A DNA stretch of 64,000 nt from Owenia fusiformis (lineage: Eukaryota > Annelida > Polychaeta > Sabellida > Oweniidae). Shown here piece by piece: positions 1 to 64,000 of this stretch. The DNA lies in assembly GCA_903813345.2 (NCBI GenBank), contig CAIIXF020000006.1:4797096-4861095 (forward strand), read 5' to 3'. The position numbers and the translations under genes are program-made. Each line of letters opens with the position of its first letter. Position 1 is the stretch's first letter. The notes under the pieces were generated by a model, which did not search any database, was not told the origin of the DNA, and was given only the letters and a program-made list of their open reading frames with translations.

Positions 1-1308
1 CATGCAGAAGTGAATATTTGATCTAGAGCTCTGAAAGATGTTGAGAAAAATATTCATTAAGCAGCAGTTTCAGTTCAAAGTTAGTTAAAACTGCACTCAC
101 GACAGCTTTCTCTATTTTTGAACGCCGATAGATCGTTAAGTATTAGTATTAGGACCTTGAAACTGCTCATATTATGTAGTCTTTGTGGTACTTTCTCATT
201 GCAAAGGTAATTTGGAAACACTGTGACTTACATTTCATGCATTAGTGAACACTGAAAATGAACCAGCCTATTAGATTTCATCATGATACATTGTACAAAA
301 TTGAAAACGTATATATAAAATATGTAGAGTCCTATATTTTAGTAATGAATGAATTACAATGTCAAGTAACAAGTGAAAATGTTAAAAATGCATTGATTTG
401 CTTTCTATCAATATAAGTTTTTAATTGTATGCTGCAAAATGATAACATTGACCACGCCCACTTTCCAGGGGTAGGGTACTATAAAGTCATATTAAAAATC
501 ATAAATAGTACATTATCATCATTATAATTGTATTACAATATCAAACAAAGCTTGAATTAGTTTTTAGAAAACAATTTTGAGCTATTTAAGCTGCCATCTT
601 TTGCTGGAAGCTACAAATATAAGATACATGAGACTAAAAAAAGACTAAAATTGCGTATTTTTTTCCTATTAATTGCAATATTTCTGAGACTAATACAGAT
701 ATCGGCCTATAACTTTAGGATATTATTCATCTTTGGACTAGTAATGTGTGCTGTAGAAAGCAGAACAATAGCAACTATATCCTTTATGTTATGAAATAGT
801 CCTATAGTACCCCCTGAAATCGCAGGAATTGAAGTCCAATTCGGCCGTGAAAATTGTTTTTACCACTTTAAAGGCCATCACCTTATATTTTCTTACACCT
901 ACTAGGTTACTCTAACATACTGCATTGCCAAAAGTTACTTCTTGCAAACTTCCGGCAAAACTGTGCCAGCATCTGATACATTTTGAATTTGTTCAAAATA
1001 CGAATAACTTTAGGGAATTATCAATAGAACATTTTTACTAGGCTCTCACCATTGAAACATGCCATTTGCCGACATCTTGCAGTCGGTTTAATAGCTTTTA
1101 TCTCTGTAATTGGTGATAACTTCAACTGAAAGGCATAAACCATGATTACAGAACGTGTGGGTTAGGGCCTATTTCAGAGAATATTTTATATTTATGGTTA
1201 TGCTTCAAGATCGTGTTTATCATAGCAATTTCATTTGAAGAATTTCTCGTTCGTGTTGCATGCCCATTTAGTTATTGCCGTCAAATCAAAACAATCGGGT
1301 ATTATAAA
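1..1308. other. non-coding stretch, nothing recognised
   Basis: AT-rich sequence with stops in all frames. I see no exon with convincing splice sites, no RNA gene and no tandem repeat. It could be intergenic sequence upstream of the plus-strand gene. Confidence 0.4.
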
Positions 1309-1545
1309 CCACTTTGGCTTATATTGTAGTCTTACCCAATGTTATCAAAGTCTGATATGTGAAACCTTTTTTTATTTTCAAAATGTGGTTTTGAGACTTT
1401 TTGTTCAAAAAATTGTAAAAAATGCAGGAAATTCATCCTCACATGTTTTTTGCCGAAAAATCAAGACAATCGGTTCATTAATAAACAAGATCTATAAATG
1501 AACTCATCAATGCATGAAAATTGTTCAGAGAAAAATCATTTAAAT
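1309..1545. repeat. dispersed repeat copy, empty-site paralogue of the 62.2-63.4 kb repeat
   Basis: This stretch matches 62172-62270 plus 62758-62975 closely, including a shared run of about 40 bases at its start. The copy near 62 kb is interrupted by a 487-bp insert. This one is continuous across the same point and so shows the uninterrupted state. The 88-residue ORF that overlaps it at 1235-1501 is not conserved in the other copy and is probably not a gene. Confidence 0.7.
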
Positions 1546-3120
1546 ATTCAAACTTTACACGGGGACTTTAACCATAGCTGTGGTTTACGTAAATAAAGGA
1601 ATTTGACAAACAAAATGTGATCTATTACCACCATTCATGACTAAAATACGCATTTCTACATTCTTTATAAGTCTAACTATTTCTATTTGCCTAAAAAGTG
1701 TAAGTAGGTGGCATTTGTTATCACGCAACTAGAATTAAGAATTGCAATGTGACATGTTTGACTGGAATGACTTCAAAACACCTTTGTGCTTGCCACCCTC
1801 CATGCTTAAAATGATGTTTGGCCGTTTATCTATCATATAAATTTCAAAATTAGAGCCTATAGGGGTATCTAAGAATGGGATGGCATACGAATTGTTATGA
1901 CCTGCAATTTGCCATATTTAATGTGTTAGCCTACTATTTTCTTTTCTTCACCATTGTAAGTTCCCATAATTTGTGTTCCTTCTCTGTTTCTAGTTTTGCT
2001 TTTTAATAACTCATAAGTGTGGAAATTAAGTTACGATTCGTGGATGGCTCGAATTGTCACTTTCCAGGCAAGTCAACTTTGTCTGCCTAGTTCAGTGACA
2101 TTCTTTGCCAAAATACAAAAATAAACTATTTGAAATTGTCAATTGATTAAACCTGCCTAAAATCTGATAAGCCTGACGTTAAACCAGTCTATGCTTTTAT
2201 TTTCATTATTGTACTTAAAAAGGTTGTGTTCCATTGAAGGTAATTAATTCAAGATCAGATGTTGAACAAAACGTGAAAATGGTTTATTCATTATTCACCT
2301 GTTTTGCATGGCTTAGACATGAGCTGGAATAAACAGCAGGTTCGTTTGACTGATTTGCTTTTAAATTGAACACAACAACTATCAGACGGAAACCATGCCT
2401 CGGCGATCAAGTTCTACACTAAGTTTGAGAAAAGTAAAAAATGTAATTTGCAATGAATTGTGTGGGCATCTGGTTTATATTATTAGAAGAGCAACATCTT
2501 AATCAATCAATGTAGAAGGGAGAATTACATTAAACATTTATTTTTGGTCTACCAGCCTAATACAATGGCATTTCATATTGGCAAGGTCGTTGAATGCTAG
2601 GACCAGCCGCACGAAACTCCCTTCGCCGAATAGTAATAGACCGTCGAAACAACAGTCTCGGTGACTGGGCCGTATTACATGTAATAGCTAAGTGAAATGG
2701 TAAGTGACCCAAGATTCTCTGTTCTCAGGCGAGAGCACCATGTATATATCTCGATGAAAGACGAATAAAAACAACAAAATGTCAAATTAACCTTGATTTA
2801 TTAGATAACCTGAAATAGCCCTTTCTGCCATTTGTTCTTTTCGTATAAAGATCCAGTTCAACGCGTCTGCGTGTTCCTGAAAGAGATAGGTTGCCTTTAA
2901 TCTTTTCTCCCCATTTGAAGACGGGACCCTGCAATATCAAGGAGCTGTTACAAACGACTTACGTAATCAAAGATCATCTTCGACTTCCAAGGTAAACATT
3001 TGGTTTGAACTACTGAAATCACATCGATCAAAGGTAAACAAAAGATTCCAGATTCCATATCAAATCACTTTAAAAGTTCCCTCTCAAAACTGATCCATAT
3101 AAAATACAAGACACGAAGTT
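1546..3120. other. non-coding stretch, nothing recognised
   Basis: AT-rich sequence without a long ORF or repeat array. I see no gene in it. Confidence 0.4.
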
Positions 3121-3124
3121 GGAT

Positions 3125-3562
3125 TTGGCGAGGTGATAGTGTCAAGGCGAGGTGCTAAATTGGTGGTATTAGGCGAGTTGAAGGTGTCAAGGCTGGTTGA
3201 TAAATTGGTGGTCTTAGGCGAGTTGATGGTGTCAAGGCGGGGTGATAAATCGGTGGTCTTAGGTGAGGTTATGGTGTCAAGGTGGGGTGCTAGATAGTTG
3301 GTCTTAGGCGAGATGATGGTGTCAAGGCGGGGTGATAAATTGGTGGTCTTAGGCTAGATGATGGTGTCAAGGCGGGGTGATAAATCGGTGGTCTTAGGTG
3401 AGGTTATGGTGTCAAGGTGGGGTGCTAGATAGGTGGTCTTAGGCGAGATGGTGGTGTCAAGGCGGGGTGATAAATTGGTGGTCTTAGGCTAGATGATGGT
3501 GTCAAGGCGGGGTGATAAATTGATGGTCTAAGTTGAGGTAATGGTGTCAAGCTGGGGTGGTA
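3125..3562. repeat. 45-bp minisatellite, about 10 copies
   Basis: The word GTGTCAAGG recurs at 3141, 3186, 3231, 3276, 3321, 3366, 3411 and onward, giving an exact 45-base period (15 codons). Because the period is a multiple of three, the minus strand carries a spurious proline-rich repetitive ORF at 3425-3640. Copies differ at a few positions, so the array is not brand new. Confidence 0.9.
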
Positions 3563-3569
3563 AGTTGGC

Positions 3570-5276
3570 GATCTCAATGTTGTGTGAATTGATGGCGCTA
3601 TATTTGCCCCAAGCCACCAAGCTAATGTTTTCACCAACAACTTTATCTAGAATGTTTTTCAATGTCAGAATATATCGAAAAAGAATATTTGTTATGTCCT
3701 TCTTGGCAGATTTACAAGAATGCGGGACTCTAAGAGATGACAGTTATGTATTGTCACCTCTCTGTTGATAAGTATCCCTAAATTATAATCTACATTCGAC
3801 AATCCCCATTGTCCAACTTTAAAAGCTTCGCAGACAGATCGTATTAAAATTACATTCAATCATTTATTTTCACTTAATTTAATCATTTATCGACTCTAAA
3901 GTAAATAGCAAAGTCTAAGACAACTCAAGATGTGTTGGGAATTAAACTATTACAACCATACAAGTGTACAACACGCATATATTGACATTCAAAATTTGCG
4001 CATAACATCAGTCATTTCAGTTTACCAGGTTATTAAAACCGCACTTATTTTACAGTACATGAACTAGTTACCTTATGAAACAAAGACTGCAGAGATCTAA
4101 AAGTAGATTATCAAATATAAGTTTTTTAATATGACGAGATTGAAATCATTTTAAACTTAAGATATGGTAAGACAGACAAGCGATATTTTAAGTCTATAGT
4201 TATACATCCGATTCCATGTCGTATATTTTATTCTAGTATTTCTAGTAGTTTAGTATTTTCATTATATTGGCACTCTTAATTTGATCATAAACTTGTGCAG
4301 AATCACTGAATACTTACTGTTAAAAGATAGGGAGAGATAAGACAGTTGATACAATGATACTGGTTTATTAGGTACGACTCTGTGTGGGCAGAAACGGAAA
4401 AATAAACTCACGTAGGCTAGGATTTAAATTATACTTTGTAATATCAGACAATTATTTGATAACAATTTTAACCATTTCGTCTTCCCTGTACAGCAGTGGT
4501 GTGAGTGTGTCAGGTACATAAAACGATTCTGAATTATCTGGGTGTATGTATCACGATATGATCAAATATTTGGAAACATTAATTTATTTCCATAGATATC
4601 CCGATTGCCCCAACAGTAATAACATTGGCCTTTGTGTTGTCATCAACGTATTGGACATATGTTATTACCCCAATGTATACTATTGCCATTACGTGCATTC
4701 AATTCGCCATCATGCGCATTCTATTGCCATCAAAAAGTAGACGATAACATCAGCATTTCGCAAATACATTAATAGTTCGTTCAGTACACTTTACCAGTAA
4801 ATATCAGATTTAGTGTGTGTCCTGCAAGTGGCAGAACTATTTCACAGGAGCAATTACGATACACTGATGGGACTGTAATGAAATGGATTTTACCGACCGC
4901 AGTACGCCTAGATGCTAACAATACAATTGTTATGTTAATAGCTCTTACAGTAATTAATGACATGCAGTTCCTGCAAACAATCGCGTTTTTTAAAATTACT
5001 TAAAGAAAATGATTGAGATGTGTTGATGCTGTCTTTTATCATTATAGCAAGCTCCAATTATTTTCAGAATCTTGCTGACAGGCTGATGCGTTTCACAAAA
5101 GCCCATCCAGTGACAAGCCAGGTCTAAACCAGCTAACCTCCTTAAGAAGTAATCACACTCAAACTGTATCTGTGATACACAGACATTAAGCATCAACGTT
5201 TTCACTCAGCTAAAGGATTTATCTGTAAATGCCGAGCAGTTGAGAAATATCATAGAATATGATAATCTAGAGAACA
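3570..5276. other. sequence upstream of the plus-strand gene, no clear promoter
   Basis: AT-rich non-coding DNA before the first exon of the plus-strand gene. I see no clear TATA box or other promoter signature at the usual distance from the start codon. Short ORFs here, such as 4546-4740, look random. The 5' UTR boundary cannot be placed from sequence. Confidence 0.4.
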
Positions 5277-5355
5277 ATGGAAGAGTTGAGTAAAACTGAT
5301 TGTAAAGAAGAACAGAAAGATCAGGAAGAAGAACTTGGAAATGATGAATTACCAG
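5277..5355 (+). CDS. exon 1 of the coiled-coil gene
   Basis: Short first coding exon, 79 bases, encoding an acidic N-terminus that begins MEELSKTDCKEEQ. It is missed by ORF scanning because of its size. The donor is GTAAAC after CCAG. The link to the exon at 20926 is an inference from matching phase and strand, and from the lack of any better acceptor that I noticed in between. Confidence 0.6.
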
Positions 5356-8300
5356 GTAAACCTAATTTATGTATATATTCATTGGGCATAGAACTGTAGA
5401 ATGTAGTGTGACATTATGCACCTTTCAAATGATGTAAAGCAATATAAACGTGAATCTAACTTTCCCCTATACCTGCATTTCTTGCAGATGTAGTGAATGA
5501 TACAGTATTTATATTAGCATTTAATCGACAAGTTTGCAAATTAATATCATCATAATATTTATTATACAATGACTTGTTTTCAAACGAGTCATCTATAGTA
5601 CGTACATGAGTAACTTTTACATTTTTTCACTCTCTCTCTCTAAGAGCAGTGTAATGCACATCCTCATAAAATGCATTAATGGAATTTAATATACCCTTTG
5701 GAACAATTCAGCTACATTCTTTAGATTTATGAGATAATGATAATAATTTGATCTAGCCTTCGTGCAATCAAATATGTAGTCAAAACAGAGACCGACTCGA
5801 CACTTTTTGCCTGTTAATAGCGAGCATTTATTTTCAATGAACGCCCCATTTGAGATAAATAAGATCGCATCAGAAATTAAAACTGTAATGTCAGAGGGCA
5901 GTGTAGTCGATTCAGGATAAAATGAGTGATTGTCTTGCTCATTAGGCCTATATTTTTTTGAGGATGTGCGTCAGACTGCCACTTTAATATGGTGTTTATT
6001 CTAACTATGTTCTGATGATTTGAAATCACAAAATAAACAGAAAGATAGGCTACACATTGTGGCTGTGCAATTAGAATTAGAATGAATAAGGAAAGTCATC
6101 TAAATATGCATCGTGCAGTAGTTATCATATACTGACAGAAGACAACCAGTAACCAACGTTACGTAAGTCAGCATGACGTAATGTCCAAAGATTAATTCAT
6201 TAACCCGACGAATTGTATTCCTGTATAAAGTATTGAATCGAATAAAGCCGCTTTTATCAGCAAGAACAAATAAAGAAATCTTATAGATAAGTGAAATATT
6301 CTATCAACTGATGTTCAAGCTCTTAAAGCCTTAAGTGTTTGATATTGGTCAGCTCGTATTTCGCATTTCTAAGACCTGTTTACTTTTAGTCACTATTTAG
6401 TCAATGTTAAAGGTGTCAATGGTGTTTTGCGGATGTTAATTGATAAGCGAATTTAAGCGATGTTTCGTTTATAAAAAGTGCCCATATAAATCTGCAAAAA
6501 CTGTTTAATGTTTATTCTTACACTCCCCTCCATAGGTTTGGCAACCTTAGCTCCCCCATTGAACTACGTGTTAAAGCCTCTTTACCTTTGAATTTTTCAT
6601 TTACTTAACCTGCGATTAAAATACTTATAGTATTATTGGAAACGGAATTTGACTTTATTTCCAATAACTCCAACTTTTCTCAATTACAATAAGTCGAAAA
6701 TTTATGATTTTGATGAATTTTTCAAAATCGACATTCCCATGTTAACCAATGGGAAATGGTAGGTTTGCCGCAAGTTATATGACAGAATATCCATCCATCT
6801 AAGTCCTTGCAAAAAATACGAGTTAGGCAGGCAATCGAATTTGCTAACTTTAATTAACAAAAAATTGATATGTTTCTTCAGGTCCGACAATATTATAAGG
6901 CTTTAAAGTCGAAATTGTTTTTCAAAAAACCTCTCCCATTGAAATAACACAGGAGGCGAAAAATTATTTTCAAAAATGACTTTGAAGCTCTGTAACTTAA
7001 GTATTCATCAAATAAACTAAACACTTAGTGTACAGAAAGTTAGACAATTCAATTTTCTTATATAAAAATATTTTTTGCTGAATCTTTTACTGAAAAGATA
7101 TCCTGATTTCTGATTTGCCCCGAACCCTCCATTACATGGGAATAACGATTTTCAAAAATTTATCATCAATTTTCGACCTATTGTAATTGAGCGAAAAAAT
7201 TGAGAAAATTTGGAGGTATTGGAAATAAAGTCAAGTTACGTTTCCATCAATATTATAAGTTATTTCATCGCCGGTTAGTAAATAAAAATTCAAACGTAAA
7301 GAGGCTTAACACGTAGTTCAATGGGGGAGCTAAGGTTGCAAAACTTATGGAGGGGAGTGTACTTTGAGAAAAGAACTCGTTCAGTTGTTCAAAACATCTG
7401 CTTGAAATAACATGTCTCATACAACACTGGTAATACTTGGATCGATGCAATAAAACAGGTTTGACTTTTAAAATTATCTCTCTTATAAGTTTCAGAAAAA
7501 AGCTTTTCATTTTTTGATGTTTTAAGGCATCGATTTTCAGTATATCTACCATGTACTCTGGAGTGGCTTCAGAATGAATTGTGTCGCTCTCATGCTTCTT
7601 CTATAGCTGTGCTTAAATGTTTTTTAAATTTCACTGATACTAATTGCTTGATCATTGACCCCTAGCTTTGGAAAAATCCCTTAGAGCTAATTCCTCTTAC
7701 ACATTCAGACCTGACACATGGATTGCAAATAATAGGGAGCGTATCAACCGATTTACCAGAAAAAATCGTAAAACGTATTGAGGAAGTACGGAATAGGTCA
7801 CTTGCTAGCGTAAACCGACTGAAATTATATTTAAAAAATGTATCAGCCTCGACGTATCAAAAACATTTGTAAAATTTTAACCAATTCATATATGACTGAA
7901 ACGACAAGAAATATACAGAATAGAAATTGTTGAAAACAGAATTTTGTAGAATAGAAAAATCCATTTTTCTCATGCTAAATCACTTTACTTATACCATTTT
8001 TGTGTCACCACCAAAGGTGACTTCTTGTGAACGGTGTTCGGCTGTTGGCGTTCGGCGTCTGTATCAAATGGCAGGTGGTGACATTTTGTGTGTTAATGCA
8101 TTGTTCTTTACTTTGGAATCAACCTGATGTGATTCCTCATGCAGTTGCAACAAAGCAATACCCAAACATTCCTTTATCCATGACAAAATTCCATTAACAT
8201 AACTTGAGGGGTGCGAATCAACCAAAAACATTATAACTTTTTTCTTCGTTAATCATTATATTGATATGTTCCCGGAGCTATGTTCTTTTCTGTAAATCGT

Positions 8301-11300
8301 AATTATTTCATATTCAGATAGATGTAAACACGGATCACCCAGCTTGAAGGTTAAACTATTTTTATATAAAGTCAGCCAATCGTGTTATTACCTTTTTAAA
8401 GTTGTTAAAAGTAATAAATTTAATATAATGGGAACATAATCAGTGTATTGCTTGCAAGAATTTCACTTTTTGTACTCTTCAGTGAAAATTGCTGCCATTC
8501 TAGAATGGAGCAAGCTTTAAAGACACTTTCGGCGAAATAATATCAGCTTTGTTTGTAGTGGAGCATTGACCTGGTTCGATTCCTGATTCAAGCAAAACTA
8601 ATCGGTTAGTTTCCCGATACTTTAAAAAAAATCCCCCAATGAAACTGTGATGTGTATTGAACGTCTGTTTCAGTGTACGGTTCTTTCAAGGAGACTTCTT
8701 TTGTTCAGCTTACGACGTAAACATCAGATATCTGCCTAAAACCTAAATGTTTAGCTCATTGGTTGTTAAATACAATACAATACAATAGCCTATAATACAA
8801 TACATTCATGTTTAAAAGTTCTTCAAGGACTATCGGTTTCCTATTTACAAATATATAGTCAATTAGTGAAATATGAATTCATTTTTTTGTAAATGATTAT
8901 TTTATATACCCTGGGCCATAATACTCGATGTACTTTGTTTGACACGGAGTTTAACTTTCTTGAATGTTCACATCTTTTCTTCAGGCCTGAATCTTTAGAT
9001 CACAAACACATATTTTAAAAAAAGATTTTGATAAAAAATCAAAATTGAAAAGTATCCATTCAGGGTATTATTAAAGTTGTCAAAGTCATTAAAAGAAACT
9101 CAAATGCTGAAGAAAAGGCAAATATTTTCATAATATATTTGTTAAAGGCAATTTCATAGGGGCTCTTTTTATCGCATGTTTGGGATCGAGAAATAACTGC
9201 TTTTTCATTTGTTTTTTATTCAGTGAAGAAACAAAACATTAAAAGCTTGGTAAACCTTTTCTTTTTAGAGACTGAAATCGTTTAAAATCAACATGTTTGT
9301 TCAAACGTCGTCAATATTTGTTCCAATAATCTTTTCCCTAATTTGCAGTCGAGTTATCCTTGCCCAAGTTGGTCTCTTACTTATCTTGATTTCTAGGCAA
9401 GGATACAGTCGAGTTTGAGAATGAAATAAATTTCTATGACCATTATTAGATAAATCAAATTAGAATTACATAAACATCACAAATCTGATTTGAAACATTG
9501 AATGGCTTAGCCTTTAGATGAAGAACACTAGAGATTTGAATTGCTTCACAAATCTGATTTGAAACATTGAATGGCCCAGCCTGAGAGTACAAGAGAATCG
9601 TATCCTCCGAACGCAGGGCTCCAGACTCATCCTCTGTTCCCTCCTCCTTCCTAAAGAACAGAGTGGGTGATGTTTGGACCCATGCGTTTGGAGGATGTGA
9701 GAAGCGCAGTTGGGTCTCAAAGCAACCTTTTTGGATGGGACTTTTATTGAAACTGAATAGAAATGTTTCCAAAGCAGCACTTAGATTCGTAGCAAATATC
9801 GCATATATCATCTTTATCTTAATTGTTACACTTTTTGCTACATTTTAGTCCATCATAAATAATGAAATAAATTCTGCTTAATGATCTCGTAGTCGAACTT
9901 AAAACTGCCTAATGTCAATTAGTGAAAAAGGTTTCAGAAAATTAATGATGATTTAATGTTAAATGATTATGGGTGATTTAAGTGTTTACTTGTTCGTGGC
10001 CTATCATCGGAAAATGACGCACAAAAGTAATTTCTTTTATATGTTTTTTATCTTTCATAATATGCCACAGGTGCATTCTTGAAATAATTCCTTGGAGGAC
10101 AATGGATCGAGCGAAAGAAAACTCTATGGTAAAATAACATGGTGAAAACACATCGGGGTTGAAAGTGAAATGGAAGTTGAATTACTATAATATAAATTAA
10201 GTAAAAGTAAGACATTTCCGTGTCCGAAACGAGGGGCCTGGGACAAGACTAGGTTTTACGGTTTTCAAAATCACCCCGTTTGGAGATATTTATTAGCATT
10301 GAATTTACACATCGCAAAACACTTCAGCGAATTTCTTCGAATCTGCTTATTGTGTCGACTGTCGCTCCAATGATCGTCTCGATGACAACAATTTTTTGTG
10401 ATTGTCCTAAGGGGTAGCGAGGATCAAAAGTTACGAGAGGCAAATGTAAATAGGCGAGGTTAATTTAGGCTTGATGAGCTTAATGAGGTACATGTGTATA
10501 TCATTACCTTGGACTTCATCTTTTCAGTTTAAGTCGATTCAACGTTTTAATAAGTCATAATCATAAGAGTATATGTGACTATATGATGCAGTTAAGTAGC
10601 CACATCAGCTACTAGTGTAATTCATTTTCTTCCGAAGGAGATGCCGTAGAGCAAAATGTGGCTTTATCTAGCTTCTCGTATGTCTCTACCAATGGAATGG
10701 CCCAGCTCCAACACTTTCATTTTTAATGATTGTATCTTCTTACTCAGTTATTTGGTTGTCTCAAATACAATGAATCGAACCTGCGATCAAACTTGATTCA
10801 ACTGTAGAAAATATAAATACAGTGGCAACCATTCATGTAAGTCATCACAACCCAATGTAGCTAATAATAATGTTAAATGGTAATCTTCAGTCACCTTTTC
10901 AACATATGTAAAAACTTGAGTTTGGAAGAGTCTTAAACACTGTTTACTGATAAAGGTACATCACTTTTATTTGTTTGCGTCTCTGTTAGCGGCTCATCAA
11001 AAGAATCAGCCTTTTCTAGTCTCAAAAACAGGATCTGATTCTTTTGAGTTTGAGATAGCAGTAAAGTGAATATTGAACAAGAAAGTAAAATTGGCAGAGA
11101 AAGCAATTTTTCGAAAACTGTGACTTTAGATATGCCCCATAGATCACTAGAATCTATTACGTGTCCAGTTATTGGGCTATCTTAAGTAGCTCATAGAATA
11201 GCTCAAATCCACGTACAACTTCTCATAAATGAAAATAAAATTTGCAATAAAGATGGGAGATGCCCAATTGAGGTCACGATGGTACTTAAACCTATGCTCA

Positions 11301-14300
11301 TACTCATACCTCATATTTTAACATTTTCACTATCAGTGTATTGGGTATAAGTGTGCGATTAATAAAGAATCTACACTCCCCTCGATAGGTTTGGCAAACG
11401 GAATTTTTCATTGTACGAGGGGTGATCCAAACGTCTCAGATTGTTCAATGAACACTCCCCTCGATAGGTTTGGCAAACGGAATTTTTCATTGTACGAGGG
11501 GTGATCCAAACGTCTCAGATTGTTCAATGAACACTCCCCTCGATAGGTTTGGCAAACGGAATTTTTCATTGTACGAGGGGTGATCCAAACGTCTCAGATT
11601 GTTCAATGAACACTCCCCTCGATAGGTTTGGCAAACGGAATTTTTCATTGTACGAGGGGTGATCCAAACGTCTCAGATTGTTCAATGAACACTCCCCTCG
11701 ATAGGTTTGGCAAACGGAATTTTTCATTGTACGAGGGGTGATCCAAACGTCTCAGATTGTTCAATGAACACTCCCCTCGATAGGTTTGGCAAACGGAATT
11801 TTTCATTGTACGAGGGGTGATCCAAACGTCTCAGATTGTTCAATGAACACTCCCCTCGATAGGTTTGGCAAACGGAATTTTTCATTGTACGAGGGGTGAT
11901 CCAAACGTCTCAGATTGTTCAATGAACACTCCCCTCGATAGGTTTGGCAAACGGAATTTTTCATTGTACGAGGGGTGATCCAAACGTCTCAGATTGTTCA
12001 ATGAACACTCCCCTCGATAGGTTTGGCAAACGGAATTTTTCATTGTACGAGGGGTGATCCAAACGTCTCAGATTGTTCAATGAACACTCCCCTCAATAGG
12101 TTTGGCAAAAGTATATAGTTATACATGTTATATCGAAGCCTGTAAATGTTCTAATTTTGTTCTTCAATCACAACATTTCACTGTAGGGCAAAATGATGTT
12201 TTTCAAATCGCTACATAATAATCGGACTTTGATAAATACTCCAAAGGGGGGGGGGGGGGGGGTTCCGGTCGTCAAACATATGGAGGGGAGTGTACATTCA
12301 TTCAATCATTGAACAAGCCGCTTTCTTTTGAGTTAGAAAGGGAATAGGGGGCTTGGTTCAACACGAGACAAGACCCGAAACGGTATAGTCTCAAACACAA
12401 TACCATCAATCTCGTTAAGTTGTTTGAATGCTATGCATTTTTCCTTATGTGTATTAGAAATGGCATGTTACTCAAAATGTGCAACAAGATGCAACATTCA
12501 AAGAAGTTAAAGTTACTTTGAGAAATGTTTTGTAAAGTTCCTCACTGCCCATGTATATTTTTTAAAATTAAGATTTTTTTCTTTTAGTTGTTTTATTTAT
12601 TTATTTAGTACTGATCGTTTATCACTGTTTTCCATGTATGACGTTCCCAAGAATATTAGCTCCAAACGATCTCTGCAGGCCATCTCCAGATATTTCCAAC
12701 CAAGTTTTAGTAAGGCAGAATTAGTTTTAAGAGGGTAATTTTTGAGCCATATAGAAGGGTATTTATCTTACAAGTTTGGTTTTCATATTTTTGAAATGCA
12801 GTCGAGGGTTATCCATGGACAGGTTGTCTGCTAATTGATTGATAGATGGTTTCGTGAGCTCATATCTAAAATGGAAGTGTTTTAATGTTTCAGACTCTTT
12901 TCCGACATGAACAGGTAGGAGTGGGATGGTGTTGAAATTATGTGAGTTAAGATTCACATCTTAGTCTATTTAAGACCATTTCTTGCTTTCTGGTAATTTT
13001 CAAAGAAAGAGTTAACGTGCTGTACTAATATTATTCTAATAGACGAGAAAGCGATTTTTTGATTTGAAACAATCAAGGGTTTAAGATCGTTTAGTGCCAG
13101 CTGAAATATCATTCTATTCTATTTTACACACAGGATCAAGACAACGTAATAGTACCTTATGCATGCCTTTGGTGATTTTAAGTCGAAACGGTTCTCGAGA
13201 TCCCTACGATGGTCATTAGTATCAAGTCGAGCGTATCCATTGGGACCAATACTGAGCGATAGTAGAAAAGGTCATGCATCTTGTATTCATTTGGTAGAAG
13301 TTTTGTGGCTTGTTCTAATTGGCCAAACTGTACATGGCCCCCATGGGATACAGTACACTATGTCATTGGGAAAATGCATCATGTTAGTGATGCAATTTAT
13401 TATGTTACCGATGTAATACATCAAATTACTGACGGAATACAATATGTTACTGACGGATTACAATATGTTACTGACGGAATACAATATGTTACTGACGGAA
13501 TACAATATGTAACTGATGGAATACATCATGTTACCGATGTAATACATTATGCTACTGACGGAATACAATATGTTACCGATGTAATACATCATGTTAATGT
13601 CTGAATACAATATTTTACTGACGGAATAAATATGTTACCGATGTTATACATCATGTTACTGACGGAATAAATATATTACCGATGTTATACATCATGCTAC
13701 TGCTGGAATACAATATGTTAGCGATAGTATACATTGTGTAACTGATGGAATACATCATGTTACCGATGTAATACATCATGCTACTGACGGAATACAATAT
13801 ATTACTGACTGATTACATTATGTAACTAATGGAATACATCATGCTACTGATGGAATACAATATGTTATCGATGTAATACATGTAGTCTAGTAGGAAGGTA
13901 TGGTCCCCATGCACCCGAAAGATGTATTTTTTTAATGTACATTTTTGTAATTCTAAAGGTCCATACTAAAGATTTTTGCATGTTCCCAAAATGAAATATT
14001 GTCCCATGGTACTCATTGGCGGCCATCTTGTCGGCCATCTTGAATTCTTGAAAGAGTTCATGTTAATCATCTCAAAGTATAATAACTTCCACAGTTTTGA
14101 GAATTGAAAGCTGTAAGTGGTACCAAAATGAAGCTATTATAGTATCCTATATTATCAGATGCAATAATTATGCAAATTGTCTCATTTGCATAAAATGTGA
14201 CATCATCAATCATAATTCTTGCCTCTTTACAACGGTATCGCATTATACCTTTCTGCCTGAGTGATCAGTCTTAGTCATTCATGAACATTAATGATTTTAA

Positions 14301-17300
14301 ATATATAGGTACATTAATTTTGAACATATTTGCAATCGAAAGTTTTGGAAAAACATTGTCAGACACATGATTATGTTACTGAAAAGGGGCGTGGCACTTC
14401 TTGTGAAAGAATTGATGTTAATCATTTCAAAGTACAATAACTTCCACAGTTTTGAGAGTTGAAAGCTGTAAGTGGTACCAAACTGAAGGTATCACAATAT
14501 CCAACATTATAAGATACAATAATTATGTAAATCACCGTATTTGCATGAAATATGACATCATCAATCATTATTTTTGCCCCTTTTCAACGGTAATACATAT
14601 TGCATTTTCCTCTGAGTGACCAGTCTTGGTCTCTCATGAATATAAAAGATATTTAATGTATACATTCATTTTGAACATATTTGCAATTGAAAGCTTGAAC
14701 ATATTTGCATTGAAAGTTTAGAAAAACATTGTCAGAAATCAAGGTATGGCCTTTCAAATGATTATTGTTCTGAAAAGGGGCTTGAAAATCCGTAATGTTA
14801 TTATATAGTCGATGTATCATCTGTAAAATACCCAGGGGTTCACTGAATACACAATTCTGTAGTTGTCCTAGGCTGAGCCCTAAGATATCATTATGTTCCC
14901 ATAAACATTATGTTCCTATACCAATCTGTCAAATTTCAATGTGTTCACATACCAACCAAAATAATGCCCAAAAGCCATACCAAATATAAGACCAATGCTA
15001 TACCAAATGTCCAAATATAGGACTAATGCCATACCAAATATCCCAAAAATATAAGACCATTGAAATGCAAAATGTCTAAAGCCCCTGGAAGAAGCAGAAC
15101 TTTTATGAAAATGAAAACAACCTCAAATTAAGGACATTTGTAAAAACTAGACCAATCCCATACCACAAGTGAGAGGTAACATATTCTCCATGACCATTCT
15201 TGTACCACAAAGTAGAAAAATCCGACCATTGTCACACCTCAAAAGTCATAACTAAATGGGGGCATTCTCATTCCAGATCCTAAAATTTGGATCCATTGCC
15301 ATACCAAATGTTAAAAGAGAAACCCCCTGTCAAGGTTTATATAGAGTGAATCCCTCGGATGTAAAATATAGCTTTTGACTTTTAGAAAGTAGCCCAGTGA
15401 TGTTCCTTATTCCTAGCTTGTTCAGAAATTCTTGTTGGTCTGTTTGGCAGACATTTAAATTTCAGCCAAAGATATATAATCTGTATCGCTTTTGGACTAA
15501 GTACTTTACAGATACGAATGACCACATATCCTCATATAATTTTAGGATAGGCAATGAACTGAAATGGGTACTCACAGTATTTAGTTGTTAAAGCTATGTA
15601 ATTAATTCAATATGTATTAAGCCTCTACCTCAGTTCAATGTTTTATCCAAGACATCCGACTAGACTCTCAGCTGACTTCTTACAGAAACTCAGTGCTGAT
15701 GTCAAAACACAGAGGTCCAACATCTTCAATGAGCTCATGGTACCTTCAGAAGAGTTGACCGATTAAAATATCTGATCAGCTTAAAAATCCAAGACCTATT
15801 TTGATGAGGCTAAGACAAGAGGGTGGTATGCAGTTATGCACCCAATAGAAGTGGGATGCAGAGCCCAGCCTCTTCACTATGCTACCTCTTGTCCAAGTTA
15901 GAACGATTTCCATCCCAGATGTGAAGACAGTGAGTGGAGGTTACATCTGTGAAACACCATTGTGTTGGGCCAAGTAGAAGACGAAAGCTTCTCTTCGGAA
16001 GGAGAGATGAAGCCCACAGTGTTTGTGGACGGCTTCAACACTGGCAAGTGAAAAAGATCAGAGAGCTCCAACAGATGCTTCTTAAGAGATTACTTCATCT
16101 TAGAGAAAATCTAAAGAGAAGCGTAGAACCAGGAAGACATTCTTTGAAAATCTCTATAGGCTCACATCAAACTTGTTAGGGAACCAAAGAGTGCCCGTAT
16201 GGCATATACGCAGGATCAAGCAGAAACAAATACTTTGGCAGCACACAGTGACCCAGATCAAAATATTCCATCGAGTAATTTCCCAATTGACATCTCACAA
16301 GATTTATCATCAAAACTGTTTGACCAGTCAGATTTCAAGCTTGATGAGGTAAGGACCATCATCAGGAAGGCATACATGGTGTACAAGAACAGCCATAAGC
16401 TGTTAATACATCTATGGTGATTGCTAACAAGCATCCAGAACAAGAATAATCTAGCAAGGACTTGGGCTTTGGCGGAAAGGTCCTTCATTCCAAAGGAGCT
16501 AAAATTTGAGGGACTGAACCAGTTCAAGTAGACATCATTATCGGATGCTGAGGGAAAGATCTTCTGGGCCATTGTGGTCAAGTCTCACAGTTATTTCCTA
16601 CTGGCCTGCCAAGCATTCAGAAAAGTGGTATCCCAAGACATCAAGTGTGCATATAGCAGCAATAAGCCAACTTGTGAAGGAAGCCAAGAAAGAGAATAAG
16701 TAGTTTGGCTGGACCTAAGGTCTACCTAGTGTCCCTCACCAACTGATACTAGAGGTACTTTCACGCACCAAAACCAACAGATGTAGTCAATCTGACAATG
16801 GGACACACAAACTCCTTGAGGTTGCACAATACATTTGGCAATAATACCACTAATTAGCAGAGTTCAGAGAAAGGCATAGTGGCAGACTGCACTGTATAAG
16901 TAGTTCTCTTCGTAACATCAATGAACTTACTGCTCAAGGCAGGGATGATGCAGTGTAAGGTTTCAAAAGCAAATGAAGGTGGAAAACACTTACCATACAG
17001 AGCTTTCATGGATGACATCACAGTTATGACCAGTTCAGTAGTGGGTACAAGATGAAAGTGGGTACTTGCATGAAGTTAAAAACCAATCAGGTCAAGAAGC
17101 ATGGTTTTGGTTGATGGCAAGCTTTCTCCAATGCAGTTAAAAATAAATGGCAAGCAAATACTAACAGTGCAAGATAAAGAAACAAATGTCTAGAGAAGAA
17201 CTATGTGTGGTTTGAACAAAACAGCTGAAGTGTCAAGGGACCTGGAGAAGTGGTTTAGAGCCATTGACTCAAGTCATATATCGGGGTGTTATGATATTAC

Positions 17301-20300
17301 TCCCCGATTTCAGTGGCCTTTCCAGATTTACATTACCTGGGAATTACCTGACATTATATTACCTGACATTACTTGGGAACCCTCACTTCAGCACTTCTTA
17401 AAATGGAATGACCTTTGGTCCAGGACCAAGAGAGGCTCAATTTCCTATTAAGAGCTTTCCCTGACCTGGTCTCAACTCCATCAAACCTCAGACTTTGGGG
17501 CAAGGAAGAAACCGCCAACTGCCCCAAGTGCATGGCAACTGAATGACACATACATTAAAAAATCATATACTCATTAATTATTTGGGTTACAGCTCTCACT
17601 AATGGATAATACAGATGGCGTCATGATTGAGGCTAAGGATGCCCATACTTTGATCTGGGCCTACCTTCAATATCTATCTTGTGTTAATTTGATCTGGGCA
17701 TTATTAACCACTACCACTTTTAACATGTCTCATCAGATCGACTTTTGCATATGTGACAATAAAATAGCCTGACTTGTATTGTGCTGTCATATTGGAATTA
17801 CACTATCATAATGAACACTTCATGTACTTGTAAGCAGTGCATACAAGATGCAAAATTTGGCCAACATTTCACCAATGAGCAACATTGGGCTCTATCTACG
17901 TGACTCTGCTAGACAAGCTTCAGCCCTTCCTTTCAGTTACATAATCTTGTGAAGTGTCAACACTTAATTTCTTACAAAGTCTTTCCAAAATTTCAATTGC
18001 AAATATGTTCAAAATTAATGTACCTATATATTCAAAATCATAAATGCCCATGAATAACCAAGACTGTTACCCAGAGGGAGAGATATTGGTCGTTACCATT
18101 GAAAATGCCAAAAATAATAGGGGTTGTCACATATTATGCAAATGGGAAAATTTGCATAATTATTGCATTTTTATAAGTATATTATAATAGCTCCATTTTT
18201 GTTCCACTTACAGCTTTCAATTATCAAAACTGTGGAAGTTATTGTACTTTGAAATGATTAACACCAACTCTTTCTCAAGAAGTGCCACGCCCCTTTACAG
18301 TAACATAATCATGTGAAGTGTTATAACTTAGTGTCTGACAATGTTTTTTCCAAAACTTTCAATTGCTAATATGTTCAAAATTAATGTACCTATATATTCA
18401 AATTCATTTATGTTCATGGATAACTAAGACTGGTCACTCAGGCAGCAAGGTATTGTGCGATACCGTTGTAAAGAGGCAAAAATTACGATTAATGATGTCA
18501 CATTTTATGCAAATGAGACTATTTGCATAATTATTATATCTTATAATATGGGATACTATAATAGCTTCATTTTGGTACCACTTATAGCTTTCAACTCTCA
18601 AAACTGTGGAAGTTATTATACTTTAAGGTAATTAAAATCAATTCTTTCACCAGAAGTGCCACGCCTCTTTTCAGTTACATTATCGTGTGTCTGACAATGT
18701 TTTTCCAAAAGTTTCGAATTTTTTTGTTGCAAATATGTTCAAAATTAATGTACCTATATATTTAAATTCATTTATGTGAATGAATGACTAAGACTGATCA
18801 CTCAGGCAGAAAGGTATAATGTGATACCGTTGTAAAGAGGCAAGAATTATGATTGATGATGTCACATTTTATGCAAATGAGACAATTTGCATAATTATTG
18901 CATCTGATAATATAGGATACTATAATAGCTTCATTTTGGTACCACTTACAGCTTTCAAATCTCAAAACTCTGGAAGTTATTATACTTTGAGATAATTAAC
19001 ATCAACTCTTTCAAAAATCCAAGATGGCCGACAAGATGGCCGCCAATATATACCATGGGACAATATTTCATTCTGGGAACATGCTAAAATCTTTAGTATG
19101 GACCTTTAGGATTACAAAAATGTACATTAAAAAAATACATCTTTCGGGTGCATGGGAACCCCTCCTTCCTACCTGTCTAATGATGTAACTGATGTAATAC
19201 ATCATGTTACTGATGGAATACAATATGTTATCGATGTAATACATTATGTAACTGATGGAATACATCATGTAACTGATGGAATACATCATACTACTGATGG
19301 AATACAATATGTTATCGATGTAATACATTATGTAACTGATGGAATACATCATGTAACTGATGGAATACATCACGTCACTGACGGAATACAATATGTTAGC
19401 GATGGAATACATTATGTAACTGATGGAAGACATCATGTTACCGATGTAATACATTATGCTACTGACGGAATACAATATGTTAGCGATGGAATACCTCATG
19501 TAACTGATGGAAGACATCATGTTACCGATGTAATACATTATGCTACTGACGGAATACAATTAGTTACTGATTGATTACATTATGTAACTGATGGAATACA
19601 ATATGTTATTGATGTAATACATTATGTAACTGATGGAATACATCATGTAACTGATGGAATACATCACGTCACTGACGGAATACAATATGTTAGCGATGGA
19701 ATACATTATGTAACTGATGGAAGACATCATGTTACCGATGTAATACAATATGTAACTGATGTAATACAATATGCTACTGACGGAATACAATATGTTACTG
19801 ATTGATTACATTATGCAACTGATGGAATACATCATGCTAATGCTTGAATACAATATGTTATCGATGTAATACATTATGTAACTGATGGAATACATCATGT
19901 AACTGATGGAATACATCACGTCACTGACGGAATACAATATGTTAGCGATGGAATACCTCATGTAACTGATGGAAGACATCATGTTACCGATGTAATACAT
20001 TATGCTACTGACGGAATACAATATGTTACTGATTGATTACATTATGTAACTGATGGAATACAATATGTTATTGATGTAATACATTATGTAACTGATGTAA
20101 TACATCATGTTAATGATGTAATATAATTTGTAACTGATGTAATACAATATGTAACTGATGTAATACAATATTTTACTGATGGAATACAACTGATGTTATA
20201 CATCATGCTACTGATATGTAATACAATATGTAACTGATGTGATACATTATGTAACTCATGGAATACAATATGTTACTGATGGAATACAAAATGTAACTGA

Positions 20301-22292
20301 CGTAATACATTATGTAACTCATTGAATACATTATGCTACTGATGGAATACATACACACTGCATTGTGTTACTAAAGAAATTCATTACGATACTATTGGAA
20401 TAAATCCCGTCATTTATCAAATGCAGTACATTGATACTTATTTATATTTCTATAAATGGGATTGGGATATCAGCAGATGTTGTTTGGTTTAATACTGGTC
20501 CTATGAGCTATTCTGATTTATTGCCATTTGTTTTTTCGTTTTTATTCTACCTTTATATAATGGTGTCTATAGCCTCTGATTGAAACACACTTAGCGTGAT
20601 TAGATTACTATCAGAGAAATATGAATAAATAATTATCACTATTGTTTTCATCAATGACAAACACTCCCAATGCATTGATTAACAAGGAAATATTGGTATT
20701 TAGTAACATATAACGATCAATATATGTATATATGTTCATAATAAATAGATTAACATGCAACGAGGCATTGTGTGTCACTTGATGTCAGGCTGTGTTTTAA
20801 CAACCTGACATGCATGAACGGCCAGGTCGATTACTTTTGGAGAATATGTTGTTCTTTATATCGTTTATGTCATGGTTTAATCCATAAATATAGCTACTAG
20901 ATATAGTATATTATTTATATTTCAGGTTCTTCATTAATGAGCGTAGAGTTAAACACAACCATGGCTACTGTTGGTCCTCACTCAACAAAAGCAGTGACCG
21001 CTGACACCACAGCATCATTCTGGAAGACAAAATATGAAGAAAAAGAACAGTTTTATAAAGCTGAGCGAGAAGCCTGGGATGCCGAATTGGCGGCCATTTT
21101 GGATAACCTCGTATCATTTGAAAATCAACTTCGTCTTGAGCAAAATGAGATCGTTCAGTTTATGAATGAAAAGGATATCGTGGTACATCGACAGACTCAA
21201 CATATTAAAGCAATTCTTGCCGTGAATGATACATTAATGGAGATAATGAGAAAACTCAACGCTGACTTACATATGAATAATACGAGTATTGAAAATGTGA
21301 GACAACACATAGAAAGTGAACTCAATGGCATGGAAGCCCTTGTTGTGGAAACGAAAAAGGCATTTAATAACCATATACAAGGACTGAACGATGCACATAA
21401 TTTCCAGACCATCCCCCTAGACAAGAATTGGGGATCTGGTTTTTCTGAATATATATCTTCACACAGCACGGATGTTGACCACATCAAAAGGCAGACAGGG
21501 GAGAATAATAGCTTGGCTAATCTTAAACAAACAAACAAAGCTATATCTTCAAAAGCACCAAGGAAAGTGATAGGAAAATTAAAACAATTAGTCACAAAAT
21601 CTGTACATGCCGAAAACAAGATAAAGGATGCTAACTACGTGACGCATGATATAAAGAGTGATGACTCTTCGAACTCAAGTATTCACAAACAGAACGAATC
21701 ATCTGAAAAATCTTCCGGCGACGTACAAAAAACAACAGGCAACAATATTAATGGGAACGTCAGTCCTAGAGGTCGTCAACGCAAAGTAAGTGTAGTACTT
21801 GCAGAACCATTAGCTATTAAAACCGATGGAGATCAGCATGAAGTTTGGCTTCCTGAGAAAAATCAAAATGACAGATCCCCAAAACAGCATGACACATCAC
21901 TTATAAATAGTGTCGCTAAAAACTTTGGATTGGAAAACAAAGAACAGCGTGAAAGTATGACTAGTAGTATTACCAGCACAGAAAGTGACTTTGACCGTGA
22001 TGTTGAGCTAAAAGGACAGAGTACCACGTCCTGTACTGATAATTCAGACCTAGATGATGATTATTTAAACGATGCTCTTCAAAGTGAGAAAGAGGACACT
22101 GTCGGCGAACTAGTTGAACATCATCGTAGAATCAGTGTAGAGGCTAATGCAGCAGTTGTTGGAAGTTACTTAGAAAAGGGACTGACCCCGAGAGAGGTCA
22201 AGGCCAGAGACAAAACAAGGTCAAGGTCACTTCCTCAGACAGTTAATCTGCAATTTTATGCCCAGCAGTTTACAAATATCACAGATGTTTAA
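5277..22292 (+). CDS. two-exon gene for an unrecognised coiled-coil protein
   Basis: Exon 1 (5277-5355) starts at ATG with A at -3 and an in-frame TAG nine bases upstream at 5268, which supports this start. It encodes 26 acidic and lysine-rich residues and ends in CCAG|GTAAAC, phase 1. Exon 2 (20926-22292) follows a TATTTCAG acceptor and is also phase 1, so the join keeps the frame. The protein is about 481 residues. Residues ~50-180 are rich in Glu, Lys and Gln with heptad-like spacing and few helix breakers, suggesting a coiled coil. The middle is Ser/Lys/Asn-rich and probably disordered. The last ~60 residues contain an Arg-rich stretch. No signal peptide, TM segment or catalytic motif is visible. 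The 15.6 kb intron is full of transposons. I do not recognise the family; a cytoskeletal or scaffold role would be a guess. Confidence 0.75.
6519..7361. mobile_element. foldback MITE, TA target duplication
   Basis: The left end reads CACTCCCCTCCATAGGTTT and the right end is its inverted complement, with AACTTATGGAGGGGAGTG. Both are bordered by TA. The arms stay complementary for well over 200 bases inward, so almost the whole ~840 bp is a giant hairpin. There is no transposase. TA duplication and terminal symmetry fit a non-autonomous Tc1/mariner-type element. A relative lies at 11372-12294. Confidence 0.85.
7362..11371 (+). other. intron DNA of the coiled-coil gene
   Basis: I see no exon in this intronic stretch. 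It contains a tRNA-like B-box word (GGTTCGATTCC, ~8574-8584) without a convincing full tRNA. There is also a local direct duplication of about 30 bases starting at 9478 and 9547 (ACAAATCTGATTTGAAACAT). Confidence 0.5.
11374..12120. repeat. 79-bp satellite, about 9.5 nearly identical copies
   Basis: Units start at about 11373, 11452, 11531, 11610, 11689, 11768, 11847, 11926, 12005 and 12084, an exact 79-base period. By eye, internal units are identical over whole lengths. Only the last partial copy shows a visible change (CTCAATAGG for CTCGATAGG). Each unit includes the transposon terminal motif CACTCCCCTCGATAGGTTTG. Confidence 0.95.
12246..12262 (+). repeat. poly-G tract
   Basis: A run of about 17 G residues just inside the right end of the 11.4 kb element. 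Similar runs occur at ~30527 and ~46284. Length is prone to sequencing and assembly error. Confidence 0.8.
12295..13384 (+). other. intron DNA, nothing recognised
   Basis: Intronic stretch between two repeat structures. The short ORFs here (for example on the minus strand at 12763-12957) show no domain or splice context. Confidence 0.4.
13385..13880. repeat. left 21-bp minisatellite
   Basis: Units resemble ATGTTACTGACGGAATACAAT, a 21-base period, equal to seven codons. This keeps several frames open and creates the spurious ORF at 13281-13604. Units are nearly self-complementary around GATGTAATACATC. Confidence 0.9.
15600..17460 (+). pseudogene. decayed non-LTR reverse transcriptase
   Basis: Broken fragments of a LINE-type polymerase appear in changing frames. 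Around 15934-16170 is a basic Arg/Leu-rich segment typical of the region before the RT domain. Around 16540-16760 are pieces resembling RT motifs near VWLDL. At ~17005-17035 is the catalytic-site relative AFMDDITVM, i.e. F-x-D-D. At ~17240-17340 is a C-terminal piece including DLEKWF and, a little later, RFQWPF. Stops and frameshifts separate all pieces, so it is not functional. I infer it came from the RT class common in marine invertebrate genomes; the clade needs a search. Confidence 0.7.
19178..20350. repeat. right 21-bp minisatellite
   Basis: Same unit family as the left array, longer (about 55 units). It is open on both strands, which explains long ORFs at 19068-19559, 19152-19574, 19575-19790 and 19806-20021. 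These are not genes: their products are pure 7-residue repeats that follow the DNA period. Confidence 0.9.
20351..20925 (+). other. intron 3' end before exon 2 of the coiled-coil gene
   Basis: Unique AT-rich sequence leading to the TATTTCAG acceptor at ~20925. Nothing else is recognised. Confidence 0.6.
20926..22292 (+). CDS. exon 2 (terminal) of the coiled-coil gene
   Basis: Long terminal exon, open for 1,367 bases. The acceptor ATATTTCAG precedes GTTCTTCATTAATG. An internal ATG at 20937 could be the start if exon 1 is not used, giving 451 residues. The first third (WKTKYEEKEQFYKAER and onward) is a likely coiled coil. The region around residues 240-390 of the exon is polar and Ser-rich. 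The end has an ARDKTRSRSLPQ basic segment. A weak ATTAAA polyadenylation hexamer lies about 330 bases after the stop, at ~22621. Confidence 0.85.
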
Positions 22293-22798
22293 AGCAAATC
22301 AACAAATGAACCGACGCCTTTAAGATTTAAAGTTCTAAAAGCATTTTTGTCTTGGAGTGCTCTTGTATTGCATCACCCTATTATGATGTCCTCTTAACTT
22401 GTACTTTGGGTCTAAAAGTTTATAAAAATTGTTTATAATGTTGACATTTAAGAATAATAAGGAGTTGTAATTACAGTGTCTGTTATCCAGTTGTCCCGTA
22501 TCTCATTTCGATCGGTTATTTTAAAGACTTTATTTAGATGGTATAACATTATTAACTGTACAATGAGTATAAAGACACTTTGATTGATTGTTGTTCCAAA
22601 TGAATTTAGTCTAGTCGCTTTATTAAACATACAGTTCATGAAAATCTTATTGAAGCGATGGTTGTGTCCGCCATTTGTGGCAACGGTATCTGACTTAACC
22701 GTAGTCAGGCTATTCCGGGGTGAGCCGTGTGGACCTCGCGTTGGCCCTTAAACGGATGAAGTGTTTAACAAGATCCTTAAATTCTGATTATACTAATA

Positions 22799-22890
22799 TA
22801 GTCTTGCTTCAAGACCCTGGATCCCCCTACTTCAACAATAATAGAAGTAGGTAAAAGGGAGGGGATCTACGGTTTCGAAGCAAGACTAGC
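22799..22890. repeat. short inverted repeat (mini-MITE)
   Basis: The ends TAGTCTTGCTTC and GAAGCAAGACTA are exact inverted complements. The inner parts (CCCCCTACTT / AAGTAGG) also pair, giving a ~92-bp hairpin. Confidence 0.7.
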
Positions 22891-23805
22891 ACTGATACAA
22901 GACTTTCAGTCCATGAAATACATAGGCTGATCCAAAAAGCTGAATATTCTCAAATGATCTAAAGGAATGTGTAAGAGCACTGAACAACTTCCAACATTCG
23001 CGTTGCAGCAGTCATCCAGAACCACGGAGCATGGATTGAGCAAATCATATAATAATATATAGATAAATGAGCCATGTCTGTTTCTTGTCATTTAACTTCT
23101 ACTAGATTAAAGACTGACTAACCCTTATGGTATCAACAAAACATTTGGACGTCCACAAAAAGATGTGAGAATATTAGCCCATTAACGCGGGTCATAACTG
23201 AGATATAGCTTTTGCAAGGGTTTACTTCTTTTGGACCACCCTGTACATGTATATATAGAGGCTTCTAAAGTAGGGTGATCAGTGCTTGTCACACGATCTA
23301 ATTACAGAACGGTATGGTCGCCATCGAAATTTGAAATGATTCAAAATTCTAAATCACCTTTCCACCCGAGCACGTCTATGAAGTTAGTAAATAGACCGTG
23401 GAAAGTTGCAGCTGTTCATTCCGTTCGCAGACGGTATAAGCCCAGTTTGGCAACGTTTTAAAGAACTCGTTCATAAGCAGTCTTTAATACGTCCTTAATC
23501 AGTTTAAACCCGTTTTCAATTAGTTCTATTTCGTTCTCAATACGTCCTCATACAATTCAAATTGTTCTAAAAACGTTCCTATAAGGATTAAAGTACGACA
23601 TAGTTACGACATAGTACGTTCATAATACGTCCAGCTAGTCTTAAGAACGTTGTCACTCGTTCTAATTGCAGAACACTATGACCCATCTGAAATCTTTGAG
23701 CATGCTTTAAGTTCTTGATGACCTACCCGTTAATTATGTAATTATAATGACCAATAAAAGTAATATAAACTTTACCTTTTCAAACAATGATAAGGTTATG
23801 AAATA

Positions 23806-24180
23806 TACAGGGTGGTCCAAAAACATCAACCTTGCATTTTTTCCTATCTTAAGGGAATTACTCCCTGATATTTTTCACATTTGCATATCATTTAATTTCC
23901 TACCATCCCACCATATTTCATGACAATCAGACTGATAGTCACAATTTTACATCACTTTAAACAACATATTCCATATGTGGCCATCATCGCGCCGTAAGTA
24001 AGTAAGCACAAGTTATCAATGATCCGACTGCACTCCCCATCACTCATCTTGAGGTCTAGAATTGTCCTAAGGTCATTCTTGTACATTATATCTTTGGCAT
24101 ATCCCCAAAGGTAGATGTCAGGTTCAGACATTTTGGACAACCTGTGTAGGTTTGTCTACAATGCAAAAGTGGCCACTGGA
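23806..24180 (-). pseudogene. fragment of a mariner-like transposon
   Basis: It begins with TACAGGGTGGTCCAAAAA, the same terminus as the elements at 45691 and 54744. Within it, the minus-strand ORF 23952-24140 contains DIYLWGYAKDIMY, which resembles the W-G-Y-x-K segment near the end of DDE transposases of the Tc1/mariner kind. The part shared with 54840-54920 is clear at DNA level. The other terminus was not found, so it is truncated. Confidence 0.5.
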
Positions 24181-24949
24181 GCATGTTGTTTAAAATGTTG
24201 CTGCGAAATCAAGATATCGGAGAAAAGTCACAGGAACCCGGTTGATTGAGCCACCGATTCCTACTAATTGGCTAGCGCCCTGTGGATTACAGATAGGCCT
24301 TTTAAGATACAGGCCCACTCAAAAAAATACTCATAATTTTTTGGCTTTGTTGTTCATGTCGTTATGGCTTATAATATACAAAGTAAGTAAGATAGGAATG
24401 TAAAATATGAATCAAGACTACTGTTGTATTCATACATTTGATTCTCATCTGCTCATGCCATCTTTAAATCACGATTTCACATCCATTCTTTGTGACTTAA
24501 GAATCCAGAAAATGATTTTAAATTGGTCTGAACATTTAGAAAAAATGATATAAAACTGGCAAAATAAACCAATTGAGCAATAATTACTACACTACCAGTT
24601 TTAGGTAGCAGAGCTGCACAGGCTAGAATATCATCTTATAACGAGTCGATAAGCATCTTGTCAACTGCCGCTGCAGCAAGGAGAAGTTATATGGAAATTT
24701 GCATAATATTGATACAAGCACATTTAATATTCTAAATCTCGTTTTTGAGGACTATCGTCTATAGATCATTGGAATGTTTCGTGATCTCGAACATCACAGG
24801 ATTATCTCAAACACTATTGGATTATCTTGATCAGTATTGAATTATCCCACAAGGATTGTCAAAGATATTTACCAACATAAATTAATAGACAGTTAGGGGC
24901 ATCATTGATTGGACATCCACTTAAGTATCATTGTTATATTTAATTGAAC

Positions 24950-24955
24950 TTTATT
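24950..24955 (-). terminator. polyadenylation signal of the REJ/polycystin-like gene
   Basis: AATAAA on the minus strand (read as TTTATT on plus) about 130 bases after the stop codon at 25082. It is the first such hexamer after the stop that I can see and would give a short 3' UTR. Confidence 0.5.
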
Positions 24956-25081
24956 GCTGTTTTTACTGTCTAGTATCAACTGTAACAGAATGAAATCGAC
25001 ATCTGTACATACAGATATACTGATATTACCACACAGGCCGACGGTATTACCCCATTTCAATCAGTGTAATATTATTAAGCT

Positions 25082-26238
25082 TCATCTGTAATAATAAAAC
25101 ATAATCCACCCAAGAAATACCATGGCAGCACTAAGTAAAAACAAATAAATGGTAAATCCACTGTAAGTTGAAATGTTTGGTGACTTCTTCTGAAGGTCCG
25201 CCGAATTTCGACGTAAAACACCTACATTTAACATCGGAAGTTGAGATTTTTCCTCTTGAACTTGAATATTCTCCTCTTTGAGTTGAATCTTCTCATCTCT
25301 CAGCTGAAATATCTCTTTTTGTAGCTGCTCTCTCTCATTATCACTGTCACTGTTCATATATGGTGCTACTTCAGCATTAACATCAACGTTTGGTGAATTC
25401 TTATGAAGGTCCGCCGTATTTCGATATACAATCGCCACTTTTAACATCTGAAGATGAATGTTTTCCTCTTTGACCTCAATGTTCTTCTCTTTGAGGTGAA
25501 ATTTCTCATCTCCTAGTTGAATAATCTCCCTTTGTACTTCATCTATCTCATTATCACCGTCACTGTCCATATATGGTGCTACTTCAGCATCAACATCAAT
25601 GTTTGGTGAATTCTTATGAAGGTCCGCCGTATTTCGATATACAGTCGCCACTTTTAACATCTGACGATGAATGTTTTCCTCTTTGACTTCAATGTTCTCC
25701 TCTTTGAGGTGAATCTTCTCATCTCGTAGTAGAATAATCTCCTTTTGTACTTCATCTATCTCATTATCACCGTCACTGTCCATATATGGTGCTACTTCAG
25801 CATTAACATCAACGTTTGGTGAATTCTTATGAAGGTCCGCCGTATTTCGATATACAGTCGCCACTTTTAACATCTGAAGATGAATGTTTTCCTCTTTGAC
25901 CTCAATGTTCTTCTCTTTGAGGTGAAATTTCTCATCTCCTAGTTGAATAATCTCCTTTTGTACTTCATCTATCTCATTATTACTGTCACTGTCCATGTAT
26001 GGTGCTACTTTAGCATCAACATCAATATTTGGTGAATTCTTCTGAAGGTCCGCCGTATTTCGATATACAGCCGCCACTTTTAACATCTGAAGATAAATGT
26101 TTTCCTCTGGGACTTCAATATTCTCCTCTTTGATGTGAATCTTCTCATCTCCTAGTAGAATAATTTCTTTTTGTACTTCATCTATATCATTATCACGGCC
26201 ACTGTCCATATATGGTGCTACTACAGCATCCATTGGTT
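25082..26238 (-). CDS. exon 25: repeat-rich tail with terminal TM segment
   Basis: A 1,157-base open exon after a TTTCTTTACAG acceptor, ending in a stop at 25082. It is in phase with exon 24 (phase 1). It encodes about 384 residues: five units of 71 residues beginning VAPYMDS, each with a charged, Glu/Lys-rich helix (KEENIEV-type) likely to form a coiled coil. A hydrophobic segment (IYLFLLSAAMVFLGWIMFYYY) with one basic residue after it closes the chain. The alternative is a separate tail-anchored protein starting at the internal ATG at 26233 with its own unseen 5' exon. It does not resemble the TM6-TM11 channel region of polycystin-1. Confidence 0.7.
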
Positions 26239-29200
26239 CTGTAAAGAAAGAAAATAAAGTTTTTAATAGGGGATAGAAGCAATGGCTCAATACAGATAGA
26301 TTCAAATGATTTAGCCATATCTCTGATTAAGTATATCCCCAACCTTAAATAAGTTATCAATTTAGGCTGATTAATTATGAAATGTTTTTTTGTAACTCGT
26401 GTTATCATTTATCATAGTATTCTTTTATTAAGACTTAGTGTTTGTTCCACCCTCAGTTTTAGGTTAGATAGAACGATAACAAATTGTCTTAATTTCACAA
26501 CCCCCCCTTTATAATTTGGAGTGTTAAACATCTGTAAGCATTTATCTTTAATATTTGTAACATGACATTATTTCCTCAATGGATACATATGGAAGCGCAA
26601 GTTTGAACGAGAAAATACCAAAAAGGTTACGGAGCAATAAAAAGAAAACATCTAAGACTACACCAGTCATAAGGAAATAAAACCAACAACTCTAAGTATA
26701 ACAAGTGCCATCCTCCGATCACAGGGCTTCAAAATCCAGAAAATCTTCTTTCTTTTTACCCCCTGCGATAAGCAGTTAGCATTTCCTCGATTAAGAACTA
26801 GCAATTTGATTCGCTGTCGCAATACTGCGACAGCAATCATGTACACGTCATTGGCGCATTATTAAATCACGTGACTCCTTTTAATCTGGCGCTTCCAAAC
26901 TGCTTATAGCAGGGGGGAAGAAGGAGGTACGGATTCTGGACACCTGCTTAGGAGGATGAACAAGTGCCAAAACTTGAAACTTCAAATGAATGTATTTTTC
27001 AGTAAAGCCTAGGAAGAATTTCTGAAAGTCACATCTAAAATACCCGTGATGTTTTAATCGATGTAAGCATATTCCTTACATCTTTCTTTATCTTAATGTG
27101 AATTAATAAGCTATCATTTTGGTTAACACGCCAGAAATGTACATTATATAATTCGAAGCGTTATTAGAAAATTTCGAATCCGCCATTTTTGTTTGTCGAT
27201 TTGGACCAATCAGGACGGTGGGTCATCTCAATACAGATTTACATTATAGATGTACGTCATCTTTGAACTCTGGGGTTTCCCATTCACTCACCCGGGACAA
27301 TTTTGTCTCTACTATCCTGAATCTGATGTTTTTTCTTACAGATCGACGCAGACAATATTGCCAAGGCCACCACTTTGAGGGGTTGCATGATCAATATACT
27401 GGTTAACATTGAGGTCAGTATTGAGGTGAGCCACTCCATGCTCGCCTGGTAGCTATACTTCAGACCATATAATATGACGAAGTAGGAAGCTGACAGGCAG
27501 ATTAGGATGCTTAGTGTCCAATTGATAAAGAGGAACCACCATGGAAGCCTAGAAATAAAAGTCATTAAACTGAAAATAAGATAAAAGAGCCCGAGAACAC
27601 TAATAAGTAACCAGGTGCAATTAAACATCATGAACATACCCAACTGGCTGTTCCTTTTTCACTTGAAGTTCAATGACACTGTGTCTAAATGCTTCACTCC
27701 CAAGCCCGCTCTCAAGCTCTTTGTCAACCTGTTGTTTCCACGTCTCCAAGGCAACATTTCCGCTTCTATCATGCAAAGATATTGTTGTCGTAATTGTTGT
27801 TGTTTTTGTATCTCCTACGCAAGGATTCAACTTGGATGGCCTGGAGCGAAATATAAACTCAAAAATTATCTAACGGCTGCCAGGCATACTTGATAGTATT
27901 TGAAATATAATCTGACTCCAATTTCAGAAATATTTGACATGATAACTATAATTCCTTCAAAATCAAAATCACAAGCTATTCTACTAGAGTTTTGCTGTTG
28001 ATATAGTCGGACGAATGAAATATGGAGGTTTATGATTCAAATGTTATACTACAAAATATTACCTCATGCTTGGTGAGCTTCCATTTGCTAATATGTGATC
28101 TGGTCCTGTCAGCCATGATACGTTTAGTTTAGAGGAGTTCGGGGTCGATTGGTTCGGAGTGAAGAACATTCTGTTTTGTTTGCACAAAGGTTCAGTTTCA
28201 TCATAACTTATTACTAAATTATCTGCAATTTCAGGTGAACCAGTGGAATCACTTCTAGTTGTATCCATCGATTCATAACCTTCCTCGGAATATAAATCCT
28301 CTGGTATTTCGTCATCATCCGTTTTATTTTCAGTAGTTCTAGGTTTTGCCTTGGTTTGTCTAAAGAGCTGCTCGATGATCAAAATGACTGGGGACATAAT
28401 GAGACTGCACCATAAGCCTATTATAATAGCAGATGATGATGAATGAATCCGACCGTACTGCTTTTGATCTTCAGGGCCATCCTTAGGTATTCCAAAAAAC
28501 AAAACTATAGTCAACATTTGACTTAATATCAATGTGAATACACATGTGGTACGCTGTACTCGTGTAAAGTGACTTTCTGGAGGTTTAGAGAATATACTCA
28601 ACCACAGATGATTGTCAAGCATGACATTACCAATGAGTCTAAGAAGTGATTCGGAAGTTTGTTTTAAACGATTTTCGTTCTTTGTACGTAGTGTACATGA
28701 AAAAGAAAAGTCTTCCTGATTTGCAGCCATCCATCTATTACACATGAATTCCCAGACTTGGTCTTTCTGTAGATCTCTCACAATAACTTCATTGAGATAC
28801 CTGGAGGGCAAAAGTAAATCATGAAATAAAGCCACAACGCAATTGTACTTCTCTGTACAGTCTAATTGAAAGTCCACGGTTAATAGTATCACCCGCTGAC
28901 TTGAATACTAGGGTTTTTGAGTATTTGAATAAGTATAAGTAAAGCTGACCTAGTCATATTTTGCACAACACATACTTATGATGTGATGTATGTCCCCCTA
29001 GAATATGAAACATAATGCATTAATAGTAATGGAGATATGGGACATTTTATATCCATACCCCATAATTGGTATTTCAGGGGGAGTAACATGGAATAGCCGT
29101 CTAACGCTGAAAAATTGGGAACTCAAATTTCAGGAATCAATGCCCCTTGGGATGGCCTATATGATCATACTAATTAAAACAAGTTTTTAGACTACATCGT

Positions 29201-32200
29201 ACGACAATGCCCTATCACCTACTCCAGTATAACCCATTCTGACAATGTCCTCAGACTTCGCCTTTGTGCATAATGTGTATGGGTTAGTACGTACATACTG
29301 TACACTCATGCTTTTATATTTCCAATATAGAATGATACACGATTCTTTATTCCTAAAATATATAAAACCATCTCGTTGACTTTATTATTTCCATGCCGTG
29401 ATACTTGTTCTCTCATTGGTCAATTAGATACCATGTGACTAAACATATATAGAGGTATTCCTTGTCTCCCTGCTTAGAAAACGTGTGAAGAGTGTATTCA
29501 CTAAAAATGACGTCATTTTAATTGAATAAATAGTGGTATTCACTAAATATTTGTATAGTATTTTCAGAATATTTACTATAATTATGACTTCCCATCAACC
29601 CTTGCATCTCACCAGTTTGGATAGTCTCCAGTGTTGTCATGCCAGATTGTGATAGACTCCAAGAAGCCTATACTTCCCATTGTTGTCACTAGGAAATAAT
29701 CCTCATTTCCAGCTCTGAACAACTCTGCATTCCCATATCTCCGTTTCAACTGTTGGGATTCACTCGATCCTTTTGTTCCATTCAGTTGAATAAATACATT
29801 GGCGCTAGTACTTGCATCCTGTTGCAAACCTGTTACTATGGTAACAAGGTAACAGTGGTGCTGCAAAGAATTATTGTCTCCTGGTCTAGTTTTCTACAAA
29901 GTAAAGATAGTTCAATTGTTCGATTGTATACCTACATAGGGGCCCTGGTTGAAAGCTGGCTACGCCCCTGACATACGTAATGCAATGTCTTATATTCTTT
30001 GCAAGATTTTTAACAGAATTGCAAGCCAAATTTAAGGTTAGAATATTTGTTTAAGAAAAATGACCAAAACAAGACCATAAGAGATATTTCATCTCAACCT
30101 TCTGCAGAGCGGATAAATACATGTAGTACTTACATGTGAAGTATCTTTCCTGTCATGTCGCTTTGCATATACAACAAGTATGATATACAAGAGCCAAACC
30201 GCTGATATGACACTGGCAGTCACCGGGTTATTTGAGGAGGTCAAAAACACATTTTCATGACCGAAGTGGTACGCAACATTAGGAATCACGAAGAAGCTGC
30301 CGGAAAATGTTGTCATATGGTTACAATCACATGATAAACCGCCTGGGGTAGCTAACGGTGATACCTGTAAAAGAAAACTGATTTTAAGTTAATCAATTCT
30401 TGCAAAAGTATATGTATAGTATTACTATATCATATCATATCATATTAAATATTAGATTACATCATCGTTAAAATACATAATAGGTTAATAATACTACATT
30501 CAGTGGCGTAGCTAGGATTTCTCAAAGGGGGGGGGGGGGGGGTGAGATTTCAGATTGATGAGGCAAAATCGAAAGAAAGGCAGAGCCCAAAACTTTTTTT
30601 GGGTCAAAAAAGATTTCTATGCTCATCCTATACACATTTGCAACATCGCACCATGAGATTTCAGTAGCATAAAAACATTAATATTATGATCCCGGGATAC
30701 CTCTTTCAAAGGTTGATTGCTTGCTTTACTTATCCAAACCTTGAAAGCTCATTCTTTCACAAATAATTAGTGGCCTAGTGCTAGATATCAATCGGAATAT
30801 TGACAACTATTATGTTTATTCCCAGGTATTTTTCGTGCTGTACAAGTACTATGTTGAAAGAGGGATAAGATTAGATTAGGAAAATTCAAAAAATGGCGCA
30901 ATGCACTTTCACATTCAACTTTATTCGCGCAATGTTACAAACGGAAGTTCACAAAAACAAAACATTCCACGTCTCTCACATTTCAATTAAGATTTTGTGA
31001 AACGTTTTGATCAATGTTATAATAATTCTTTATTGATATCAACAATTTCTTTTTGATAACTTGATTGTGTCCCCGGTGCATATATACATCGTTTACAAAA
31101 ATCCAATGTGTTTCGTCTAGAATGGAAAGAAACTGTTAACAATGACAACTGGCCTCATTAAAGCATTTTACCATTTGTTTATTTGAAATATTAAAATAAG
31201 ATGTGTACCGTCCATTTTGTATCATTAGTCATAGTTGTTTCAGGCTGATACGCATGATGACTAATCAGGTGTATCTACATCTTTCTGTTCCCTTGAGTAC
31301 ACTCGAATTAATAGCTAGTTTATTTAGAGAACAATCTTAATTTAAAGAGACGATCATCGAAATTGATGAAACTCACCGTAATATTGTATTTTTCCACTAT
31401 ATCAGACCATTATATATTTACAGTTTTCTGTAAATTGTGCACCAGCTGTCTTCAATTTGTTACAAAATGTACTTTGGAGTATTGTGACTAAAACTGCAAA
31501 GTTTCCACGGAACCCAAGTTACACTAATCTTGTAACCCACATCAACTTTCACTGAGCGGTATACTGTATAAGTGGTATTTAATCCGAGTGGTTAATTTTC
31601 CGAATGGTCAAATTTCCTAATTTTCCTAATTTTAATTTTCCTAATGACAAGAAACCTCCCATTGGATAACATTTTAAAGACAATATTTCCGACATTTAAT
31701 TTTCCGAACCTGGCAAAAATTAGGAAATAGGCAAATTAAATGATTAGGCAAAATTACCACTTATACAGTATATATATTCCCCTTCTGAACAAGGTGGCCC
31801 TAGTGCCTGCTTTAGTATTTACCTTAATATTCTGGAAACCCCTAAAGATTTATTAATCCAATTTATGGAACAATTTCAAAAGTGATATTTGCATCATATG
31901 CAAAGGAGTGGTATCGATATGGTGAATCTTTTGAATACGCGTTTCTCTTAAACTAGTCATCAAAATATTCTCAAAATTTACACATCGTCAATTTAATGGT
32001 CATCTTTTGGATGGTAACATTATAATCTGAAATATATATATACACTTTTCTCAATATGCAGAAAAGTCCAGAGAGGGCTTGATTGTGCTATCCTATGGCA
32101 TAAAACCTCTTTAAAAAGTATCTTGTTAGCGAAATAAAAGGTTTATCTTAATTTTTATCTTCATACTTTTTGTAAAATCAACCAAAATTTCCTTTGTATA

Positions 32201-35200
32201 ACTATAATATTGAGAGGTCTAAGAAAATGTTGTATATGCTATTTTGTTCCAACAAGGTTCGGAACGACATTTTAATCCATTCTCAAGAATTGGTAGAAAG
32301 GAACAAAAAACGATTGCACTGAAAAACAAAAAATGTTAACAAAAACAGTTTGCCAATTAGTCAACATTACATAAAAGACCGTGTTTTCTACAGAATGTTT
32401 CAATAATTGGTTTAAGAGAAAACATTGTTGAATTCAGTTCACTATATCTATACCTATCCTTTTCATGAAGTTAGATTGAAATCAATTTTTTTGCCCACCC
32501 TGCACACGTAGGAAACCTCCCAAAACATACCTTAAACTATTTCTAACACCAAAACTTACATCACACCCAGCATCGCTCCACATCTGCAAGAACTCGTTCC
32601 AAAAGAGACAGTTAAAAGTATAAGTTCCAATGTCCAACTCTAGATGAAGGCCTTGTGTTTCATTCTCAGGAATTCCACTCATGTTGTAGCCTGCTACAAA
32701 CTCAGAATTTCTTGGATTGTTGTTCTCAAGCAGAATACCTTAAAAAAGAAAAATCATTTCTGACTTTTCTAAAGACGAAACAACCAAATAAAGTGAAAAT
32801 GTATGTATTGGAAAGATACCTTACCGATAAATAGCGTCCTGTTATGGTTCGATTTGGGCATATATATAACATTGGGGTGAGCTGTTTTATCAGTTCGAGA
32901 TCTATACAGTGTGTCAGCATCATGTGGTATCCTTGTGGCATTACTATTCATATCATTCATATCTGGCCTCTCATCCTCTTTAACATACACCTTCAAAGTA
33001 ATGTTTTCTTCGACAGGTTTAACATAAATAATGACAGCACTACCCTCATCAGCACGGAACTCAACGACAAGTATATCTCTATCTTTGTAGTCTGACAACA
33101 TTGTAGGAGTTGATTTTTCCAGTTCTGATATTGGCACTGAAAGCTGGACTCTATCCATATGAGGTATACCTGAAAAAATAAATGTTTTATTACTTACTAT
33201 TTTAGATTAAAAAGGGTACTCATCTGATGTATGTATTATTTTGGACATTTTAAGACACATTAGTGGCTACAAAATCTGTTGTAAGACTATTATGCTGTAA
33301 AGTAAAATGCTAAAATGCGCTGGAAAAAGAAAATACCCTCGGGAGGTATCTGACCTCACTTTTATAAACCGGAAATGAATCTCACATACACGTTTTTGAA
33401 TTACTGTAAACATTTAATTGATAATAATTGTTCATCAGGAATACCAATTTTCTCATAGTACTCATAGTGTCAGCTACTAAATCAAAAGGGCAGTACCAAA
33501 TTCAGCGTGACAGTTGCACACACAAGGTAAGGTAGAACTCGAGGGTGATAAAATTTGAGCAAACTGATGTGTCATCGTTTCAGTAAGATCTGGTTTCTAG
33601 TTTTTTTTATATGTAAATGTCTAACATCATCCTAAACTGTGAATTTCATAGTTAAACCTACACAAACTCTCAAGGTAGTATACGGTATAACGCGCGGTAA
33701 CGGTAAGGTACAACAGAAGGAATTTAAAAGATGGGTATCGATATGGCGAAATTTTTGAACACACGTTTCTCTTAAACCAGTCATCAAAAAATTCTGAAAA
33801 TTTTACACATCAAATGTCAATTTAATGGTCATCTTTTGAATGATAACAATGTAATTGGAAAAATGTATATATAATTTCATCTATATTGTTTTAGAAAACA
33901 CATCAAACACTTGTTTTGTTCTTATTATCATGTTTCCAGAGTGACATGAAACAACTTTCCGAACCTCATTGGAACAAAACGACATAAACACAACATGTTT
34001 AGGTCTCTCAATATTGTAATTGTACAAAGGAAATTTTGGTTGATTTGAAAAAAGTATCTTGTTAATGAAATAAAAGGTTTATCTTGATTTTTATCTATTT
34101 TGGGGGGATTTTGTTTTAACTTTTTGAATGCTTTTTAAAATCAACCAAAAATTCATATTGAGAGGTCTAAAATCATGTTGTATATGCTATTTTGGTCCAA
34201 CAAGGTTCGGAAAGATATTTTATTTCATTCTCAAGAATTGGTAGAAAGGAGCAAAAACAATTGCACTAGAAAAACAAAAAATGTTAACAAAAACAGTTAT
34301 ATAAAATATTTCTAAATAATTTTCGCATTAAATTGTTGTCAATCAGTCAACATTACATAAAATACCGTGTTTTTTACAGAATGTTTTCAATGATTGGTTT
34401 AAGAGAAAACATTGTTGAATTCAGTTCTCCATATCGATACCACTCCTTTGAGTTATACCGTATCTCGGGTAAAGGAGTGGTATTGATATGGTGAACTTTT
34501 TGTTTGAACACGCGTTTCTCTTAAACCAGTCACCAAAACATTCTGAAAAATTTACACATCGTCAATTTAATGGTCATCTTTTGGATGGTAACATTATAAT
34601 TTGAATTATATATATGTACTTTTCTCTATATTGTTTTAGAAAACACATCAGACACTTCTTTCGTTCTTGGTATCATATGTTCAGAATGAAATGAAACATC
34701 TATCCGAACCTCAATGGAACAAAACGACATAAACACAACGTGTTTTAGTCTCTCAATATTGTAATTGTACAAAGGAAAGTTTGGTTGATTTTAATAAAGT
34801 ATCTTGTTATTGAAATAAAAGGTTTATCTTAATTTTTATCTATTTTGAGGGGGTTTTGTTTTAAGTGTTTTACATATTATTCTGTTAATTAAACCAAATG
34901 CTATTTTGTTCCAACAAGGTTCGGAAAAATATTTTATTCCATTCTCAAGAATTGGTAGAAAGGAACAAAAAACAATTGCACTAAAAAGCAAAAAATGTTA
35001 ACAAAAACAGTTATATACAATTTTTGCATTAAATTGTTGCCAATCAGTCAACATTACATAAAGGACCGTGTTTTTTACAGAATGCTTTCAATAATTGGTG
35101 AGAGAAACATTGTTGAATTCAGTTCACCATATGGTGTACACTTAGAGTCTGCTTTTTCTTGCTAGGTTTCATTACAACGTTTGGTCCTTTGCCTTTTGCA

Positions 35201-38200
35201 TTGCACAGATCTACATATTTGGGATGTTTATGCTATAAAATACCTTTTGTTGGAAGGGATATTGTTAAATTCTCTGAAAGATTCTCAATGTTCAGTTCAT
35301 GCCCTTGAGAATTCCTCAAAACAATTCCCATCAAGTCAGTGGTCACACTGTCTGCACTGGAGTGCCAGGTATATGGATTCTCTTTCATATGGTAGATCTA
35401 CAATAAAATTTATATTAGAAATGCATCTTTCATGACTATGTCAGCCAATATGCAGATATACGTAGTATGCGTGTACCAAAAACTGTACCTAAAATAAGCA
35501 ATACACTGAAGTGGCAGTTTTAGGGCTAGGGATTCTTTTTCGTCTGGTACATTTACAATCGTTAAATTCTATATTAAGTAATGCATATTTACCGGACAAG
35601 TCCATTAAAACATTGTTTAATTATTTGTTGAATAATTGATGACCAACAATCTTCCAACAAATATATACGAAAAGTAAATGTAGGTTTAACTTTCTGTTAC
35701 AATTTATCCAGAACATATTTTATTTGTTGGATAGGCATACTTACATACAGCTTATACACATCATCAAAGATATCTGCACTGTCTGTTGTGTCATTCTGTA
35801 CCAATTTAAGTGCATGTGCACTTGGAAGTAGCACTGATGCAGGGGTGGCGCCATCTAGTGTCGAGCCAATTGAAAAATCATGATCGCCTTTAAAAATGAA
35901 TGTAAAATACACTACATGTACTTGAATCCTTTAAACCTTCAGTGCATTAGTAACAACATTAATATGTTTTTGTTAACTTTATGCTTAATATGACTTTTTA
36001 TGTTTTTTTAAATCTATCAACAGCAATCTATCAACAATCTTCCAACATCAATATTTTCAAACTTAAGCTACTTATCATATTAAAAAAAATCAATTTGAAA
36101 AATGACTCAAATCAGAGTTTTTTTTAGTTTTGTGTAGAATGAAGTCAAATTGAGAAGAATTGTCTGTCACCAAATGACCGTGAAATGTTGAATCTGCATT
36201 ACAAACTCAGAAAGGGCCTCCGTCTGTATTACAGTTGGTTCCCCTCCAAATACATTGTTCTTGTGATCATACTCACCTAAAGACTCTCGCTGACATTGCA
36301 TAACAGTCATAGAGAGAGCCTCTGTCTGAATAACAGTCAGTTTTTCTCCAACTACCTTGTACTTGTGTTGTACTTACCAAAAGACTCTGGCTGACTCTGC
36401 ATTACAGTCATAGAAAGGGCCTCTGTCTTTATAACAGTTGGTTCTTCTCCAATTACCTTGTTCTTGTGTTGTACTCACCTAAAGACTCTGGCTGACTCTG
36501 CATTACAGTCATAGAAAGGGCCTCTGTCTTAATAACAGTTGGTTCTTCTCCAATTACCTTGTACTTGTGTTGTACTCACCTAAAGACTCTGGCTGACTCT
36601 GCATTACAGTCATAGAAAGGGTCTCTGTCTGTATAACAGTCGGTTCTTCCCCGACTACCTTGTTCTTCAGGACAGCATCAGACACATCTTTTAAAACATT
36701 CATTGTTGCATATGTGATCTCCTTGACCTAAAATGAAAGTACAAGGGACAGGCAACTATAAGGCCTATTTATTTTAGCAATACGGGCCACATGCAGGTAT
36801 GTTATACAGGGTGTTAAAAAAAACGCAACCCAAAGAAATCGCTATATCTTGGAAAATTCTTATCCAATTTTGTTCATATTTTCAGGAAAGAAAGAAAAGA
36901 CTGTGTATGTATAGCTCCTGTTGTTAGTTAGTTGTAAAACATGATGAATTGTACACCTGCTCAAAAGGCAGCAGTGCATGGAAAATACGAAAAACGCGAA
37001 TGGGAAATCACTATATCTTGGAAAATACTGATTCAGTTATGTAGATATTCAGATATTGTGTATGTATAGCTCCTGTTGTTCGTAAGTTGTAAAACATGAT
37101 GCATTGGACAACTGCCCAAAAGACAGTTGTTCTAGGAAAATACGAAAAAGGCAGTCAGAGGTGACTGCCCCAGCAATAAAACCTCACAACTTTCTAACCA
37201 TAGTGTTTTTGCACTTGGCACAAATTATCCTTATTCAATGTGTGGTGAATTTGTGGAGTTTCATCAAAATCACTTCAGGGACTTTACAGTTATGGTCAAA
37301 ATGCCATCTGAAGTCTACCTGAACCAGGGCGTTTGACTGAGATTTGAAAGCATTTTGACCATAACTGTAAAGTCCCTGAAGTGATTTTAATTTCACTTTA
37401 GAGATTTACCATACAGTGAATGAAGATGATTTGTGCCAAATTTGAAGAGCCAAAACACTATGGCTAAGAAGTTATTTAGTCTTTTTGCGGTTGCAGTCAG
37501 CCCTGACTGGGTTTTTTGTATTTTCCTAGTATAACTGTCTTTTGAGCAGGAGTCCAATGCATCATTTTTTACAACCAACCAAATACAGGAGCTATACATA
37601 CACAGTCTCTTCTTTCTTTCCTGAAAAAATAAACATAATTGAACAAGTATTTTCAAGATATAGCTATTTCTTTGGGTTGCGTTTTTTTTGAACACCCAGT
37701 ATTTTAACTAAAAGATTGTTCACGTGTGTCAGGTGTTTTGTTGTGCTTTAGATTCAATCACATAATGAATTTAACTTTTCGTTAATTATAATTGCAAACA
37801 ACTAGCTGTAATCTATTTGAATTCCTAATGCCTGCTATATTATAGAAACAAACACTATAATATTTCCAGTTTCTCCAGTACGAAGATATTTGCCAATTGA
37901 CAAACCTGACTAGTGACCTGGTCATGGGTCCTTGTGTCCTTCAGTTGTGGTTTAGTGCTCTTATACTTATCAGATGTATGTTGCAAGGTCTCCAAAGAAG
38001 CATGCATTACATTACTGGCTCCAGAGATGAGAAGACTACAACATAACACATAGTTCATACATGATAGGTAATGCCTTTTCAGTCTATAACGTACTGATAT
38101 TTTAGACCCTTATTGTATGTGCTTTAAAATATATGTAACCGATGTATGTTTTCTCAATACCAGGTCTTTCCAAGAAAAAAAGACTGGAGAACTCTCGTAT

Positions 38201-41200
38201 AAACCTGAGTATGATGACAAGATCGGGTATATATTTCCCCAGTTGCTATTGACTTAATTTTGGAAGTAAGAGAGTGTCACTGAAACAACATATACCGTAA
38301 TGGTTTTGGTCAAAAATTCATGTAATTTCATGGTAATTTTTGTAACTTTACGTAAAGTAAAGGAAGCTCTTCACATTCATACTAGTAAGCAAGAACTGAA
38401 TCGGGACTCAGGTTCCAAGCTTTCTCTGGGGCTATTTGAAGTACACCGGGGTAAAAGTCAAAAACAGGTCAAGGGTCATCCCAGTTCCCGCAAGTAGAAC
38501 AATAACTTGAAAAAGGCAGCAGCATCTAGCGAAAGCTCGCAAGATAGATGGATAATAGGTTCGTGACTTAAGGAAATTAAACCACTTTATTAGTATTACC
38601 CAACCGATGAACACATTTGGCCAAGTTACAATATATTGTATAAATATCTAAGCACGAGTGCCAAAGGGAAAGGACCAAAAGTTGTTATGGAACTTAGCAA
38701 GAAAACTCTAAGTGCATACCAGTCAAGAAATACAAACCCCATATATCCCAAAGCCATGATCTATCGTGAAAAGAAACAGTGTCTAATACCTCCTTTCCCC
38801 CACCATTCAAGAACCGATATCACAATCCGAGACCAAAACACCAAGGGAAATTTCATTCATACTGAAGTCATTACAATACATCTTGAAGAAAAATTTGAAA
38901 TTGATAGCCAATACCCATAACATCAAAAATAGTTGTAGATACAAGTACTCATACAAGATGGAGCATTCGGTCTCAAATGATGTGGGATAGATAAAATCCA
39001 GTCTCCAAGTCCATAGGCGTTTCAAAGGGTCAACATCCATGTTTGTGCAGAGCATGATTCGGTGTGGAGACAGTTGTCTCACCAAGACAACAGCTGAACA
39101 AAAATATGTAAAGGTAATCGATGTCAATATTCTACCTTGCGATGACTTCAATGACCTCAGAGGTGGCATCTGCTTCATCCTCCATCTTGGACATGAATGT
39201 CCTACTCATGTCTTCAAATACATGCGAGGCTGTGGACTGGATAAATAAATGAATAAATAAAGTGAGTACAATATACAGCTTAAATATGTAAGTGGAGGTG
39301 CCAACAGGAAAACATCAAAAATGATTATTTAGACCAACCGTTTACTGTAGCTCAGTGGTAAAGCACATGTACCAATTATGCATAAGTCCGAGATTCGATC
39401 CCCAATTTAGGTATTTTGCTTGTTGCGCAAAGTACTTCAGAGTGTTTGACTGAGTGGGCACATCTCATAAAAAGGCTGTGGTCATGTATGCGTGCACATA
39501 AAGAGCACAGGGCTCCTTCAAGAGGTATTGCTCACCTTCCTTGGTGGTAAACAAAACCAGAACAACGGCAACGCCAAAGCGTAGCGAATCCCATCGAACA
39601 GCCATGGCTGGCATATTTACAAACAAAGTATATAGAAAAAACGGCGGCCATTTTTCAAAATAACCGCCTTCTACCAAAAGTGTCATTAGACAGTGTGCCA
39701 TGCTTATAGTATTCACATACCAAATATGAACAAAATCGCTCCACTACTTTTCGAGTTATAGTAAAATACGTTAAAATGGCGGCCATTTTTCAAAATGGCC
39801 ACATTCTTCCAATAGTGTCATTAGACAGTGTTCCATGCTTATAGTATTCACATACCAAATATGAACAAAATCGCTCCACTACTTTTCGAGTTATAGTAAA
39901 ATACGTTAAAATGGCGGCCATTTTTCAAAAGTTCTACCAAAAGTTCTACCAAAAGTGTCATTAGACAGTGTGCCATGCTTATAGTATTCACATACCAAAT
40001 ATGAACAAAATCGCTCCACTACTTTTCGAGTTATAGTAAAATACGTTAAAATAACGAGTAAAGGCCGCCATTTTTCAAAATGGCGGCCATGTGCTTCTTT
40101 AATATCTACATTTCTAGCTTTATTTATGTCCTATATAATTTTTTTACATTTGAAACATATTGCTATTACAGTTTTACATATTGCACCTAAATTACTGTAA
40201 AATCGGCACTAAAATGGCCGCCATTTTTTAATGAGCGGCCATTTTGAAAATCGGCTTTCGAGCAGAACTTCTACCCCCATAGGGTATATGTGTACAAAAT
40301 ATGAACAAAATTGGGCTAACGGTATTTGAGTTATTGCCCGGACGGACGGACGTAGATACGGACGAAGGCGTTCCCTATATCCCTCCGAACTTCGTTCGAT
40401 GGGATAATTAGGCCTCCTAGACTATCATCAACGCGAACATCAGTTCTGACCTCGCGAACTACATTCCTTGCACTCGAACGTAAAATCTTAAGTCGCTCAC
40501 TACCATTTCCTCGCTCCTGAACATATTTCTCCACTCACGCACAGAGATCAGTGCTCGCACATCAAGATCAGGTGTGTATTTTTTGGCAATCGCACCCCCT
40601 CCCCTGACCGAAAGCTGACTACACCCCTGGACGGTGTACATTTGTCATGAGAAATTGAGCCCCAATTATATCAAATCACAATCAATTGTGAAAAAAAGTG
40701 TCTTATACCCCTACCTCACCAATATCACCATCCGAGACAACACCAAGGAATTATTCCATTCATATTGAAGTTATTACAATGCATGTTGAAGAATAAATGT
40801 CAAGTTAGTGGTCAATACTCAAAACATCAACAATATTTGTAGATACATGAGATACAAGATGAATACTCATAAATCATACCAGATAGAGCATTTAGTCTCA
40901 AATGATGTGGGACGGTCAAAATCCAATTATAGTACCAAACAAAAATTTCAAAAAGGCTTTAATGTCCTTTTTAAGAGCCCTAACGCTTATTGAAAATGGA
41001 ATCTAGCAATACTATCCAACGTGAATCTAATTCTCCTCTTCGCGGTTCGCTCTTCAAATGAAGAGGCACCGAAGTATTTCCTTATATGGACACATGATAC
41101 AATTATTATTATTTTTTTGTAAAGAAAAGAAACACATAAACCTATTTGTGCAGCATGACTAACTTAAAACATTCTACTCATTTTTGAATTTATCTCAGTC

Positions 41201-44200
41201 TAATTGGACAAAAAGTATCATAGACGATTGGTCTCTTATTTTAAACTTAATATATCAGATATTTTTATCATTATATTGGCTCAAAACGTTTTAAAAACAA
41301 CGTGTGAAAAGAGGGGATATATTCCGGAAGAAGATGTGATGTGATTAGTTGACTAGTCGCCATGTTGGAAAAACAATTTTATTCGACTTTCCACCCTTTC
41401 ATTCAATCCTTACACAAACTGCAACATCGATGCAACAATTGAATAAAAGTACTCATCTTAATAGATGCATAATAGAGTTACTTTGAAAACCCACAAATGA
41501 CTGAACAGTTGACCAGAGAAGACATGTCGCTATTATCTAGGTCAATCAGTTTAGTATCGGAAAGCAAATCTATAGTACTTGTTTCCGATTTTTGTTGATT
41601 GTATAAGCTTTTATTGATAATACTTGGTATCCTGACCGTTATAGCAATTTTCGAATGTGTCATTGTTTGATTTAGCCTTCGGGCAGAAAAATTGTGTAAT
41701 TAGTTTGATTTAGTACTTTCTGGTCACCCTAATAGAGAAAATGAGGATTTTAAGCAAGGCCGGGTACATTGACATAACATACTGAGAAACATGATGTTAT
41801 TCCGATGCTCAGTCATTGGTCAATGGTTTATGTCCCAATGCTAAGGCGATGCACCCTTGCTGAAATCCGTAGATTCATGTTGGATTTTATTGAAACCATT
41901 TTCAAAACTAAGGGGTTCTTAAGGATATACCAGTGTAACCTCCGAAAAAATCGACCATTTTCAATCTCAACGAAACTAGGTTTATATTAAAGACCTAGAT
42001 GTAGCGATTCGAAAAATGTAATAAAAAAGGTTGGTCAACGGATTAGTTTTTTCATGAGAAGCTTCTGAAAATAGGTGTGACGTTATCATCATTTGAACAT
42101 TTGAGGCGCCATTGATTCCAAAGCAAAAAAACATATTTTCCTATATTTCGTCGATAAAATGATGATTTAGGGAGTATTGACGATTTTTTTCGAGCCTGGA
42201 TAAACTTCCTTTATACATAATTACATTGGTTCGAATATTGGTACACACAGGACATTTTTTCTTACTTTTTTCACTTGAAGTGTTACCCCTACCCCAACAA
42301 TATTTGTGAATTTTTATAACGTTTTTCCATTAAAAATATATCTTTTTCATTTTCGCATTTTGACACGTTTTGAATCGAAAATTACGCAAATTTCCAATGG
42401 ATTGTGGTATTTTTTTTTATTTGCTTATTCTGAAAAGTTGTTCTCATGTTTATTTTGATATAAAAAAAACATAGGGTCAACGGTCTGTTTTACGCTTGAA
42501 AATGCCGTTGAAGATTGGTGTGTTTTAACAATGATACAAAAGCCACTGGTCAATTCGCGTCATTATTTAACAAAATATATGACGTCTTTCTCAAGAATTA
42601 ACAAAATCGACTGCTCGCAAAAACATAAACTAGCTAAGTCCACATGATAAACATAATTTCAAAATATTATAAATTATGAATAAATTGATGCCCCAGTAAG
42701 ACATTCATTCAATAAACGATGATTTAAAATGGCAAATAATAGCCATATTTGACTCCTATTCTAATACGCTAATATTTCTGTTCATTTTTCGGGAAAGAAT
42801 AACGTTACATTTGAGGTTAACAATTTTGAAAACTCAACATGTCCTGTCTTAATGAACTGCCTTCACAAGTATAACCTCACAGATCAGGCATGAATGATTT
42901 CACTCGTGATATATAGCATGCGTGCTTTTTGATGATTTTCGGGTGGGGTTGTACATTCCCTGTGCATTCCTCACCCCGAAGTCCCCATTTATGTAAAGCT
43001 GTCGGATTTGAGCAAGATACGTCTACTGAATGTAGTACATATACACGAATAATGTGTTTTTGTGAACGGCTATGGACGTTTTTCGCATTGTATCCGGCAT
43101 GTCCGATCATGGTCGTTAATACTCACTGGGAAAATATTTTTAACTGGTAACTATAATTATAAAAAATATAGAATAATAACATAAATTGAACAAAGGTTGG
43201 AATGGCTTGTTTGACATGTTTGATGCTATTTGTTTTGACAGAAAGGAAAAACGAAACAAGGTAATGATTTCAATAGAAATACATATAAACTGAATGTTCA
43301 ATATGCACGGACTTTAAGTGTCCGTGGTTCATGTAATAAGTGTATACATGAATTATAGAAATTCTAAAATAAAATACTGTATTTTACAGTTGCCTTTTGA
43401 TATTAAATACCCCTGGTCAATACATAGGCTATAGACTATAACTTAATGAAAACTCATACAGACTGTAGCGAAATAAGAAGCAAGTTACAAATTAGATTTG
43501 TCGTGTTTGTAATACATGGGCATATACACATATACACGGTACTGCTGGGATAAACGAAAGAAACAGACACGAAACTGGAATGAAACAAGAATATACAAAA
43601 ATTACTGAATTATTTGGAAGAATTGATGACGTATAGTTCATTTGTTTGTTTATTTGTTGATGGGGCAATATGTCACTGACGTCACAGATAATGGTATCAT
43701 ATTCCGAGAACCCATTAACAAAATTGTTATATGACGTCATGATAAAACAACATTGAAAATGAGAATCTTTTAGTTGCTATGGATTACTATGTCGTAAAGC
43801 GTCATATATCGTCATTCTGCGTCCTTGATATTTAATACAGAACACTCGTCAAACGTGAAGTTAACAAACGAGCTTTTCATAGAGGTGTTAATTTTCTATT
43901 TCTGTAATTTAAAAATATATAACCATTGTCGTAAGGGTTACACTGGTATATCCTTAAATAGGACATTGGGCCTGCTTTTTATTGCAACTTTTTGTTGGTA
44001 CTAAATCTCGAAGTCCATAAGCATATCATTGACAAGATCAAACAACTTTTTAAATGGACGTTGAATTTAAGTTTGAAGCGCTAATAATAGGGCAAATTTT
44101 AAACCGTATACATCAAAGCAGAATGATAGGATCTTTTACTACATGCTATGCCATTTGAAATATATAACATGTTGAAATGCACTGTTTATTATATATTACC

Positions 44201-47200
44201 TTTGTAGTGGGTGCAAGTTCTTCACTCTCAACTGTGATGCTCTGCATGGCCCATGCTTTCTGTTTCAAAACGGTTAGATCATCTACGCCAGTGTTAGCCA
44301 GTGATGTCACAATGGAATTACGTATCTTAAAGATCAATTTATGCATTATTCAATTTTTGGGTTAACATGCATCACTACTTTTAAATTATATTAGTTGCTT
44401 ATCATTCTATGGTTTCAAACTAACAAAATGAGCTTGTGCAAGTGATTTTTTGAATGAAAAGTGCATGGTAGATGTAAAAATGTTCTGTCTGCAGCTAAGA
44501 AATGTCAAGACTACTTAAAACTGTAGTTTTAAATCAAAATTAATCCTAATATAATATTCCTACCAGGCTTCTTTGCTCCAACTTGGCAATTGTTTCATTG
44601 TAAGTAGTATTTGCATACGTGGTCTTTTCTTTTGACTCCATGTTTAATATGGTGGACACCGTGAATACCAATTGACTGGCAGCTGAAATAACAACGTTGT
44701 TATATAAACATATAAACATGACGATCTATTTATAGATTTAAATACAAAAGACAACACGTTTCAGTAAAAATGAGTGCACCAATACATATATTCAAAATCT
44801 GTTTCTAACGTATCCCATTAACTTAGATATAAACCATATGATATACAGATGTCGCAACTCACTTATAGCATGTTTGTCATTCACATAACACATAACTTAT
44901 AAATCGTTTCATTACGTCATCATATAGTGCGCAGCTCTATACGTCCATAAGTGTGGTGTGCTTACGTATAGAAGACTGTTTATAAGAATATCGACGATTA
45001 TGGACGAATTATGCAAAATATCAACAACTTCTATTTGAAGGAGGAATTCTTTTGACAATTCTGGAGTTAAGGATTCACCAGTCCATTCATGCAATGTACA
45101 TGCTTTGCTTGGTAGGATCCCGGGGGTAGTAATGTTTCCATGTAAGCATGCCTCGTAATTCACCTTCTTCAAATGTTGTGGTAAACAATTTTTACAAGCT
45201 GGAAGAGTTCAAATTTCAACACCTTCATAAGTGAAGGTGGTTTAACCTTGTTTTTAATAGTGTCAGCTATGTCTATATTGTTTCTTTTTGAAGAAAACAA
45301 CTTTAAGAATTACTTCATCTGTTTCAGTAGAATTATTTTTCCTTTGTTCAGAAAGGGTCTGATGGAATCTGAACCAGAAAACGCATGGAAAGCTATAGTA
45401 ATATACGATCACACAGTTCTTGACCCAAGTTTGCAGCATGGACATCTTACGACAAACTATTTGCCACCAGTTCCTGTTTCAAAGATATATTTTGATCAGT
45501 TCAGCTCCAATGCTCTGACACAATTCTCTAAGATATGATAAAACGGGATCCGTATCATCCTTATTTCAAAAGTGATAGCATCCATTCAATGTGGGGATTC
45601 GAGTCTGTGAAATAGACCCCAGTACTCGTATGAGTCATTGACCCATATAAGGTCATTAATAACATTAAAAAATAAGCCTTAAAATAAATATACAGGGTGG
45701 TCCAAAAAAATTGGAACATTTGTTAATTGAACACAAAACCTTTATTCTTCCTCTAAAATGCACCACAATTTTACTGGGCATAGTCCAGCTCTTATCTCTC
45801 TGATGTAAAGTGTATAGGTGCAACCCACAAAGTCAATGCATTAAACTAGTCAATGTTTGATATGACCCCCTTTTCTTAAATATACACTTGTCAATTTCTA
45901 TCATATCATATCATATACACATTTTATAAAATCATATCTAGTTGACACGAGGTATTAACATCTATGTTTTACTGGAAAACTATTGTGTTATTGTCAACTT
46001 AAGAATACCCCAAATCATTATTTTTATTTAAGAGTAGGAAAGAAAGAACATGTCAGAGGTGAGTGATTGCATAACCTATACAGCTACTAAACTGACAAAA
46101 TCATTGTTTCAACTTTTCAGTAGAGGGGAAACTGACCAGTTATTTGCAAGGCTTTATTAAAGACCACCTCTAAGCACATTTAATATAACATATCATTTGT
46201 ATTCTGGGAAACTCCTATTTATGATATTGATAAACATATATTGATATATTCAATGAATATTATTCATATCAGAACAAGAAAGGGGGGGGGGGTCATTTAC
46301 CAGTCAAAACAGACCGCCATGGCCTCTTTCTGGAGAATATTCAGCCAGTAATATATCCAACAATAGCTATCAAAATATGCTTGATACCCATCAATTTGGG
46401 TAAAAAAATGTTGAATATGTTCATATATTTGATCTTCCAAGGCTAACATTAAAGTAGTTTGTTCAAGCTGAATTTTTTAATCAAGATGGCTCAGACAAAA
46501 TCAAACGAACAGCAAAGTGAATGAATCATTTCAAAACTGAGTACCAGACGTTAACGTCTTGTAATTCACGAGAAAAGGGGTCATATCAAACATTCTCTAG
46601 TCTAATGCATTAACTTTGTTGTTTGCCCCTATAAACTTTACATCAGATAAATAAGTGATTGAACAATACTCAGTAAAACTTTGGTGCATTTTAGAGAAAA
46701 AATAACGATTATGACTTCAATCATCAAATGTTCCATTTTTTGGACCACCCTGTAGTTATGTTAGCTGTTATACATCCGAATTAATATACATTTAGTCATT
46801 ATTAACAGACATTATTAACGTATCTAAAAAATAAATAAAGAATACAAATAAAACACAAAAGTACCTTGAATGTTCCCAGAACCTAACATGCTGTCTAATT
46901 TGCTTTCTTGGTTGGTTGTTGTCATAGTAAGGTTTTCCAACATGTTCATTATTTCACCTGTATCATTTGTTGCTCCTGGGTGAACTATTAACTTCATATG
47001 GGAAGGGTACACCTAAAAAGCCATTGTTATTCATCATAACCCGATTCCGGCTAGTATGCGTTTAATATTTTGTGTTTGATCGGGAGAACGGGTGTAGGTT
47101 GTAGGTTACATGAAAAACCAACAAGAGTTTACGAAGGCTTTACATAAACAGTACATGTGCAGTTGAGGGATTAAAAAAGTTGTTACTTGGATGAGGCCTA

Positions 47201-50200
47201 TATATAATTCTTTATTAATACCTGCAATTTAACAACCTCGATAGTTGTAGCTTGGAAATAATCTGTTGCTAATATATGTATCTCCACTGTATAGTTTAGT
47301 TCACTATCTCCAGGGCCTAGCTGTACCCCTAACAACTCTGACTTATATGTATTAGCCAGCAATGCTCCTAAAAAGGTGAGGAATTAATCAAAACACGTCT
47401 TCGACCCTAGGAAACAAAGAACAAATATCCATATATTAACACTGAGCTAAAAATCATAATTTGAACAAATTAAAAATGAACACTGAGCAAAGTAGAACTT
47501 AGTGATTTAAACCTACCTGTTGAGTTTGACCCTGTCACAAAGTAAAACTCATAGGTTAATGGGTCATCATTATCTTGAAAATTATCGCAGTAAATGTCAA
47601 ACTCATCCACGAGAGTAACTCCTATAGGTGGAGACACTGTACAAGACCTATATGGAGCTATAGGCGGCGTATTAGTTGTAAACTCCAATGTAGCAAATCC
47701 GGAATCCATGTATCCAATTTTTTTGACACCTACATCAATTTATGAGGGATTAGTATTGTTTGAATTACAACTGTATGTAAAGAGATTCCATAGTAACGAA
47801 ATGCCACCCTCCTGTTGTACACAGATGTAATCAAAAATGTTTAGTGATGGATGTGTAGAGATACCATCCCTGACTTGGTGTTAGTTCGGCACATTATGCT
47901 CGTTGTACAAATATGTTAACAAGACTGAGGTATTACCTATCTCACACAAAACATCATTTGAAATTAAGTTACATGAATAATGTTACGGGTAGTTTTATAG
48001 GGTATATTCTGTGTGTAACATAAATATCTTACCAAGGGCCGGAATAAGCTCACTGAAAGTAACTGTTGTAATGGTTTAATCTATTATCATAATTTCTGTG
48101 AAAATAAGTAAACAGTCTCTTTTTACAGTACCAGTAACAATGATTATAAAGCTACATCCTTCAGGCAAGGTGTTTGACCTGATGCTAACAGCTTGATTAT
48201 ATTGTCCCGTTAAGCTCATGGTCGCCCAGTCTGAAAGAAAACAGCATTTGTCATTATGTTGTGCAAGGTGCTTGACCTGATGCTCACAGCTTGATTATAT
48301 TGTCCCGTTAAGCTCATGGTCGCCCAGTCTGAAAGAAAACAGCATTTGTCATTATGTTGTGCAAGGTGCTTGACCTGATGCTCACAGCTTGATTATATTG
48401 TCCCGTTAAGCTCATGGTCGCCCAGTCTGAAAGAAAACAGCATTTGTCATTATGTTGTGCAAGGTGCTTGACCTGATGCTCACAGCTTGATTATATTGTC
48501 CTGTTAAGCTCATGGTCGCCCAGTCTGAAAGAAAACAGCATTTGTGTCATACTGTTGTGCAAGGTGATTGATCTAAGGCTCACAGCTTGATAATACTGTC
48601 CTGTTAACCTCATTAACGCCCAATCTGAAAGAAATAAGCATTTGTCATAATGTTGTGCAAGGTGTTTGATCTGAGACTAACAGCTTGATTATATTGTCCC
48701 GTCAACCTCATTGTCGCCCAATCTGAAAGAAAACAGTTTTCATTATGTTGTGCAAGGTGATTGACCCGATGCTCACAGCTTGATTATATTGTCCCGTCAA
48801 GCTCATTGTCGCCCAATCTGAAAGAAAACATGTACAACAGTTTTCATTATGTTGTGCAAGGTGTTTGACCTGGGGCCCACAGGTTGATTATACTGTCCCG
48901 TTAAGCTCATGGTCGCCCAGTCTGAAAGAAAACAGCATTTGTCATTATGTTGTGCAAGGTGTTTGACCTGGGGCTCACAGCTTTATCATATTGTCCCGTT
49001 AAGCTCATGGTCGCCCAGTCTGAAAGAAAACAACATTTGTCATAATGTTGCGCAAGGTGTTTGTCCTGAGGCTCACAGTTTGATTATATTGTCCTGTTAA
49101 GCTCATTGTCGTCCAGTTTGAAAGAAACTTATTTTTTTGTTAATTTATCTCATTTATACGTAGTTCATATAAGCAACGTATGAGTTATGTAGTACTTTCT
49201 CAATATGCATTTGTTTAAATGGTATTCGGATTATAATATATCCTGGTGTTATTTCGCAGTTTTCTTGTGGTCTTATAACCCGAAAGTTCTGATCGAATTG
49301 CATGAAAGTATATGTTTATGAACTTAAACCACACTTAAGTAGCAACACAACAGAATTGACTGTAGAATATACAGTTATAATAAAGAGCAGTGTATTATTT
49401 TTCAATTGTTTTTAAAGAATATACACTTAGCTAGCCAAAACCAGTGTGGCACAAAAGACGATTGACTGTCACATTCAGTGCACTAAAGCTGAACTAATCA
49501 TACCCTAGTCACTGTTTTAATAGTTGAATAGTAAACACTTACGAAATCAAATTTTAAACGGTACATGCCATGTAAAATGCAATTGCACTAAGCTGAACTA
49601 ATTGACATCCTCCCTCTCACTTCTCATTAAGCTTACCTCAGTTATACAAAAGAAATGGATTTTACCTAAAATTGGATCTTTGGCCATTTAACTTTCTATC
49701 ATGTAAGTGTTTGTGCCCATTGTGTGATTTAAATAAGATAAACATTTCTTCCCGGGTCGTACACTGCCAAAATAACTCCATGCTAAATCAGCGCTAATCT
49801 TTTTTCGCGCTAATTTAGCGCTGATTTGGTACTGAATTGGTACAAATAAAGTTTGTGTGGAATTAGCGCTAATAAATCAGTACCAAATCAGTACAAACCT
49901 CAGTTAGTGCGAAATCAGCACTAACTTAGCAGTGCTAATTTAGTGCTAAGTTAGTGCTGATTTAGCACTAACAAAACTTATATTTTTTCTGACTTTTATT
50001 ACAGTATTATTGATTGATTTAAGCAATATTGATATTACTTATTTAGAGTTTGAAATATTTTATTATAAATAACATTCATTATTGTGATTTCTTCAATTGA
50101 GTTTGACATCTTAGGGAAATCCCTGGGAAATCCCTTTGAACTTTTGACCTATGACGTCACACATTCTATGACTCATACAGGAAGTTTGAGAAGCCACATA

Positions 50201-53200
50201 TTTTAAATTTTGATTTCTGTGCCAGTCTCTGCCATCTGTCTGCAATTTTCACTTGTAAGTATATATTTGATTGTTTTGTATGAATAAATGAGCATATAAT
50301 AGGTGCACCTATTATATAGAAGACTTTCAAATACCAGATAGGCTCTGTGGGATAGGCTAGGGTGAAATTCAAAGATAAAAATTCAGGAGGAATTGAAAAA
50401 AAAAATTCAAATTGAAAAGTCACTGAAAGTCTTGTCTTAAAAGTCCAGGGCATAGGCTAGTTCTTTGGAGTTTTTAAGAAAATATATTTATAATCTGCAA
50501 TGCATAACGTCTTCTGAATGAAGCCAGAAATGGGCCAATCCTGGCCAAAATGTAATTTCTGAGTGATTTCAGTTTTAAATTCAATTTTTTATTCTTTTGT
50601 CGGGAATGCATTTCTAGGCTACCTTTTTATTTTATAGACTTGATGTTGGCACTATTGGTCAGATGTTGGCATATCATGAGGAGTGAAGGCAGTAAAGAAT
50701 ACAATACATAATCAATGGATGGAGGGCCATGTATCAGCAATGTGGAATGCAACCGGGAATGCAACATACTTATGCCATTTAGGCTAGGTGCGTAAAGTAA
50801 ACGTTTTAACAGTTTTAGGAAATCTAATAATAGCCTAATTTATTTTGCTTATTCAGCGTATCGTTGGAATCGTGCCCCCATGTCATATTACCATGTTCAT
50901 TTCATATCACCATGTTCCCATGTTATATCACCATGTTCATTTCATATCACCATGTTTCCATGTTACATCACCATGTCCATGTCATATCACCATGCTCCCA
51001 TGTTATATCACCATGCTCCCATGTTATATCACCATGTTCATATCATATCACCATGCTCCCATGTTATATCACCATGTTCATTTCATATCACCATGCTCCC
51101 ATGTTATATCACCATGTTCATTTCATATCACATGTATCACCATGTTCCCATGTTACATCACCATGTCCATGTCATATCACCATGCTCCCATGTTATATCA
51201 CCGTGTTCATTTCATATCACCATGCTCCCATGTTATATCACCATGTTCATTTCATATCAACATGTTCCCATGTTATATCACCATGTTCATTTCATATTAC
51301 CTGCTCCCATGTTATATCACCATGTTTGTTTTATATCATCATGCCCCAATGTTATATCACCATTCATTTCATCATGCTACCATGTTCATAACCTTATTCA
51401 TCCCCTCATGTCATATCACCAATTAAACATGTTAATAGCCTATGCTTCCTCACAGGGCTATAATAAAATTGTAAATACGTCAACCCTAACTATGACAAAA
51501 TAATCTAGCATTATATTTTGGCCCTGTAAAAATATTGGAAACAATTTGTGTATGCAAACTGAATTCTTTGTTCAAAGATATTATTTCGAATTTTAATTTA
51601 CATTAACTATTACGGTAAGCAAATCTGCGAATATTCATAGAAAACTATATTTTCAGGTAACTGTTATCAGTTATAACAACAAAAAGCTTGTGGGGGTGGA
51701 GCAAAAACCCAAAAGGATGGTTAAACTATAAACAGCTTTCACGAGGTATGTATTGATTTATCAAATTAGCCTAATTGATTAATTCAGAATTAATTCAGAT
51801 AGCCTTATACCTATAGATACTAAACAATGACAGCATGTTCTCTTGATGTCTCATAAATTGGATCCTTAATAATATTGCATCACCACTATTTAGGAAATGT
51901 AAATGTTATACATAGAAAATATACATATATGTACTTAGTAAGCTGCAATCATGATCATGGATTAATTGGTTTAACTTATGAATATGCATGTTTAATGCAA
52001 ATGTGATGTAGCCTCAAATTAGCGTTTCTTTTTTATCATTTCAGGTATAACGATTTTACATCAGGGGAACCAAATTGGCGAATAAGAAGGCACAATGACA
52101 GGGTGTTAGCATTAACAAATGATTAAGGAATGACAAAAACAATTATGGACTAAACACACCCCTACACCTTTGAACTGATACCCTTGTAAAGGCAGTGACA
52201 TTTACTGTAGATTGGGTTAATTTGGCGCTACTTAATTTGGCGATTTTGCCATTTTTGGCATATTGGCGGCTATTTAATTTGGCGGATATGCAAAAAAAAA
52301 ATTAATACAATGTTATACTTGCGCGCTGTTAGCGAATTACTATGTAAATGGGCATGTTTGGCTATGTTCATTTTTTAAAAGTCCTCAAAAGTTGAGGACC
52401 ACTGGCGATATTCACCACGTCTGTACATTTTTGTGAGATCATCCTTTACATTTTGCACCTCGATCGATGCTGCTACTATACATCACCTTTTCCCTGAGTA
52501 TTAATGAGTGACTGACCAGTTCTAAGCCAATTTATGAGAGACGTTTTTTCATATTTTTGGAAAAAAACTTAACCGGAAGTGACCTGAATACACTGGACGA
52601 AATACCCTAGATAATTCCCGGGGATTCATTCTAAATTTTGGCGAAGATTTATATTGGCGAATTTTTCAATTTCGCCAAATTCGCCAAATTAAAGCGGGCG
52701 CCAAATTAACCCAATCTACAGTACCAGTTGTATGTTATTTGGAGTTAGGGTCATCATCATTTATATACAGAACGACAGTTTTTGTACATTGTGTAAATAG
52801 TGAATCTTTTGTAATTTACTGTTACTGTGGTAAATCTTCAATCTGAAGGAAATAAAACGATAGGATAAATAATATACAATAAATACGATAGGACCTACTC
52901 CTTTAAGACCAGTAAATGATATGATGAATAAAGTTATAATTTGGTATTATATATAACAAGAAAATGTATTATGTTTTTAATGATATTATAGCTGGGATAC
53001 TTGTTTGGTTATAATATTAATACTAAAAGATACATCAAAATCATGTGATATCATAACCCTTAAAAATCCTTTCCCTTGATGGTCTAATTAAAAACAAGAT
53101 CTTAATTAAAATGTCAATTTAATACATTTTTATCAATTCAATATACAAAAATCCATCCCCGATTATTTTTAAAAGTTGGTACAAAATTCATACAAATTTA

Positions 53201-56200
53201 GCACTAATTCCACGCTAATTCGGTGCAAAGTCATCACTAAGGTTAGTGCTGAGTTAGCGCTGAGTTAGTGCGAATTTTGTACCTGCTGTACAGCTCGATT
53301 GGTACTAAATCAGTACTGACAGTTTAGCGCTAATTCCACACTAAATTAGTACTAACTCCACACTGATAATTTGATTGCGGATTGGGGGTGTAGGTACATG
53401 TAGGCTTTGCGCCTTGGCCATTGCTTTTCGTAATAACCAAGACTTATTGTTTACCCCTAACCTAACAACACGGAATAACAAAACACTTTTTTATGAGGAT
53501 TTTGGGATGCAGAGACAAGAATGAACTAGGATTTCCTAGGATGAAGAAAATACTATAGGGTTACCTTTACTTACTTACCCATTGTGAAGTCACAATCAAG
53601 AGAAAATATGGACCAATCAAAACTGAGATCACTTTGTCTTCGGCAGTTTGTACAATGGGCTGCCATGGAGAGTTTGCTGTTAGGAGTCACTTTGTACTTG
53701 CAATTCTGAAGGCACCTGGAAAATATTAGCTATTTAGTAAACCTATACTACTCACTAGAAAGTAACAGTCCATGGTATGAAAGGAGTGGTATCGATATGG
53801 AGAACTGGATTCAACAATGTTTTTCTCTTAAACCAATCATTGAAAACATTCTGTAAATAAAAACACGGTATTTATGTAATGTTGACTGATTGACAACAAT
53901 TTAGAAATATTTTATATAAATGTTTTTGATAACATTTTTGTTTTTTAGTGCAATTGTTTTTGCTCCTTTCTACCAATTCTTGAGAATGAAATAAAATGCC
54001 TTTCCGAACCTTGTTGGAACAAAATAGCATATACAGCATGTTTTTAGACCTCTCAATATTACAGTTATACAAAGGAATTTTTGGTTGATTTTAAAAAAGT
54101 ATTCAAAAAATTAAAACAAAATCCCCCCAAAATATATAAAAACCAAGATAAACCTTTTATTTCATTAACAAGATACTTTTTTAAAATCAACCAAAATTTC
54201 CTTTGTACAATTACAATATTGAGAGACCTAAACATGTTGTGTTTATGTCGTTTTGTTCCAATGATGTTCGGAAAGATGTTTCATTTCACTCTGGAAACAT
54301 GATATCAAGAACAAAACAAGTGTTTGATGTGTTTTCTAAAACAATATCGATGAAAGTATACATATATTTTTCAAATCGTATTGTTACCATTCAAAAGATG
54401 ACCAATTGTCATTAAATTGACAATGTGTAAAATTTTCAGAACTTTTTGATGACTGGTTTAAGAGAAACGTGTGTTCAAAAAGTTCGCCATATCGATACCC
54501 ATCTTTTCCAGGACGTCGAGTCAAAAAGTTGGTGACATATATGCGCAGCAATATTTAACCTTATATTATAATATCTACATATGTCCCGCGTCTTATTTTT
54601 GTATAGCCGTTATAAATACGGCGGGCTTTTAGGCCGAATTATGCCTCTCATTAGCAGGGGTCAAGAAATGTCTAAAATTATTTCGTATTTTTCAAAATTT
54701 AAAGTACAAACATTAAAAGCAAATCATATGAAAATATTTTTAATACAGGGTGGTCACAAAATGGAAACCCTTACATCATTTTTATCATATCTTTGTCATT
54801 TTGGGGAACAACTCCCTGATATTTTACACATTTGAACATCGTTAAATTTCAGATCAGCCTACCATATTTCATGACCATCAGACTGATGGTAATAATGTTA
54901 CAGCACTTTAAACAACATGCTCCGTTGGCAAATATTGCGCTTTAGGCAAACCTGCACACATCTTCCAAAATTTACCTACCTGTGGGGATATGGCAAACAT
55001 AGAGTGTATCAAAATGGCCTCAGGGCAATTGTGTCATTCAGGCCATACCTGCCGAGAAATGCATTCGGGTCATTGACAATTGTGCAGGTTTGCCTACAGC
55101 GCGTAATGGCCAAATCTGAAGCATGTTGTTCAAAGTGCTGGAAAATTGTGACTACCAGTCTGATGCTCATGAAATATGGTAGGATGGTAGAAAATTGAAT
55201 GATGTACAAATGTGTGAATAAAATGACAAAGATATAAGAAAAATGCAGGGTTCCGTTTTTTAATCACCCTGTATATGCATCAAGTTTCTTGGCTATAATT
55301 TTGGGGTATTTGTTCCTTAAGATACCTCATTATTTATGTCGTTTTTGGAGATATTGGTGAAGCAGTCTAAGATGTCACCTGGAAGATTGGTGTAACAGTA
55401 TACAATTGTTGACCTCTCCAGAGGTCAACCGGCAAAATTGTATACCGAGACTGTAAACCGAGAAACTACTGTTGACAGAGACCGAAGGTCGAGGTCAACA
55501 GTGTTTCAAGGTTTACAGTCGAGGTATATGATTTCGACGGTTGACCGAATGGAGAGGTCTACAATTGTTTTGTTAGTCAGAAGAAACTAATAATACTCAT
55601 ATATACGACAGTCATCAATCATGGCTTCATTTCACAATCTTTTCTACGAACCTGCACGCCAGCAATAATTTTTAAGAAAATCTGAAGACAGTGGAAGCTA
55701 AACTCTCTGTTTTCGGCACATTACTGCGTACTCGCAAGTAAATTAATGTTAATTTTGCGTTTCTATTTGTATTGTTGCTATACTCGTCGTGTAAAAAGTC
55801 AAAATATCACTTTCACCAACGTGTACAAAATGACCGACTACCATGTTTTTTCTGTAAACATTGTGACGTCATATTTCCCATAATTCACAAGTGTAGTACA
55901 GTCACATACGCGGTCAATAATATGATATCCCATGATGCACAAGTGAGGTACAGGCAAAAATGTTGACCGCTAATTGACCAATCAGATGCGAGTATTTACA
56001 CTGAGGTACTAACAATGTAAGATGTCACCTGGAAGAGTGTTCCATTTAGCAATTGTCCTAGGGAAATAGCTAAATTTGTATGTATTCGTTCTAGTTGATT
56101 GTTGTATGTACTACAACCTAGTGTTGGTATTGATCTGTTGGTGGAAGTATGGAGTGACATTTGGTTCGGACCTGACTGCACTTCTCTGTAGCTGTTCTAA

Positions 56201-59200
56201 CATATCAATGTATTTTCGACGGTATGGAACCATGCCGAACTGGCATATTCTAAATTAGGCAGGTGTAAAAGGGTAGGAGGTCCTATCAAATTATGGTCCT
56301 ACTCTCCATTGATTTATATGGTGACCTTAATATAACTCTTTCCCTTATTATCTTATACACAATCAGGGCCAGTAAGGGCCATTTAGAAAGGGGACCATAA
56401 TCCCCAGGGGACCATAATTTCTTTCACACCGGACTAGTGACTTGTATCCCTGGGCCTTCACTTTTTCACGGCATTAATGGAGGTTGCGTCTGAGGAATCT
56501 AAGCACTTCATTGGCTTTGGATACAATTTTTTAAATATGTGTTGTCAATACCTAGGTATGGGATGTGTGTTACCGCCTTAAGGGTTTCCCCTAGCATGGT
56601 GTAAAATGATGATAGGAGATTTACCTTTGTGAATATTCAGCACATAGTATGTTGATGTATGGAGTTTCATTTGCCATGATGATGCCCAGGAGACCAGTTT
56701 ATCAAGACTCTACTGTAGCATCAAAGCATCTTGTTTGCTTGCGACTGTCATGAATGAAAGGCTGTCAGCAAATAGTTTAAGACTGGCTGAAGATGATAGG
56801 TTATTGCCCATATTATTGATATATACAAGGAAGCAAAGTGGTCCAAGCACTGTTCCTTGGGGAACTCCTGATATTACCCGAGTTTTTGAACTAGATTCAC
56901 CGTCCAGCACTTCTTGTTGTGATCTTCTGACAAGCCAGGATCTGAACAAGTTTAAGTTGTTATTACGAATTCTATAGTAGTCAAGTTTGAGCAAGAGGCG
57001 CTCGTGGGCCACCATGTCAAATCACTGAATCATCAAAATGAATGAATCAGCTCGCGATCGTTACGATTGTTACGATCGTGATTATCATTTAAATTCCATA
57101 TTTGTCAGAATCACTGGATTGTGACGATCGTAACCAGATCGTAATTCAGAATCGCTGAATCAACAAAATGAACGATTCATTAGAATCGTAAATTCAAGAA
57201 TGAATCGATAATTGTTGAAAACCGTGCCTTATAGGAATCAGATCAGGTCCACTGGCTTTTGATGAATTTAGACCAGTTAGCAATTCCACTGATACCGGGT
57301 GCATCTTGGTATATATTTCTTAATAGTTGTGCAAACAAGAAGATCATAATTATTAACTTTATATTTTGAATAACTATGGCTAAATGAAAGAATCAATATT
57401 ATTATATAATCACGTCCACATATTTCTTGAAGCTTAATCTTGATATTAAAATAAGCGTGTGTACGGTGTAGGCGTGATTCGGACCATTGGGATTCGGATG
57501 ATTGTGATTCGGACCATTGGGAAATGGACAAATCTGATTAAGACCACGTTGGATTCGGATCAATGCCCCCCGTCCTATACCCCCCCCCTTTATAGAGTAC
57601 AAAAGGTATTGCCGTATCGCATCTCCGTATGATGAACTCTTGTGAATTTTTGATTACAATATACCAAATATCGGACCATTTTGAGTGATATCATTTTATC
57701 GCCTCGTAGATATTACTAATGTTCATACTCGATATCAACTCTCCCATGAAAATTATAGCACTCAAAATGATCTGATTTTCTGCTGTTTTGATACTCACAA
57801 AACATGAATATTTGGTTTCTCGGCAGGGACAACTATGATCATCTGGGAGAATGAAACTGGATCTCTTTTTTCCTTGCTGACTGTCACAGTGAACAGATAT
57901 GAGCTATACTCAGTCAATGCTGTGTTAGGTACAGTGAAGCGTGTATCTGAAACAATATTTCTCGTATTACTTTGCACTTATAACTACAACTATGATCATG
58001 TGAGAGAATGAGACGTCGTGTTTGTTGACTCTTACAGTGAATAGGTATGGGTCATTTTCAATCAAGACAGTGTTAGGTACAGTGAAGTTGGTATCTGAAA
58101 CAACATTTTTCGTATTTCTTTGCATACAACTATGATCATGTGAGAGAATGAGACATCTTGTTTATTGATTTTGTTGACTCTTACAGTGAATAGGTATGGG
58201 TCATTTTCAATCAAGACAGTGTTAGGTACAGTGAAGTTGGTATCTGAAACAACATTTTTCGTATTTCTTTGCATACAACTATGATCATGTGAGAGAATGA
58301 GACATCTTGTTTATTGATTTTGTTGACTCTTACAGTGAATAGGTATGGGTCATTCTTAACCAATGCGATGTCAGGCACAGTGAAGTTGGTGTCTAAAAGC
58401 AAAGCTCCTGCGTTTGTCAATGTTATAGAACTAATGGGAATACTTTAATTTATATTAATGTTGTCTTAAAAGTAAAACGAGCCAAACAATGGAGGCTATC
58501 GAGGAATGCAGGTGGCAGTTTTAACCATGCCGTCCACTTAGTCCATCAAAGTGAGCCATACAGAAGCTCTCCACAAAGTACAAAATGGATTGATACAAGA
58601 TAATATGTTATACAAAATGTCGGAACCTCGAAGGTACAATTTTTTTCTCGCCAAATCCGCCAACAGGTGTTTGAGTTATCTAATTGAAGATTAAGGTTTT
58701 TACGAACCATTTCAAATTGATTTACCAATAAAATATTCCTTCTTAAGCAGAGGTGCCAACCTCATACTGCACAGGCCTATGAAGTTTGAACCAAAACTGT
58801 CCCAACAAAGTTTGAGTTATCGTCTTGAAAAATACAGATGTACGGACGCACGGACGGCTTCTCTATATTCCTAATATTTTGTTCGATTAGATGTTAAATA
58901 CTAATACCTTTTAGCATGTGATTTTCACTGAACAAAGTTATGCAGGAGCCACTGAGTACCTCCTCTGTAAAATTATTCATTTTTAACTAGACAACTTTAC
59001 CCTTTTAGTATAAAAGATGTATCACTGGAGCAATTATGCAGAAGCCATTCAGTGCCTCCTCTTTGCAATTACACTAGTAAGAATAAAATACTTTACCCGT
59101 TAGTATAAGCGATGTATCACTGGACCAAATTATGCATAAGCCATTAAGCGCCTCCTCTGTGCAGTTGCTTAACCCGGGAAGCTCACAATTTACTTCATAT

Positions 59201-60816
59201 CTGCTACAGGACCACTTGAATCTGAAAAAATACCAACGTACATTGTCTGCCTCTATCACCTACAACTGAAGTCTCCACAAAAGCATGAGATTACAAGGGG
59301 AAACATACAATAAATGTTAATGTAAATTGTGATTTTAATTCTATGTAATGTTGGACTCAAATGTACATTATAAATACATGGAAGGAGGATTAGGCATGTA
59401 CTCACTTTAACACATCTTCATGTAGCACATCTTCATCAGGGTCATATGAGAGACTTGCATCTATGAAAACTTTGTCCATGGAATTAACTGACCTTGATGT
59501 TCCACCCTTTATGATAGGTACAAGAGGAGCAGACTTCAATTTGATGAATCTCTGTATCAAATATATAATTTAGATACATGCAGATAGATGTTTCCCAATA
59601 TGAAGTACATGTATCTTGCAATTTTTATCAATACTATTATTTAAGAATTTCAATTGTTCAATTTCATATTAATTCCTTATTTACTAATATTATATTGCAG
59701 CATAATATAAACATTCAAAAACTTGGATATGTTGTTTTACCACATGCTCAAAAGCAGATTGTGAACAAAGAAATTATCTTAATGTCAAAAGATGTATAAA
59801 CAATAAATCAACCAATACAATAAAGCACTCAGATACTACCCATTAGACTTACCTGTTTAAAAAGCATACAGACGGATTTCCCTATCTGCATGGCTGTTAC
59901 ACCCATAGTTATCGCATATACACCATAATCTAGGCCCATTGCTCGAATGGTCAAGTGGTTTTCATATGTCGACACATCAGTATTATTTGGATAGATCACA
60001 TTTGCAGAGCTCGGATATGGGTATGTATCGTTGAGTATATTGATTTGCCATGTATATGTCGTCAAAGACGATACGCTGTCATAACTTAAATGTGCAGTTC
60101 CTGTGATATGTAATGCTGACCTTGCATGGAAAACTGATGGCTGAATCAAAGTGCTGTCATCTATCATCGTAAATGTTAGATTCCCAGTGCAGGTTCCTTC
60201 CAGAACATCAATCGTTAAATTAGCTGCTTTATTCCCGTGCTGATTGCTTCCACTTACTATGACATCATGTTTCCCCTTTTCAAAGAAGGTGTGAGAAACT
60301 TCATATATGTAGCTTGAGTAGACATCCAAGCTTGTTTGACTCATCAAACTTAGGGCTGGATCAACTACATTAAACTTGAAACCACCACCAAAGTCCCATG
60401 TAAAAGTAGGGTTCTCCCCAATGTGCTCCACAGACATTACCAGTCTAACCTCGTTACCGACTATCGAAACACTGCCACTTTTACATTTTAATAATAAACC
60501 TCTGATTTTTTTACCTGGAATAAAGTTAAAAGCGATTACACCATACTTTGCTTAAAACTTGAATGAATATTAGAATTCAACGTTTGACAAAACAATCTTA
60601 GTCTTGACTTCATGCAAAGGTAAATCCAACTTATGCTTTTACCAGCACACTCTTGAACTTTGCAGGACATCCTCTCTGTCAAATCATTGACATTGCATTC
60701 ATCACCTCCATAAGCTGGTGCAGGGTTGTTGCATTCTCTGGTGCGGATTTTTTCACCATCTCCACACGTGGTAGAACATTGTCCCCATGCTACCCACAGA
60801 CCGGGGCCTCCATTAA
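25082..60816 (-). CDS. polycystin-1 / REJ-family receptor, at least 25 exons, 5' incomplete
   Basis: Exons in transcript order: 60816-60643, 60514-59853, 59551-59406, 59221-59097, 57946-57799, 53715-53579, 48230-48132, 47729-47517, 47367-47222, 47012-46865, 44682-44564, 44325-44200, 39236-39136, 38035-37906, 36727-36580, 35887-35745, 35397-35244, 33169-32825, 32738-32560, 30364-30134, 29860-29613, 28800-28063, 27840-27640, 27548-27292, 26238-25082. All 24 junctions agree in phase with no stop, about 2,091 codons. Domains by residue: TSP1 1-58, PKD ~60-145, REJ ~150-615, GAIN-like ~620-1140, GPS ~1130-1165, TM1 ~1196-1216, PLAT ~1225-1325, TM2-TM5 ~1390-1685, repeat tail 1707-2091 ending in a TM. 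Relatives are auto-cleaved cell-surface receptors or channel partners in cilia, kidney or sperm (sea urchin REJ proteins bind egg jelly). The role here is inferred from family only. The first exon starts in phase 1, so upstream exons are missing. Confidence 0.88.
26239..27291 (-). other. intron between exons 24 and 25, with MULE-type MITE
   Basis: About 1.05 kb without a further polycystin exon that I can find. I looked for hydrophobic segments matching TM6-TM11 and saw none. A 250-bp inverted-repeat element sits at 26709-26958. Confidence 0.55.
26709..26958. mobile_element. MITE with 9-bp target duplication
   Basis: The ends CATCCTCC and GGAGGATG are inverted. The arms remain partly complementary for about 75 bases (GATAAGCAGTT pairs with AACTGCTTATA). 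It is flanked by the 9-base direct repeat AACAAGTGC (26700-26708 and 26959-26967). A 9-bp duplication points to a Mutator-like (MULE) origin. Confidence 0.8.
27292..27840 (-). CDS. exons 23-24: cytosolic loop, TM4 and TM5
   Basis: Exon 23 (27840-27640) is a charged loop with TTTITTTISL and a helical KQQVDKELESG segment. Exon 24 (27548-27292) starts LPWWFLFINWTLSI, the conserved polycystin P-W-W entry to TM4. TM5 then ends in IMQPLKVVALAIL, the conserved Q-P-L-K-V motif. It stops in a basic KKKHQ segment and a GTGAGT donor in phase 1, so the message continues. Confidence 0.9.
28063..28800 (-). CDS. exon 22: PLAT end, TM2 and TM3
   Basis: A 738-base exon. It completes PLAT (YLNEVIVRDLQ, then a W-E-F-x-C-N-x-W-M segment). 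It continues with the conserved DNHLWLSIFSKPPESHFTRV, the polycystin segment just before TM2. TM2 is ~1391-1411 and TM3 ~1428-1449 (numbering from the TSP1 exon). The second half is an acidic, Ser-rich cytosolic loop. The donor is GTAATA. Confidence 0.9.
29613..29860 (-). CDS. exon 21: PLAT/LH2 domain
   Basis: A 248-base exon, phase 0 to 2. It shows the PLAT pattern: HCYLVTIVTG, then SANVFIQLNGTKGSS, then an ELFRAGNEDYFLVTT strand, then LESITIWHDNTGDYPNW. It continues into exon 22 with YLNEVIVRDLQ. PLAT domains in polycystins sit in the first intracellular loop and bind lipids and partner proteins. Confidence 0.92.
30134..30364 (-). CDS. exon 20: GPS cleavage site and TM1
   Basis: A 231-base, phase 0-0 exon, acceptor CTTTTACAG, donor GTAAGT. 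It encodes GGLSCDCNHMTTFSGSFFV, the second half of the GPS motif. Self-cleavage is expected between Met and Thr of H-M-T, and both key residues and all four GPS cysteines are present. A hydrophobic segment (ASVISAVWLLYIILVVYA) follows ~30 residues later and is TM1, then a basic RKD cytosolic start. Confidence 0.92.
30500..30545. repeat. dispersed repeat motif with poly-G
   Basis: CAGTGGCGTAGCTAGGATTT followed by a run of about 16 G. Related inverted motifs occur at ~29950 and ~40612 (GCTGGCTACGCCCC and CTGACTACACCCCT). It looks like the end of an abundant short dispersed repeat. Confidence 0.5.
31560..31771. mobile_element. ~210-bp palindromic MITE
   Basis: The ends TATACTGTATAAGTGGTA and TACCACTTATACAGTATA are perfect inverted complements. 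The interior is built of TTTTCCTAAT and ATTAGGAAA words that also pair. A TA duplication is likely. Confidence 0.85.
31902..32463. mobile_element. foldback family G, copy 1
   Basis: Starts AAAGGAGTGGTATCGATATGG and ends with its approximate complement CTATATCTATACC near 32445. The inner arms share TTCTCTTAAAC / GTTTAAGAGAA. One arm is shortened relative to the other copies. Confidence 0.7.
32560..35887 (-). CDS. exons 16-19: GAIN domain up to the GPS
   Basis: Exon 16 (35887-35745), exon 17 (35397-35244), exon 18 (33169-32825) and exon 19 (32738-32560). Exon 17 has KENPYTWHSSADSV followed by NIENLSENLTISLP, the last strands typical of GAIN domains. Exon 18 is 345 bases and polar. Exon 19 ends with YTFNCLFWNEFLQMWSDAGC, the first two Cys and two Trp of the GPS motif. 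The introns around exon 18 carry three copies of one foldback family. Confidence 0.88.
33728..34447. mobile_element. foldback family G, copy 2
   Basis: About 720 bp, starting GGTATCGATATGGCGAA and ending CCATATCGATACCACTCC. The arms pair over most of their length, including the GGTTCGGAAAG / CTTTCCGAACC words. There is no coding capacity beyond short ORFs. Confidence 0.8.
34471..35135. mobile_element. foldback family G, copy 3
   Basis: Starts AAAGGAGTGGTATTGATATGG only ~25 bases after copy 2 and has the same internal order. The right end is truncated at CAGTTCACCATATGG. Confidence 0.75.
36190..36579 (-). repeat. tandem copies of the exon 15 donor and 3' half
   Basis: Downstream of exon 15 its last ~75 bases plus donor (GTGAGT or GTAAGT) recur with a ~101-base period, with copies ending near 36479, 36378 and 36279. 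A further degenerate piece lies at ~36190-36240. The copies have no acceptor, and reading through from exon 15 meets a TAA in the first copy. They are decoy donors rather than exons. Confidence 0.85.
36580..39236 (-). CDS. exons 13-15: GAIN-like region
   Basis: Exon 13 (39236-39136) reads STASHVFEDMSRTFMSKM. Exon 14 (38035-37906) reads LLISGASNVMHASLETL, comparable with the L-x-G-A-L-S-N-V segment of polycystins. Exon 15 (36727-36580) reads VGEEPTVIQTETLSM, comparable with the G-E-E-P strand. Phases 0-2, 2-0 and 0-1 chain correctly. The 3' half of exon 15 is repeated downstream in the intron. Confidence 0.8.
36805..37701. mobile_element. ~0.9 kb foldback element
   Basis: The left end TACAGGGTGTTAAAAAAAAC pairs with the right end GTTTTTTTTGAACACCCAGTA. 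Arms of about 400 bases stay complementary to a ~45-base loop near 37330 (GCATTTTGACCATAACTGTA pairs with its complement). TA borders are likely. It lies in the intron between exons 14 and 15. Confidence 0.85.
39345..39418 (+). repeat. tRNA-derived SINE-like or tRNA pseudogene
   Basis: TAGCTCAGTGG matches a Pol III A box and GATTCGATCCC a B box, at tRNA-like spacing. The acceptor stem does not pair and the anticodon arm is not convincing. It is more likely a tRNA-derived SINE head than a working tRNA. Confidence 0.45.
39640..40250. repeat. tandem ~135-bp repeat with ATGGCGGCCAT motif
   Basis: A unit of about 134-140 bases, ending ...TTCGAGTTATAGTAAAATACGTT, occurs three times (anchor word at ~39708, 39842 and 39982). 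Palindromic GGCGGCCATTTTT words occur throughout. Further degenerate pieces follow to ~40250, then a GGACGGACGGACG tract at ~40340. Confidence 0.8.
41923..43953. mobile_element. 2.0 kb TTAA-flanked DNA transposon, non-autonomous
   Basis: The left end GGATATACCAGTGTAACC and right end GGTTACACTGGTATATCC are perfect 18-base inverted repeats. They are bordered by TTAA at 41919-41922 and 43954-43957. TTAA duplication is typical of piggyBac-type elements. No transposase ORF is present. It lies in the intron between exons 12 and 13. Confidence 0.85.
44200..44682 (-). CDS. exons 11-12: GAIN-like region
   Basis: Exon 11 (44682-44564) encodes a helical segment with three N-glycosylation sites. Exon 12 (44325-44200) encodes IRNSIVTSLANTGVDDL and a following K-Q-K-A-W-A-M-Q-S-I-T stretch. 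This matches the helix pair before the cleavage domain in polycystin-1 relatives (x-A-x-A-L-A-x-L-T). Donors are GTAGGA and GTAATA. Confidence 0.8.
44966..45198 (-). CDS. possible alternative exon between exons 10 and 12
   Basis: Open stretch of 233 bases with a strong acceptor (CTCTTCCAG) and donor (GTAAGC). It is phase 1 in and phase 0 out. This is the same class as exon 11 (44682-44564), so it could replace exon 11 but not be added to it. It encodes about 78 residues starting CKNCLPQHLKKVNYEACL, with four Cys and two N-glycosylation sites. I recognise no domain and no similarity to exon 11. It could be an exon of this gene or a chance ORF in a repeat. Confidence 0.4.
45691..46754. mobile_element. 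1.06 kb foldback of mariner-like terminus
   Basis: The ends TACAGGGTGGTCCAAAAAA and TTTTTTGGACCACCCTGTA are inverted and bordered by TA. The arms pair for more than 200 bases (CTCTAAAATGCACCA with TGGTGCATTTTAGAG). No transposase. It lies in the intron between exons 10 and 11, next to the candidate alternative exon. Confidence 0.9.
46865..47729 (-). CDS. exons 8-10: end of REJ module into GAIN-like region
   Basis: Exon 8 (47729-47517) encodes GYMDSGFATLEFTTN and CTVSPPIG..., the end of the REJ module with its C-x-V-x-P-x-x-G motif, then DDPLTYEFYFV. Exon 9 (47367-47222) has LGPGDSELNYTVEI, a strand pattern also seen in polycystin-1. Exon 10 (47012-46865) is helical and N-glycosylation rich. 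Donors are GTAGGT, GTATTA and GTACTT; acceptors are GATGTAG, TTTTTAG and TTTTTAG. The first acceptor has a poor pyrimidine tract. Confidence 0.8.
48132..48230 (-). CDS. exon 7: REJ module, the intact copy of a 10-copy array
   Basis: A 99-base exon, phase 1 to 1, with acceptor TTTCTTTCAG and a weaker donor GTACTG. It encodes DWATMSLTGQYNQAV, the REJ W-x-x-x-x-L-T-G strand, through FIIIVTG. Nine incomplete copies lie immediately upstream in the intron. The weak donor makes the exact 3' end less certain. Confidence 0.7.
48260..49130 (-). repeat. nine tandem copies of the exon 7 acceptor and 5' half
   Basis: Copies start at about 48328, 48426, 48524, 48624, 48722, 48817, 48921, 49019 and 49117, a ~98-base period (95-104). 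Each carries TTTCTTTCAG followed by the first ~57 coding bases of exon 7, then non-coding sequence leading into the next acceptor. None has a donor. The 98-base period breaks frame between copies. Confidence 0.9.
50870..51420. repeat. 40-bp minisatellite
   Basis: The unit CCATGTTATATCA + CCATGTTCATTTCATATCA + CCATGCTC recurs about 13 times with local deletions. The period is not a multiple of three, yet all three plus-strand frames stay open because the unit has no stop words. The three long ORFs here (50845-51503) are therefore artefacts. Confidence 0.9.
52203..52723. mobile_element. MITE nested in the 49.8-53.4 kb element
   Basis: The ends TACTGTAGATTGGGTTAATT and AATTAACCCAATCTACAGTA are perfect inverted complements with TA borders. 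The interior repeats GGCGAAATTTGG-like words in both orientations. Confidence 0.9.
53579..53715 (-). CDS. exon 6: REJ module, cysteine-rich segment
   Basis: A 137-base exon, phase 2 to 1, acceptor TTTTCCAG and donor GTAAGT. It encodes CLQNCKYKVTPNSKLSM, then HCTNC and a DWSIF strand. This is the C-x-x-C and C-x-x-C plus Trp pattern of REJ modules. Confidence 0.85.
53780..54508. mobile_element. foldback family G, copy 4, opposite orientation
   Basis: AAAGGAGTGGTATCGATATGG at the left and CCATATCGATACCCATCT at the right. The internal order is reversed relative to copies 1-3. It lies in the intron between exons 5 and 6. Confidence 0.8.
54744..55273. mobile_element. ~530-bp element of mariner-like terminus
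   Basis: Starts TACAGGGTGGTCACAAAATGG and ends CATTTTGTGACCACCCTGTA-like, as TTTTTTAATCACCCTGTA. The arms include the words shared with 23900-24000. The plus-strand ORF 54917-55198 contains YLWGYGKHRVYQ, again like the end of a DDE transposase. It is an internally deleted, partly palindromic derivative. Confidence 0.7.
55368..56036. mobile_element. ~630-bp insertion flanked by 19-bp direct repeats
   Basis: TAAGATGTCACCTGGAAGA occurs at 55368-55386 and again at 56018-56036. The enclosed DNA starts with a nested hairpin (55393-55575) built on GTTGACCTCTCC / GGAGAGGTCTAC and CCGAAGGTCGAGG words. The flanking sequence belongs to the C-terminus of the LINE remnant, so the insert came after the LINE. 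Confidence 0.65.
55990..57296 (-). pseudogene. remnant of a Jockey/CR1-like reverse transcriptase
   Basis: From high to low coordinates: SSKASGPDLIP (~57270-57235), the first RT motif; then a 200-bp foreign repeat; then the open piece 57015-56710 with SGVPQGTVLGPL and LKLFADS, where the catalytic F-A-D-D has become F-A-D-S; then DKLVSWASSWQMK. The C-terminal piece at ~56240-56020 has FPRTIAKWNTLPGD but contains a stop. The catalytic Asp loss and stops show it is dead. It lies in the intron between exons 5 and 6. Confidence 0.85.
57015..57225. repeat. ~210-bp repeat with CGATCGTTACGAT words inside the LINE remnant
   Basis: It contains GATCGTTACGATTGTTACGA and related palindromic words (GTGACGATCGTAACC). 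It also holds two AATGAATGA/AATGAACGA segments beside ATCACTGAATCA/AATCGCTGAATCA. It splits the RT domain, so it inserted into the LINE or marks a joining deletion. Confidence 0.6.
57799..57946 (-). CDS. exon 5: REJ module, the intact copy of a 4-copy array
   Basis: A 148-base exon, phase 1 to 2, with donor GTGAGT. It encodes the F-T-V-T-V-S-K strand of the REJ module followed by VSFSQMIIVV and then a PAEKPNIHV tail. It is the only one of four tandem copies that reaches the correct donor. The copies upstream (58392, 58243, 58094 starts) have acceptors but end after the IIVV strand. Confidence 0.8.
57960..58392 (-). repeat. three tandem partial copies of REJ exon 5
   Basis: Copies start at 58392, 58243 and 58094. 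With exon 5 itself at 57946, the spacing is 149, 149 and 148 bases. Each has a TCAG or TTAG acceptor and codes for a D-T-N-F-T-V-P strand through VSFSHMIIVV. The 3' end with the proper donor is missing, and the only GT-like site after the strand (GTATGC) gives phase 0, which does not fit exon 6. The first two copies are almost identical. Confidence 0.85.
58900..59096 (-). repeat. two tandem copies of the exon 4 donor and 3' half
   Basis: Downstream of exon 4, sequence matching its last ~75 bases (GAGGAGGCACTGAATGGCTT type) plus the GGGTAAAG donor recurs at ~59050-58990. It recurs again, more degraded and without an intact donor, at ~58970-58905. Neither has an acceptor. Confidence 0.8.
59097..59551 (-). 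CDS. exons 3-4: REJ module
   Basis: Exon 3 (59551-59406) carries FIDASLSYDPDE, the best-known REJ-module signature (D-x-S-x-S-x-D-P-D). Exon 4 (59221-59097) starts FKWSCSRYEVNC, the expected Trp and Cys after the signature. The donors are GTGAGT and GTAAAG. The 3' half of exon 4 is repeated twice in the downstream intron (about 58900-59090). Confidence 0.85.
59853..60514 (-). CDS. exon 2: PKD domain and start of REJ module
   Basis: A 662-base exon with acceptor TTTATTCCAG and donor GTAAGT. The first ~90 residues form a PKD domain: FTWDFGGG matches the family W-D-F-G-D-G signature, with a later HTFFEKGKHDVIVSGSN strand pattern typical of the last PKD strands. After a short linker the sequence enters the REJ module (around a CTGNLTF segment). 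Several N-x-S/T sites fit an extracellular location. Confidence 0.88.
60643..60816 (-). CDS. exon 1 in window: thrombospondin type-1 repeat
   Basis: A 174-base, phase 1-1 exon, the classic symmetrical TSP1 module. Translation shows the W-x-x-W-G-x-C-S-x-x-C-G core (LWVAWGQCSTTCGDGEKIR), then REC and two more cysteines, giving the usual six. It is flanked by TTAATTAAG and GTAAAAG. TSP1 modules bind glycans or matrix proteins. Phase 1 at its start means the preceding exon lies above 60816, possibly outside the window. Confidence 0.85.
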
Positions 60817-62171
60817 CTTAATTAAACAAAATTGACCTTTGTTAATAAGGAACACATGCGGGATTAAAACATTTTTGTCAAGTTCAGCAAGCCCCAGAGG
60901 AGCAACAAACGAGACTGGCACTGTTCAATATCATAAGGTATGCGGGATTGCATCTGATTCAGTTTTCATCTAGTTTGATTGACAATTAAATTTTAAATAT
61001 TTTTAATTGAATTAAGCTGTTTAACACTCAATACTTTATATCCATAAATCATCGGAATGAAATCAAACTTTCAGGGAGTGAGAAATTATATGAAACGTAC
61101 AAATGTATTGCGTTAAATTTAATATCTGAGTTTCACTTCTGTTAGAAAGGAGATTAAAGAAGACAAAATATGCTTTCTAATGGTATGCTGTTTATGTGAC
61201 TTGCTATTTCAAATCATAACAAAAAAACGTATGTTATGCCAGTCTGCATTACCACAATATTCTGGCATCCGATGCGTTACATTTAATTAACCACAATATA
61301 CTGTGGCTAGCTAATTCATATTGTAAAAACTAAACGTAATGCTGTTAGCCTGCGAAAAATATTTCATCATTTATTCTTAATTATCGGGTACAAAAAGGAG
61401 CGATGCTTTTTGCAATAGAGGCAGCATTCGAACATTGAACATTCATACAACATACAATGTACAGACATTACACATACATCTAGTTCCCAGGATATTATTA
61501 AAAATACTCGTGAAATCCTGATTTATAATTTTTAACTGAGATTTCTAGGTCCGTGGGTTGTCTTTCATCCGGACCGACACAATGTTATATCCATTTTAAA
61601 CAAAACAGGCAAACAGATAACTTCTTGCATTATGCATTAATGGGCCAAAAACGGGTTGACTGGGCAAAATTCCGCCATTTGTTCGTGCATGCAAAGTCGC
61701 TGGTTAGCATAGAGAAAAATGTCCACTGTGTATAAACAAGCATGCTATCCATACATTTGAGTAACAGTGTAGATTAAACAGGGGTAGGCTGGCCGTGCAG
61801 TCATCGTATGGTTGACGCATGGATAATGTAAGAATATGATGGGTAACGGCGTGGGATCCTATGCTTGTTATTAGTGAGTTTAATCTTGCATATAAATCGA
61901 AACACCAACCTATATGACAAATCGCCCATACAAATACATCGCTTAATATTTTACGTTCACGTTTAGGTTGTTAAAAATTCCCTTGCCCTATTCATCTTGA
62001 TACATTTTACCGTACGTACGTATTAAGCAAATGTGACTTCTATTTGCGTAAAACAGTGCTAAAATGTATCTAGTAAGAGCCAAAAAGAAAACAATTTTCT
62101 ATATCACATACCCTCCCTTCACATGATATTGAAATCTTCTCTAATTCGTTTAAGTCCCCATCTCAAGTTTA
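60817..62171. other. upstream intron or flank of the REJ gene, nothing recognised
   Basis: AT-rich sequence above the TSP1 exon. Because that exon starts in phase 1, this must be intron unless the exon is preceded by one I cannot see. No further TSP1-like or signal-peptide exon was found here. Confidence 0.5.
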
Positions 62172-63410
62172 AACCACTTTGGCTTATATTGTAGTCTTAC
62201 CCAATGTTATCAAAGTGTGATATGTGAAACTTTTTTTTTAAATTCCAAAAAGTGGTTTTTGATAGACATTGTTACGCGGTATATGGCATACATTCATGGT
62301 TGCGCGGTATTTGTGATACGGGTGAATATGCCATACTCACCTGCGGCATGTGGCATATTCCGCAGGTGAGTATGCGATATTCCGCAGTGAATATGCGAGA
62401 ATCGACTCTAAATGTAAAACTACGCTGTATTACCATTATAGTTAGTGCGTCGAGTACTAATATATGAATCCTGGATTGATTGAGTAAGTTTATTACGCGA
62501 GATTGGTGACTGATACTTTTGCTAAGTTAATATATTCGATACACAGTACTGTTGATTCAGTAATCATTACAATAATTAATAACGTTTTACTATTTCGTTC
62601 AATCGATGCAATTGACAATTGCGTACTTCCGTATCACGTTCTCATTGATTAGTTTGTATGCCATATACCGCAGGTGAATCTGTCATACACCGCAAGTGAA
62701 TATGCCATATTCGTTGCGGAATATGACATATTTTTTGTATTGTGTTTACCGCGTAACAGACATTTTGTTCCAAAATTTGTGAATTTAATTAAAACTAACT
62801 TTTAGAGGTCACACATATATTTTAATTAGCCACAATTCATACCAATGCATAGCATTCATCCTCCCATGTTTTTTGCCGAAAAAATTAAGAAAATCGGTTC
62901 ATAAATAAGCAAGAAACGAACTCATCAGTGCATGAAAATGGTTCCAAGAAAAATGCATTTCAAAATTTTAGTTCTCATAGAAACCAATGGTACAATGATA
63001 TCTAAAACATAATATATTCTTCCTTTTAACCTGGTTACCGCAGGTGAATCTGTCATACACCGCAAGTGAATATGCCATATTCGTTGCGGAATATGACATA
63101 TTTTTGTATCGTGTTTACCGCGTAACAGACATTTTGTTCCAAAATTTGTGAATCTAATTAAAACTAACTTTTAGAGGTCACACATATATTTTAATTAGCC
63201 ACAATTCATACCAATGCATAGCATTCATCCTCCCATGTTTTTTGCCGAAAAAATTAAGAAAATCGGTTCATAAATAAGCAAGAAATGAACTCATCAGTGC
63301 ATGAAAATGGTTCCAAGAAAAATGCATTTCAAAATTTTAGTTCTCATAGAAACCAATGGTACAATGATATCTAAAACATAATATATTCTTCCTTTTAACC
63401 TGGTTAGAGA
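62172..63410. repeat. dispersed repeat with a ~375-bp tandem duplication
   Basis: 62172-62270 and 62758-62975 match 1309-1545. The segment 62660-63035 is repeated almost exactly at 63037-63410, starting TACCGCAGGTGAATCTGTCA. The second copy therefore contains only the right end of the inserted element. Confidence 0.85.
62271..62757. mobile_element. 487-bp element with 7-bp target duplication
   Basis: The ends GTTACGCGGTA and TACCGCGTAAC are perfect inverted repeats. They are flanked by AGACATT at 62264-62270 and 62758-62764. The inside has many CATATTC-CGCAGGTGA words in both orientations. The paralogue at 1309-1545 lacks the insert and has one copy of a similar target word, which supports the call. 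Confidence 0.85.
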
Positions 63411-64000
63411 ATTAGCATTGGTTTATTATTGAAGTCTAGCATGTTTAGAAAAGATTGACATCTAAAAAAAAAAATTTCAAAATGTTTTTGTAACCTTAGT
63501 GTTTAGTTTCCAAAAATCTCTAAAATAACTTCATAACTTCATAAAGTCATGACAAATAGTAAATGAATGATAAAAAATATTTTCAACTTTAGACTTTAAC
63601 ACTTGAATGGAGACTTATTTCCCATCCCCTTAATTTTTGATAGCTCCAAATATTGATTTATCACTCCTCTCATGAAACAAAACAATTATAAATTCACGGG
63701 ACACTGTATTACATGTATTATTCCTCTTAAACTTTAGTGCTTTGGTGGAGACTTGTTTCCCCTCCCTCGTACACTAGTAGATTTTCAATATTTAATTTAC
63801 GGAGTTAGGTAGTGTAAGTCAAACTGGTTTCAGGATGGTTCTTCACTCATGTGATGATACACTAAATTTTATGACCTATTAATTATTTAGACGGACCATC
63901 GAGTTTAGGAAATCATAATTCCATTTTAATCCTCTCAACAAAAGATCCTCCTCTCTCTAAATATTTTAAATTATTGGACTTGTCTTTATTTCAGTGGTGT
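63411..64000. other. non-coding stretch, nothing recognised
   Basis: AT-rich sequence to the end of the window. It has two similar phrases (CTTGAATGGAGACTTATTTCCC at ~63602 and TTTGGTGGAGACTTGTTTCCCC at ~63741), suggesting an old local duplication. No exon was seen. Confidence 0.4.

Follow-up and report, generated by a model that had tools for sequence, protein, structure and literature searches.

A REJ/polycystin-1-type receptor gene of Owenia fusiformis with a repeat tail very likely joined in place of the channel exons

Gene structure and the repeat tail

The window analyzed here is a 64,000-nucleotide stretch of the Owenia fusiformis genome, positions 4797096-4861095 of contig CAIIXF020000006.1 (C6), and it contains a receptor gene, p1, on the minus strand. 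Window positions are used where no contig is named, and all p1 features lie on the minus strand. The whole genome (498 Mb) was searched, and p1 is compared below with a second gene on the same contig, p2, and with two channel-bearing sister genes, p3 and p4. The domain content of p1 comprises TSP1, PKD and REJ parts, a GPS-like motif, TM1, PLAT and a TM2-TM5 block. Judged from sequence, p1 is very probably a REJ/polycystin-1-type receptor gene, present here as its 3' half and without the channel exons (TM6-TM11).

The upstream part of p1 contains a PKD-domain open frame at 59829-60551, with a TSP1 domain just upstream (60536-60817). The REJ domain, which is described as the defining feature of the REJ/PKD1 family (PMC1934368), was identified by Pfam (E 2.6e-11) in three collinear parts at 59429-59548, 57783-57953 and 47521-47712, the last of which covers profile positions 298-361. 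The part at 57783-57953 includes one TGA inside the match when read without introns. The region 57783-58444 also contains 149-base tandem copies on the minus strand (Tandem Repeats Finder, 2.5 copies with 95% matches at 58021-58398). These copies repeat a REJ stretch (TNFTVPNTxL...YLFTVxVxK), and part of the REJ domain itself appears to have been multiplied in p1.

An open frame at 30089-30388, with approximate exon edges, contains the GPS-like motif (SCDCNHMTTF) and TM1. The Pfam score for GPS was below the cut-off (15.1 versus 22.5 bits), and the CDCNHMT motif is readable and also kept in p3. The GPS/TM1 block is 76.5% identical in p2 and 64.6% in p3. The PLAT domain after TM1 was confirmed by Pfam (E 1.7e-11 on the open frame 29609-29893), and its exon was placed at 29613-29893, with the 3' edge set by eye and the 5' edge approximate; it is conserved in p2, p3 and p4. 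The TM2 and TM3 exon (28063-28800, bounded by splice sites) matched human polycystin-1 chain 6a70_B with a domain E of 3.3e-15. It is followed by the TM3-TM4 linker exon (27640-27840, bounded by splice sites, 70% identical in p2) and by the TM4 and TM5 exon (27292-27548), which is 81%, 71% and 67% identical in p2, p3 and p4, respectively. The TM4-5 stretch taken singly matched 6a70_B with a domain E of 0.23 only, and the TM2-3 and TM4-5 blocks gave two collinear matches to this chain with a whole-sequence E of 1e-19. A search of the receptor half against NCBIfam gave nothing useful.

The TM4-5 exon has a phase-1 GTGAGT donor and is separated by an intron of 1053 bases (26239-27291) from the last exon (25082-26238), which contains the repeat tail, a C-terminal TM helix and the stop codon, and in which the tail unit is 70% identical to that of p2. 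The last exon starts after TTTCTTTACAG and is in phase through to the stop. The last four exons have GT/AG splice sites and matching phases, and the spliced sequence remains open from the PLAT/TM2 junction through the whole of the tail. An AATAAA polyadenylation signal is located at 24950-24955, 127 bases past the stop, and a second AATAAA was observed at 26429, within the intron before the tail. A reading of the sequence alone (the sequence-only reading) had proposed that the TM4-TM5 exon runs into an in-phase exon encoding five 71-residue repeats and one TM helix, that both exons are of phase 1 and lie 1.05 kb apart on the same strand, and that an AATAAA follows the stop. The splice sites, the repeat analysis and the hydropathy scan agree with this exon structure, and the phases, the intron and the signal were all confirmed. 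Taken together with the comparison to p2 below, the fusion of the TM5 exon to the tail is very likely real as judged from the sequences.

The five 71-residue units occupy 25169-26233, and Tandem Repeats Finder identified a 213-base unit in 5.0 copies with 90% matches at 25175-26230. The repeats are beyond chance, as is evident from the approximately 90% DNA matches between units and from the related unit at the equivalent position of p2. K and E are abundant in the unit, and each of the six units (five in p1 and one in p2) has an invariant Met at position 9. Elsewhere in the genome, the protein search with the repeat, a check suggested along with the sequence-only reading, found a related unit in p2 only, plus one weak match on contig C9 (21% identical, E 5.5e-4), which we read as a chance match between charged sequences. 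Pfam gave nine matches for the tail frame, each of them below its cut-off.

A hydropathy scan of the tail (19-residue window, threshold 1.6) exceeded the threshold only in the last stretch (2.11), which lies in the C-terminal segment at 25085-25168 (FTIYLFLLSAAMVFLGWIM) and is the sole TM-like helix of the tail. The AlphaFold prediction of the whole tail from a single sequence had a mean pLDDT of 36.6 and is usable for the last helix only, which was the only well-predicted part of the exon (blocks of 70-84 pLDDT). For the six aligned units, a single helix was predicted at residues 12-66 with a mean pLDDT of 67.6, of which only residues 11-40, approximately, were well predicted. A 7-residue hydrophobic period was present in all six units, and five hydrophobic residues at a spacing of seven were matched by 3-7% of the shuffles per unit. 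The dominant hydrophobic spacing is i, i+2, the power at 3.5 residues is weak and the a/d spacing is unclear. Based on these models, the unit is probably helical and may serve as a spacer or multimerizer, with a canonical coiled coil as a candidate only.

Several other features were observed in the window. A dispersed repeat with recurring peptide-like stretches is present at 31883-32461, 33726-35135 and 53780-54524, and also within the p2 and p3 stretches; it is probably a mobile element. An open frame on the minus strand (56710-57021) contains the stretch GVPQGTVLGPLCFLVYINNM, which we take to be reverse-transcriptase-like. A 461-residue open frame on the plus strand (20907-22292) is convergent with p1 and is perhaps the next gene downstream of it. 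A 21-base satellite of the ATGTTACTGATGGAATACATT type forms two arrays, at 13381-13880 and 19183-20352, and a 79-base array with 9.3 copies and 99% matches is located at 11373-12109.

A second gene with a related tail

The second gene, p2, is on the minus strand of C6 like p1, where its blocks span 4928056 to at least 4964153, and the tail ends of the two genes are approximately 106 kb apart. In tblastx comparisons the main p2 blocks were collinear with p1 from REJ (4964153) to the tail, and an extra REJ part of p2 was located at 4985481. Scattered short matches outside the collinear order were taken for repeats and chance. The TM4-5 exon of p2 has 257 bases as in p1, and the two genes have the phase-1 GTGAGT donor and the TTACAG acceptor in common. 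The p2 intron before the tail is 521 bases long (junction at C6:4928837-4928315). The tail exon of p2, the 3' end of which was set by an in-frame stop and could be subject to further splicing, has 260 bases and encodes a single unit, after which comes a different, charged end that has no TM; no copy of the TM end of p1 was found near p2.

The exons of p1 and p2 align from just after the acceptor AG, whereas the introns do not align; comparison of the 1053-base and 521-base introns gave nothing above a 12-base word (E 0.066). In both genes, read-through into the intron would reach a stop two codons in (VPGE* in p1 and DISE* in p2), and this early stop and the AATAAA within the p1 intron make an unspliced form with five TM helices possible. 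A part of the p1 intron, 26710-26976, matches C6:4932623-4932887, before the TM2-3 exon of p2, in short tblastx pieces of 62-83% identity, and this common block is probably a repeat.

None of the four exons examined contains an in-frame stop in either gene. The comparison of tail units 1-5 of p1 with p2 gave dN/dS values of 0.26, 0.19, 0.24, 0.22 and 0.36, with a synonymous excess at Fisher p values of 4e-5 to 0.024, calculated from rounded counts and non-independent for the tail, since the five tests share p2. Among the other exons, dN/dS was 0.51 for TM2-3 (p 0.002), 0.49 for TM4-5 (p 0.059) and 0.79 for the linker (p 0.41), such that constraint was not significant for the latter two. The dN/dS values of the p1 units among themselves ranged from 0.53 to 1.18 (ten pairs), which does not establish that the individual units have been under constraint after they multiplied. 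The dS values were 0.48-1.07 for the tail versus p2 and 0.16-0.28 for the other exons, a difference that one shared history without conversion would not neatly predict. The p1 units differ from each other at dS values of 0.03-0.40, lower than those to p2, which suggests that the expansion in p1 occurred later or that conversion keeps the units alike.

Search for the channel half

The channel half, TM6-TM11, by which the 11-TM proteins are recognized, was found in neither p1 nor p2. The PKD_channel and Polycystin_dom profiles had no match within the p1 window, as compared to 27 and 24 matches, respectively, genome-wide. The only channel matches on C6 belong to the sister gene p3 (5243513-5244625, on the other strand), approximately 420 kb from the p1 tail, and are the nearest such exons on the contig. 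When the genome was queried with the p3 channel exon (437 residues) at E values up to 10, 33 matches were obtained, none of them near the window or p2. The only close copies were p3 itself and p4 on contig C4 (67%); the other 31 matches were at most 44% identical.

The TM6, middle and channel pieces of p3 were also used in local tblastn searches at E values up to 1, which can miss strongly decayed exons. In p4, which served as the control, all three pieces were found (E 9e-50, 0.0 and 5e-28). Across the whole window they gave one weak match, at E 0.41 and on the opposite strand, and across 59.9 kb around p2 one weak match at E 0.62. The sequence-only reading had found no TM6-TM11 exons between 22.3 and 27.3 kb of the window, in agreement with these searches. 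That reading had also described a receptor with five plus one TM helices, a REJ domain and a coiled-coil tail. We recovered TM1-TM5 and a repeat tail in place of the channel half, with p2 alike; the coiled coil is a candidate only, with a 7-residue period but no clear a/d spacing.

Using the TM2-5 block of p1 as the query, 28 matches were obtained at an E value of 0.001, which manual grouping reduced to 15 loci. At 12 of the 15, a channel or polycystin-domain match followed on the same strand, no more than 26 kb downstream (in Mb, C6:5.22, C4:17.45, C9:24.97, C7:19.49, C9:20.89, C3:17.86, C1:24.05, C10:17.29, C7:15.86, C12:2.83 and C9:7.81, and on C194). The locus on C151 lies approximately 3 kb from the contig end and is uninformative on the channel, and the two loci without a channel match are p1 and p2. 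The 15 loci are fewer than the whole family, as the TM2-5 query missed a locus with REJ and channel matches at C3:18.78-18.82 Mb.

Two further loci were observed in the lists of matches. At C12:32531943-32534196 (plus strand), REJ matches had no TM2-5 or channel match nearby; judged from these matches, this is perhaps another channel-less REJ protein, and there may be further channel-less REJ genes in this genome. At C9:34035995-34065880 (minus strand), two clusters of channel matches approximately 27 kb apart, with no TM2-5 match nearby, are probably polycystin-2-like genes.

Origin of the tail, alternative explanations and proposed function

Over the 236 residues of the TM block, p1 and p2 are 79.7% identical and p3 and p4 74.6%, as compared to 62-66% for the four cross pairs. 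Read by eye, the TM5 donor and the TM6 acceptor are both of phase 1 in p3 as well as in p4, and an exon of the same phase could therefore replace the channel exons with the frame intact. We propose that the phase-1 TM5 donor, spliced to the TM6 exon in the sister genes, is spliced in p1 to another exon of phase 1. A single loss of the channel with gain of the tail exon before the split of p1 and p2 would be the simplest account, because p3, p4 and ten other scorable loci carry a channel. This replacement would have been followed by expansion of the unit in p1, and either p1 would have gained the TM or p2 would have lost it. Neither the TM6 exon nor the C-terminal end of the p3 channel exon is convincingly related to the tail. 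We rejected TM6, that C-terminus and the TM5-TM6 linker exon as sources of the tail, as the unit and the p2 tail scored no better than shuffles; the p1 tail end versus the TM6 exon was matched by 7.8% (p3) and 23% (p4) of the shuffles. The last TM of p1 versus TM6 was matched by 1% of the shuffles, over approximately 20 hydrophobic residues, and was not counted as homology.

The tail exon could alternatively be a separate intronless gene for a tail-anchored repeat protein, located downstream of a truncated receptor and duplicated together with it, which we consider unlikely. The p1 exon does have an ATG at its second complete codon (EPMDAVV), but p2 has none at this site (KSVDAAV). The invariant Met at unit position 9 might provide another start; however, the stretch from the acceptor to this second Met is conserved, with conservation starting just after the AG, and the phase-1 donor ahead of the tail has been retained in both genes. 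Tail-anchored proteins typically have a C-terminal TM with few residues after it, and the C-terminal TM of p1 with its short end fits this pattern, yet no copy of this end was found near p2.

There is little reason to expect that channel exons are missing from the assembly or lie far off, with the tail as an alternative last exon. An assembly may contain gaps, but no N occurs in 10 kb around the p1 tail or in the 59.9 kb around p2, two separate, though paralogous, loci are without a channel, and the close copies in the genome are accounted for by p3 and p4. Least probable of all is that the gene is decaying, with the channel deleted and the tail representing read-through sequence. The weak constraint on the linker and among the p1 units would be compatible with decay, but the synonymous excess in the tail units versus p2 and in the TM2-3 exon, and the open reading frames of the four exons in both genes, argue against it.

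It is reasonably likely that p1 and p2 constitute a subfamily whose entire channel module gave way, at a single phase-1 intron, to an expandable tail, with one unit in p2 and five units plus a TM anchor in p1. The product of p1 would be a natural channel-free polycystin-1 with a cytosolic arm tethered at both ends.

The sequence-only reading had called this a new architecture for the family, a claim that is not supported in this form in view of SpREJ7 of Strongylocentrotus purpuratus. Gunaratne et al. (2007) described ten sea urchin REJ cDNAs with 0 to 11 TM helices, among them SpREJ7, which has six TM helices, its two termini on the same side and a coiled coil at the C-terminus; channel homology is claimed for SpREJ3-6 only (PMC1934368). 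A six-TM REJ protein with no claimed channel is therefore already in print. The TM count and the absence of a channel fit p1, whereas p2 reads as five TM helices. SpREJ7 differs in that it carries a WSC domain and that 428 residues interrupt its REJ domain, and the available description, with which p1 was compared, does not mention a 71-residue repeat (PMC1934368). Among 89 listed WSC matches, none was within 0.8 Mb of p1, p2 or p3 on C6, which, with the 5' end of p1 beyond the mapped part, counts mildly against orthology with SpREJ7. SpREJ1, 2, 8 and 9 are likewise REJ proteins without a claimed channel, but are described with 1-2 TM helices (PMC1934368), whereas p1 keeps TM1-TM5 and PLAT. 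The 11-TM REJ/polycystin-1 proteins (human PKD1, p3 and p4) have PLAT and the TM2-TM5 block in common with p1, and p3 and p4 also carry REJ parts, but their TM6-TM11 and polycystin domain were not found in p1; the repeat tail was not found in the searched stretches of p3 and p4. In the available open-licence literature we found no report of the repeat tail, the exon exchange or the tandem pair.

In the topology of polycystin-1, a chain with TM1-TM5 ends in the cytosol. The repeats would accordingly form a cytosolic arm, with both ends fixed to the membrane in p1 and with a free end in p2. As TM6-TM11 are absent, p1 should, judging from known structures, be unable to supply a polycystin channel subunit, and its product would form no pore with a polycystin-2 partner. 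It could instead be an adhesion-type receptor that clusters or signals by means of PLAT and a multimerizing tail, perhaps after cleavage at the GPS. This functional reading, a channel-free adhesion or signalling receptor, is put forward tentatively, as a possibility that falls short of being likely.

Whether polycystin-1 is chiefly an adhesion receptor or a channel subunit has long been debated. A pair of genes that keeps the ectodomain, the GPS-like motif, PLAT and TM1-TM5 without the channel would suggest that the receptor half is able to act on its own, and the channel-bearing sister genes in the same genome provide matched controls for p1 and p2. The exchange of a single phase-compatible exon suggests a possible route by which channel-less receptors originate.
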